Shown here piece after piece: positions 1 to 64,000 of a stretch of DNA of 64,000 nucleotides. The DNA comes from Colius striatus. Its lineage: Eukaryota; Chordata; Aves; Coliiformes; Coliidae. The position numbers were made by a program, and so were the translations under genes. The stretch is from positions 5,073,501-5,137,500 of the forward strand of contig NC_084767.1 in the NCBI RefSeq assembly GCF_028858725.1, given 5' to 3'. The number at the start of each line of letters is the position of its first letter. Position 1 is the stretch's first letter. Below the pieces are notes generated by a model. The model saw only the letters and a list, made by a program, of their open reading frames with translations. It did no database searches and was not told the DNA's origin.

Positions 1-3000
1 GCCTGTGCGTGCCCACCGTTCCCACAGCACCCTGCCCATAAACGGGCAGGCGTTTGCCCTGACAGCTGGGAGCAGGAGGCCTCTGCCCTTGTGAGGGGGA
101 GCCTGTGTGATAGGGGCTGAAGTGGGAGAGAACCTGGCCGGCTGGGAGGGCTGATGCGACACTTCTCCCCTCCCGTGGGACCCAGCGGTACATGCTTTAT
201 ATGGATGTTTTTGTGCTGAGGTGGCGGTGGGGGGGCTGTGGAGGGGGATAAAACAAGCGCCTCCAGCTCTTGCAAGGGCTACAGTTGCAGGGCAGCAGCA
301 TATCTTTACTGAGATGCATTTTCTGAATTCTTCCCCTGCGCCCTGCGGTTGCTGCCTGCAGCGGGGAGCACGGCCCAAACGGCCCCTTCTGCTGCTCGGG
401 CTCCTCGGTTCCTCTTTCAGTTCGCAGCGAGTTCATTGCTGCTGTGGCTTCTGCCTCCTTGGCTGTTGTTTGAGCAGGCAGCAGGACCCCACTCGACCCC
501 AGCATATGGGGCAGCGGGTGAGAGGTGCGGGAGGTGTCATCCTTTCCCCCCCGCCAAAAGCTGCCTTCCCCACCTAGTCCCCGAGGAACCCTCATTTCCT
601 ACTTCTCGTGCACATCGAGAGGCGAGGAAATCCTGTGGCGGGGGGAGATGGAGGGGAGAGGGCAGAGCGTGCCGGCGGGGGCTGGGGCCGTGCTGCGGCC
701 GGAGCAGCGTGCTGGGGCAGCTGGCTGTGCCTGCGGACGGAAGGAAGCCCAGCTGCCTCTAGCTGTGTTTCTTCTCCTCCCTCCCTCCTGCCCGGATGAG
801 GGGAAGCAGCAGGTTTCGCTGGCTGCAAGGGCCAGCTGGGGATGTGGCTGTCCTGCCATGGGAAGGATGGGTGGCTGGAGTGGCTGCAGCAGGGGAGCTG
901 CTGCCGGGAGCAGACAGCGTGGTCCCTCTCCTCCAGCCACGACAGCCTTCTTGCTGAGCCCTTTTGTGCTTCAATCTTAGCCACAGCGCCTAGGTAGGAG
1001 TGAGTTATGTTATTTGTTTTTTATCAAGAAAGTACAAATGTAACCGTGGAAACATCCCAGTGGGACACTGCCACGACCCACGAGCTGAGTGCTGAGCCCC
1101 ACCGTCGCTGGGCTGGGCTAGAGCAAAGAGCAGTGCTTGCGATGGGGGTACAGGCACTTGGGTTCCAGCAAGGAGCTGGAGGTGTGGAACGTTACACTTG
1201 CTTGGCTTCCCTGGAAGGCCAGAGCAGGGGCAGGGGAATGCTCTAGCTTCTCCTTCCCCTGCAGACACCAGCCACTCCACAGGCATCCCGTGCTGATGGC
1301 GGTGGGCGCAGGGCTGGGGCGGCTCCTGTCCCTCGGCTCCTCTGGCTCCTCGCACGTTGCCCTAGCAGAGCGTGTGCTCCCTGGGCTGGGAACAGGGGCA
1401 GAGTGGCTGCTGTGTGCTGGGAGGAGCGTGCCTCTGCCTGCTCTGGGCAGCGCTGACGGGGCATCACACAGGGGCTGCGGGGTGGTGTGTGCCAGCCAGC
1501 CGGCGCTGCCCTTTCCTGCCGCACAGAGGTTGCTCACCTGACACCCAGCGCAGCAGGGCTGGACTTTAGTCCAGCTCAAGTCCCTCTCTCCCGATTCCCT
1601 GGGACTACTGCATCCTCGGTGCAAACATTTGCAGCTTCGATGGCCCTTGGCTTCAAGCTAATTAAACTTTGCATTGCCATCAGCTCCCTGCAAACCGTGG
1701 CTGCTGAGCCGCTTTCCTTCCCTGCTTGGCTCTGCTCCGGGGCCTGCAGCCCTGCCTGTGTGAGGGGTGTGTGGCTCAGAGCCGCCTTCCAGCATCTTAA
1801 TGACAGGAAGATTTTTAAAGCTTCCCTTCAACAGCATAAACCCCAGAGCTCTGCATAGCTGGAGCAGATTTAAAGCAACCAGCGTCGTTGCTCCTTGCAC
1901 ACAGATAGTCACGACCTAACTGCTAATCATGAACAGAAAAAATTGCAAATGCTTTTCTTAAAAAGGAAGTTTCAGTCTCTGTGGACCCCACTGGGAGACT
2001 GGCACATGTGGGTTTTGGGTGCTAAAACCCATTTCCCAGGTAACCAAGCTCAAGCCTGTGAGAACTGTGTGGTTTTCTCAGGCTGAAAGGGTGGATGGTA
2101 TTTGAGCTGCTTTTTTTTTGCCTCTTGTGGCCACGTCCTTTTAGGAAGGAGTAAGCATGTCTATTTATATATATTTTGAAAATGAAAGCACGTGGTACAT
2201 GACCCCAGAAACCTCCATGGCGCAAGTTGTCACCCAGCTCTGGTGGGACACTGCTTTGCCAATGACAGGCAACCAGCCCTCCCCAGCAGCTGAGCTGGGG
2301 AGCCAGGGCAGCCCCTGCCCTGCAGCCCCATAACTCAGGGTGAGCAGTGGTAGGTGTGCAGGACATGCTCATGAACTCTTGTCTCCTCTCCTCATGGGAC
2401 CAGAGGCTCAGGGACGTGGAAATGGAGGCAGGAGGAAGGAAGTCGGCAGCTGAGCAGGGAGGGATGTCACGGGGAGGGTGGGCTGTTGAGGACAGGCATG
2501 GATGGGGAGGGCTGGAGCTGCTGGGTTTATTGACTCCTGTTGTGTCCTGCTGCCTGTGCTGTGGCCGTGCCGCCTGGTGATGGCTTCCCCGTGCCTGGGT
2601 TTGTGCGGTGTGTTGGCAGCCCTGGGCTGTGACTCCCTGGGATGGCCAAGGGTGCCTAGGAGGATCTGCTTCCCAGGCTCCTTCCTCTCAGCCTGCACTG
2701 CTTACCTGCTGCCCATCTGCCCAGAGGAGCTGCAAACCCACCCGCACATCCAGCTGAGCCAGAAAGAAACGGAAGGCAGGTTATCAGGGGGAGGCTGTCC
2801 CCGTCTCTGCTGCTTGCTTATGGCACTGCAAGGACCTGGAAACAGAGCTTTCAAGTTTCTCTCTGTATTTATGTAACCCAAACTATCTCTTTTTTGGAAA
2901 GAGCCGCTCTGTCTCATTTAGATACCTAAATATAGCGGCTGCTTTGGAGGAAGGATTAGCCTGTGAGTGCCCTGGCAGGGATGGGACCTTTGTGGATGGA

Positions 3001-3851
3001 TGTTAGGGGGAGTTTAAACCTCATTGAGTCAGAACTCTGGGACAGGGGGAAGCTCAGGGCAGTGACTGGGCTGTGCAGTGGCAGGGAACAGGAACCTCCA
3101 GAGCTGTGAACTGCAGGGGTTTTTTCTTAATATCTCAGTTCCTTTTGAGGCCAGAGCCCATCTATGCCCAAACATGCTGTTTGCTAAGGTGCCGTTGCCT
3201 CCCCTCAGAGGAAGGAACCGTGCTGCAGCAGAGCTCATGGAGCTGGAGCAGGCACCGCTGTGACGTGGGCTTGGGCAGAAAGGCAAGGAGGGGCAAAGGT
3301 CCTTCTGCCCTGGGCTACCACAGGCAGCAAAGTCCTTTTTGCTCCTTTGGTGAAAGATATGGGCCTGACCCTTTGAAATGCTGAGCCGAGGGATGCCCCA
3401 CGGGTGCCGTTTCCCCACCCTCAGGAGCACTGGGCCCTGTGAGCTTGGCTGAGGTCAGGCAGCACACCCACAGACCTGCTTCTGCTGCTTCATACACACA
3501 AGACCCCTTGTTGCCTTTGGAGCGAGCACAGAGATGGTTTGCCTGAGCAGCCCCATCAGCTCACCAGCTTGCCCACGTGGTACGGTGAGGCTCTCTTGTT
3601 CCACCTGGGATGAGCAAGGCTTGCACGTTGCGCCAAGTGTTGATGGAAACTGAGCTTCTCAGGGGTGCACAGGGTGGCCCTTGCTTCTGTCTCTGGACAC
3701 CTCTGACTGTCCTGTGATGAGGGTGACATGGGTCTTTCCCAAGGAAGCAGGGAGCAGCTGTTTGTGTGTGCTGGTGTCTCAGGGGCTTGTGGCATGGGGC
3801 ATGTGCTGCTTGAGTCGTTTAAACCTTGTTTCCCTTTTTCTCCTCAATTCA

Positions 3852-4088
3852 TCAAGGGAGGTTTAGATTGGAGATTAGGAAGAACTCTTGGACTGATAGC
3901 GTTGTTAGACACTGTCCCAGGCTACCCAGGGTGGTGGTGGAGTCCCCATCCCTGGAGATATTTAAAAGCCAGGTAGCTGAGGTGCTGAGGGACACAGGTT
4001 AGTGCTTGGTTTGGCAGTGTGAGGTGAATGGTTGGGCTTGATGATCTTCAAGGTCTTTTCCAACCAAAATGACTCTGTGATTCTATGA
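3852..4088 (+). mobile_element. CR1 LINE 3' fragment
   Basis: A 5'-truncated chicken-repeat-1 (CR1) non-LTR retroposon in + orientation. It shows the family's 3' end: a gttagacactgtcccaggct segment, the gagatatttaaaag block, gaggtgctgagggac, then cttttccaaccaaaatga and a terminal ttctatga. No coding capacity remains. Confidence 0.9.
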
Positions 4089-7000
4089 GTCTCTGCAGCT
4101 GGCTGTCTCTAAGTACAAGAGTGGGCACCTTTGTGTGCCCCTCTGCTCCTCCCTGCTTCACAGTGCTGACGGTGAGAGCCTGCCTGCCTGGCCTAGTGCT
4201 GGTGCAGGGTTTCTGTCTTGTGTTTGCAGCCCTGATAGAGATGTGCAAGGGCTGCCTTACATTTTCTGCAGGAAAGCAGAGGGTCCCTCAGCTATTTGAG
4301 CCTTCATCTCTGTGCTTTTCTTGTTGTTTCTTCTGTGCCTGGCAGCTCTGTCTCCCTGCACGCCTCCACATCTCCATCCCTGCCCCTCACTGTGCCTTCG
4401 GAGCCGTGCAGCCTCGCACTGTGCAGGGTCCTTTCCCACCCCTGCCATCCCGCCAGGACAGGAGTCACCAGGCTGACTGCTGGGACCCCCGGGGAGCTGC
4501 CAGTGAACACACACACACGCAAGCTTCACATGGTGCCCTTGTACAACCTTGCAAGCCCTCCTCAGGGTGATGCCCTCCTCAGCTCCCACCAGTCCCTCTG
4601 GGCGGAGGTGGCCTGGGTCTGAAGGAGGGACCCTGCCGTTTTGGTGATGGCCGCCTCGGGTCTGTGTTATTGGTAAGGTGGAGGTGAAATAGGGAAGGTA
4701 AAAGCTGTGCATTGAAATGGGAGGAGGCAGCGTGGTGGAGGCCCAGCCAGAGGACTCTGAGCATCCCCAGGATCCCCGAGCCTCTCTGGCAGATGGCTGC
4801 AGCCCTCCCGCCCTGCTCCGAGGAATACAAATGCACGGCAGATACGGTTACCCGGCCCCGAGAGCGGTGTTAGCTTTCACCGAGATCGATATCCCTGCCT
4901 GTCTGCGTCTGAGGGAGCACTCAGCTGGCAACCCAAGCCCGGCCAGGAGGAGACAGCTGCCGAGGCTGTGCTGCCCGCTCCAGCCGCTGCCTGCCCGTCT
5001 GTCCGTCTGCCGGGGCGTGGGGCAGAGCCAGCGCCCGCCGTGGCACCGCTGCCGTGCTGCCGGAGTCCCTCATGCGTGAAATGTAATAAATAGGGCCATA
5101 AGCCTTTTACGAAGTCTATTTCCACTCTTGGATCCGGGATTTAATGCATGGCTGCTTAGAGAAGCTGAGGATTTCAGGGGTCAGCAAGGCTAATTGCACT
5201 GCTGGAATAAAAGTGCGTGCCGTAGGATGGTGCGTGGGGGTGGAGGGGAATGCCAGGGGTCCCAGGCCACCAACCCCACCAGCACCCCAAGGGATGCAGT
5301 GCCTGGGGAGCACTCCTCAACTGGGCACAGGTGGCTTTTGGGGCTGGGAGGACTGTCATTTGCTGCAGGTGTTTGGTTCCCTGCTGCTCCTTGATGGCCC
5401 TGGATGTTGAGCATGTCTGGCTGGAGCGCTTGATATTAGAATTCCTGGATGCCAGGGAAAGCCTCTGTAGGGCCTGAGAGGCAGTGAGGATCAGGGCTGT
5501 CCCAGTGCAGGCTGGTACTGCTGGCTTTGGCTGACCCTAGTGCCAGCTCTGCTGCCCCAGCCTGCAGCATCTCCTTGAGCTGCAGTGAGGAGCTGGACAC
5601 CACCGTGCCAGGCTGCCTGCTGTGCCGCTGGGGCATGAAGGGACGTGGGTACTCAGAGGTGATGCTACTGGGGAGAAAGCCCCACTGGGAGTGAGGTTGC
5701 TGTGCTGAGGGGCACAGACCTGGATGGGTGCTCCGGTGCTGGGTACATGCCCAGTCAGCATACGGCTGGGGGTCGGGACCGTGGAGGTGTCGGGGATGGG
5801 CTGCTGGGATGAGCAGGCACTGCTTCCCAGGGATGAGTGGCAGCCAGCACACACCCCGTGAGGCAAAGGGGACCCAGATGCCTGGAGGCCAGCGGGACTT
5901 CGCTCCGTGCCAGCGCCGCGCAGGGCTGGCAGGGCCGTGCCGCCGGCCGTGGCAGACGGAGGATGCCAGCTCCGCTCAGTTTCTCCCCTGGCTGAGCCCG
6001 TCATCTCCATCTCACGCCAAGTGCTGAAGTCGCCATGGAAACCGGCATGGCGGCAGCCTCGCCGGCAGCCCGGGTGCGGGATCCTCGCTCACAGCACCCA
6101 GCGGTGGCGGGTGGCCGCTTGCTGCCGGTCCTTGTTCCTCGAGGGCATCAGTCTGCTGCTGGGCTCCAGCGAAGCACGGGCTCAGTCGCTTCCCTGGGCT
6201 TGCAGCAGAGCCACATCCATTAGCGTCCGCCAGTCCCAGAGAGAGCCTTGCAGAAGGCACACACGAAAAAGCCCTATAGTATTGCTATTAATAGTACCTG
6301 TTCACAGAGTTATCTTTAGCAGCACTGTTCCCACCTCCATTCATAACAGCCATCACCCAGGCCTCATTCTTCTCCCTGCTGCCCAAGTGGCTTTGAGGTC
6401 CCCCCAGCCTCCTGGGGTGCCTCGCTCACCCCGTGCTTCTGCTGCTCAGCAGCCTTTCCTTTGGCTCTGGAAAGAGACAGGCTGCAAACCTTTCCCTGGA
6501 GTGGGAAATGGAGCGGGATTCTTTTTCCAGGGTTGATTTTTCTCTGGTGATTCTCTGAACTCTGCTTGCCTTTGCCTCTCCTCCCACGTCGCCCCTGTCC
6601 AGCGGGGCTGTGCCGTGCCAAAGGCTTTCTCCCTGGAGCATCTCTGCTGGAAGTCGACGCTGGTGCTGGGATTTTGCTTGATCAGTGGAGGAGGCAGTGC
6701 CTGAACTTGACTATCAGGGATGGAGTACTTTCAATTTGTATTTCAGTGGGTGTTTTCGTAGGTCTCGAGCTATGGTCCTCCCTTCCCAGCGTCTTCCATC
6801 TTCAGAGCTCATGCAGACTCCTGGGAGGGTGCAGGGCTTTGAAAAGGCTTTGAGGATTCATGGGTTCAGCCCATTGCTTTAAGGCAGCATTTCCTACTGC
6901 TGACAGGGAAAGGCTTGTTTCTCCTGTTCTTGAACTCAGCAGTCACAGAGTTCCTCAGGTTCCTGGGCTAATCTGTTCCTGCCTTTAATGAGCTGCCTCA

Positions 7001-8520
7001 TTAAAGTGTTTTTCCCTAATAACCAGCTTTCTGGGCTGGGTGAGAGGCTGCTGGTGATGGTTGGCTGTAGACAGTGAGAGACCTGCAGGCTGCAAAGGGC
7101 TTTTCCAGCAGCTTGCAGAGGTGCAGGATGAACACAGCCTGGGGATACCGGGGCTAGACCGCCCTGCTGCAGTCTCCCCGCAGGACATCCTTACCCAGGG
7201 ATGTGCCACACCAGGGCTGCTCAACATCACCCTACGAGCCAAAGTCATGCGTGTGAGCTGCTGAGTGGGCATGCCCATGTGCCTCGGGCCCAGGAGGTGC
7301 CTTCCCAGCCCAGGGAGTATGAGCTTGTTGCCTTTGTGCTTGGGAGCCAGGGCGGCTGGTTTTGATCACTGGAAGTGGGGATCTCCCTCCTGGGGGCCTG
7401 CTCGGTGCATGCAGCTTGCAGCCCTGGCCTCCTGAGAGCTGCTGTGGCTGAGCAGGGTGCAAGGCTGGGAGCCCTCAGGACAATGGCTACAAAGGAGCAA
7501 TTTCTGCAGTGCCTCTGGCAGTGTAGCAGCATGAATTTCACGGCTGCCACAGCCCCTGTCTCCAGGCCATGGTTTTTAGGGTGGCAATGATGCAAAGCAG
7601 GAAAGTGCCTGGTACTGCAGGGCTGGGGCTGCTCTGTTTATATATATAGCTGACCCACTTGCTGAGCGGGGGCTGCCAGCCCCTCCTGGTGCCACAGCTG
7701 AGCTGCGAGGGGCTGCAGCAGCCCTGGTGAATCACACCCACCCAGTGATTGCTGCAGCACGTGGGTCACCCAGGTGAGGGAAGGAGTCGTCACTGGTGCT
7801 CCTCTGCGGGCCTTGGCCAGTTTCTCGGGGCAGAGATGGAGTGCATGGCCACCTGCCTGTGCCAGGGCCCTCCTGGGCAGGGGCAAGCGTGAGGCAAAGT
7901 GGGAAGGGGCAGACCCTTCTGTGTGGGCTCGTGCTGCTGCTCCCATGGTAGTGGGAAGAGAAGAGGATCAGCCAGGTGGACTGTGGTTTGGTAGGAGAGG
8001 AGCTGGAAGCCCTCTGAGGCAGCCATTGTCCGAGCTGCCCTGGATGGCTGCACAGAGCTATCTCCCCTCCTGCCCCATCAGCTTTCTGCCCAGAGCATCG
8101 AGGGGCTGCTGGAAGGTGTATGTGCAGGGCCTGGTGCCAGATTGCCCATCACAGGAGGCTGCAGATGACAGTATGCCTGAGCAGAGGAGCGGCTCTGTGG
8201 CAGGGTGCCACTGGCACAGGGAGCTGAGTGCCATAAGAGCCAGGGACAGGGCAGTGGCTGGCATGAGAGCATGGCAGGGTGGCCCTGGAGAGACTGTAGG
8301 ACTCAACAGTGCAGCTTCCTCCCCGGGACCAGGGCGTCTGGCCAGGACGCTTTCCCAAAAAGAGCCGTTATCCACTCACAGTTGCCTGACAGGCTAGAGG
8401 GGACATGATGTTCCCATCTGATGGCCTCTTGAGGTCCCTTTGGCTGGGTGTTTCCAGAGCTATTGTGGTTGGCACACCTGGAGACAGGCAAGTCCCCGAG
8501 GTAGGTCAAAGCAAAACACT

Positions 8521-8710
8521 TGCTGCGGAAAGGGAAATTAATTATAGGCGCTTTGCTGCGCTCCAAGCAATTGCAAAGGCTGACGTTCCTCCTGTTGGCT
8601 GATAAACTAATTGTGATGACAAAACCTCAACAAAAGCAACACTCTTAAATGCTTTCTTAATTAATAATTCTCAATAATTACTTGACGTCAATGACCAATA
8701 AACATTTCGG
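8521..8710. promoter_or_regulatory. AT-rich island with palindromic CRE (putative enhancer)
   Basis: About 190 bp of AT-rich sequence inside GC-rich intron 1. It has TAATTA-type homeodomain cores, a perfect 8-bp CRE palindrome TGACGTCA at 8683-8690, and a CCAAT just downstream. PGC-1 family genes are known to respond to cAMP/CREB signalling, but a role for this element is inferred from motif content only. Confidence 0.35.
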
Positions 8711-11160
8711 GAAAGGGAAGTTGCTGCGGAGCGCCTGATCCCTTTGCTCCTGCAGTCGCTGTGCCTGGGTTCCTGCGGCTCTGACGAGTCCCACAGAACA
8801 GCACAGGGAAGGCCAAGCCCCGTGTTTTGAAAGGAAAACATTAAGCAGGAAAAAAAAAGTGTTTATGTCCACAGGGAAAAGAGGAGGGAAGCTGAAACAC
8901 TGCTCAGCCCTGCTGCTCCCCGCTGAGCAGCTAGCAAAGGATGGCCATGCCGACAGCAGGCACCTGGAGGGGTGGCACCCATAGGTGCCCCTTTCCTGCC
9001 CCTCCGGTGCTCCTGTGCCTTTCCTGGGGCAGCATGAGGGACAGGGCACCTTCCCAGCAAGTCCATGTTCAAGGGCTCTTTGATGCCCTGCTAAGTGTCC
9101 TGCACCCGTGGAGGGCTGCCTGCTTCCCCCAGGCATCTGCTGTGTGCCTCTTCCTCCTCTGCCTCACCCTTCTCTTCCTCCTCCTTCACACCGCCGGTCT
9201 GAGGACAGCATCTCCCAGCTCAGCACTGCCAGGCCTGAAGGCATCACCAGCTGCATTTTATCGGGTGGGAGGTGGGGGAATCCTGGTCCCTCTGCTAAGC
9301 AGAGCCTGGGGAAAGCTGCCATTGGCCCCCAGCGCGGTGCTCCTGGCTGCCGCTCAGTGCTGGGAGGGTTAATGCTCTCCTCCTCCTCCTCCCTGCTTCA
9401 CAGCCATCTTAAAACTGCTGGAGCCAGAGCTGTGCAGTCCCTGTTCCCACTCCTTTTACAGTATGGGCCGGCCAGGGAGCCCTGCCGGCTCCTCCATCCC
9501 TCTGACTTTTCCTTCTTTGGATGTCCCCCGCGCTGGTTGCGCAGACACAGCCTGTCCCGCGGGACCCGTGCCCCTGGCAAGGGGCGATGGCCGGGACGGG
9601 GGGCTGCCCAGGGACAGGGGGATGGCAGGCACTGGTGGGGGGATTTTTGCTGAGGTTTCTGCAGGACAGTGCTGAGTGTGTGCCAAGATGGATGCCAGCG
9701 GCTCCCGGGCACAGGGAGCACTTAACGAGCCCTTTATACCTGCAAATCCCTTGGCTGGTGTTAGCAAAATCCTCCTGTGGAGAAAGGTGGGAGAGGGTCA
9801 CTGTGGTTAGGAGGAGGGTGAGGAGGGCAGCACAGCCAGGGGATGAGAGCTGAGCTGTTGGAGGGGGAAGGAGCCTGTTGCAGAGCTTCCCATCAGGGAT
9901 GAGGACAGGGCTCTTTCCAGCAGGACATCAGCAAAGCCTCACTCAATCCAGCACATGTCACCATCCAAAACAAGCTGCGGTCCTGGGAAGGGTAAAAGCA
10001 GCGATGCCACAGAATCCCACCCCCCAGCCCAGAGAGCTACAGGAGGGAGGGAGGGCAGAGCTGCAGGCAGGCAGGCTCTGCTCCCCTCCAAGCTCTTCCC
10101 CCATCTGCTGTCCCTCACGTCTGGACTCAGGGGTCCCAGGGGTGTTTGCTGGCAGCTGGGGGAGAGCTGCTGGAGCCTGCAGTGCTGCTGTCCTGCTGGC
10201 TGGCTATGGCTGGCTGTCAGGGCAACAGCAGCATGTGCTCCTGGCTCTGCATCCCCAGTGCTCCATTGCCTGTTACCCAAATACCAGCTACTGCCCAAGG
10301 GTTTGTGCCCCCTGTGAGCCTGGGGAAAGTAGGGGAAAAGCCTCTGGGGCTACGGGGGGAGGCAGAAGCAGAACGTTCGTGTGTCCCCTGTGCTGCTTCA
10401 GGAGACATCAGCACAAAGAGGAGGAGAAGGAGGTTGTCCAGAGATCACATTTGGGGTATTTTTGAGTTACTGTAAGTCTTTATACATAGAATAGTCCCTG
10501 AGTAGGGAATGAGGGAAGAGTGGGGAACAGCCACCAAAGGCATAGGGGCGTTCTCTTGGCTTGTGAGCCCTGACATCCTCCCAAAAGAAGAGCTGTTGCC
10601 ATCTAAGTCTGGCTGAGGAACGTAGCATGGGACTGGCCAGCTTACCCGGAGCATGGGGATGCTGTGAGGATTAGACTGCTTCAGGCTTCCCCACACTCTC
10701 AAAACACAAAAGTTGTTTGGAAGATGGTGAAATTTGGGGTGAAAGGGTAAAAAGATATCCCTCATCTCAGGTGATTTCAAGACTGGGAGCATCCCGTTGT
10801 GTCCAGGGTTGGGCTGAGGGATGCTCGTGGGCATGGGGCTCCTGTGGGCTGGCAGAGCCCCAGCTCCCTCCCTGCCATGCTGCTGCAGGACCCCCGGGCT
10901 ACTGGCAGTAACGGTCTCACTGCAGCTCTCATGACGCTGGGGACACTCTGTGGGGGCTGAGGACATGTTAATCAGTGGGTGGCTTTTTCAGCTGCCCTGC
11001 ATGAGCCCAGTGGTTTGTCCTGTGTGTCCCTGCGTGGAGATGGCAGCCTGAGGTCCAGCATCCCATGTGTCCAGGGGGCTCAGGCTGTTTCTACAGCCAA
11101 TCCAGCTCAGCTTCCTGCCAGTGCCTGAGATGCTGAGGAGCAGGGAGTCGCTTCTGCGTG

Positions 11161-11188
11161 TGCAGTGTGCAGTGTGCAGTGTGCAGTG
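11161..11188. repeat. TGCAGTG tandem repeat (4 copies)
   Basis: Four exact head-to-tail copies of the 7-mer TGCAGTG, followed by a degenerate GT-rich stretch. It is an intronic microsatellite with no sign of function. Confidence 0.9.
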
Positions 11189-13027
11189 GGTGGGTGTGCA
11201 ATGGGCTGGTGTGTGGTGGCACTCACATGAGTGGTGGCACAGGTGCACTGGGGACCGCATCTACCTCTGCCACTACCCCCACCTGAGGCGATTCACCCAG
11301 AGGAGCAGTTGTCTGAGCTGGTGGTGGGACAGGGCAGCCCCCAACTGCCTCTGTGAGACCTTTGGATTGTGCCAGTGCTGGTGTGTGTGGGGTGCAGGAC
11401 CGTTGCTCCCATGGGTGCCATGGGCCCAGGGCTCAGCACCTCTCCTGCAGGGATGATTAATGGCTTAACCCCTTCCCTCCTGCCACTTCCCAGCCTCCTG
11501 CTTAGCCAGTGGGGGAAAGGCCGGGTGGGCTGGGGAGCTGGAGGGCTGTTTGTTCTGGCTGGCGGCGAGGTCATGGGACAGGAGCCGTGTGGAGGCCGGC
11601 GGTGCTGGCAGCAAGGTGCCCTGGCCACCCGGGGAGCAGGTGTCCCAGCGTGACCCGGGCACGCCGGCGGCGGGAGGCAGGATGCCTGGAGTTCCCGTCC
11701 TGCCTGGCCCCGGCTCAACGGGACTTGGCGCCAGGAGCAGGGGGATGGCTGCTGAGAGCAACTGGCAGTGCCTCGGCCCAGCTCGGCTTCTCAGCTGTGT
11801 GGGAGTAGGGGCTGGCTTGCAGTACATCCCCTTTTCTTCCCCACTTTTCCCAGATGTGGTGATGGAGGCAGGAAGCATATGGTCTCGATGGCACCCACAG
11901 GAGCATGGCTCACTGCCCCTCCTGTGTCTTCCACCTCTGCTCCCATGTTCCCTCCAGAGAGCAGCAGGAAAGGTCCCAGCTCTGCCCAGGCAGGAGGCTT
12001 GCGGGCAGCTCACACCAGCCCTGCATCTCCTGGGATGGCTCTGACAGGGCCGAGGATGGGTCAGTGCTGGGGTTTTACTGGGAGCACCTTTAAGGTCTCA
12101 TTGAGTCCCAGCCCCTGGAATGCTTGCTGCAGGAGCTTGGGTGAAAGGCCGGAGCTTAGCCTGGGGTGAGTGTGCTGTGTGGGAGGCAGTGCCATGGCAT
12201 GGCAGCTCACAGCTGCCGGAGTGTAGGTGGCAGCCAGCTGCAGTTTATGGCATCCTGGGCTTCACCCCCTTGCCTCTGCCTGTGCCTCAGCCCCATGGCA
12301 GCTGCCTTCACACAATGACCCAGAGCAGAGCCTGCCAGGTTCTTGTGCTCACCTGGGCATGTGGGATGCTGCCCTCATCCTCACCTGTCTGCCTTGCCCT
12401 GAGCATCAACTCCTTCCCCCCCCCCAGCACCACATTTCCCATTGGTGAACAAGGCTTCTCAGGAAAAGTCTTTTGGAGACTGCAGCTCCCCAGCAAATTT
12501 TGGGATATATCTCCCTCTCTCAGGGATGTGCAACAGAGGGACAAATCCTGGTGTGACCCGAGTGTTTGGCAGAAACGATCCCTCACTCATAGTCCCAGGG
12601 AGACAGTGCAGCCAGGTTGAGCACTGGCATCTGTGGCTGCTTTGAGTGAGGAAGCATGGCTGTGCTTCCTTGGCAGAGAAGCCATGGGAGAGCTGCACAA
12701 CCTTCAGCTGGAAGCCTGGGTACCACATAGCTGTTGCCAGGAGCAGGAGGAACCCTTTCCCCATCCCCAGACAGGACCTGCTCATGCCAGCACGCCAGTA
12801 AACCTCTCTGGGACACAGAGTGGGGGATTTAGACCCACAGCATTTCACCCACAAACCGGCCCCATTTCTCAGGGGGCACCTGGAGAGAGGACTCATGGTT
12901 TATTTTGTGCTTTGCACCCTGTTAAAGCCAATGTGAGCTTCTGCCCTGCATGTGCACAGGCAGCCCCCAGCCACAGGCAAGGGGCCGTGTCCGTGCAGCC
13001 CCCTGGCTCCTCTCACACCAAATCCAG

Positions 13028-13064
13028 CAGCTGGCAGGGTAAAAAATGAGGAGTCTATATTTAG
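13028..13064. promoter_or_regulatory. E-box plus MEF2 consensus pair (putative)
   Basis: A CAGCTG E-box at 13028-13033 is followed 21 bp later by CTATATTTAG at 13055-13064, an exact fit to the MEF2 consensus (YTA, four A/T, TAR). This pairing is typical of muscle enhancers, and PGC-1beta is expressed in muscle. Such short motifs also occur by chance. Confidence 0.25.
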
Positions 13065-14703
13065 ATGCAGTGTCTGGAGAAGCATCACGACGTTGCCAGT
13101 GGGTTTTACTATGCAGCACAGGCAGGTTTCCCCACTCCTCCAGCTTGATGCCACCTTTGCAGAAAAGCTCATCAAGGACCTCCAGCACCAGCTGGAGAAA
13201 CACCCCAAACAAAATCTGACACCTGTGACAAGATCTTGGCACCCACCAAGGGATGGGTAGAGCAGAGCATCCCAGGGAGCCTTGGAAGGAGCTGGCTCAG
13301 GGCCTGTTTAGTTTTGCAAAGGCCTTATTTTTTTGCCCAGAAGTTTGTAGCAAAGAAACATGTTGGAGGGCTGAAGCCACCTCTCGTGCCACTGCAGCCT
13401 GGTGTCAGCTCCCTCTCCCGGCGCTGCTGCCGGTGCCGCTGGCCCGGCCTCTGCTGTGTGTGCTGGGCTGGCTAATTACTCTCTGTCTTCCAACGAGCTG
13501 TACAAAGGCTGCCTCTGCAGCACTTCTCCCTCCCCACATTCCACCTGGGCTCCCTGGGTCAAACACCATCCGTGGCAGGAGCCTCACAGCCCTGCTGCGG
13601 GTGAAAGGCTGCTTCATCCCTCTTTGTCCCATGTTTCAGTGCAGTAGCAGCTATTGCCTCACGGAGCTGCTAATCCATACAGTGCCTAAACCTCTGGCAG
13701 CAGCCTGGCTGCCCTGGCTGTGCCACTGGAGCTGCTGGCAGCAGCCCTGGGTGGGTAGGGAACATTTCCTTGCCGGAGCCAGGGCTGCCAGGCCTCCAGT
13801 GACTCAACTGGCAGCATATGAAGTTACCCGGAATCTGTGTTGAAATTTAAGGAGAGGCTGAAGTGTTGTGCAAAGGACACAGAGCCCTGCACAGAGCTGA
13901 GCTGTGGGTTTCCTGCTGTCCCAGAGTTTGAGGCTGGTACTGGCTGGGAAAGAGTGAGATTTGCATGAAGATGCTTGGTGCTCGGAACTAGGTTTTTCCC
14001 CCATTTTGCAACACGTTGGAGGATTTTTGGAGCAGATGCTCTCTATGTGCTGGCTCCTCTTCCCTCTTAGCCTGGGGAGAGTTTCTACAGGGGAAGTCAG
14101 ACACTGAGCTGTTGCCATGAGATGTGAGTGTGGCTGAGCCAGCTGTGACAGACATGGTCACCAGCTTTGCCAGGGGCCTCGTTTGTGGCTCTCAGCAGCT
14201 TGGCTGTTTTTTCTTACACCCTCCCAAATTTTGATTGCAGCAAGTCTCAGCGAGCGGTTTGCTTGGGTTCCTGCATCCCACCAAGGCTGCAGACAGAGTG
14301 GGCAATGCCAACACAGACACAGTGCTGGACAAAACTCACCAGCAACAGGGCAAACAGCCCCTTTCCCCGGCTCTGCTGCACCCTGGGGCTCGCACAGCCC
14401 CAGCTCCGCTCTCCCGGCCGAGCGCGATGGGTGTTGTGTGGATGTGAGCTGCGCGTAGACAACCTTTCCTCTGATTGCCCATGGTGCACGTTGTGCTGGG
14501 ACACGTGAGGACACCTCAAGGACTTTGAAACCCGCTGACGGGGCTGGTTCACAGCTGTGCTGCGGGAAACCAGTGTGTGGAGCTGAGGGACAGTGAGCCC
14601 CTGCACCTGCCCCTACCGCCCGGCCACCCCAGCGTGACCAGCGTGGCGATGGAGGCATCCACGGCAGCCTGGGCAGCTGCCCGCAGGCTACTGGCAGCCG
14701 TTT

Positions 14704-14744
14704 GAGGAGGAGGAGGAGGAGGAGGAGGAGGAGGAGGAGGAGGA
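14704..14744. repeat. (GAG)n trinucleotide repeat
   Basis: An uninterrupted run of about 13.7 GAG units in intron 1, likely to be length-polymorphic. It is intronic and unrelated to the Glu-rich coding run in exon 8. Confidence 0.95.
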
Positions 14745-17700
14745 AGGCACCTGACTGCCAGGCAGCAGTCCAACTAGTTGAAACAGCTCACCGTTGCAGT
14801 TCACGGAACTGATGCGGCTTGGCCGGGCTTGGGGATGCATGGATCTGCCTGGCCACACACGCTTGGAGCAGAGAGTGCTGGCGGGAGAGGCCGAGGCCTT
14901 TGCTTGCTGCAGCCCCTGCCTGCCGTGCCTGTGCTGCCAGAGGCTCAGAGGCGCAGGGCTGGCGGGTTCAGCTCCAGCAGCAGTGGGAAGGTGCAAGGCC
15001 AGCCTTTGCCATGGGCTCAGCCTGCGGGGCAGGAGCCTCACGAGGCTTCCCCGCCATGGGCCTTGCTGCCCTGCCTCCCCGCCAGACACATCGCGCTCCC
15101 CTACAAGGTGACATTGGACGCTCTGCCCAAGGACACCTGAGCACACTTCCACATGGCAGCCCTTGATGTGTGGGGTGAAGGCAGCTGAGACGGATGGGAG
15201 GGCATCTATGGAGTGGGGAGATGGACAGTGTAAATGGAGGAGCAGAGGGGCCAGTAACTGGAGCTGTTCACATGACTGGGGAGCCACTGCAAGGTGCACG
15301 GACCATTCATTGTGTGTGAAGGTGACACACCAAGCAGACACCTTAACCCCTTTGAGCCCTGCACGGGGGTTTGGGTATTTTGGATACATGGCACTGCCAG
15401 GGCAGATGTGGCCTCCCGCATGCCTGAGAGGACCCTCGGCTCTGATGCTCCTGACCCAGAAGTACATGCAGGATCGGGCCAGCTTCTGGGCATCAAGCTG
15501 TCAGATCCAGATTTCAGGTCTGAATTTCAGGCCAGCATACCCTGGGGTCTCTGGCTTTACGTTGATCCCTGGATTAGCTGGGATCAAAAACGGGGGGCAC
15601 AAGTCTTGGGAGCAGGCAAGCTCAGGGCAGTGTTGCGAGGGAGCTGGCACAGGACACAGAATGAGTAAATAGCTCTGATTTAAGCATAAGAAGTCATAGT
15701 TGTGGGCTTCACCTCCACTGGTTTGAGGAGTGGAGCGGGGGGGTCCCAGCCCTGGGAGAGCCCAAGCCCGCCTGGGCCTGCAGCTCCCGCGCCCCGCCGG
15801 AGCCTGTTGGGATGGGGTTTGGGGAGGGGAAAGGTGTGGTCCCTCACGGGGCAGGGGGGCAATTTAGAACAGCGAGAAGCTTTGTGTCTGTGGGTGATCA
15901 CCTGGGTTTGCATGTGGGCCTGGAGGAGCATTTTGCCCACAGAGGGATTTTTCTATCTGGAGATCTTGGAGCGATTTCTTTTTTGGGTGAGTCAGTTGTT
16001 TGCCGAGGGGAAGGGAAAAGCGCCTGTTCCCCACACCGGGGAAAGCTCAGAGGAGCAGCTGGGTTGGCAGCACTGGCTCCGGGCTATAGCTCCTAGAAAT
16101 GCTCCCTGCAGAGCCAAAAAGCAAGGACAGAGCCTCAGCCCCGGGTCACCCACCACTTCCCGAGACCCCAGCAGTGCCCTAGTCCGGGCACGGGCATGGC
16201 AAAGCCTTGTGCCGGTTAGTGTAGCACCGGGAGATCCCTGGGCCAAACAGGTTGTGCCTGTGAAAGTGCAGCAGGGCTGGCAGCACCTGCCTGGCAGCCC
16301 CAGAGGTGCTGCTCAGGGGTCACTCCTGCACCAGCCACCTCGGGAGCTGTGTACATAGCACGTGGTCACGGGACCTGCTGTAACCTGCTCTCGTTTCACC
16401 TTCTGCATGCCTCAGTTTCTCCACTGCAATAACTGGCATAGTACCAGTAATCTTGACCAGTTAATACTGATGGTTTCCTAGCACTGACGATGCCCACCTG
16501 GAAAACACCCAGCTGTTCAGCATCCCCCTTCCCAGCCAGGTTTTTTACATGGTTTGAGTCACTGAGGGGATGATGCAGCTGTGCCTGCCCACCAGTGCCT
16601 TGGCCCCCCCACTGCCTCCTCCAAGGCTTTCCCAGGGAGCGTGGGCTGGCAGCAGAGCCGGAGCAGAGCCAAGTGGTGACTGCACTGGGTGGGGATGCAT
16701 CTCGTCCATCCAGGAGAGAAAATGGGCAATAATTTAATCAGGGAGGCCGCGGTGCCCAGCTGATGGGCCCAGCTGCAGTAGGGAGAGGAGGAAGCCCCTG
16801 ATTCAGGAGAAAGGGGGTGGGGACTCTTCTCCCTTCTCTCGCAGGGAGCCCTAATGCTGGGGAACAGTGAGTTTCAGGCAGCATGGCCACGCCGTGGGGC
16901 GCCAGGGCAGCAGACAGGAGCTGGTGTGTGCAGCACTACCTGCTGCCCTGCGCAGGGGGATGCAGCAAGGAGTGGCTAGCAGTGCCAGGGAGAGAGGGCT
17001 GTCAGGGCTCGCGCTTCCACCCCCACTGCAATACCGGCCCTGACATGCATGGACAGGCCTGGTGGGAGGGTACAGACACACCTGAGCAGTTTTGCCCTCC
17101 CTATAGTGGTTTTCATCCTTTGAGGCCTTACTCCAGCTGAAAACTTCACTTTTCATGTGTGAGCTGGGCACAGTGGGGGCTCCCCCCAAGCCCCCCGGCA
17201 GGAGAGCCAGCATGGCATGGCACCAGAGCATGCCTGTGGCACCAGAACGTGCCTGTGACGGCAGAGCGTCGGGGGTGGGCTTGCGGGGAGGTCAGGCTAA
17301 TGCGGGAAGATCCTCCTTGTGCCTTCTTAACCCCAGCTTGAACCTTCCCCGTCTCCTGCCTCGTCCTGATTAGCTTTGCTGCCAGTGGCGCGGGCAGCAC
17401 CAAACCATGTGGGGCACCTCAGGCCTGGAAGGCCTCTGCTTCTCTCTAAGCTTTGGTACAAGACCTGCAGGCAGGCAGGAGATAATGCTTTCCTCCTCCC
17501 GTGCCTGCCACCTCCCTGGCAGAGTAACTGGGAGTGCTCCCAGCAGAGGACCGGCTACCCAGACGCTCCCTACTCTGCATGGGAGCATCACTGAGGTCCA
17601 GAAAGGCATCTGTGGCTTGCAGAGGTCAGGAGCATCCTGCAGATGGTGGCCACAGACCTGGCAGAGGGGTGACACCGGTGGGTATAAAGGGGCACGATTT

Positions 17701-19889
17701 GTGAAGCTTTACTCTCAGCTCCTGTTTCATGGCTGTGGATCTGCTGACACAAGAGTGCCAGAATGCACCAGGAAACACAGCTGCCTCATTGAGCGTGGCA
17801 GAGCCAGGCTGCCTGCTGAGCTGCTGCACCCCATCAGCTGCCACCCAGAAAGCCCTGTGTTTGGAGAGGTGGGTATTTCAGTGATAACAGTTCACGCAAG
17901 CTGGCCTCCCCTTCCCTGCCATTTCACAGCCTCAAGGCAGCAGCTCCAGAGCTGTTGACCCCATGGGGCGAGTGGCTCCAGTGCAACTGAGAGCCTGCCC
18001 CCTGCATGCTCGCTCCCCCCCCCTCTGGCCCTGGCCTCCAAAACCCTCCTGGCTTTGCCATGTTGTCTGTGACAGGCCCTGGGTGTAGTTCATGGATTCC
18101 CAGGACTGCAGGCTGTGGCTCCTGGCAAAGCCAAGGAGAACTTTCCAAGCACAGCACTGCGGAAGATCCTGAGGCCGTGGCTGCGGGCAGGGAGCAGGGC
18201 TGAGGCTGAGCTCTCCTGGGCACCTCTGGAGCTGGAGTGGGAACCCAATGTGGCACGACATGGTGATGTTTACCACTGTCTCTGTGGGCAGCAGCTCTGC
18301 TTTTCTCCTTGTGCTACTGCAGGCACACTTGTAGTGTGGGGGGCTGGAGAGACAGTCACTCATTGTCTCCTTTGCGTGCTTGCAGCCAGCTGAGAGGGGT
18401 GAAGAGCTTCAGGTGCCATGGCAAACTCTCTGGAGCCAGGCTGCTGTTAGCTGTCAAGGGCTGTGCCATGGGAAGACATTTGCAACATCCTGCAGGCAGA
18501 AAGGGCCTTATGGAGCCTTGTCAGTCTGTGAGCTGGTGACCAAACCTCCAAAGGGGCTGGTTGGCAGGGCAGGGCAGGGGCAGGGCAGCTCCTCCTCCAG
18601 TGCCCACAGCCACCCTGACCCCAGGCAGCCTCTGTGCTGGAGTCCCTCAGCCCACAGCCGTCATGTGGCTGCAGCTGCTGGGACATCGGAAGAGGAAGAT
18701 CTGAAAATAATTGCCCCTTCATGTTTTCCTTTCAAAAGGAGGGAGTTGCCATCGTGGGGAATTTTTCTGACCAGCAGAGCTGGCTAATAGTCAGCTCCTT
18801 GGTGAGTCAGGCACTTGCCCCCTCCCACAGTGTGTCCTGGCTCCCCTGTGCCGCCAGCCTGGCTGGAGCTTGAAGGCAGCCCCATTCCCTGGGGGCTCCC
18901 CAGCCTCTGTCATGGGGCCACAGCAGTTCCTGATGCTTCCAGCTGTGGATCTGCCAGTAGAAGTGGTACCAAGAGTTTCCAGGTCTTAATGCAGCCACTT
19001 GGCCTCAGCTACAGTCCCTTCTGCTCCTGGTCTCTCTGGGCATCCTCTGCCTCTCGAGGCTGCAGAGCTTTGTGCCACCTCGTGCTCCGTCCTTGCCCTG
19101 CACCTCTCTGTGTTGAGGTGAGCATTGTGCTGGAGCACAACTGCCTGCCCCTGCCCCTGCCTCTTCCCCTGGGGAGGGGATGGCATGGCAGGGCTGGAGA
19201 GCAGAGCTGATGGAACACTGCAGTTCCTACTGTGCTTTTGTACCCAGCTCAGCACGTGCCAGTTGCTGTCTGTTGGTTCTGCCTTTGGTTTTGTGGCAGA
19301 TAACAGGGAATTTCTTAGAAGCCACCACCAGGGTTCAGGGCCAGGCCCATGCCCTGCCCTGCTGATGCCATCGAGCATGATGCGGTTCATGACCAGGGCC
19401 AGGCTGGCAGCAGCCGCCGGCACGTGCAGGTGTGGGGATGCTGCTCGCGGCTGTGCAGAAATCGGTGGGTGCTGAGTGATGTTTGCCAGGCAGGCTGCTG
19501 GGCAGCTTTGGCACAGGATGCTGCTGTTTGACTTGAGGGGTGCAGGGTAAGAGACATGCTGCATGGACCCGAGCACGGCAGACCGTATCCCCGGGACATC
19601 AGTGGCAGCAGCCGGCACGGCGCTTGGCAGCAGCCACAGTCGGCAGGTGCTATTTCCATTAGCCAGTGTTGAGAGAAGCATCTTGATTTGGGAACAGCCT
19701 GTTCCCCACCAAGTCTGCCTGCTGCCCCATTCCTTGCATGGGGCGCAATAGCCATTGCTCTCCCTGTCTGCCCTTGCCAGGTGCTCGTGCCTGTGCTGGT
19801 GCCTTGAGCTCTGTGGCAGGACCCTGGCTCTGCCGTGGCACTGACGGGTCTTGCAGCCCTGGGCTGACTCGTCCTGGAGCTCAGGCAGA

Positions 19890-20215
19890 CATCAAGTAGT
19901 TTGGACCCTAAATAGTATGAACATGCAGCTCAGTAACCTGTGATATACTTTGCTGCTGCCCTTCTTCCTAAACCCGACACACCTTTGTTTGAAATGTTCT
20001 AGCAGAGCGTTGTTTATTCAGGGCATTATTGCCAGTATCTCAGGCTCCTTGTTTCTGTCCTGTGACTCAAGGATAGTTTAGTGCAATTTCTGCCATCTTT
20101 CCTCCATATCAAAGATATCCTGGCAAGTCTGTGTTTATTGTTTGCAGTTAATGTTTAATATTTCCTATTGCTGGCATCTCATGGTTGATCTTAATTACAC
20201 TCTTCTAATGTAAGA
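19890..20215. promoter_or_regulatory. AT-rich island with forkhead/TCF-like motifs (putative enhancer)
   Basis: About 325 bp of AT-rich DNA flanked by GC-rich intron. It holds several forkhead-like cores (TTGTTTATT near 20010, GTGTTTATTGTTTGC near 20132) and an ATCAAAG TCF/LEF-type motif near 20110. The base-composition island and motif density suggest a regulatory element. No conservation data were available to test this. Confidence 0.3.
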
Positions 20216-23200
20216 CAAAAGCGAGCGAGACCGCCTTCGTGCTCTGGCTGTGGCCCAGAGCCTGGCACCGAGCACCCCTCGTCCTGCTGGTGCCTGTCCC
20301 CCCTCCCCATGGCCGCCCTGTGCCTCAGGGGCTGTGTGGGGAGGGCATGGGCTGCCCCACACGTGTTGGTGCAGGGTGTCCGGTGTGGGGCCTGGCACTG
20401 CACCGCGGCTCCCACGCGCCACGGCAACACAGGCGAGCAGCAGTTGGTTTTGAGCAGCTCGGGTGGAAGAAAAGATCAACCTGCTGTTTGTCTTGTCCAG
20501 GCTTTAAATTCTAGTGCTGGGTTTTAACTCTTGCTGGCTGGGCTGAGTCGTTAGATTAGTGGGAATTAAAAGAAACCTCTGAAAATCAGCAGAGTGCAGC
20601 GGGCACCATGCCCCGCCGCCAGCAGGACAGCGAGGCCTTGCACGCCCCTGTGCAGGCCTGGGAGCCTGGGCACTCCTGTGCCCCTTCTGCTCCCAAACTG
20701 CTCAGCCTGCTGCTGCTCAGCACTGCCTGTGCAGCCCTCGTGCCTCCCTTTACCGTGGCACAGTGCGGTGTTTGCAGGCAAGGTCCTGAGAAGGGACTGC
20801 TCACCCCGCTATAAATATCGGGGGTGGTGAGGGGCAGCCGGGCCAAGGCACAACCCGACACCAATGCTCTCTCATTCACAGTGACATTTTGTCAAATGCC
20901 AGTGGGGAGTGGGTTTGCTTATCTGCTGGCACACACTTCAGTGACCTTCACAGCTCTGGCCAGGTGCCTCCTTGCTGTATTTACACTTATTTATAGCTCT
21001 CTCCTCCATCCTCACCTCTGCCCTCCTCACTGGTACTGGAGGGGGGCTGCCTGCCCCACATGGGTCCCTCTGGGCTGAGAGGAGACTGATGTGTCCTTGG
21101 GGAAGCTAAGGGGCTGGCAGCACCCAGCTGTGCCCCAGTCCTGGGCGCTGGTGGCCTGACTGTGTGGGGACTGCATCCCCTGAGTGGGAGCCGTGCGGAT
21201 ATCAACATGACAGACTTTGGTCCCAGTGTGGGTCGTGGTGGCTGCTTTCCCATCGCCTCCCTGCCCCGGTGCTGAGGCAGCTCCAGGAGGGTGCTGGGGG
21301 TCTGCAGACCCCCATGTCTGCCTGCCTGAGCAGCGAGCGAGGCAGGCAGCCGTGCCCACCGGCAAGCCCGGGGAGTTGCTCGTCCCGGTGGTGTCCAGCT
21401 CTCCGCACGGCTGTAATCCTAATGTCAAGCAGTCTGTGATTACGGATTTCCCTGATAAGCCTGGACGGCTCTCTCCAAAACCCCTGCCCAAGGATTTTCT
21501 TTCCTTTTCAGAGACAAGCCTGAGGTGAGGGTGAGGAGGGGAAAACCCCCTGTCTGGCCATGAACGTGGGCACCGGGAGCTGGCGCTGCCCGTGCCGCCG
21601 AGGGAGGGCTGGCGGGAGCCAGCACTTTGTGTTCTCGGCATTTCCCACCTTCTGCTGGTTTGGGTCCCAGCCTAAACGCCTCTGGCTAATTTGGGGCTCC
21701 TGTCTCCAGCCTGTGTGGATGTATATTTATCCCTTAATGCTTTGGATAGGCACTCAGCTGCGGGGAGGGAGGAGGCTCTGCGCAGGGCTGAGTCACCGCT
21801 TGGGCTCCTCAGCAGGGAGGTGGGCTGCCTGCCTCTGGCCAGTTCCTTCAGCCCCTCGGAGGAGCTGCTGCTTTCCTTCCTTTTTTCGGTACAGCAAAGT
21901 GACATGTGAGCGACAAGGCGATTGCAAAGCATCCTGGCGCTGCCTATGCAGGCGGCAGTGGAAATCCAGCCTCCCAGGCTTAGCCAGGATTAGGTTCCTG
22001 CGAAGGCTGCACCCGTCCAGCAGCGCTTTCACGCCGGCACCCTTCAGAAGCTGAAACTTTTGCAGCCTCAGTAAGCAGAAGCACAATGCGTGTGCCATCA
22101 CCTGCCGCGCTCGGAGCCTCGCTGCGGAATACTTGGCCACAACTTCAAGGGGCTGCGTTCAGGAGCTTTGCAGATAAGGGAAATTTCTACCGGTGCTGTT
22201 GTCAGGGATTTGATAGAGGAGAGAACCTGCAGGTCTCTTCGTCACGGTCACTGCCCTGTCCCCAACCCCTCAGAGCCAGCCAAGCGCTGCAGGCAGTGAA
22301 CAGCTGAGCTGTCTTGCTTGCCCTGGTTTCGTTGCCATTCCCTGGCAGCAGGGCTGCGGTTCCTCCAAGACTGTGTCTGGAGGCGGCATTGCCCCTTTGC
22401 CTCTTCCCCAGGCTTGCCGCGGGGAAGGCAAAACCCCAAAGCATCTGCATTTGCCTGAAGGCTGCTGAACTCGGGCGGCAGGTGCCTGTTTTCAGGCTGA
22501 CAGGCAGGAGGGCCATGTGCTGCCTGCTCCCTGGACGAGCTGGCTGCACGCACGTGGAGCCAAGCTCTGTGCTGGATCAGCTCACTGGGTACGGCTGCCC
22601 TTGGAGCCAGCAGACTGGCCCCAGACACCCTCTCCAACCCCACTCACTGGGGGGATTTAGTCTGAGGAGGCCAAGTTCACAGTAAAAAAGAGGAAAACAT
22701 TTCCTGTCTTGTTAATCCAATATTGGAATTAGAGCTGGATTTAGAGAGGAACCTCATGTCTCTGCACAGATAAGACTTCACCTGTCCTATATCAGAGATA
22801 ATACTGCTCCAGAGCAGGAGAAAGACCTGAAAAGGGCAATGGCCCACCTGGGGTCCCCATGCCATCGAGAGCCAGTGCTGAGCTATGCTCAGTGAGCACC
22901 CTTGGATGTGGCTCTGGCCAGCGGCTGCCTTCCCTCTGCTGCAGATCCAGCCCAGAACACATGCTAGAGGTTCTTGCCCACATCAGCTCTCCCTTATGAT
23001 TGGGCAGAGGGATGGAGCCGACCCCCATGCCAGCTCCCTGTCCTGCTCTGCCCTGCCACTGCCTGGGGAAGGGCAAAGATCAGAGCTTTGCAAAGGGACA
23101 GGCAGTTGGAGCAGCAAGTGCCCTGGTGGGTGCAGTCCCCAGAGCTCTCAGGAGCTCTTCTGTTCGCAGCCCTGGGAGACAAAGGGATGCTGCCCAAGGA

Positions 23201-23335
23201 GCCATCAGAACCTCTCAGACTGATCTGCTTGTGTGGGGTTAGCAAAAGAAGGCATAGTGCAGGCTGAGGGGAAGCAGCCCCTCCTCATACACAGTGCTTA
23301 GGGAGAAGCCCCGCAGGTGCTTGTCTGGAGACAGG

Positions 23336-23422
23336 TGAACCTGCTTCTGCAGGGGCGGTGGACTAAATGATCTCTAAAAGGTCCCTTCCAACCCCTACCA
23401 TGCTGATTCTATGATTCTATGA
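23336..23422 (+). mobile_element. CR1 LINE short 3' end
   Basis: A very short CR1 tail in + orientation: gtggactaaatgatctctaa, then aaggtcccttccaacccc, ending in two tandem gattctat units. The upstream boundary is uncertain. Confidence 0.85.
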
Positions 23423-25030
23423 TTTGGGTGCAGCCGAGGTTCTCCAGAGGGGAGAGCTGGTGAGGTAACCTCTGAACGTCCTTGAGTGCTGGTTTGGAGA
23501 TGGTCCCTTGTGCTTTCTTGCTCTTACCAGCTCCGCCGTGGTGGACACAGCTGGCGGGCCTGGCAGTGGGACAGTGCAGCTGCAGTGGGCACAGGACCCC
23601 CATCCCTGGGCACACACAGCACGGCTGCTGCTGTGCCCCACCAGCCTCAGCAAAGGCATGCAACAGGCACAAAACCCCAGTGTGACAGCCTCCTGGGGCA
23701 GCCCCTGTTCCTACCATTGAAGTTATAAACCTCTCACTGTGGGCAAAGGCTGGCTGAGCTCACCAATAAATGAACAAAAACGTTAATCCTCTGTCTTCCC
23801 AGCAAGCAAAACCTCTGCAGAGGCAAAGCTCCTTGCAGCACACAAGCGAGAGTCAGCTGCCTCTTTGTCCTGCGATTGCAACTGCATTTCTGCATGGGCT
23901 GAGGTCAGAGTTGGTCCATGCTTTAAAGAACATTGAGGAGGATGTCTCTGAATGGAGGCTGCTCCCCGAAATGCCCTCCACGTTCAGCTTTGGCCTTCAG
24001 GTGCAGCTGCTCGTGTGGTGTTGCTGCAGGGTGCTCCTGCTGGAGGGGATGCTCAGGCTTGGGCTCCTGCTACCCTAAAGGATGTAGGCATGTGGCACAG
24101 AGGCACTGACGTAGCTGCCTGAGCATCCTTCTTCCCCAGAGCAGGGTGTCATTGGCCCTGTCAGTACCAGCTGCCAGCAGCTTTCAGGTTGCAGCCACGC
24201 TGCAGCACGCATGGGCCAGGTGTCTGGGCTGGAGGATGCCTCCAAATCTTTGAGCATGTCTCCACGGGTGTTTGCTGGCTGCACACCAAGAACCCATGGC
24301 TGATCTTCCTTCAAACTCCCGAGTAAAATTAGAACAAAAGTTCACTCCTCTCCCAAGGCAGCAGGAAATGCAAAGGGTGGGAAAAGGGAAAGTCACAGCA
24401 GATGAGGTCCAGTGCCCTCAGGCAGCCTCCCCATCGCTGCTGCCACCCCTATGGCCAGTCCAGAGGGGTTCTGCTCTCAGTGCTCAGTGCTGGGTTAGCG
24501 GTGCTTGGCGGGATGCATTCCCTCCAGAGACTCAAGCCCTTGGTAGCTAGGCTGCTTAAATGACCCTTTCTAGCAGAGGGGCTGGCTGGAGCCGTGGCTT
24601 CGGGCTGGGATACCCTGCCGGGTGCCTGCGTGGGCAGCCACTCTGAGCAAAGGCTTTCCCCACTTTTTGCGAGGAGGAGAGGGATGGACACAAGCAGAGC
24701 TGAGTTTTTGGGCACTCCTGTTCTAGCCAGGAACCTGGGAGCATCTGCTACCAACCACTGCCTCAGGATGGCTGCATGCAGCGTGGCAGTGCCGGGACAC
24801 TCTTGCCTCTGGGATGCCCAGAGAGGGCAGCTCAGCAGCATTAGATTGCAGCAGTTTATTTTTACCCGTCCCTGTTGCCAATGGGGACATGTCACATCTG
24901 TGGAGTTGATCAAAAGACATCCCGAGCACTGGTGTCAGCTGCTCCTTGTGATCTCAGCACCAGGATCTTTTCCCTTGTGGCATATCAAAAGGAGCAGGAG
25001 AATTTGACTGCTTTGCTATTTTTAATGGGC

Positions 25031-25079
25031 CGCACACACGCACACACTGAGACACACGTATATATATATGTATGTATGG
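25031..25079. repeat. Alternating purine/pyrimidine (AC/GT/AT) tract
   Basis: A CA-rich run passes into (TA)n and (TATG)n. It is simple-sequence DNA of the kind that can adopt non-B conformations. No gene is associated with it other than the host intron. Confidence 0.8.
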
Positions 25080-26547
25080 CTTTTCTAAAAATAAAAGCCT
25101 TTGCCTGTGTTCCCATGGGAAGATTTGGAGAGAAGGGGGAGCCAAAGTTGTTGTGAGACTTTTTCTGGAGCAAGCGCAGGAGTGGAGGCAGGAAAGCAGG
25201 GACAAGCCACAGCAGGTAAGGGACACATCTGAAAGGCCAAAGAAGGTCTGATCCCAGATAGCTCGGGATGCCCTCTGAGCAAAGGGGCAGGAGAGCTGGG
25301 GAAAGGTGATGTGTGTGTCCCCCAGAGCTGGCAGTGATGACAGGGACCCTTGGGTGCCTACATGCTCTCTGACCCCCTGGGGAACAAAGGTTTTTGTAGG
25401 GCAAGTTTGAAGAGCCCCAGCTTTGAGGCGTCCATGAGGGGTATCGAGATCCTGGAGCCATTCAGGGGTCTGTACAGATGTAGTTGGTGGCACTACACTC
25501 ATGGGTATCTACCTGACATCCCTCCCGCCGGCTCAGGGTGGAGGGAGGCTGCTGGGCACAGCATCCCCTGGCACAGGGCAGCCCTGAGCTTTGCCTGTGC
25601 CTGTGGCACTGGGCAGCCTCAGCAGCTGCCCACAGCCCTCAGCCTCGCTGCAGCCATGAGCACGGCCAGGCTGCCAGTCTGTAGCCAAGGCATGGCATGT
25701 GAACCTGCTCTCTCCTACCCCTGCTGCCTCCTCCAAACCCTTCGCCCTTTCTTCCAGTGCCCCAGGGAAGAAAGAAGGTGAAAAATACAAAATGGGAGTG
25801 GGTGGGGTGTGTGCACACAGGAGAGTCAAAGGAGACCATTCTGGGGCCCTTCAGGAGGGGAGGCCCTCACGTTCTCCTGCCCCTGCAGCCTCTCTCACGT
25901 GCTTCCATGTTTGCCTGCTCCAAAATCCATTTGCTCTGTAAATAAACTTGCTTCTCTCCTCACCAGAAACTCCCCTTGGGCAGCCAATACCAGGAGGAGT
26001 CACACCAGACCTTTCCTCTCCCTCTGTGTTTGAACCTGGGCGTCAGGAGCCGGACCAAGCAGGGCCCAGGGCTTGGTGCAGGCTGTGCCATGCTGGTGCC
26101 AGCCCCAGCCCTCGCTCTTGCTGGGGGTGGGTGCAGCCATGGAGCCCGACAGGAACGGGGCAGGTCCCAGCTCCTGTCTGTGGTTTAGTGGAGGCTTTTG
26201 GCTCAGTTCTTAGAGCTCGCATTGCCCCGTGTGCACCCGGACACTGATTTGTTTCCATGCTGTTCTCGTCCTGCGTGGGCAGTGCAGGGATCAGGGTCCA
26301 TGTTGCCTTGGGACGTGCAGGACATGCAGCTTCCCCAGAGGGACTGTCCCCACGTGGTCCAGTGCTGTGTGATGGGGACAGGGATGGGGACTGGCTATGG
26401 AGCAGCCATGGTGGCTGGGCATGAGGCTGCCCATGGAGCCTGGCTCTGTCTGTTGCTGTCTCGTGTGTGCCCAAGTCTCTTGCTTCACTGTGTTGCCGCT
26501 GAGCCCCAGGGCAGCTGGTTAACCTTGGATGTCACCCTTAGGACACT

Positions 26548-27006
26548 GAAGCATTGGAGTGTGCCCAGAGGTGGGCAACAAAGCTGGTGAAGGGTCTGGA
26601 GCACAAGTCTGATGAGGAGCAGCTGAGGGAACTGGGGGTGTTTATCCTGGAGGAGTGGAGGCTGAGGGGAGACACGATCACTCTCTAAAACTCCCTGACG
26701 GGAGGCTGCAGTGAAATGGGAGTGGGTCTTTTCTTCTAAGTAATGAGTGGTGGGACAAGAGGAAATGGCCTCAAGTTGTGCCAGGGGAGGCTTACATTGG
26801 ATATTGGGAGGAACTTTTCCCCTGAGAGGGTTGTTAGACACTGTTCCAGGCTGCCCAGGGAGGTGGGAGAGTTCCCATCTCCGGAGATATTTAAAAGCTG
26901 TGTAGCTGAGGTGCTGAGGGACGTGAGTTAGTGGTGGGCTGGGCAGCATGAAGGCAGGGGTTGGACTTGATTTTAAGGGTCTTTTCCAACCAAAACGATT
27001 CTATGA
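26548..27006 (+). mobile_element. CR1 LINE 3' fragment next to PPARGC1B exon 2
   Basis: The longest CR1 copy in the window, in + orientation. It runs from a gtgcccagaggtgggcaaca segment through ctggaggagtggaggctgag, ggcctcaagttgtgccaggg and gagatatttaaaag to ttttccaaccaaaacgat and a terminal tctatga. It ends about 230 bp before the exon 2 acceptor, so it forms part of the 3' end of intron 1. It is 5'-truncated and non-coding. Confidence 0.93.
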
Positions 27007-27237
27007 AGGCAGGAACAGCTTTGGTTTCCCCTAAGAGCACTGGCAGCTGCTTTGCCAGGGCCCAGGTAGCTGTGCTGAGCCTCAGCTCCTGCTCACAGGG
27101 GCAGATGGGGCTCTTCTCACTCAGGTGCTGCTGTTTCACAGAACGGAGGGGTGGTGGCAGGTGTGGGTGGTGGGGAGTTGCTGTCTCTCTCTGCCTGCCA
27201 TGGCAGCAGGCTCACTCCCTTTCTCTTCTCCCCTCAG

Positions 27238-27411
27238 TACGAGGTGTCTGGCGAGGAGCACCTCTACTCTGACTTCCCTGAGATTGACCTGTCTCAGCTG
27301 GACGCCAGTGACTTTGACTCTGCCGGCTGCTTCAACGAGCTGCACTGGGGCGGGGAGCACTCGGAGACTGACTCCAGCCAGTACAGCACCGACGACCCCG
27401 AGCTCTTCCAG
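27238..27411 (+). CDS. PPARGC1B: PPARGC1B exon 2 (activation domain)
   Basis: 58 codons, phase 0 at both ends, between ccctcag and gtaccc. It encodes the acidic [17 protein letters not shown] segment of the N-terminal activation domain, shared in pattern with PGC-1alpha (DLPELDLSELD). It ends in ELFQ. Confidence 0.95.
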
Positions 27412-30400
27412 GTACCCTTATCCTGGCACAGGGGACCCGAGGATGGGGGCAGGGGAAGGGGAGGGAGGAAGAAGGGGACATGTACAACTATTAGTAGCTC
27501 CTCCCCGGCTGATTAGTGCCCCATTAATTTGTGTGCTGGCTCTAAATGGGACAAATGGCTAAGGAGGAGTGGGTGAGCAGACAGGAGCTGCTGAGCCAGC
27601 TCTCCTGTGGTGGATTATTAAAAGGGAATCACAGCTGAGGTGCAGCACATCTCATTTGATTCCCAGGATGGAATCTCCTGAGCAGCACCCCGGCCCTTAC
27701 CCCCTTGGACAAGGAGATTGTTATCCACTGGTGCTTGCTAGTCACCAGCTCTGGGCTGTGTTTTGGAAGGGACGAGGAGTTGTATTTAAACAAGGGAAAA
27801 AAAGAAAAGAAGGCCCAATATTTTCTAACCTGGCTGTAATAACAACCCTCTGGCTTTTATGCTGTGTTTGGAAAATGGTCCAGTCCAGCTGAGGGACCTT
27901 CATCACGAGATGCATATTTTCCGCTGAACTTCCTGGGGAAAAGATAAACAGAAACGAAATGCAAAAGACAGGCCCACTAGGAGCAGTGGAGTATGATGAA
28001 ATGTATCGCATTGAACTTGTATGCACAGCAGTCTCGTGCCAGTAACAGGAGGAAAAGAAATGGAGCCAAAATTGGAGTATCCTGCTGCCTTTCCCTGGAG
28101 CCTGCTTTAGTAACTGCGAGTGACGTTAGGGCAGGGAACAAAAGAGATTTCATTTTCTAACAAGGTGACAGAAGCACAGGAGGCTGTGTGCAGTCAGCAC
28201 TCCTCCTTACAAGCCTGAATTTACTCCTAGGCTAATTTTATGGCTGATGGTAGCCTGCTTCTCTTTGGGCATGGCTTACATTTGGAATATGGTGGAGGAG
28301 GGCTGAAAAGAAGGAACTCCTGGCTGACTTTAGCCATTCCTCAGCTTCTGCATCCTCTTCTGGGCTTTTGCAGTCTGGGAGGGGACTCGTAGGGCTATGT
28401 GGGACTGGGAGGGCTGGAGGTGCATTGGTCTAGGTGAAGCCCAGATGGAAAGTGGGGACCAAGGGGTCGGAATGATGGGCAGGGAGGAAGCAGGAGCAGC
28501 CCACAGCCCCTCCTGGCCCAGCACAGCCCCAGACACTCACAAATCTCCCCTCAGCATCTCCATGTCATGCTGTTCACTGAAAAGAAGCAGATGACAAGAG
28601 CTGTACTATAAGGGGGTAGTGCTGTTGATGGGGTCACTTGCAGAGCACTGGGTGCAGCCAGATTTAAGGATGAGGGCCGAGATCCCCCTCTTGAGCTGGG
28701 GGTGCCTGCGTGTGGGGGCCCTTGGGGAAAACAAACCCCGTACTTTTTGGCCAGATGCCACTGCTTGCAACAGCAGTGCAGCCTGGGCTGAGCTTCCCCT
28801 CTGCCCTACTGGAAGCCATCCCCTCTTGCCCACTGGGCAGCCCCAGGCTGAAATTACAGCTCATCACGTTTTCTTTGCCTTGCCCATCAGGAGAGCTGCA
28901 GAGAACTGGCCGTGCCCTTTTGGGCCCCCCAACCCTGTGGAGGGCAGGGGACTGTGCCTGCCCCCTCCCCAGCCTCCTGTCCCAGCTGCATGCTGCTCCC
29001 AGCTCCTCTCAGCAGCACTGGGCAGACTTGGAGCCCAGAGCCAGGAGGATTTGGGCAAGGAGCCTTTTTAGCACAGATCCTTTATCAGCTGCTGTTTGCC
29101 TCATGGTGGGGTGGAGATGACTCTCAGGAGACAAGAAGCTCTGATGTGTTATTTTCCTGATGGTGGTGCAGGGGGACAGATGAGATGGATGCTCCCTTTC
29201 CAGATGGGTCTCTCCTCTCATCCCAGTACTATGCTGGGGAAGAGCTCTCCCAGCTTCCCCATGGGGTCACTGGGAAGTGTCATTGGACCCTGGGTGCTGG
29301 TTTGGCACCACTGGCCCCTCTCCCCTCTGCCCCAGTCCCTGCATCCCCCCAGCCCCTCTGCCCAGCCTAACTGCCCCTCTCTTCTCTGCCTGCCCCTTCC
29401 AGATAATAGACAGCGAGAATGAAGCGCTGCTGGCAGCCCTCACCGAGACTTTGGACGATATACAGGGAGATGACATGGGCCTGGCTGCCTTCCGAACTAT
29501 GGAAGAGGGGGACACGCTCAACCATGCCTACACCTCGCCTGCCCCCTCCCCCAAACCCACCGCCCCGGTCACGGGGGGGCCACCCCCGGCCCCCGAGTTT
29601 GATGAGCTGTCTCTAGTAAGAACCCACTTCCTACTGTTTAAGGTGGATTTGGATGAGCCCCTGATAAGCCGGCTGCATGGGTATGATAGGAAGCAAAGGT
29701 CTGAATTTTTTCATTCTAGGCTTAAAACTCTCTCTAACCGTCAATTCCAAAGCATATACTTGTATTGTATACGTATACATGTTCTGCATCATTGCTGTCA
29801 CCTCCATCACCCATCTCACGGGAACGAGCTCTGTGTATACCAATATCTATATCTGAAGGGGGTGGGGGTGGGTGTCGAAGGGGTGAGGGCTGCTTTGGCA
29901 AGACCCACACCTGCTTTTAATCCCAGTGTGGATGTGGGGCGGCCCAGGGCTGTCCCCAGCCCAGCCCTGTGCTGGTGGATAAAGGTGGCCGCTCTGCCGC
30001 AGGGCCCAGCTCCCCGCTGCTGCTCTCAAAGGGGGAACAGAGGGGGCTTGGCTGGAGTGTCAGACAGGTCATGCCCTCAGCTTTCAGCAGGAGGGTTTAA
30101 CCCCTCCATGCCCTCCAGTACAACCCCCTCAGGGGCTATGTGGCCTCCAGGTCTTATAGACTTGGTGGCCCAAGCATCTTGTTTGTTCCCAGCCCCACTC
30201 CCCCTCCTGGCTGGGACTATCTGGCAGCATTTGCTCCAAACCGCCGCTGTCCCTGCGTGGGGAAGGTCCCTGGGTCGGGTCCTGGGGCTCACAGTTCCCC
30301 CCGGGGGTGTCCCAAAGGCCGGGCTGTGGCGGGGAGTGACATCCAGTGGTGACAGTCTGCATTTCCACCGCCCTGCGCAGCGGGGTATATATCACACAGT

Positions 30401-33400
30401 CGCATGTGTTATATATAGGATGTATACGTTGCAGGGTTGAGGGTGGGGGGGAAAGGTGCTGGTGGCTTCCACCAACAGGACCTGCACACCTAGAGCCCTG
30501 GGTCCCCCATTTGACATTTCCCAGCAGACCCTGACCCGGACACCCCCTATTTCTATCGGCTGTCCCACCTGCCGGGGCTCTGTGCCCGCTGGGCAGCGCG
30601 AGAGCCCCAGATCTGTCTGCTCCGTGCAGCCCCCCGGGGCCCACGCAGTTGTCTTCCTGTTGAGCTGTTGTTGCCTTCGGTTGTTAGTGTGACATGGGTG
30701 GAATATGAAATGTTGTTGCTGGGTGTGGGATTTGGTTTGTTGGGTTGGTTTCGGGTTTTTTTTCCCCCTCTAACCAAAATGGGTTTGAGTGGAAGAAAAC
30801 CATTACACTGCCCTTCCCATCAGGTGTGGTGGCACTGGGGGTAGCCCAGGGAAAACCTCACTCTGACCCCTGTGGACTTGACAGAGGGTGCTGGGGAAGA
30901 TCCTCAGCAGGTCCCACAGGGGCTTGCATCTGCCTTCAATGCTCATTAATGAGTTGAAGCCCTCTCTGGATGTTTTGGCTAAATGAGCCTTGCACGGAGA
31001 TCCAAGCGAGCTGTCCAACCTGTCACTCATGCCAGTGCAAAGTCTCTGTCACTTAAGGGCAGAACTGATGTAGTGAGAAGTTTGGACACCACCACAGCTC
31101 TTGTCTGTGTGATGGGAGCTGAGTTGCCTCTGGCAAGTGAATCCCCTCATGTCCCCACTGCCTTCACCTACTTGGGGGTCCCTGGGGATGTGGGTGAATG
31201 CTGTGGAGACAGCCCTGACTGCTGCTCCTGCAGCCACGGGCAGGTGGCAAACACCTCCCTGCCTTTTGACTTTTCCTCCCCCATTTTTGGGTCGGTTGCT
31301 CAGCAGTGGATGTGCCCAGCACAGGCAGGGCTGTGGCCCTGCTGGTGCTTTCTCTTGCCCTCACTGTGATGCCGACTCCTTTTCTTGCTGCTTCTCTTTG
31401 CAGCTGAAGAAGTTGCTCCTCTCTCCGTCGCATGTGCCTCCGGGCTGTGAGGCTCAGCGGGACGGGAGCACCCGGCGCCCGGGGACCCCTAAGTCCCGAC
31501 CTGCACGGCCCTGCACAAAGGTACTCACACCCAGCACCCACCTCTTGGGAGCCATCCTGAAGGAGGGCATGGAAGGATGGTGTTGGGGAGCATGGGCAGT
31601 CTCTGAGCTGGACAGGCAGGCAGGGACCATCGCTGTCACATGCACAGCCACATGCAGCGTTCCCATCCCTGTCTGCACAGCCCTTTGCGCTGGGCTGAGA
31701 AATGTCTGGATGTCATTTGGCCCCACTGGGGCCAGGCCTCTCCTGGCTTCCCTGAGTGCTGGTTTGTGGAAGCCCTGCGTGGTCCCTGGCCACCCCTTGC
31801 CCCTCTCCTCGCTGCCTGACTTGCCCCTTCTTGCTCAGTCAGGAGCCACAGGCTGGGAAGGTCTGTGTCCCACACTGCAGAGCCAAGTGCCTCACCTAAG
31901 CTAATCTCCTGAAACCCAGCAGAAGCTGCTGTCAAAGATTTTTCTACTTGGCTAATGGTAATTGTGCGGTGCATTAGGTCCAGCAAATTAGATTGCCTGG
32001 GGAGAGCAGCACATCTCTCCTGGGGAGCAGGAACATCACTGGATGCAGGCTGCTGGAGGGACAGTGCCTGGGGCCATTGGGCTGCCAGCTTTGTGCCCAT
32101 TGGACCCTGGGCTGACCCCCAGGCAGATCGGGATGCTGGTGGGCTGGAACTGGAGGATTTGAGTATGTGGAGTTGCTCTGTCAGCGTGAGAGGCTTCTCC
32201 CCTCGTGCCTGGTACTTGTGTCAGGTCATGGCTACAGGGCTCAGGTCTGACTTTCTCCTCTCTGTTCTCTGAAGGTGGAGGGTCCCCGGGACAGAAGGGC
32301 GAGCGTCCCACAGGCACAGAGCCGCAGCTGCACCGAGCTGCACCGGCACCTCACCTCCACCGCCCCCTGCCCCCAGACCAAAGCCTCCCGGGCTCCTGAG
32401 GAGTGCCCCAGTGGCCACCACCACCCCTCCCCAGGCGGCTGTTCGCATCACGAGGACGACAGTGACTCCAGCGAGGACTCGCTGAGCTCCGGCGGCTCCG
32501 TGACGCCTCCGTCCTCTGCAGAGGATGGCTCCCGCAGCCAGTTCTCCTGCGAGGGGGAGATGCACTCAGTGGTGGAGCTCATCCGTTACATGCACACCTA
32601 CTGCCTGCCCCCACGGAAGCTGCCCGACGCCAAGCCCCAGCCCTGCAGCAGCCCCTTCAAGAGAGTCAAACCAGACTGCCCAGCACAGCTGGGCCCCCCC
32701 GGCAGCACCCAGAGCCGGCCGGGCTGCGCCTGGCAGGCGGCCAGCAGCCGCAAGAAGCCTGGAGCATCCTTCTCCATCCTGAAGGAGCTGCTGGCACAGG
32801 ACCTGCTGTGTGACGTGAGCAAGCCATACCGCCTGGGCAAGCCCGTGTACGCCGCCCTGGCCTGGCCACCCGGCTCCTCCTCCCCTGTTCCCCCAGCCCA
32901 GGATGGGGAGGATTCCGGTGGGACCTGCACGTCCAGAGCCAAAACAGCCCTGGAACTGGGCGAGCCACGGCAGAGCCCCGAGGCAGAGGCAGCGCGGGAG
33001 CCAGGTGGCCTCGAGGATGATGCGGGGAAGGGTGCGGGCAGCCCCGGCACAGCCGCGGGGAAGGCGGGCCGCAAGCAGGACAGCACCCTGTACGCCGTCC
33101 GACGGTCCAAGAGACTCAACCCTGGGCTTGGCCACTGGCTCTCCTTCCTTGACGAGCCGCCCTCCGAGCCCTCTGTGCCCCGGGAGGCGGGGGACAGCTG
33201 TGGGCCCTGGGATGCCCTGGCCTGCAGTGAGCCCGCACCGTGCCCGGCGCTGGACGGCTTCTCTGCTGAAGAGCCAGCAGCTGAAGTGGAGGTGGGGGGC
33301 ACGGCACCGCCTGTGGAACCCCAGCCCCTCTCCCTGGGCTCCCTGAGGGACAGCAAGCTGGGCGACGGGGCTGAAAGTCGGGGCTGTTCCCTCCTGGAGC

Positions 33401-36400
33401 AAGCAGGTGAGGGTCCATGCCCAAGGTGCCCATGCTGCTCGCCGGGTGCCTGCCCCTTGGCTGGCAGCCACAAGCACAGCCGAGCCTGACCCATGTGCCA
33501 GGTGGCTGTGGGGGTCACATGCATGGAGGGGTTAGGGCCCTGTCTGTTTTCAGGATGCCTTTTCAATCCATGGGGGCCTTGTTCCTCAGCTTCCCCATCC
33601 GTATAATGAGAGTGCTAACCCAGCAGGGACTGGGCTGCCCCATCCCTCTGGTTCCCTCTTCCCTGTGGGCTCACCCTGTGCCTGGGCACTGCCATGCAGC
33701 TGCACAGGTGCCCCCAAAATCCCAGCTACCAGCAGGCACCCAGGTGGTGAGAACAAATGGCTCAACTCTGCTAGCATCATCCCTCCCCAGTGCCCGCCGC
33801 CCTGCCAGGCTGGAGTGGGCAGAGGGGCCCCAGCTCCGCCGTGGGCGCTGGAAGGGGCCCAGCTGCCCTGGTAACCTGCTTCTCTCCCTGCCTTTCAGAA
33901 ACACCCAGGTGTCTCACGCTGTCCTTGGCACAAACGTAAGTGCTTATGGGGCTCCATGAAGGGCGCAGGGGTTTGCCCGGCGGGGCAGGTGCCCGCAGCG
34001 AGCGGGCAGAGCTGCTTCTGCAGAGCAGGCTGAGCCCTGCCGCGGGTGCGGGGCTGCAGGGGCCCGCGGCCATCGCTGGGCTGCAGGCAGCTCGGACAGC
34101 CTGGGCCGTGTGCCCCAGAGCTCTGGCTGGCATGGGGAGGGCATGCTGCTCGCCCTGCTGCCCCTCACACCCCTTTGTGGGGTTACTCCATCAGGCAGGG
34201 GCTGTGGTGGGAGGGTTTACTCGTAGGCAGCGTTTTCTCAGACTCACTTTGGGGTTTGGGGCTGTGGCTTACCTAAACACGTTTTCTGCTCTTTTCCAGT
34301 GACCCAGCCTTTGGGAAGAGAAACTTTGAGCCGATGCTGACTGTGGAGCTGTGTGGGACAGCAGGTAGAATGGGCTTTTAATTTTTCACTTTTGTAAAAA
34401 TATTCCATGGGACAGGGAAGATTTACCCTAAATTCAGCCTGGAGTCCCCAGCTCCAGCCAAGCCCAGACAAAGGGGTTTGCTCATCCCCCAGGCCAGGAC
34501 CTCCCTTCGCACCACAAATGCAAGAGACTTCCCATGAGCTGCCTCCACGTCCCAGCACTGCAAGCAGTTATGGGGCATGCGTTTGGGTTGCGGGAGGGGG
34601 CTGTTCAGGGGGCTCCTGCCTGAGCCAGGAGGGAAAGGAGAGTCCTCAGGTCCTTGCTGGGATCAAGTATCTCTCTTTTTCCCCAAGTGCTGCTGGGTGG
34701 ATGAGGCTGTGGGGGCCGAGCAGCCTCCTCCCTCACAAGTCCCAGGCGCTGGGGTGGGACGGGGCAGGACGGCGGGGGCAGAGCTGACTCCCGCCCTTTG
34801 TTCGGGGGGGGGGGTTCAGGTCTCACGCCGCCCACCACTCCGCCATATAAACCCGCTGAGGAGGACCTGTACAAGCCAGACATCCCCCAGGAGCCAGGGA
34901 AGGAGGACGGGATGGCCCCCAGCCCCGGGGACGCAGCAGCCTCCCAGAAAGCCCCCAAGAAGCACCCTGAGAGGACAGAGCTGTTCGCCCACCTGAGCCG
35001 AGCCGCCGGGCGCCCCGCGCTCCCTGAGCAGCAGGGTGTGCTCAAGCGGCCCTTCTCCCGCTCCTTCGGGGACCACGACTACTGCCAGGTGCTGAAGCCC
35101 GAGGCCGCCCTGCAGAGGAAGGTGCTCAAGTCGTGGGAGCCCCCGGGCCAGGTGGAGACGGAACACAAGAGGAGGGTCCCGGCCGCCCACTACCAGGGCC
35201 TGGAGCTCGGGGGCAAGGAGGCGGGCAGCGAGATGCTGTGGAAGGATGGTGTCAAGCAGCTGAGAGACCAGGAGATCAGAGCCAGCTTAACAAAGCACTT
35301 TGGCTTTCTGGACAGTGCTCTCGATGACGATGACATGGTCTTCTGCAAGACCCCTGAATATGACACTGTCTTTGAAGACAGCTGCAGCGAGAGCGGCTCC
35401 CCTCTGGAGGAGGAGGAGGAAGAAGAGGAGGAGGAGGAGCATGGCAACACCAAGCTATGCCTGCAGAGAAACGCCCTTTCCAGGACCAGTTTGCATTACT
35501 GTTCCCGGAGCAGGTCCAGCTCGGGGTCTTCCTGCTGCCGGTCCCGATCGCCTGCAAGCAGACGCGCCTTCAGGTACAGGGGGCCGTGGGGAGGACACGT
35601 GGGTCCATTCTCGCCCCCTGCGTTTGTGCTCTGGTGCATGGCAGCCCCGGCTCTCTCTGCTCTGCTGGCCCAAGTAATAAAGATGCTAATCAATGACAGG
35701 AAAGCTATTGAAATAATTGGTGCTACATCAGCAGCTGCTGCCAAGATCAGCCGTACCTGGGAGGGGGTGAGCACTGGCTCGAACCCTCTCCGGCATCTAT
35801 CGGAAAGGACTTTCCAGGGTCCTTTCCAGCTTCCAGACCCCTGTCTCTCTTTGGCTGTGAGTGCTCCGCAGTGCCCACCCACCCGCTGCTGCAAATGCAG
35901 CATGCAGCAGCTTCGCTTTGAGGTTTGAAGCTTTCCCTGCCAGATCCCATGCCCTGGGCTGACCTCCTCTCCCTCTCTTCCCAGGTGTGAGAACAGTGAG
36001 CAGTGTCAGGGCGAGAGCAGGCACCGGGGCCATCTGGAGAAGAGACGGGAAAAGGCTGTTGTAAGTGAGCAATCCCCACCCCTCCGTTCATCTCCTGCTC
36101 AGAAAAGCAGTGGTGGAGCCCGTTAGCCCCAGCTTCAGCATCTCTTGGTGCGAGGCCAGAGTTAAACAAGGACATGGGGGTGGAGGAGGGAGAGAAAAAC
36201 CCGTCGGGAAGCGGAAACCACCGGCGATTGGCAATACACAGAGTCCTTGGCCCAGAAATGCCTGGAGCATCCTACGCCGGTGCTTCAGCGCAGTTGGCAC
36301 TGGCAGTTAGTAGGGTGAGCTGGGGAATCCCTGAAGCTGCTCAGCCCTTACAGCTGCCATCCCTCTGCAGAAGCAGCCTCGTGCATCGGGAACCCTGGCG

Positions 36401-39386
36401 TGTGCCCATGGGTGGCAGCTGGGGCAGGTGGGTGCCTGGGGGAATAGCTTAGTCCCCTGTACTGTTGTGCACATGCACACACTCACGTGTGCCCCCTTGG
36501 CATTCTTTTTTGTCTGCAATGCAATTGAATTTTCCCCCTAACAATTCTTGGGAATGTTTCCCAGCATTTTCACCAGCAGATGCTGAAAAATCTGCAGGAA
36601 TGCAGAGAGATTTAAAAGAGACAGAGTGGGCAGTGGCTGCTTCAGCCTGATCTAGCTGTCCCCTGTGGCACTGGTGTCCTGGGAGTGACAACCAGAAGCT
36701 AGCTGGGGCAGACAGCCAGACCCCAGAAATGTCAGCCTGTGCCCACAGCAGCATTGTCCCCTGTGGCCTGATTCCTGCTACTCCTGCTACTCCTGGCTTG
36801 CAGGAGTATCCTCAGGGGCCTCACATTTCCAGAGTCTATTGGCAGCACAGAGATGTGGGATCCCAGAGTCTGAAACCCTTGACTTGCTTTGCCAGGGAGA
36901 AGGCAGGGTGGTGTACATCAGGAACCTCTCCAGCAGCATGAGCTCCAGCGAACTGAAGAAGCGCTTTGAAGTATTTGGTGAAATCGTGGAGTGTCAGGTC
37001 CTGTCCAGGACTAACAGGTGGGTGAGGAGCGAGCTGTGGTCTGGTGACAAGCCCTCTCCCCAAGCAGCATCAGCACTGCCAGGCAGTGCAGGGTCACTCC
37101 TGTACCCAGCTGTGCCTGGGCGAGGGATGCTGGTGGAGTGGAGGGCTCTGTGCCATGCCACTCCCCTCAGCCAGCTGAGCCTGCGGTCTCAGTGCTTTGG
37201 GCAAGGAGATACAGTGTGTCCCCTGGGCCAAGGGTATGGGGAGCTGGAAGGATGGAGAGCTGGTGAGATGGAGGGCTTGCAGGAGAAGACAGCAGGAGAG
37301 AGCTGGCAGGATGGGGGGCTGGCAGGATGGAGAGGCAGCAGGAGAGAGCTGGTGAGGTGGAGGGCTGGCAGGATGGGAGGACAGCAGGAGAGAGCTGGAG
37401 GGCTGGCAGAATGGGAGGACAGCAGGAGAGAGCTGGTGAGATGGAGGGCTGGCAGGATGGAGAGGCAGCAGGAGAGAGCTGGTGAGATGGAGGGCTGGCA
37501 GAATGGGGGACTGGGGTGCAGTGCTGGGCAGAGCTGCATTGGAAAGGCTGTGGGGCCCATCACAGCTTGAGTTCTTTCTCTGGTTGCTCAGAGGGGATAA
37601 ATATGGCCTCATCACGTACCGGTATTCAGAGCATGCCGCCTTATCTCTGAAGAATGGCACCTCACTAAGGAAGAGGAATGAGCCTTCGTTCCAGCTCAGC
37701 TCTGGTGGCCTCGGGCACTTCTTCTGGACCAGATATGCTAACTTGGGTAAGAAAGCAGGGGCTGCTTGTTCTGTTTATCAGCAGAGCTGTAACTCTGCTG
37801 CACACTGCACCGCTGAACTCCAGTCCTGCACGGACCTTCATCTCCCTTAGGGCCAGCAGGAAAAGCTTACCAGCTCTCCTATGGCTGATGTGCCTGCTCT
37901 TAGCTTAGTTAGATGGCTTGGGAAAATGGGGAGAGAAGAAACTGGTGTGAGGACACAGAAGGTGTTGGCTGCCAAATGCAGCATCACACCAGAGGGCTGC
38001 CGCGTCTCAGCCGATCACAGACCCTCCTGACCCTGCTGCCTTTCTGCACGGTGCTAAACACTGTCCAGCAGAGAAATCCCTTCCCAGTCATTGGAGAAAG
38101 CAGCCAGCAATATCTCATTAGCCCAGGAGGTGCTCTGGGTGGTTTGCTGCTCCACAGGACAGATTCACCACACTGCACATACACTTCTGAGCCAAAATGA
38201 TGGCACTCAAATGTACTGTGGTTGCATTAACTCTTCCTGGGCTGTATGGGCTTCCACAAGACCTCCATTTGGTGACCATGATGGGTCCCACTGGACCCAT
38301 CTCTCTACGGGTGGCAGGGCTACAGCCTGAGCCAAGGGATAGGTGTGAAACCTTACACTATTCCTGCAAGAGAAGTGTGATCCAGCCTTCGCTCAGCCCT
38401 CGTGGCTGCAATCTTCAGGTGTTTCACAAACACCATGCACTTGTCTGTACCTTCTGCAGGGCATGCAGTGGTTCTGGTATCCCACTTCGTGCGTGAGAGA
38501 CTGAGGTCTGGAGAGTAAAGCCTGAAGTCTTGTCTTATCTCTAGATAAGAGTTGTGCCCAGTCTGGCACAACTACTGCCTCATCTTTTAGCACCATATAA
38601 TATCTAATCTGCTCAAAGCAGCAGTCCCTCTGACTTTGGTTGTCAGCCCAAATGCCTACTGTTCATTTAAATAAAACCCAGGGCCTTCTCATTTTGGGCA
38701 CAGAGGAGATAGGAAACAGATAGCACCCCGTGATGTTAGCACATGGCTGCACAGCGCTGTGGGGAGGGAGGCCAGAGCTGCCCCCCTGCACAGGAGAAGC
38801 TCTCTCAGTGCTCCTCACCTGCAGATAGCTGCCAGGCCAGCAGCCACTCCCTTACTGCACAGCTTGGCTCGTTCCTAAAGTGCTGCTCCCTCTGGGATAG
38901 GATGAGACCGTGGCATTTCACAGAGGTGAAAAGCAACCGTGCGGTTCATGGCTCATTGAGAGCCACACACAGACAGGGTGAAGCTGCTGCTCAGTGGGGC
39001 AGCCTTGCTTGTGGCTTTTTGGGGCACTGTATGTTGATCCCCAGGCCGAGGGTGGGCAGATGGCCCCGTGGCACAGCGCCTCGGAATTCAGCCGTGTCCC
39101 GCAGATGTTGGCACACCCAGAACTGGTGCCAATGGTGTGTGGCTTGCCACAGCCCCTCTCCTCGGGGCGAGAGCTGACACCGCCAGGCTGGTGTGCCAGT
39201 AGGTGGAGGGGAGGGGGAGCAACGCCCTGTCGTGCCTCAGTTTCCCTCCTGACCTGCTGCCTCATGTCCCTGCCCTTCCCAGATTGCAGCGCGGAGGAGT
39301 CCTCCCCAGCTCCAGTGAAAAGCAAGTACGAGACCATGGATTTCGACAGCTTGCTGCAGGAGGCCCAGCTAAGCCTGCATCGGTAA
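27238..39386 (+). CDS. PPARGC1B: PPARGC1B (PGC-1beta) transcriptional coactivator, exons 2-12
   Basis: Spliced CDS 27238-27411, 29403-29615, 31404-31520, 32275-33406, 33899-33935, 34300-34364, 34820-35573, 35985-36060, 36896-37017, 37592-37746, 39283-39386. All junctions are GT-AG and the joined frame is open for 982 codons to TAA; the N-terminal exon is missing upstream. PGC-1beta is a nuclear coactivator that docks on nuclear receptors (ERRs, PPARs) and NRF1 to drive mitochondrial and lipid genes. Counting residues from 27238: N-terminal acidic activation region; LxxLL motifs LKKLL at 130-134 and LKELL at 337-341; conserved RYMHTYCLP block; TPPTTPP at 582-588; HCF-1-type DHDY at 664-667; 11-Glu run at 776-786; short RS segment; RRM from about 860; C-terminus MDFDSLL. 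The RRM and the paired TPPTTPP/DHDY blocks mark the PGC-1 family. The two-LxxLL layout and remembered similarity favour PGC-1beta over PGC-1alpha. The long Glu tract I recall upstream of the VRRSKRLNP block in human PGC-1beta is absent here. Confidence 0.95.
29403..29615 (+). CDS. PPARGC1B: PPARGC1B exon 3
   Basis: 71 codons, phase 0 at both ends. It encodes the [18 protein letters not shown] block, which continues the activation domain, then a Pro-rich linker ending in FDELSL. The donor is CTA|GTAAGA. The frame stays open far into the intron; see findings. Confidence 0.93.
30386..30417 (+). other. Short AT-rich hairpin in PPARGC1B intron
   Basis: The arms TATATATCACACA (30386-30398) and TGTGTTATATATA (30405-30417) pair at 12 of 13 positions around a 6-nt loop. 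It lies in the intron after exon 3. It is too short for a canonical pri-miRNA and no function is assigned. Confidence 0.6.
31404..31520 (+). CDS. PPARGC1B: PPARGC1B exon 4 (first LxxLL motif)
   Basis: 39 codons, phase 0 at both ends, opening directly with LKKLL, the nuclear-receptor box. Since it is in phase at both ends, skipping this exon would remove the first LxxLL without a frameshift. Human isoforms with and without the equivalent exon are known to me. Confidence 0.92.
32275..33406 (+). CDS. PPARGC1B: PPARGC1B exon 5 (large; second LxxLL)
   Basis: 1132 bp, starting after ctctgaag and ending GAGCAAGCAG|GTGAGG (phase 1). It begins with the [13 protein letters not shown] block, then a Ser-rich acidic stretch, the RYMHTYCLP block, [19 protein letters not shown] with the second receptor box at 32779-32793, and the [17 protein letters not shown] block. 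The rest is low-complexity Pro/Gly/Glu sequence. It is very GC-rich, which explains the long antisense open frames over it. Confidence 0.95.
33899..33935 (+). CDS. PPARGC1B: PPARGC1B exon 6 (37-bp microexon)
   Basis: It lies between ctttcag and gtaagt, enters in phase 1 and leaves in phase 2, and encodes [12 protein letters not shown]. It restores the frame between exons 5 and 7 and matches the PRCL-LALSQ segment I recall from human PGC-1beta. Confidence 0.88.
34300..34364 (+). CDS. PPARGC1B: PPARGC1B exon 7
   Basis: 65 bp between ttttccag and gtagaa. It encodes [19 protein letters not shown], equivalent to the ERTLSVELSGTAG block of PGC-1alpha. It leaves in phase 1 and joins the TPPTTPP motif of the next exon. 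Confidence 0.92.
34820..35573 (+). CDS. PPARGC1B: PPARGC1B exon 8 (DHDY, acidic and RS segments)
   Basis: 754 bp. It encodes [24 protein letters not shown], the [10 protein letters not shown] host-cell-factor-binding motif (DHDY at 35071-35082), [19 protein letters not shown], an 11-Glu run starting at 35407 and a short SR-repeat ending SRRAFR. Its acceptor is unusual, preceded by an 11-base G run with a weak polypyrimidine tract. The donor is TTCAG|GTACAG. Confidence 0.94.
35985..36060 (+). CDS. PPARGC1B: PPARGC1B exon 9
   Basis: 76 bp between cttcccag and gtaagt. It encodes the basic segment ending EKRREKAV just before the RRM, matching the KRREKAIGEGR junction of PGC-1beta. Confidence 0.92.
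36896..37017 (+). CDS. PPARGC1B: PPARGC1B exon 10 (RRM first half)
   Basis: 122 bp between tttgccag and gtgggt. It encodes [13 protein letters not shown] and [16 protein letters not shown], that is, RNP2 (VYIRNL), helix 1 and strand 2 of the RRM. It leaves in phase 2. A second GT (ggtgagg) lies 4 bp downstream, but only the site used here keeps the frame. Confidence 0.94.
37240..37509. repeat. 46-bp minisatellite (VNTR) in PPARGC1B intron 10
   Basis: Five copies of an anchor (agcaggagagagctgg) start at 37291, 37337, 37383, 37421 and 37467. Spacing is 46, 46, 38 and 46 bp, so the unit is 46 bp with one 8-bp deletion. Partial units flank both sides. Several units contain ggtgag, a donor-like hexamer, and the array ends about 80 bp before the next exon. 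Confidence 0.92.
37592..37746 (+). CDS. PPARGC1B: PPARGC1B exon 11 (RRM second half)
   Basis: 155 bp between gttgctcag and gtaaga. It encodes [19 protein letters not shown], with the RNP1-type KYGLITYRY, then [14 protein letters not shown] and FFWTRYANL. It completes the RRM and leaves in phase 1. Confidence 0.94.
39283..39386 (+). CDS. PPARGC1B: PPARGC1B last coding exon
   Basis: After cttcccag it encodes the conserved C-terminus [22 protein letters not shown], followed by TAA at 39384-39386. The same KYxxxDFDSLLxEAQ ending occurs in PGC-1alpha. Confidence 0.95.
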
Positions 39387-39476
39387 CAGCCTTAACCTTG
39401 GAGGAATACCTCAATACCTCAGTCAAGGCACTTCCAATATGTTTACGTTTTCAAAGAAATTATTCAGTCTACGGAA

Positions 39477-39528
39477 AGCGAGAGAGAGCGAGAGAGAGCG
39501 AGAGCACGCACGCGCGAGAGAGAGAGAC
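39477..39528. repeat. GA-rich/CG simple repeat in 3' UTR
   Basis: A run of GCGAGAGAGA-type units, interrupted by CACGCACGCGCG and then (GA)5. It lies about 90 bp after the stop codon, near the start of the 3' UTR. Confidence 0.9.
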
Positions 39529-42500
39529 TGCCGTCCCTTTCGAGCGATGTTTACATTGAACAAAGCTGCTTCTGTCTGTGAGTCCCCATGGTGTTGATGT
39601 CTCACTGCCACACGTTTAGTCCCCCCGCTTCTGACTGGTTGTTTTAGGGTGAGCCTAGGAGCCCCCCGCCGGCCCCTCTCCCCCATCCTGACCCCCCCTC
39701 CGGTGCTCCCGATGTGGAGTTGCAGCTGTGTTCACCATAACATTTTTTTTGTCCGTAGTGTGTGATGATGAAATTGTTAATTGTGAATAGAATCAGGATT
39801 ATAAACTAATTTTTAATAGAAGAAGAAGAGAAAAAACAAAAGTATATCCTTAAAAAAAATGTATTTATGGCTCAGATGTACTGTAATTCAGATTTATTGT
39901 ACCGCTTCCTTGATTTTTAACTATGCACTGTAATGAGGCACTTGCCACTCAGCAAATGGGGGGTCAGAGCAGAGTCACGGGGCCAGCACTCACCCGAGGG
40001 CTGCAGAGGCACCCACCTTCCCCTGGCAAACGGGGAAGCTCAGCATCGCCCGCTTCGCTGTCAAAGCAATTCTGCCTGCTGTTGTGGTCCCAGCCTGAGG
40101 GGTCACGGCACCTGTGGGCCATGGGGCACACCAGCCCCGTGCCATTATCGCCGTGGGGCCAGGCAGCTTTGCAGGTGTGGAGGAGAGGGGTGGTAGAAGG
40201 ATGCAGTCCCCAGGGGGCTGTGGCACTGCCAGCCAGCACTGCTCCAGCCCTCTGCTGCCTTTGGAGCTGGGAGAGACCGGCTGGGAGGCCGGAGCAGGCC
40301 CAGCTTGGTCTGGTGGGCGCTGCTGGCACGGCCTGTGGGATGGGCACCCCTGGGTCCCTGTGAGGGACCTGGCTTCTCTCCAGCTCCTGGGGCGGCTGGG
40401 AGACCAGCCAGGCCAAGCAGCTTGCTCGCCATTCGCTCCCACCCCCTGCAAAGCAGGCAGCGTGAGGAGACCCATCTGCCATCCCTGCCTGGCAGCCAGC
40501 CCAAAATCCAGAGAGGCAGGGAGGCTGAGGGGAGCGTGGTGTCTGCCTCACACAACACCCTGCCCGCTATCTGATAAGCCATACCCTTCCACAGCACCCA
40601 GTTAGCACCCAGGACACACATGCCTGCCAGCATTGCCTGCTCTGCCCCTGGCCAGGAGCCCTTGGGGCTGCAGGGCAGTGCTGGATTTAAGGCATATGCT
40701 CAAGCAGCACCCCCCTGAAATTTGCTTGCAAACTTGCCCTTTATCTCCAGGTGAGGTGTGAGAGGCAAAGAGCCCAGACCTGGTGAGCCCGCCAGCGCAC
40801 TGCTTGCTGAGGGGGTGGGAAGCTCGCTGGTCCTCAAGCCATCGCCATCGTCCCCACTTATTTTCCAGACCCAGAGACCACTAGGGATTCAGCCATCCTT
40901 TGTAGATAGAATATTATAGCCTTAACTCTGCCCATAGATTAGAGTCTCCCGGGGTCTGCCCTTGACATGACTTAGGGGTTTTATTCTCGTTTCCCTGGCG
41001 TGGGTGCCAGTTCATCTTGCAGGGAGTATGACCAAAGCCTCTGAAATTGCACAAGACGTGACGCCAAGAGCCAGAGCCCTGCCGAGGTGACCCTCAGCTC
41101 CAGGGCCACGTGTGTGGTGGTCTCTGGTGGGAGCAGCAGTGTGGGCAGCACCGATACCAGCACAGTTACCTGCCTCCTGCTGCCGGGGAAGCCGTGGTTC
41201 TGCCGACAGCCAGCCCGGCACCGCCAGGGCCCGCAGGCCGCTGCAGGGGCTGAGCTGTGGGTCCTCGACCGGCCACGGTCGCTGTCAGGGGACACCCTTG
41301 TGCCATTTCAGTCTCAGCAGCAATGTTTGGCGTCTCTCCCCCTACTTCTCACCCCACCTTAGCAAACATGAGTATCTCTGGCCGAGACTGAGCATCTGCT
41401 ATTGGCAATTGCCTCATTGTAGCTTTGCCTTTTTCTGTCCTAGTATTTCCTCACAACGATGATGTTTACATGTGATTGCTATAGAGCTTATGTAGAATGT
41501 ATATAGCGACACATTTAGGGTGGGTAGTACTGTCCTGTGCTGTGCTGATGTTTTTCAGAAAATGATCAATCAATCAAAACAAAAAAAACAACAAAAAAAA
41601 GCGCAAAGCAGGTGGAATTCTTCCATCTCCCACTCAGCCCGGGACACCGAGCCCCCGCGGCCCGGCCTGCCCGGGGATGCATCCAGCATGGCAGAGGGGA
41701 GGGGTAGTGCAGAGCTGGGGGTGCTCCAGAGCCAGGGGATCGCTCAGTCACCTCCCAAGCACTGGTTTTGGTGTACCCAGGAGGAAAACTTCGTGTAGTT
41801 TTCCTGCACTGGGTGCCTGGGTTGGCCTGCAGTCCCTGCCCGGGCCTGGCTCTGGGCATCGAGGCCAGGGCTGGGGCAGGAGAGGGCTCACCCGGTGCAG
41901 AGCCCATCAGTACTGCACCCACAGGGCAGGAAGAGATGCAATAAGTGGTCTTTGTGGTGCCTGAAGCCTATAAGTGGGATTGGGTGTGGTTTTTTTCCCT
42001 TTGGTTGGGTTTTGGGGTTTTTTTTTTGGGATGGTTTTGTTTTCCTTCCTTCTCCATAGAATTTCTGCAGGACTGTGTGTGTGAGACACAGAGGCACGAC
42101 TGTGCCATTGTGGCAGCAGGGAGGAGCGAGGGGCATGTGCTGCCTGCCCCAGGGCTTTCCCCTGACTTTTAGGACTAGGTGAGAGTGAAGGGTGTTGAGC
42201 TCAAGAAGCACAGATTTAGAATCCCTTCACGCAGGGTTTGTGGTGAGGAATGAGTTTCCACTTGATTTTTTTTCTTTTCTTTTAAATATTAAGGTGTCTT
42301 TAGCTCTCAGTACTCGAGTCTGCAAAGGGGCAGGAAGGAAGGCTCGGGCACAAGAGGCAGGTGAGAGCTCACTCGCTCCCTTGGCCTGTCACTAATGAGG
42401 CAATGAGGCAGGAGCAGAGCAATGCCTGGGCACGGCGGAGTGCTGTGGGGTTGGGGCACGGGGAACACCCCTCAAGGATCAGCTTTAAATCCTGCCCCAC

Positions 42501-44216
42501 CTGTGGCATTGTGACCTCAGAGCTGGGCACCCCAAAAAGGGAACCCTTGCACACCAGCCCTGTGACACCCCAGGAAGTTGCCCCCTCTGCCTGCAAGGGC
42601 CAGGGCTGGGGTGGGTAGGAGCACTACAGAGAGGAGCTGGGAGCAAAAGGGTGTGTTATGGCAGGCAGTAAGTAAAGAGGAGGTTTATTTTTTGTTTTGA
42701 ATGTATAACTATAGAATGTCATTTCCTGCAGGTACTGTGGGGAAATGCTGAATGTGAAGAGTTTCATGAGAAAAATGCCTCTTTGCTTTGTTTTTTTTTG
42801 CACAGATTTGCCTGAGAAAAACTGGTTGTTCAGGGTAGGGTACCAGGTTTCTGGCTGGAATCCAGCAGGTCCCTGGGCCTCCGTGGGAAGGAGCAAATGT
42901 TTCTGTGTGTCTGGGCAGAATGCAGAGGACAATCCTGGGTTTTAAGTTCAATGCTGCCCCAAAGAAAAGGTTTCTCCCGAATCCTACTCAGTGCAGCTGG
43001 CTGAGCTGCATTTCTTCTTCAGTGAAGCAGCAGCTCAGTCACCACATTATAGTCTTGAGTGTCTGATTTCAGCACTGGTCCATGCAAAGGAGCGTTGCAA
43101 TTGCAGACCAGCACTTAACTGTTTTTTTCTTTTTCTCTTTTCCCCCCCCCCGTTTTAGTTCTTTTTACTTTCTTGGGGGAGGTGTGCTGAATACTGAGGT
43201 ACACCGCTCACAGTGGAGCCCTCACACCCTTTCTGTTCTAAGCGTTGTAATCCGTCCCCGACAATCTCAAGCAATATCGAGCCAAGCGCAGCCTTTGGGT
43301 TTCACCCTTCTTCCCTCACCCACCCTGGGGCTGAGGGCAGCAGTGACAAGCCTGGCCACGGTGCCCACTGGCCACGGTGCCCACTGGCCACGGCACTGAG
43401 CCCAGAGCCACGCTGCAGCAAAGAACAAGCTGGGGAAGGAGAGTGTGTATACATGTGAGAAAAAGAGAGAAACATTACATTGATGCATTTCTTGAGAAAG
43501 GTGTAAGAATTTCACCTAAAAAGGGGCACATCTGCATTGTTATTTATAAACAACAAAAAAGCTAAAGTCTGTCTTTTCCCTTTTTGTTTTTTTAAGCAAA
43601 AGGACACTGCTGATAATTATCAGGGGCCAATTCTGCCTCCTTTACTCATGCCGAGTAAGTACCACTTAACTCTGCAATTTTCTACTTGCAGAGTAAGTAG
43701 CAGAATTGATCCCTCTGTGATTAAGAATCAAGTTTTTAGTCTGTTTGGTTTTGGGTTTTATTTTGACTTGGTAGCGGTTTTTTATATTTCACTTAATTTC
43801 TCCCCCTCCTCCCCTCCCAGTTCCGTTCCGTTGTGTCTTTATTTATGTAATATACTTTAACCTTCAGAGATGGCATGGATTCTTATGCCCTTCCTTTATT
43901 ATTATTGTTATTATTTTTTAAAGAAGAAGAGATTTATTTCTAGTGTGATTTAACTGTCTACCTTCTAAAACGAGAGAACGTTTTCTTGTATTTTTACATT
44001 GTCAGATTCTATAGTTTCATAGATAATTTAACCAAATCGCTCAGTGTATTATCTATATCTATCCAGTGGGTATAAAAGTTCTATTTTAAATTGTGTAAAT
44101 ACTTCAGAACTGGCTTCTTTTTCAGACTCCCCTGCTGTGGAGTTACTTGTTTACATCAAAAAGACTGTAGAATCTCTACGCTCATGTACTGTAAATAGTG
44201 AAGTGATCTGCCTATA

Positions 44217-44222
44217 AATAAA
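44217..44222 (+). terminator. PPARGC1B: Polyadenylation signal AATAAA (PPARGC1B)
   Basis: Canonical AATAAA at the end of an AT-rich stretch. GC-rich, unrelated sequence follows after about 60 bp, and a TGTGCTG segment lies about 45 bp downstream. Cleavage is expected at about 44235-44245. Confidence 0.7.
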
Positions 44223-44249
44223 CAATAACGTATATACTATAAAGTGGAA

Positions 44250-47200
44250 AGAAACCGAAAGGAACAAGTCTGTGCTGCTAGTACTTTAGTTTATTAGGGC
44301 AAGCCTGCTCTGGGAGGTGTTTTGCTTTGCAGAAGGTGCTCTCCCGTGTCTGCCTAGCTGGCAGTGGGGTGGTGGGGGCATGGCTGGGGCTAGAGGGGTG
44401 CTAGAGCCCCCCTGCTCACTCACACCAATGCTGCACCCCTGCCAGGGATTGCAAGAAAAAGTGTGGAAAAGACTCTGGGCAGTGATACAGCAACTGTCTG
44501 GCTCAGGATGGCACCTGGATAGAGCCCAGCATGGGTCCCCCGGCCAGCCACCCCAAAGCCAGCACCTTGCCACTGCTGCACCCCCGTGGAGAACTGCCAG
44601 GAAGCCCATTTCCCTGCTGCTTTCCAAAAAACCATGAGCTTCAAAGGCCACCAGACAGGAATGTTTTTGTAAGATACAGCAGGACACAGCGATGCTGCCA
44701 GTGGCAGGACAGACTGAAGCAGTCTGCAGCTGGGGCAGTGGTGTTGGGGTGCCCGGGGTGGGTGCCAGCGGAGTCCCTGGCGAGCAGAGCTCCTGGTGGA
44801 GGAGGGGGCTGCAGGGAGGGACAGACCCACAGCTGAGGCTTGTCCTCCCAGCCTGACCTGCCTTCCCAGGCTGCTTCCTGGCAAACAAAGGGCTGATACT
44901 CTTCATTGCCACCCTGTGAGCAGACCTACAGCTGGAAGAGAGCTGACGGTGCATAGCGTTATCAGTTCGGCAGCTCCCTTAGTGCCAGCAATCCCTTCCA
45001 GCCATTTGGAAAAACAACCCCAATGTGACACTTCTTGTTTTGCCATAACTTTGTGATAAAACAGCTTCTTCTCACATGGACAGGTCCTGCTTTTGTGGTG
45101 GCTCATGTGGCTGCTTTCCAGGTGCCAGAGCGAAGGGAGGTGGTGTTATCCCCCTGTGCTGGGCATGCTGTGCCTTGTGGGATGGGAAGATAAGTCAGTG
45201 TGGGGCTTTGTGAGCAGGGCTTTTGCTGCTGACCTTGGCTGGCTGGCACTTGGCAGGTGGTATGGGCAGTGTGGGCAGCAGGCAGAGCAGGGCTGCAGGG
45301 GTGGCATGGGTAGCCAGGGCAGCATGGCAGTGTTTGCAGCTGCCCTGCTGAGACCACAGCTGCCTTGGGCCCTGCTGGCTTGGTAGGACACCCACACCTG
45401 TGGGGGACAGCAAAGCAATGCCTGGATATGCCACACCAGGCTCATGCTCTCAACCAGCATGAAATGGTGGCCCTTTGGGATTTATTTCACTGCCTGGCAA
45501 ACTGTCCTGTGCTGCCCTTTGGACTTTCAACTTCCACCTGTGCCCTGGGCAGTGTCATCCAACACCAAATCTTGCCCTGGGCTCTGCTAGGTACAGGAGC
45601 TCCTTGCTTCCCAACATGGACATTAGCTTCTGGGCCACACAAGGCCTGTCCACGGCATTCTGGAGGCCATACTTCAGTAATGCAAGCATTTGCCTACTCA
45701 GCATTTATGAGTCCGAGGCCCACCCAGGTGTCTTCACAGGGAAGAACAGGGACAGCTTTGGTTTCTTTGCTCCTTGACAGCTCAGGGATCTCCCTGCCCA
45801 CAACAGCTGCCTGCACACCCACAAGGGACCTTCCTCCCAGCTCCCTCCCCAAGACACCTGCAGTTCCCACCTCCTGTGCTTGCTGTGCCTTTAAATGCCA
45901 GTGGAGAGCTTTCTCCAGGTGCTGCTGGTTTTGAGTCATGCAACCTCTGTTCCCTCTTTCTCTCCCCCTCAGTCTTAGCTGGATATGCTTTAATTTTTCG
46001 CACACAAATACCTTTTCACACTCAGGTTTGGGCTCCTCGTGTTTCTCAGCAGGCTCTCACAGGTAAGAAAGCACTATCCTCCCCACTTCCTTTTCCAGCA
46101 GTAACCCTGCTCTCCCCACACCCCATGGCCCCGCTGACTCGGAGCATTTCCAGCTCCTTCCGTCTGCAGGCTCTTGCCTGTGGAGCACAGCAGCCCATGC
46201 TTGGCGTTGGCTGCCCTTTGATGACCAGGGCAAGGGCAGCAAACCTGCCCTGGCAGCAGCTGTGACGGGTGAGGTGCTGGCACAGGGCTCCTGGGGAACA
46301 GCCAGCTCTGCCCAGGCTGCTACCTCCCTCCTTTCCTAAGCATCTCCCTTTCCAGCTTTACATCCAGGAGGACTCCTCCTTGCTTGTGCAGTCATGCGTT
46401 AATCACCATGAGGAAGCAGCTGCCTGGATGGAGGCTGAGCACCAAAGGAATAAGATAGCTGGAGAGAGGAGGGCAGCTCAGGTTTGCCAGGAGCTGCTCT
46501 CTGCCCACCTGTAGGTCAATGGCCTGCAGAGCAGAGGGAAGACACTTGCTCATCACCTGAATAACAGTGATGATTGTAAACTACCTACACTGCAGTAGGG
46601 CACATGAGCCCTTGATACCCTGGGCTCTCAGCATGCCCTGACCCACTGAAGGCTGACTGTCCATGCTGGAGAAAGGCAGAGAGGGGTTAGATGGCCTCAG
46701 AGCCTGGCACACACTGTCATCTGTATCTGCTTGTGCTGGTTTCGGATCACTTGGTTTCCTCATTGCAGTGGGTCTGCAAAGTAACGGTATCTGCCTGGGG
46801 AAAGGCCAGGAAAAGATTTGTCTCCTCACTGCTAAATGGGCAAAGTCTTGGGTGAAAGCCCTGGCTTTCCTCAGCACCACCGTCTCCATTCATCACTGGG
46901 AGCCACTGAAAGTCATCTCCAGGCAGTGACTCGGCACTCCAAGGATGAAAGAGAACTCTGCAGTGCCCTGGGATGTGGGGCTCTCCCTGAGCAGTGGCAG
47001 CAGGGACACTGCTCCAAGCACCCTTACCCCTGGGGTTCAGCTCACCTTTAAGCTTACTTCCAGGAAACAGAAGTCCAGGTTTGCTCTGCTGGGTTTTTGC
47101 AATTAGTCAAAGCCAACCAGCACTGAAATACTGTTGTATTTAAAAATCATACAGAAAAATAAACACATCTGGCAACTAGTTATTGCTCCCTCCACTGTGC

Positions 47201-48530
47201 TTCGGGTATAAGCTCTCTCCCTGCTCCTGAATTTGCCCACCCTTCAGTGCTGTACATCAGTGCAGCTGTGAGGCCTGGGGGAAGACTTAAAAAGCTTGCT
47301 TGGCTGTGGCTACACACCATTTTGCCATGTGGGCTACCTGCAAGTCTACAGTGCCCATTACCTGCAGCTTCCAGCATCTCCTGGCCATCTAAACTCCTGA
47401 AGGAAATGAGTTTTTCTTCAATGAAAGATTTGAGAACTTTAAAGAAGATTTTAGGCTAGGTGATTTGCAGGCAGCACACAGAGCAGCAAGGCTGCAGCAG
47501 CACGCAGGTGGAGCAGCAGCTTGTCTCAGCCCATGTCTGGGAGCAGGGCACAGTAAGCAGCCCAGAGTGATCCACAAAATCCCCACTGGTTTCAGCTGGG
47601 AGTAAGTGCACCTGCAGTCCTCACAGGCTCCAAGCAGAGCAAATAGGACTTTCTCCCATGCAGCAGCAGGTTTTGGGGTTGGGATGCACACAGCAGCCTG
47701 GCAATCAGCTGGTGCCATGTGCACTTTGTGAAGCATTTGCAAATGCAAGTTCTGCCATGCCGGAGGAGGTGAGGAAGGGCAATGGGAAGGAGCAATTTCA
47801 TGTTCTTTGGGGAAACAGCCAGGTGAGGACTGCATACAGTGTTAGTCATGTCTGAGACAACTGTAGGGATTAGTAGTGAAGTGTGAAGCCGCAAACCCTG
47901 TGGAGGGGAGAAAAATAATGACAAAGGACACAGAGCAGTTAGGAATGACACCTCACTAGGGTAGTACAACCAACATTGGAAACATCCCCATTCGGCCAAG
48001 GTCATAGAGTGGTAGGGAGCAGGTAACAGGCAGCAAGCTAAAAATGAGCTTGTGCTCTGAAATGGAGGGAATAATTCTAGCTCCTCCCAGCAGGTGCATC
48101 ATGTCAGACAGGACTGAGGCCAATACCATCAGGAAGAGGTTTGTATGATGAATTCTTGTTAAAAGAACTATTGTTTCTCTGGGCATTTAGCCGAGTGCAG
48201 AGTCCTTGCCTGGACAGCAGCTCAGGAGTCTCGCTTGGTTCAAGTAAAATGTGTTTAACAAGTTCTTGAGAGCAATGAGAGCAGCTCAGTAACACCAGCC
48301 TTTGCAGACAACACAGGCAGCAGGATCTCTGCCGTGGGGACACTCTCTGGTGGTGTTTTGTGCCAGCAGCTTCTCAGAATAACGGGACAGAGAAAACAGG
48401 GAAAGGAGCAGCTTTTACAATCGCAAATGTGCTGTCTCCATCCTCCTCTCGCCTCTGCTTCTGAAATGAAGGAGCCTTTTCTTCTCACCTCTTTCTAGGA
48501 TAAACTAAAGCCTAGGACTCGAAGTGGGGA
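44250..48530. other. Intergenic region between PPARGC1B and TRIM-A
   Basis: No gene, recognised repeat or RNA gene was identified. The longest open frame (minus strand, 44286-44954) is low-complexity, Pro/Ser/Cys-rich and has no domain, as expected by chance in GC-rich DNA. No CR1 copy was seen here. Confidence 0.6.
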
Positions 48531-48772
48531 GCAGCCCCGAGCAGAGGCCTCTGCCAGCTGCCGGTGCACTCGAGCACTGAGGGCGGGTAAGAACCTGCGC
48601 AGCGCCGGAGCAGCGCAGAGGAGCGGTGGGCACAGGGCCAGGCGTTAACGAGGGAGGGTCGCCGCATGCTGTTTCGAGAAATGCCTACAAGAGGCTTTGG
48701 ATGAAGCCAGGTCACGCAGAGCGCTGCCGCGGGCCCCGCGATGCGGCCGCTGCCCTCCCGGTTCGGGCGGAG

Positions 48773-48873
48773 GGGGGCCCCGTCCCGCTGGGGGCCCCGT
48801 CCCGCTGGGGACCCCGTCCCGCTGGGGGCCCCGTCCCGCTGGGGCTCCGGGCCGCTGGGGGCCCCGTCCCGCC
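48773..48873. repeat. 17-bp GC-rich minisatellite in TRIM-A promoter
   Basis: Six head-to-tail copies of GGGGGCCCCGTCCCGCT. Five are 17 bp with 0-1 changes; the fifth is a 16-bp diverged unit. The repeated G and C runs could form G-quadruplex or hairpin structures. The array ends 128 bp before the ATG. Confidence 0.93.
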
Positions 48874-48964
48874 ACGGCCGCGCTTCCGCCGGGGTGGCAG
48901 GGCCGGGATGAGCCTGCGGGCGGGGCGGGACGCGGCTGCTCCACGTACACAGAGCCGCTGCTGC

Positions 48965-48980
48965 TTTCGGTTTCCTTTTC
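48965..48980. promoter_or_regulatory. Triple TTTC element (ISRE/IRF-type site)
   Basis: TTTC-GG-TTTC-CT-TTTC, which on the minus strand reads GAAA-NN-GAAA-NN-GAAA. This is exactly the 6-bp periodicity bound by IRF family factors and ISGF3. It lies 21 bp before the TRIM-A start codon in CpG-rich DNA. Interferon response is an inference; the same pyrimidine run could instead serve a splice acceptor. Confidence 0.55.
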
Positions 48981-49001
48981 CGCTGCACTCCCGCAGGCGC
49001 C

Positions 49002-49631
49002 ATGGCCGAGCCGGTCTCTGTGGCGGGGCTGGAGGAGGACTTGACCTGTGCCATCTGCCTGAGCATTTACAGCGACCCCGTGACCCTGAGCTGCGGCCAC
49101 AGCTTCTGCAAGGAGTGCATCCAGAGCTGCCTCAAGCAGTGCCCACAGAGCCCCTTCAGCTGCCCGCTCTGCCATGGCCAGGCAGACGCCACCGTGCAGC
49201 TGCAGCCCAACATCCAGCTCCGCAGCATCGCCCAGAAGTTTTTGGATGCTCCTGCCCCTCCAGAGGAGGCAAAGCGTGAGGTACCGTGCAAAGAGGAAGG
49301 GGAAAGTTCGGGCCAGGAAGACAAGGTGATCCGCTGTGATTTCTGCCTTCAAGATCCTGAGCCAGCCATGAAGACGTGCCTGAGCTGCGAGGCCTCCCTG
49401 TGCCAAGCCCACCTGAGCAGGCACACCAAGAAGAGCACCTGGAAGGACCATGTCCTGGTGGAGCCCTGCAACACCCAGGCTTTGGCCGAGAGGAAATGCA
49501 GCAAGCATGGCAAAGTGCTGGAGTGCTTCTGCAAGACGGACTCTCTCTGCCTCTGCATGCTGTGCTGTGTCATGGGCTCCCACAAGAACCACGAGATTGT
49601 CACTTTGGAGGAGGCTTTCGACCAAGCGCAG
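49002..49631 (+). CDS. TRIM-A exon 1 (RING and both B-boxes)
   Basis: 210 codons ending GCGCAG|GTAAGA, phase 0. All eight RING zinc ligands and all sixteen B-box positions are intact, so the E3 module should be functional. A single exon holding RING plus both B-boxes is typical of TRIM25-like genes. Confidence 0.95.
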
Positions 49632-52600
49632 GTAAGAGGCTGCCAGGGCAGAGGGCCTGGGCGCAGATTGCATTAGGAACACCACGGAGGTGAGTGGCAC
49701 GGAGAGCTGCTTGCAGCACAGGGATGAAACAGGTCCAGAGTTTCAGACCTGCAGACTCTGGATGGGCTTAAGTCTCCATCTTGGGATACTGGGCTTTTAT
49801 TCCTGCTTTTGCCACATTCCCTCTGGGCTCGCCCCTCAGGATTTAAAACAAGATGTTACCAAATACTTTCTTTCCTTCCTGGGGTGCCAGACTGGTGGGA
49901 CAGAGTGCTTGTGGCTATACTTTTAGCCCTCAGTGCACTTTCCAGCCAGAAGATCAGCCTGAGCTGCATTTATTCAAAGGAAATTAACGACAGAGTAACC
50001 AAAAGGGAGCTATCAGCTCTGGAAGTAGTTTTATATGTGATTTAAAAGCATGAGCAGTTTTCAGTTTCAAAATGTATTTCCCCTGCTTGTAATTGTGGTG
50101 TTTGTTCATGGATAAAATCTTCCAGTAAACCTTTATGTATTGATTTTGTCGTGAGAGCTTGCAGTGAACAAACTTTTTGCAGGTCTTGCTTAACCCACTC
50201 CATTAAATTGCTGGTCTCATGCACATGTGTCAGTCCTATCCTCATATTTTTTAGACGCTTCTTCCTGAAACTCTACAAGAAGTGAGAACATATGAAACTG
50301 CACTGAAGGAAACCATGACAAAACTGCTGCAACAAGAGGAGAAAGTAAAGGTTTGTTTGAAGGTTCCATATCTTTTCAGGGATGGTTGCATGCTGGTGGC
50401 CGATAAGGTTTTGTTTTGTGCTTTCCCAGATGATGGGTTACAAAGCTTTTGAGTTCCTGGGTGGTTTCTCAGATATTTTCTAGGTTTCTTCTTTGAGGGA
50501 ACAATTTTCTCACCAGTCTGGGAAGTACATTCTTAGTGTTCAAAGGACCTTTGAGCTTGAAAGGTACTGCAAAGTCCATGTCTCCTGATGAGTGGGTGGT
50601 GGTTAGCTTTTTTGTCTGAACAACCTTTTGCACTTTGCAGACTCTGCGATATTTGTGGAAAAGATACAGACCATGTTACAGTGATTTTATTCCTCTTTAC
50701 AACTAGAAATTCCTATGGCTCTGAGAAGTTGGTAGGAACGAGGTTAAAAGATTGCCCCAAATTGTCTGCTTTTTGCTCCCAGGTGCAAATGCCTATTTAA
50801 AAGCTCTGAAGGAGCAGGGAAATGAACACAGCTCTCCAAATCCCAGTTCATTCTGCCTAGGCAGAATTGTCACTTGCCTTCCTCCAGCAGTAAAAGCCAT
50901 GGGACTAGAAGTCCTGGTCCTGGGCAAAGGAAATGTTCCCTTCTAGTCTGAAGACAAAACCGTACCCGTTGGCAGCGTCCTGGCTGGCAGTGTAGCTGCT
51001 TTCAAACAGTGAAGGACACTTGGTGGAGGCAGTAAGCAGAGAAACTGGTTTTCCTCACCCATCCTTAAAAGGACCAGAGACAATGTGTCCATAGAAAAAT
51101 ATCTGTGCAGAGGAAGGAAATATATGAAAATTGAGAGCCTTCATCAAGCATTGTGCATTCCATCTTTTTCTGGTCAGATGCTGGGGAATGCCACTTAGGA
51201 CACTCTGCTGTCAGAGAGGCATCTTGGTTTGATGTCATATGGAGAGGCACTAAGCCAGTAGTTACTTCTGTGAGCCCAGAAAAGGCCAGGCTCTTTTTTG
51301 AGTGGGAGTTAGTGTGGAAAATGCAGTCCCTAACAGCTTTGAAAGTGTTTTCTTAATAGACTAAGGAGACCTGGCAGAAGAGTCAGCTTGGCAAGCTCTT
51401 TGGAGAGATGTGTATGCAGCTAAGTTACACAGAAGAAAAGGTCCTAAAAACTCTCAGGGACAGCGAGGAGCAACAGCTTTCTCAGATTCAGTCACAGATA
51501 CTAAAATACAAAGATGAGAAGGATGCAGTCATCTGTGATATACGGAAGCTGGAGGCTCTGAAAGATCAGAAGGATCTACTTCTTTTTGTCAAGGTACAAT
51601 GTTTTGTCAGCATCTCTCTTCCCAGAGATACTCAGCTCTTGGGCTGGCCTTTGCCTGCACTATACTAAATTGACTTTCAAAATGTCTTTTACAGACTTTT
51701 ACAGAAATTCAGGCCAGGTAAGCTCGTCCCACGGTGATCTGCTCTTGCATTACATGTTGCTTCAGGTGACTGTGGTCTGCTAGCCAAGCCTGCATGCACT
51801 GCTGGCCCACAGCTCCCTGGGCTCATCCTGGCCACCCCTTGGGCTTGCTGACTGCATGCTGGGCCTGGCTTTGCCAGAGACCTGGAGAAAGCCCCAAATA
51901 CTAACAGAGGTCATGTGTGACTCTTCATGTACAACATGGCTTCTTCTTCTGTACATGTGTTCTCCAGACCCATTCTGAGGGCAGTTCCTGAATGTTCAGG
52001 TACCTGGGTGGGCATGCAAAGAAAGGATGAGTTTAGGGATCCTGAATCATCCTCGATTTGCGTTGCCTTCTGCTTGTAAGAAGTAAATGTGGAAGGAGGG
52101 AAAACACTCAGTGAAGTCGTGAGTCTGCAGACTTCATGGCTGTTCTTCAGTGCCTGCCCAGCACTGATCCTCCACCACAGCCTGGAGACTTGTACTGTCC
52201 ATGGAGTGAGCTTCATCCTAATGATCTTGAACAGATTTGGGGTTTTGGGAAAAGACTGGTCAGAGCAGGAGTCCCTGGGAAAGGTGCAGAGGGAGAAAAG
52301 GATAGAATTGGTTTTCTATATCTCCCACTGAGGCTGAATGGTGATCAGGGATGGGCTGGGTGATGGTTTGTTTCCTGATGACTTGCTGCTCTTCTGATGT
52401 CCTTCTGTGTGTTTTAGGAAGCGCAAGCTAGATCCTAACGAGGGTGATATAAAACTGCCAACACCACCTATTGTTTTGAACAAATTAACAAGGGGAGCTA
52501 CTCTAAGGCTTTTCCGGCAGTTCCACTCAGACATGCAGTTCTTATTTCAAACACCACCTGGTAAGTGGTCATTTCACTCCATGACAAGCAAGACAACATA

Positions 52601-54477
52601 TTTAAGAAAGGACTGTAATGAGACACCCAGCACACCAAGTACCCCTGGAAGAACTGGCAGTTAACATGTATGAATATTTTCATGTATGAGGATATGAAGG
52701 GGTGCTTGTCCTGGCCTTCAGCACCTTGGGACATGCCTTGAATACATCTGTTAAAATGGACTCCAGAGGTGTGGAGTTTTCTAGAAGAAAAAGTATTGCT
52801 ATTCTCTTCTCATATCCTCCCTGAGAACTTCTAGATCTTCCAGAAGAATTCTCTGGGAGAATTAAGAGAATAGCAATACTTCTTCTGTCTGTAGCCTGAC
52901 TTTGATCCCCTGTAGGACAGGGAGAGTTGAGAACTCATCACAGCAGCAGCAGGTGGATTTTGTCTTGTGATGTAAATGATTTACTCTTTCAGTAATTCTA
53001 CTCTTTTGCAATGTTTTGTGAGATCAACCTGCAGTCCCAGTGCTGTGCATGGTGGGATGCTTGTCCAACTGCATTGAAAAAATAAGGTTCCCTTATTACT
53101 GCTGTCTTGATGGTGCTTGAGCCTTTGCTCAAGTGAGAGACAGCTGAGGTGAGGAGGCTCTGCCCAGGGTGTGCGTCACACTGTGTGACGTGCCCACCTA
53201 ACTGGCTGCCATCCCTGCAGCCCTGGGTACACTGAGAAGCTCACTGTGCTCATGGCTGCCTCTGAGCTCAGTCTGCACCATCCCTGTAAGCATAGTCTAG
53301 ACTTATTCTCTCAGATCCAGGCTTTCCCAGTTACACCATCTGAGCAATTTGAGTTGGTTGCCCAAGTCTGACGTGATGTTGGTCTCCTGAAGGAGTCGCT
53401 TCCAGAGCAGAAAGTGCCACAAATGTTGAAAGGCATCATGTGCAAGAGAAGGTCTGAATAAAAACATTCTGCAAGTTCCTGAGTGTACAATTACCTTCTT
53501 CTGACTGGTCACGCTAAGAAGTTGTAGGGAGTAACTTGAAATGATCCTAAGCAAATAAGCATTTATAAAATGGCTGTGCTGCTCCTCACACATTTCTTGT
53601 ACGTGGCTATTAATCTGGGAAGCTTTAAAAAATGCCTAATGAAGCTCTGCAGGACAGTGATGGAGAGTGAAGATCTAAGGGTTGCTGTAGTTGGAAATAA
53701 AAAGCAAAATGACACTTTAAAATTGTGAAAGGCAGGCATTGGAATATAATATCAACCCCCTTTAGAATTACATAGGAGCACCTAAGAGAGGTGCAGAAGG
53801 TGTTCGGAGTTAATGTCTATTTTTAATGACTTGGGTGGCTTGGACTTGGATAGGATGACTTGGATTGGGAAATCTAGGCTTCAGCAATGCAAATCTGCAG
53901 TTATCTGTTAATCATAATGTGTTGTTTTTTTCTTTCTATAGTTCATGAACATTTGACTTATCAAGAGGATTTGTGTAGTCCTGTTCCCAATGTAATCCCT
54001 GCACCCTCGCATCTATCATTTGGGTTCTCAAGTAACAAAATCCCTGCATCCCCACAACCTTTATATGGATTATCATTCACACGCAATGCCACCCCCTATA
54101 CAAAGAGAGAACACAAGAGCCATCAGAGCTTCTCAACAGGCTGTCACTTCTGGGAGGTGGACACCAGCAACGCGAGGCAGTGGGAGCTCGGAATCTGTCA
54201 GAACAACTTTCTGTGCTACCTGCAAATGTCTCATAATAGTTACCTCTGTCTATTCCTAGCTGGAACCAAGATCACAGAGAAGCACTTTCCTACAGCTCTC
54301 AAAGTGGTCAGGGTAGAGCTAGACTGCAGAAGAAATATACTGTCATTTTATGACGTGTCTGAAAGGTGTGAAGATCCTGCTGACGGCCTCAAGCTTATAG
54401 AGTCAATAAGCATCCCTTCAAACTATCCTGCCAGAGCTTTTTTCAGCATGTCTGATGGCAATTTGAAGCTCCTGTAG
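49002..54477 (+). CDS. TRIM-A: RING / B-box1 / B-box2 / coiled-coil / SPRY-like E3 ubiquitin ligase
   Basis: Spliced CDS 49002-49631, 50255-50350, 51360-51593, 51695-51717, 52418-52560, 53942-54477: 554 codons, 553 aa, GT-AG throughout. RING C3HC4: C16, C19, C31, H33, C36, C39, C54, C57. B-box 1: C112, C115, C126, C129, C134, H137, H141, H150. B-box 2: C166, H169, C177, D180, C185, C188, H194, H197. Coiled coil about 211-330; SPRY-like end with WEVD at 446 and WELGIC at 456. TRIM proteins are RING E3 ligases that dimerise through the coiled coil; many of the TRIM25 class act in cytoplasmic antiviral signalling. The 96/234/23-bp exon series and tandem B-boxes resemble TRIM25 and finTRIM-type genes, but I cannot name an ortholog. 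The start is the first ATG of the RING frame, in good context (GCCATGG). It has a tandem paralog 1.6 kb downstream. Substrate and antiviral role are not shown by the sequence. Confidence 0.9.
50255..50350 (+). CDS. TRIM-A exon 2 (coiled coil, 96 bp)
   Basis: 32 codons, phase 0 at both ends, between tttttag and gtttgt. It encodes TLQEVRTYETALKETMTKLL, the first coiled-coil segment. 96 bp is the characteristic length of this TRIM exon. Confidence 0.92.
51360..51593 (+). CDS. TRIM-A exon 3 (coiled coil, 234 bp)
   Basis: 78 codons, phase 0 at both ends, between cttaatag and gtacaa. The product is rich in Glu, Lys, Gln and Leu with heptad spacing (for example QLSQIQSQILKYKDEKDAV) and ends LLLFVK. 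It is the main dimerisation coiled coil. Confidence 0.93.
51695..51717 (+). CDS. TRIM-A exon 4 (23-bp microexon)
   Basis: Encodes TFTEIQA plus two bases of Arg, between ttttacag and gtaagc. A 23-bp exon here is a hallmark of the TRIM class and matches TRIM-B. Confidence 0.88.
52418..52560 (+). CDS. TRIM-A exon 5 (linker)
   Basis: 143 bp between tgttttag and gtaagt. It encodes a basic start RKRKLDPNEGDIKLPTPP and then ATLRLFRQFHSDMQFLFQ. It links coiled coil to SPRY, with phase 2 entry and phase 1 exit. The basic RKRK could act as a nuclear signal (speculative). Confidence 0.88.
52783..52886 (+). other. Long near-perfect hairpin in TRIM-A intron 5
   Basis: An inverted repeat of about 104 nt with roughly 38 base pairs. 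The core is a perfect 16-bp stem pairing 52793-52808 (GTATTGCTATTCTCTT) with 52864-52879. It is extended outward by 7 bp after a 3-nt bulge and inward by three 5-bp helices to a 9-nt loop. It could be a miRNA-like precursor or a foldback/MITE-type repeat; no known family was recognised. It sits on the sense strand of the host intron. Confidence 0.75.
53942..54477 (+). CDS. TRIM-A exon 6 (SPRY-like domain, stop)
   Basis: 536 bp ending at TAG 54475-54477. It encodes a B30.2/SPRY-like domain: FSTGCHFWEVDTS, RQWELGIC, LKVVRVELDCRRNILSFYDV and a final PARAFFSMSDGNLKLL. The N-terminal PRY part lacks the usual LDPDTA-type motif, and the central Trp-rich strand is replaced by YLCLFL, so it is a divergent member of the family. 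Confidence 0.9.
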
Positions 54478-54752
54478 TGATGTGGGGACAACGTGCTGGT
54501 TTCTATTTCCAGGCCTGTGTGTTGGGACTGCTGCTGTGAGGAGGCTGTGCTGAGCTGGCATATTAGAAATTGGATTTGGGGGATGCTGTGGTGGCTCATC
54601 CCTGTCATATACCTCTGTGGAGTATATCACAGCCCACTGCCACTGACTGCAAGAGCTCCTGTCTTATTTGTTCTGTTAATCATGATGGAAATACTTTTAA
54701 GTTGCACTGTCTTTTTCCTCAGCTGGATGAGATGCTATGTTGACTGCATGTT

Positions 54753-54758
54753 ATTAAA
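54753..54758 (+). terminator. Polyadenylation signal ATTAAA (TRIM-A)
   Basis: The common variant ATTAAA, 276 bp after the TRIM-A stop, followed by a GTTTGCAAAA stretch. It gives TRIM-A a short 3' UTR ending at about 54775. Confidence 0.65.
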
Positions 54759-54779
54759 GTAATTGAGTTTGCAAAACTA

Positions 54780-56040
54780 AATGGCTGTTAGTTTATAAAA
54801 AACAATTGACAGCACTACATTAACTGCTATAGAACTAAGCAGCAGTGATGACAATCTTTGCTCCCATGCCTCAGCTTTTGCTTCTGCCCTCCCCTCCTTC
54901 ATCTGACCCACACAACTGAAGCCAACCAGTGCAGAAGCAAAGCTGTGGGAGGAGGGTAGGGACTGGGTGGTAAGACCCCCATATGCCCTTGCTCTCTGCT
55001 ACTGTCAGACCCTGTGAGCTCTCTCTTAGATCACTTTCCTCCTTGCCTCAACTTTAATTTCCTCCTCACCTATTCAAAAAAACCAAACCCTCACAGCAAA
55101 GGGAGTAATAAAGAGGAAGCCTCCTGTGCCTTTAGTCTGTGCCACGTGGGGCCTGGGTTAGTTTGTTCTTATGACTGTCCAAACACCTTGGAAACGAAGA
55201 GGTGATATTCCTGCCTGGGATTCTGCTGCCCTCAGACAGAGGTAGGGTATTTGCATGAAGAGGTCCAGGCAGGAGCTTTTCACCCCAGAAGGGACGGTGA
55301 AGGATCAGTAAAGGCACTAGTTTTGCTTATACTAAAAGAAAGCCTTGTTCAGTCTTAGAAGAAAGCAGCTACATTTTGTCTTTTGCATTTCATACACTAC
55401 AATCATGTGGAACACTGTGGGGGTAGAGTTGAGTCTCTGAGCTGCAACCACCCTGGCTGCTGCTCCATCTGGTCTTTGGAGTACAAGGTAAGCAGTGCTC
55501 ATGGCAGGGGCCAGGGAGATTCTGTCCTGGAGTGTCTTTCCCAGCCCTTGTTTCCCTGACAGCCAGCTGCAGGCAGCAGACCAGCCTCAACAAGCCCCAG
55601 TAAAACTTTCCACCTTATCTTTATTTTAGGGGAAAATGCTTTAGGGAAGCATCTGTAACTGTTGTGGAGAAGAACCAGACAAAGCAGAGGGAATGCCTGG
55701 CTTACCCCTGCCAGGCTCATACTCTTCTTGTCTTGGGCTTATCTTTAATTCACTGGTTCTGGCGTGGGCTGGAGGGTTTCTCTGGAAGGCAGAGGGCTGT
55801 AGGAGAACAATCCACCTCATGCCTTCCCCAACACCTCCTGCTCCCATGAGCATGCTGGGGACTCACACATGGAGATGTGTTGCTGCCCGAGGCTGAGGGA
55901 AATAACTGAAAGCAGCTGCCAGGGCTCACAAGAACCATTTGTAGGTGGAGCCTGGGCTGGGGAGTGTTATCTCTGCTGGCCTGGTGCAGGGCAGGGAGGA
56001 AGGACCTGCAGCCTCCCTCCGGGCTGGGTCTCCACCCAGG
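54780..56040. other. Intergenic region between TRIM-A and TRIM-B
   Basis: About 1.3 kb without a recognisable gene or repeat. Open frames are under 75 codons. The distal part presumably holds the TRIM-B promoter, which is much less CpG-rich than that of TRIM-A. Confidence 0.6.
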
Positions 56041-56064
56041 ACGCTACGTCAGGGATGCAATTTT

Positions 56065-56077
56065 AGTTTCGTTTCTC
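56065..56077. promoter_or_regulatory. Imperfect ISRE-like motif upstream of TRIM-B
   Basis: AGTTTCGTTTCTC, 33 bp before the TRIM-B ATG. The two TTTC cores are 5 bp apart instead of the 6 bp of a true ISRE, so this is a weak match. It is noted because TRIM-A has a perfectly spaced element in the equivalent place. Confidence 0.25.
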
Positions 56078-56109
56078 GAAGACTGCTTGACACTGCCATT
56101 TCTGCAGCC

Positions 56110-56730
56110 ATGGCAAACGCTAGGGAAGAATTGGGAAGGGGTGCTGGCCTGGAGGACGAACTCAGCTGTCCCATCTGCCTGTCTCTGTACAAGAACCCGG
56201 TGTCGCTGAGCTGCGGTCACAGCTTCTGCAAGCTCTGCATCCAGAAGGCTCTCGGGGCCCAACAGCAATCCAAGACCCCGTACTTCTGTCCCATGTGTAA
56301 GCTCCAGCTGGGGCCTGTCCTCGAGCTGCAGAAGAATTTCAAGCTGTGCAGCATTGTGGAGGCATTTCTGGCTACCACTTCCAAAGGACAGCAGGGTGAG
56401 GGCTCTGCAGAGGGGAAGAAGGAGGTGGTTCCCTGTGACTACTGCCTGGATCAGTCCCAGCCAGCTGTGAAAACCTGCCTCAACTGCAACGCGTCTCTGT
56501 GCGAGGCCCACCTGAGCAAACACAATGCCAAGGCTCCCCAGCAGGACCACGTCCTGGTGGAGGTGGGCTCAGGCAGGAGTGCGGAGGGGAGGTGGTGCCA
56601 GGAGCACAGCAGGCCGCTGGAGTGCTACTGCCAGAACGAGGAGCAGTTTATCTGCATGCTCTGCTCCATTGCGGGCTGCCACAAGGGCCACGACATCATC
56701 ACTCTGAAGGAGGCACATGAGAAACAGCTG
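56110..56730 (+). CDS. TRIM-B exon 1 (RING and both B-boxes)
   Basis: 207 codons ending GAAACAGCTG|GTAAGG, phase 0. All zinc ligands are intact, with Glu177 in place of the Asp in B-box 2. ATG context is GCCATGG. The frame is open upstream to 55945, but the RING spacing and the paralog's start favour this ATG. Confidence 0.93.
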
Positions 56731-59700
56731 GTAAGGGGCGCTCCTCTCCCCTGCTCCACGCTCTTGGACTGGAGGAGGGGGGGAAGCCACAGGAGGGGTG
56801 GCAAGGCTTTCCCCAGGGAGTAGCAATGGGGTGGGGGGGTGAGGGCAGGCATTTGGGTGATTTTATGTCTGTCCCAGCAGGGACTGGTGCCTTGTGCTGT
56901 ACTTTGCTTTTCATTTCCTCCTTTGTGTGGCTAGAGCAGCCTGGCAGCCTAAGCAGAGGGAAAAGAGCAGAGAAAGGTGTCTGGGGCTGGTAGGACATGG
57001 GTGGGTAAATCCCAAAGTGTGTGTTGCCGTGGGTGTGGGGGAACGAGCTCATGGCAGGCTCAGGGCCCTGCTGTCCCACACCACTGAAGTGCATGCCTGT
57101 CCTGTGCAGCCCCAGGCAACTGCAAAATGCCTTTTACAACGGCATTCCTGGCTGGGATTGACAAATATTCCTTCAGGGAATAAGAAGTGGCTTTTTCAGG
57201 GACCCCACGGCTGCTGAATTTTGGGTTGGGAAGTAGGCTTTCCCACTTGGAGCATTTTGCTCTGTCTCCCTTCTCCTTCTGCCCTAAGTTTTGCAGAGTC
57301 AGTTCCAGTAGGCACAGAGATGTGGAGCTTCAGTGGCCTTTCCTCTGAGTTCAGCTGCTGGCCTTGAAATACTCCAAAGTCAACTGAGACTGAGGAGATA
57401 AAGTGCATTTGGTATGCTCATTCTCACTGCCTTTCGTTTGAAATCTCTGGGCTCAGTTTAGAGCCTAAGCAAAACACCCTGGAGGAGCCCAGTGCGTGGG
57501 CAGCAAATGCCTGGCTCTTTCTGGACCACAGGAAAGGTCATGGCCTCCTTGGGAATTATCAGGAACCATCCTTTGCAGTTACACCTATTGCAAACTAACT
57601 TTCACTCCAAAGTTATGTATAAAAGACTCGGGGCTGTCAAACTGAAAGTGAGCTCTGTAGCAGCCAGTTCCTCCTCTGGAACAGGTACAGGAACAACACT
57701 GCCCTGTCTGTGAGGAAGCCATCTCCATGGGTAAGCTCTCAGCTGCACATTCCTCTTCATTTTTTCCTTTTCAGACTCCCTAGGACAGCCAGAGAAATCA
57801 AGAATGCAGCTCTTCAGGGGGAATTATAAAAGGATTGTGGTGCAAGGGACCTTGGTCAGATTTGCTTCTTTGACTTTTAATTTTTCAGAACTTAAAACTC
57901 TCCAGATATGACAACTCTCTCATGCAAAATCTAAGCTTTCTGGCATCATTTTTCTTAAAGAAAGGGGAATCTGGCAGCTGTGACTGCTAAGGCCATTCAT
58001 GGGTGCTTTAGGTGTGACAACACTGCTGGAGGCAGCCAGGAGCAGCCAGAACCGCTCAGAGACCGTCCAATCCCCAAAGAACAGGGTTTAGCATCCTGTC
58101 TGAAATGTGTTACCGTGCAGTATAACAGCACTCACTGATCGTTGGTGTCCCTTAAAATAAACAGCTGGATGAGTAAGTACTGCTGTTTCACTGCTCCTCA
58201 GAAAAGGTGGTTGCTTATTACCTTATCCTCAGATCCCATAGCTGCTGACAAATGTGAAAACCAAGGCACTGTTTCACATTAGGCACTTCTGAAGATTCTG
58301 TCAGGACCAGTGTTTTAATGGATAAAGTGAAATGTATTCATTTAAACTGAAATTTAAATTCAAAGGGGAAGTTGTTTATTAACCAGCCACTGACAGTTAC
58401 ACATGTATAGAAATCAAACATTGACTTGAAAAGTTTCAAAATCATATCAATTTTCCCTATGCCCTGTCTTGATGAGGAGGGAAGTGAATACAGTTGATGA
58501 AAGGACTCGCTGGTCAAAGTGGGCAGATAGAAGGTGCCTGTGCCATTTTACCAGCTCCACATGTTGCCAGTCTGGTTTAAAGCTACTTGTGCTCCTTCCC
58601 TGCCATGAAGTTCAATGTTGTCTTTCCTTCTGCTAGGCTCTACTCTCAGACAAGGTGACCTGGCTGCAGGAACGTAGCCGTGCTTTAGCTGGCATCCTAG
58701 AAGACCTTCTTGAAAATGAGGATCAGATCAAGGTTGGTACCCAGACTGTTGCTTATTGAGAGCATCTTTCCTTCACAATTTCCCTCACATGAGTGATGGC
58801 AGCAATGCTGTTAGAAGCAGATAAATAGAAAGAGATGCAATCCAAAGCGGGGAAAACATTGGTGTAAGAAACTGCCAGAAGCCAAGCTTCCTCACAGCCT
58901 CCCAGCAAAGCTCCACAGGAGGCACCAGCTGAGAGATTCCACAATTTATTGTGCTTGCATAGACCAGGTTATGGGACTGGCAGACCAGAGACTCTGTGTA
59001 TATATATATATAAAATCAAGTATTTTCGAAGTTTTCTATCAGATAAACAAAAACAGTTTGAGTCTGCATATTAGGATTCTCAGCACGTGCTGATACAGTT
59101 CTCACATTACTAGATTAATTTTATCTGATTTTTCTTTACTATATCAGGATTAATTGTCACAATCCTGTCTTTAATCAGATATTCTGACAAATGCTCATTG
59201 TCTGCTTCCTTCTGAAGCTAGTTCAAAGTGGAGATACAACCCTAATTAATAAACCGAGACACTAAGCTCAACTGTTGAGTTACCATCTTCTTATCTGTCC
59301 ATTTAGACCAACACAAGAACAGTGACTTCTCAGCTGAAAAAGCTGTTTGAAGAGATTAAAACAGAGATGATTCAGAAAGAGAAGAAGATCCTGAGTGACA
59401 TTCAAATGAATGAGAGAAAACAACTGGAAGAGATTGCCAAAGCGAAGGACACAACGAAACAGCTGAGAGTTGAGGTTTCACAGCATCTTCAGTCTTTGCA
59501 GAAGATGAGAGAGCAACAAGATATTTTCATCTTCTTCAAAGTAAGCAGCAGTATTCTGCTTTTCTTCATGAATGTGTTTATTTCTCAGCCTGCTTCCCTT
59601 TCTGGAAATCATACTAACAGGGGTTTGTTTTCTTTCCCTTTTTTTTTTGGCAATCCTATTTGTAGGAATTTAAAGTGGCAAAGAACAGGTACGTTCCACT

Positions 59701-62700
59701 GGAAAACACATTCTTCCTTGAAAATCTACGGTGTTGATAACTCAGATCTCACTGCTTGTGTCCCTTTGTCCTCGCACCTTACACTGCAAAGCTGCTCCCT
59801 GTTGCAGCTGAACCAGAGAGCACCTTGTCCACACAAGGACTGAGGATGGAGAGAGATCTGCCTGCTGTTATAGTGGTCCCTTTAAGTTTCAGTTGCCTTG
59901 ACAGCTACACAGTTGCTGGGTTCTGATGAAAAACACTGGCTTTTATTACCAGAAAAAATGTTTTTCTCAGAGATGGAGCCCATAGGGTTCAGTTTACAGC
60001 AACACTCTTGGATGTGTGTTGGTGACGTTCCTGCACATAAGTCCCAGTGAGCAGCCTATGGCAGCAGAGGTAACTGTCTCATTTCCCACCAGTCTTTGCT
60101 TCTGTTTGTAGACAAGCTTAGTAGCTAAACAGATTTATTATCCCTCCTCTTGCAAACGATACAATTAATTTTTAACTTAGCACTTCCTAATCAGCACCTG
60201 AGTGTCAGCTGCAATTCAATGGTGCAAAACCCCACCAACAGTAAGGTGCAGATCCCCAAGAGATTTTGCTGCAGCACTAAACTCCCTAAGCTGCATCAAG
60301 GGCTGGCTCAAACATCTTGCTGGGTTTTAAGATGTCACCTCTGTAACTTGGAGAAATTAAAGCTGAGTCTGAACTTGGACTGTAAGGATAACTTTGAATC
60401 ACCGTGTAGCTAGGGCTGTGCTGCTAGCAGCACTGGCCATTACTCACAGCTATGCTGCAAGTCAAAATCCAGCCTATGGGATCAAAGTCATTTTCCAGAA
60501 GCCTGGACACCGTTTAATACATTTGGCATTTTCTTTCGATCGTGACGGGGACTGTGCTGGAACAGTAAGAGCCTGCCTGCAGCAGGTCAAAGCACCATTT
60601 GTACAAGGGTGTTAGCAAAACACCAACCCCCCGCTTTTCTCATGTTCAGCATTTGAAAGTTTCAGGTTTGGTAAACAAAAAGTAACAGTATCTTACCGGA
60701 GAGCCATTTACCTGATACTTCATGTGGCCAAAGCATCAACCTCTTTGCAGAGTCCTTCCTGGTGACTTTCTAATGCTAAATGCTTTTCCTTGGTGAAATG
60801 ACTGCCTGTGCCCTAGGATTGCAAGTCAGAATGTCAGCATCAACAGGATGAATGTGGTGGTGGTGAATCTGGAAGAGGCTAGGTTCAGCAACTGCCGACA
60901 GCTGTACAGAGGCTTCATGAATCAGCTGGATATGCTGGCCCAGTATGCATATAGTGAGTGAACTGCCCCCTCACCCACAGCCTTATTTGAGCTGCCCCTC
61001 AACTCACAGCCCTGCATGAGCTGCCCTGACCCACTGCCCCTCGCCTCTGACCCCAGCCAAAGCCAGGAAGCTGTGGGGTTCAGTGAGAGAGCTGACAGCC
61101 ACCAGAGCAGGGCTCATTTATATGGGGTATGCACGTGGCCTTGTGAGGCTGATGAGGTGTTGAGAAGGGAAAGACTGTTTCTGGGGATTCCAAAGAAGAG
61201 GTCTGCTTCTCCCCAGCGTAAGACCAGCTTCTCCTCTGCCTGATGTAGTTTCCTGCTCCCGCCTACTTCCCCAGTCTTTGGGTGCTCAATCATACCTCTG
61301 ACAAATGTCCTCTGTGTTTGTCTGCCTCCATCCCCTCCCAGTTAATCCCCAACCATGAGATGCAGGGGCACGTCCCAAACTTGAATTGCCAGCTTTGTAA
61401 AACATTCTTCTCCATCTTTCTCAGATGAACTCGTGAACCAAATTAGGCGGAACTGGCTCTTCAAATCAGCGAGACTGAACAGGTAAATTCCTTACTTACA
61501 AAATATTGCCTGCAAATTTTTCCAAGAGTTGTTCATTTAGTGTCTGTGTGTCCTCTGCTTCAATCTCAAGGAGAGCCAAACAGAGCCCAGAACGCTCTCT
61601 TTCACCTCAAAAGAGAGGGTCAGATGTATTGATGTCCTCGTATTTCATTATTAACAAGTTGTGATTTGTGGTGTAAGAGGTACTAACATTCAACACTTTC
61701 TTTACAGGAAGGCTGCAAATACCAGAGCTTCTTCAAATTGTAAGTGTTCAAAAATACTGTGTATTGCTCAGGACTGTGGCCTGTGACTGTGCATTTTACA
61801 GAGAAAAATCTCTCATGTAAAAATGAGAATAGCATTTTGTTGCATGCATCTCCTGTCCTTGCCAGAGGTGAGACCAGCAGGAGTGTAGCCTCAGGGCACA
61901 GTTCTCAAAATCTGTAGTGGGCAGAAATCTCTGGGAATTCACTAGAGAGATCTTATCTTCAGCCTGAAGACTGGGTTTGCTTCAGTACTTGGTAAAATTC
62001 TGAGCTTGCTCTGAGGAAAGACCGTAGAGGGATTCCCACCGCTGAGCAGGAGCTGGAGCAAACCCAGTGCCTGAAAGGATTCCCAGACAAATGCAAGTGC
62101 TGCAGGAGATGTTAAATCTGTGAAGAGTGTTTCTCTTCAGACAGCACTAGTCCAGTGCTCAAATACATTTCTGCTGGGTAGGGCAGTGCATCTTTTCTAT
62201 AACCCATTTTGAAAAGGAAGCTATTCAGAAGCTGTTTGCAAGATTAAAAAAATTGTGTGTAGTTGCTGCAATTAAAGTTCAGTTTGCAGTCAAATTTTTC
62301 TTAATTCATAAATTCAAATGGAATCCTACTTACCTCTCTTCTGACAAGCATTTCTTCCAAATCTTACTTTGGGAAAGATGTGTTTGAGAATTGTTGTTCA
62401 GTGAGGGAGTTGAGGACAATGTGTTCTTGCCTTAAATGCAAACATACTAGTTTTACCAGATTCATTTGAAAACCCACAAATGAACAATGCTTTCTTTTAT
62501 CCTTAATGGATGGAGAGGACAAGCAGCATGCAGTGCAGGTAAGCAATTAAATGGAAATTTAATTACACAGCACAGCTTAACACTACAGTTGCTTTCATTT
62601 AACATAATGCCAGCCTCAAATGTAGAAGCATACTTTAAAATCAATGTACGTGGTCATTTATTTGTCTTGTGAGCTCAGTCTTCTGCACACACATTAATGT

Positions 62701-62845
62701 CCGTGTTCTAGAAGAGATATTTTTTTCCTGAGGCAATGCAAAGCTGTACTTGGAAGCAGCTGGTCAAAGATGTTATTGGCAGGGCAATGAAATATTGTTT
62801 ATTATTACAGTGAGTGAAGCTTTTCCATCTTGTGTACTCCTATAG
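56110..62845 (+). CDS. TRIM-B: RING / B-box1 / B-box2 / coiled-coil protein, no SPRY seen
   Basis: Proposed CDS 56110-56730, 58637-58732, 59307-59540, 59666-59688, 60817-60953, 61425-61482, 61708-61739, 62811-62845: 412 codons, 411 aa, all GT-AG and in frame. RING C20, C23, C35, H37, C40, C43, C60, C63; B-box 1 C109-H147; B-box 2 C163-H194; coiled coil about 208-330. Role: a RING E3 ubiquitin ligase, tandem paralog of TRIM-A, with close matches in each zinc module (for example KTCLNCNASLCEAHLSKH against KTCLSCEASLCQAHLSRH). The first four exons are secure. The last four are predicted from splice sites and frame only; their peptide has no domain I recognise. A SPRY exon outside the window, or alternative splicing, remains possible. 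TRIM proteins without a C-terminal domain often still act through RING/coiled-coil dimers, or antagonise paralogs. Confidence 0.7.
58637..58732 (+). CDS. TRIM-B exon 2 (coiled coil, 96 bp)
   Basis: 32 codons, phase 0 at both ends, between tctgctag and gttggt. It encodes KVTWLQERSRALAGILEDLL. Same length and phase as TRIM-A exon 2. Confidence 0.9.
58997..59013. repeat. (TA)n microsatellite
   Basis: A short TA run (GTATATATATATATA) in TRIM-B intron 2. Confidence 0.9.
59307..59540 (+). CDS. TRIM-B exon 3 (coiled coil, 234 bp)
   Basis: 78 codons, phase 0 at both ends, between catttag and gtaagc. It encodes a highly charged helix (KKLFEEIKTEMIQKEKKIL) ending DIFIFFK. Same size and phase as TRIM-A exon 3. 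Confidence 0.92.
59666..59688 (+). CDS. TRIM-B exon 4 (23-bp microexon)
   Basis: Encodes EFKVAKN plus two bases of Arg, between atttgtag and gtacgt. Same length and phase as TRIM-A exon 4. Confidence 0.85.
60817..60953 (+). CDS. TRIM-B exon 5 (predicted)
   Basis: 137 bp between gccctag and gtgagt, phase 2 to phase 1, the same phases as TRIM-A exon 5. It encodes IASQNVSINRMNVVVVNLEE and FMNQLDMLAQYAY. It is not alignable by eye with TRIM-A exon 5. Confidence 0.65.
61425..61482 (+). CDS. TRIM-B exon 6 (predicted, 58 bp)
   Basis: Between tttctcag and gtaaat; encodes NELVNQIRRNWLFKSARLN. The splice sites are good and the frame is kept (phase 1 in, phase 2 out). It sits where TRIM-A has its SPRY exon. 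Confidence 0.55.
61708..61739 (+). CDS. TRIM-B exon 7 (predicted, 32 bp)
   Basis: Between ctttacag and gtaagt; encodes RKAANTRASSN. It is very short and supported only by splice sites and phase. Confidence 0.45.
62811..62845 (+). CDS. TRIM-B last exon (predicted) with stop
   Basis: After tattacag the frame reads SEAFPSCVLL and stops at TAG 62843-62845. A competing acceptor (ctatag, ending 62845) would also stop within four codons. Either way the protein ends without a SPRY domain unless an exon beyond the window is used. Confidence 0.4.
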
Positions 62846-63860
62846 CAGAAACCAACTGAAAGGATCAGCGTGCTTCAAGTGGCAAGGTGTATGGTCCACA
62901 CATGCCCAGAAGTAAGAGAAAAAGAAATCAGAACTGAGAAGGGAAGAAAAAAAAATGAATACTATCAAAAATGTCCTCTAAGGAGGGGGACCTGCCAAGC
63001 ATCTTGACCTCCCCTGCTAGTGAAAGCAATTCTGTAGCATATGCTGGTTTAGCAAAGAAGCACTAATTAAAGCAAATGTAAGGAAATCTCTAACTGCTGC
63101 CGACTTCCAAACGGTGGACTATTTCATCTCATGGTTCCAGTGACTCTTCTGTACTATTAATTGTGGTGACTATGTATGTGATTGGATAACTAAATAAGTG
63201 GCTATAGATACAGATAAGCGAGGCTGGCCCATTTCCAACCCTCACCAGGCTTTAACTGTTGAGAGCATTGTGCATGGCTGCAGTAGAGAGCTGTTCAGGA
63301 GCATGCCACAGATTTGGAGTATCACATTTTACACAAGTGATCTTTGTAGGAAAGAAATGTGCATGAAACCAGCTTGGTCAGCCTCTAAGCCACATTTTAA
63401 CATTCGTGCAGAGTGCTCAGAGCCATGTGGAATACCACAATCAGCAGCAGGCAAAGGTGCTTTGGTGGCCACATCTCCTTGCGTACAGATGTTCTTTTTT
63501 GGTCAAGCACATGCTGAGCTTTCCAGATGTAGCCTTTACTGCATGTGTCAACTCCACAGAGGGATTTCATGGACAGTGCCAGGCAGATGGTTTCACTCTT
63601 TGTTGCTGTAGGCTGTACCTAGCTGTGATTCAGATCTAACACAGGAACACCAGACCTGTCTGTTTCTTCTTCCAATGGCAAAAATATTCTACTGCAAACC
63701 ACAGTTTCCAACACAGAGATTTTTAATAAGGGCTAAAGTTCTGGGTGCTTCTATGTAAATTAGGATTCATGGCTATAACTCTGTTGTGTCAGGTGTGATG
63801 ATCAGCATATATCTAATGGCAGGGATTAAACCCAATAAACTCTACAGAATCCATCTTGGG
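62846..63860 (+). other. Probable TRIM-B 3' UTR
   Basis: AT-rich sequence after the proposed stop, up to the AATAAA at 63834. An open frame at 63198-63611 shows no SPRY or other domain and is treated as chance. Confidence 0.45.
63834..63839 (+). terminator. Polyadenylation signal AATAAA (TRIM-B)
   Basis: Canonical AATAAA, with a GT-rich/T-rich stretch (gggtttaaagttttccttta) about 20 bp downstream. It supports transcription of TRIM-B ending inside the window. Confidence 0.55.
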
Positions 63861-64000
63861 TTTAAAGTTTTCCTTTATGGTTTAAATGGACTCACCAAGC
63901 TGTAAGGGATCTGCAGCCCTTGCTCTGCTGTACACATCAATTGTCAGCCTCACAGAAAGTGCATGGCTACATTCTGGGAGCTCAGAAGTAGCTCAAGGTG

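Follow-up and report, generated by a model that had tools for sequence, protein, structure and literature searches.

The closest described counterparts of this locus are two chicken genes. Campbell, Peery and Magor named them TRIM210 and TRIM211; they are intact and adjacent, and mammalian orthologs are absent (PMC10445537, 2023). Both are grouped with TRIM14, TRIM16, TRIM25, TRIM47, TRIM65 and RNF135 in the TRIM25 cluster. According to the passages of that paper which deal with the pair, TRIM211 occurs in birds and reptiles and TRIM210 was found only in birds. Duck TRIM211 contains premature stops, is a likely pseudogene and is annotated inside the PPARGC1B 3' UTR. Duck lacks TRIM210, and the authors note that the deletion there could be a misassembly. 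The duck region is called syntenic. The duck naming and this synteny together suggest that the chicken pair also lies beside PPARGC1B. In duck, chromosome 19 carries TRIM25 and chromosome 14 carries TRIM211; lizard TRIM211 shares the TRIM25 locus, next to the MHC. The same passages give no published function for either gene as of that paper. Of 13 papers matched in full text by either name, only PMC10445537 contains TRIM210; each of the other 12 has a string starting with TRIM211, one to three times. Most of these strings are probably TRIM21 with a citation number attached.

The window (the whole stretch of 64,000 nucleotides analysed here) contains an adjacent TRIM pair beside PPARGC1B, as in the published arrangement. 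By their position, gene 1 probably corresponds to TRIM211 and gene 2 to TRIM210. Their probable orthology rests on position and clade, because an adjacent, same-strand RBCC pair beside PPARGC1B matches what has been described and because TRIM25 is the best PDB match of both. The reading favoured here, with high confidence, is that the pair are this species' copies of the two bird genes, that they arose by an old tandem duplication in the TRIM25 clade, and that they would act as TRIM25-like dimeric antiviral ligases. The names, the distribution among birds and reptiles and the placement in the TRIM25 cluster are taken from PMC10445537. The sequence-only reading implied that the TRIM pair was new; the locus is already published in that paper and is not a new discovery. 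Its claim that the genes are sauropsid- or bird-specific and absent in mammals is supported by the same source rather than by a comparison of our own. The features of the window are:

36689..37567, plus strand: open frame with the PPARGC1B RRM exon (Pfam RRM_1, E 6.5e-5)
48965..48980, minus strand: IRF-like triple repeat GAAANNGAAANNGAAA, located 22-37 bp 5' of the gene 1 ATG
49002..49631, plus strand: gene 1 exon 1, 630 bp; RING, B-box1, B-box2
50255..50350, plus strand: gene 1 exon 2, 96 bp
51360..51593, plus strand: gene 1 exon 3, 234 bp; coiled-coil region
51695..51717, plus strand: gene 1 exon 4, 23 bp
52418..52560, plus strand: gene 1 exon 5, 143 bp; linker preceding the SPRY
53942..54477, plus strand: gene 1 exon 6; predicted divergent B30.2/SPRY domain and stop
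56110..56730, plus strand: gene 2 exon 1, 621 bp; RING, B-box1, B-box2
58637..58732, plus strand: gene 2 exon 2, 96 bp
59307..59540, plus strand: gene 2 exon 3, 234 bp; coiled-coil region
59666..59688, plus strand: gene 2 exon 4, 23 bp
60817..60953, plus strand: gene 2 candidate exon 5, 137 bp; phases match gene 1 exon 5, weak similarity
61425..61482, plus strand: gene 2 candidate exon 6, 58 bp; its splice sites score 9.9 and 9.4
61708..61739, plus strand: gene 2 candidate exon 7, 32 bp; used by 90 of the top 200 splice chains
62811..62845, plus strand: gene 2 doubtful terminal exon (exon 8); yields SEAFPSCVLL-stop, CaaX-like

PPARGC1B lies directly upstream of the pair on the plus strand, as had been claimed from the sequence. 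Its RRM exon falls in the open frame at 36689-37567, and its last-exon stop is at 39384-39386, 9.6 kb 5' of the gene 1 ATG. Three motifs (LKKLLL at 31404, DHDYCQ at 35071 and a C-terminal motif of 21 residues) we take to be of PGC-1 type or to mark PGC-1beta; one set of PGC-1 patterns gave no match in the region after 30000. Past the stop, AATAAA first occurs at 44217 and then at 47158, which would allow for a long PPARGC1B 3' UTR or for transcription running on toward gene 1, as the annotation has it in duck.

Both genes may plausibly have a noncoding first exon. Acceptor-like sites place the first exon base 5 bases before the gene 1 ATG (at 48997) and 2 bases before the gene 2 ATG, with splice-site matrix scores of 7.8 and 7.3. 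Such a site, scoring at least 7, is present within 6 bases of 44 of the 945 ATGs in the window. The IRF-like repeat GAAANNGAAANNGAAA is the sole copy in the window and was produced by none of 60 Markov simulations (0 in 60). It should be noted that the two-unit pattern GAAANNGAAA is found 12 times in the window (1-64000), against 1.28 expected from first-order Markov simulation; the simulation is therefore too lenient and understates chance for GAAANNGAAANNGAAA. For this reason, and because it overlaps the pyrimidine-rich stretch of the acceptor-like site, the repeat is not claimed as a promoter element. An imperfect TTTTAGTTTCGTTTC resembling it is present near gene 2, at about 56061. A GC-rich 17-bp tandem repeat of 5.9 copies spans 48773-48872, just 5' of gene 1.

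The domains and exon structure of the pair can be read directly in the window. The first four coding exons measure 630/96/234/23 bp in gene 1 and 621/96/234/23 bp in gene 2, with AG/GT boundaries and one open frame in each gene. The sequence-only reading had reported two same-strand genes of RING/B-box1/B-box2/coiled-coil type; they start at 49002 and 56110, and the exon sizes were reproduced exactly. It had also called the zinc modules closely similar; the ligand patterns of RING, B-box1 and B-box2 are complete in both proteins when searched by regular expression. Pfam places the RING over the curated cut-off (E 2.1e-8 in gene 1, 1.5e-10 in gene 2), and likewise zf-B_box at B-box2 (E 1.5e-7 and 4.7e-7). 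B-box1 receives only an ANCHR-like Pfam match under the cut-off, though its ligand pattern is present. The Pfam coiled-coil model TRIM_CC is under its cut-off in both genes (E 0.001 and 0.0074); the TRIM25 alignment spans this region.

The two proteins resemble one another far past chance, with 36% identity over 367 aa (E 2.35e-76). Across the RBCC modules, 117 of 285 aligned residues are identical (41.1%), compared with 89 of 288 (30.9%) and 88 of 278 (31.7%) between gene 1 and gene 2, respectively, and a human TRIM25 fragment. The top PDB match of both is TRIM25 (4cfg; E 3.7e-32 for gene 1 and 1.3e-31 for gene 2), among the best 60 of 166 matches for gene 1 and the best 60 of 112 for gene 2; few TRIMs in the PDB carry a full RBCC, so that TRIM25 is closest within a small sample. 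Two contig collections were searched for relatives of gene 2 exon 1: viral_contigs gave 4 pattern matches and none was confirmed, and genome_contigs gave 31 with none confirmed, as expected for a vertebrate gene.

These values bear on how the pair came to lie together. It is quite improbable that the two are distantly related TRIMs brought side by side rather than tandem duplicates. An identity of only 36-41% would be in keeping with such an origin, as would the published distribution, in which TRIM211 is present in reptiles and TRIM210 was found in birds only (PMC10445537, passages on the pair). Against it, the lengths of the first four exons are near-identical, their phases are the same, and the two genes are more like each other than either is like TRIM25. 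Tandem duplication, as proposed by the sequence-only reading, thus fits. For its suggestion that the genes were possibly gained at this place there is an alternative: lizard TRIM211 is found with TRIM25 near the MHC (PMC10445537), and the position next to PPARGC1B may therefore reflect the move of an older gene, not an origin here.

Gene 1 encodes 553 aa in a single frame that is open to the end of the gene, with the exons read from the sequence. Its C terminus is a predicted divergent SPRY domain. When the SPRY exon alone is searched by sequence against the PDB, it matches the B30.2 domains of butyrophilin 3 (E 6.9e-6) and TRIM21 (E 5.7e-5). Pfam SPRY on exon 6 is under its cut-off (E 0.0063), and no PRY model is reported. 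A single-sequence AlphaFold model of this exon is all-beta and poor (mean pLDDT 40.8) and is not used as evidence. The distance from exon 5 to the SPRY exon is 1.4 kb.

Gene 2 is open through exon 4, again with exons read from the sequence, and it is its ending that is in question. A SPRY was sought up to the window end at 64000 and was not detected; tblastn of the gene 1 SPRY against 54500-64000 gave a best match of E 0.79, with no SPRY-like stretch within 3 kb 3' of candidate exon 5. One splice chain, through 60817-60953, 61425-61482, 61708-61739 and 62811-62845, gives a protein of 411 aa with a CVLL end. Chains were enumerated, not exhaustively, with a small gene-finder that uses splice-site matrices, keeps the best 3000 partial chains at each step and takes sites with a score of at least 4. 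Of the top 200 chains, 52 include exon 5, 146 include exon 6, 90 include exon 7 and 2 include exon 8. The best-scoring chain holds exons 5, 6 and 7 but ends differently from CVLL; the complete chain to CVLL comes 486th of 70894. The end point at 62845 given by the sequence-only reading is accordingly the stop of one possible gene 2 chain, and that part of its interval is insecure. An imperfect 29-bp tandem repeat is found at 60959-61039, directly 3' of candidate exon 5.

The candidate exons differ in how far they look coding. The resemblance of gene 2 exon 5 to gene 1 exon 5 is weak and was equalled by 54 of 2000 shuffles; among 4050 open noncoding windows that overlap one another, 232 reach its codon score. 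Exons 5 and 6 have positive codon scores and exons 7 and 8 negative ones (45-codon noncoding windows have a mean of -5.69), and the 87-codon tail as a whole scores -3.97. CaaX-like ends also arise by chance: 16 of 3263 stops with four preceding sense codons (both strands, any frame) carry one by a broad definition and 5 of 3263 by a strict one; of 73 different terminal ends among the enumerated chains, 2 are CaaX-like. The motif in gene 2 is found only in a low-ranked splice chain. With that rank and these chance ends in view, CVLL is not put forward as the main finding. A SPRY-less tail ending in CVLL, a possible prenylation box, could be new; support for it is weak, and it may have arisen by chance. 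Given the weak similarity of exon 5, the negative codon scores of exons 7 and 8 and the low rank of the chain, the CVLL ending is treated as a lead, not as a result.

Three accounts of the gene 2 ending can be weighed. In the strongest, with a little less than an even chance, gene 2 is of the SPRY type and complete: its SPRY exon would lie past the window end, and the small exons 5-8 would be partly or wholly unreal; this is compatible with the identification of the pair as TRIM211 and TRIM210. TRIM210 is mentioned in the paragraph of PMC10445537 on the C-IV (PRY-SPRY) subfamily, and the low rank of the chain to 62845, the near absence of exon 8 from the top 200 chains and the negative score of the 87-codon tail all point the same way. 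The spacing does not, as gene 1 has its SPRY 1.4 kb past exon 5, yet for gene 2 none was detected in 3 kb; nor does the membership of exons 5-7 in the best-scoring chain, or the positive scores of exons 5 and 6 against the noncoding mean. It is unlikely that gene 2 is instead in decay or truncated and lacks a functional C terminus. Decay would be consistent with the SPRY not being detected within the window, with the negative scores of exons 7 and 8 and with duck, where the pair consists of a likely pseudogene and a missing gene (PMC10445537); the RING, both B-boxes and the coiled-coil exons of gene 2 are nevertheless open, its ligands are kept and its splice scores are within the range of gene 1.

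Very unlikely, finally, is the account in which gene 2 lacks a SPRY and ends through short exons in CVLL, as a TRIM25-clade ligase that geranylgeranylation would anchor to membranes. If it were true, such a ligase would carry antiviral ubiquitination to endomembranes or mitochondria, with no SPRY to read substrates. No prenylated TRIM is described in the titles and abstract starts of the full-text matches listed (17 of 17 and 10 of 26 papers).

The favoured reading of the pair as bird TRIM211 and TRIM210 carries a proposal for function. For both genes we infer orthology, E3 activity, dimerisation and pathway. An old tandem duplication in the TRIM25 clade would have given gene 1 (TRIM211) and gene 2 (TRIM210). 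The coiled coil would make each protein a dimer; the RING would bind a ubiquitin-charged E2, and ubiquitin chains would be built on targets, which in gene 1 may be chosen by the divergent SPRY domain. By analogy with TRIM25, the likeliest role is that of dimeric RING ligases in antiviral RNA-sensing signalling, with MDA5, LGP2 or RIG-I, and MAVS. The authors of PMC10445537 suggest that TRIM210 and TRIM211 may bind helicase domains like other members of the clade. They also report that RNF135 is missing in chicken and in several further birds, and that some of these apparently lack RIG-I as well; chickens are without RIG-I (PMC5702118). Birds thus differ in the parts of the RIG-I pathway, and bird relatives of TRIM25 are therefore candidates for a role there. 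In chicken transcriptomes, expression of an unplaced "TRIM25-like" gene is higher with virulent than with avirulent Newcastle disease virus (PMC9145607), and at 10 h of avian reovirus infection an unplaced "TRIM25-like" gene shows raised expression (PMC5702118); the passages concerned name no locus and settle nothing on the pair. What the window contributes is a pair that is open through the RBCC, together with the question of how TRIM210 ends.

Known systems resemble the two genes to different degrees. FBXL2 is comparable to the CVLL tail of gene 2 by analogy only: it needs a C-terminal CaaX for geranylgeranylation and membrane location (PMC5627969), but it is a prenylated F-box ubiquitin-ligase subunit, not a TRIM, and the CaaX of gene 2 is a candidate only. 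TRIM72 (PDB 7xyz) is the second-best PDB match of both genes and aligns with gene 1 from the coiled coil into the SPRY, although with lower scores (E 8.7e-18 for gene 1 and 3e-20 for gene 2). Human TRIM25 (PDB 4cfg) has the order RING/B-box1/B-box2/coiled coil that is predicted for them and is the top match of both (best 60 of 166 and of 112), but its RBCC is only 31-32% identical to theirs. The published pair differs in that gene 2 of the window shows no SPRY up to 64000. Duck TRIM211 is likewise adjacent to PPARGC1B, within its 3' UTR annotation (PMC10445537); both window genes are open through the RBCC, whereas the duck copy described there is not. The nearest likeness is to chicken TRIM211 and TRIM210, an adjacent pair of the TRIM25 cluster (PMC10445537) to which the two genes are likened by position and clade.
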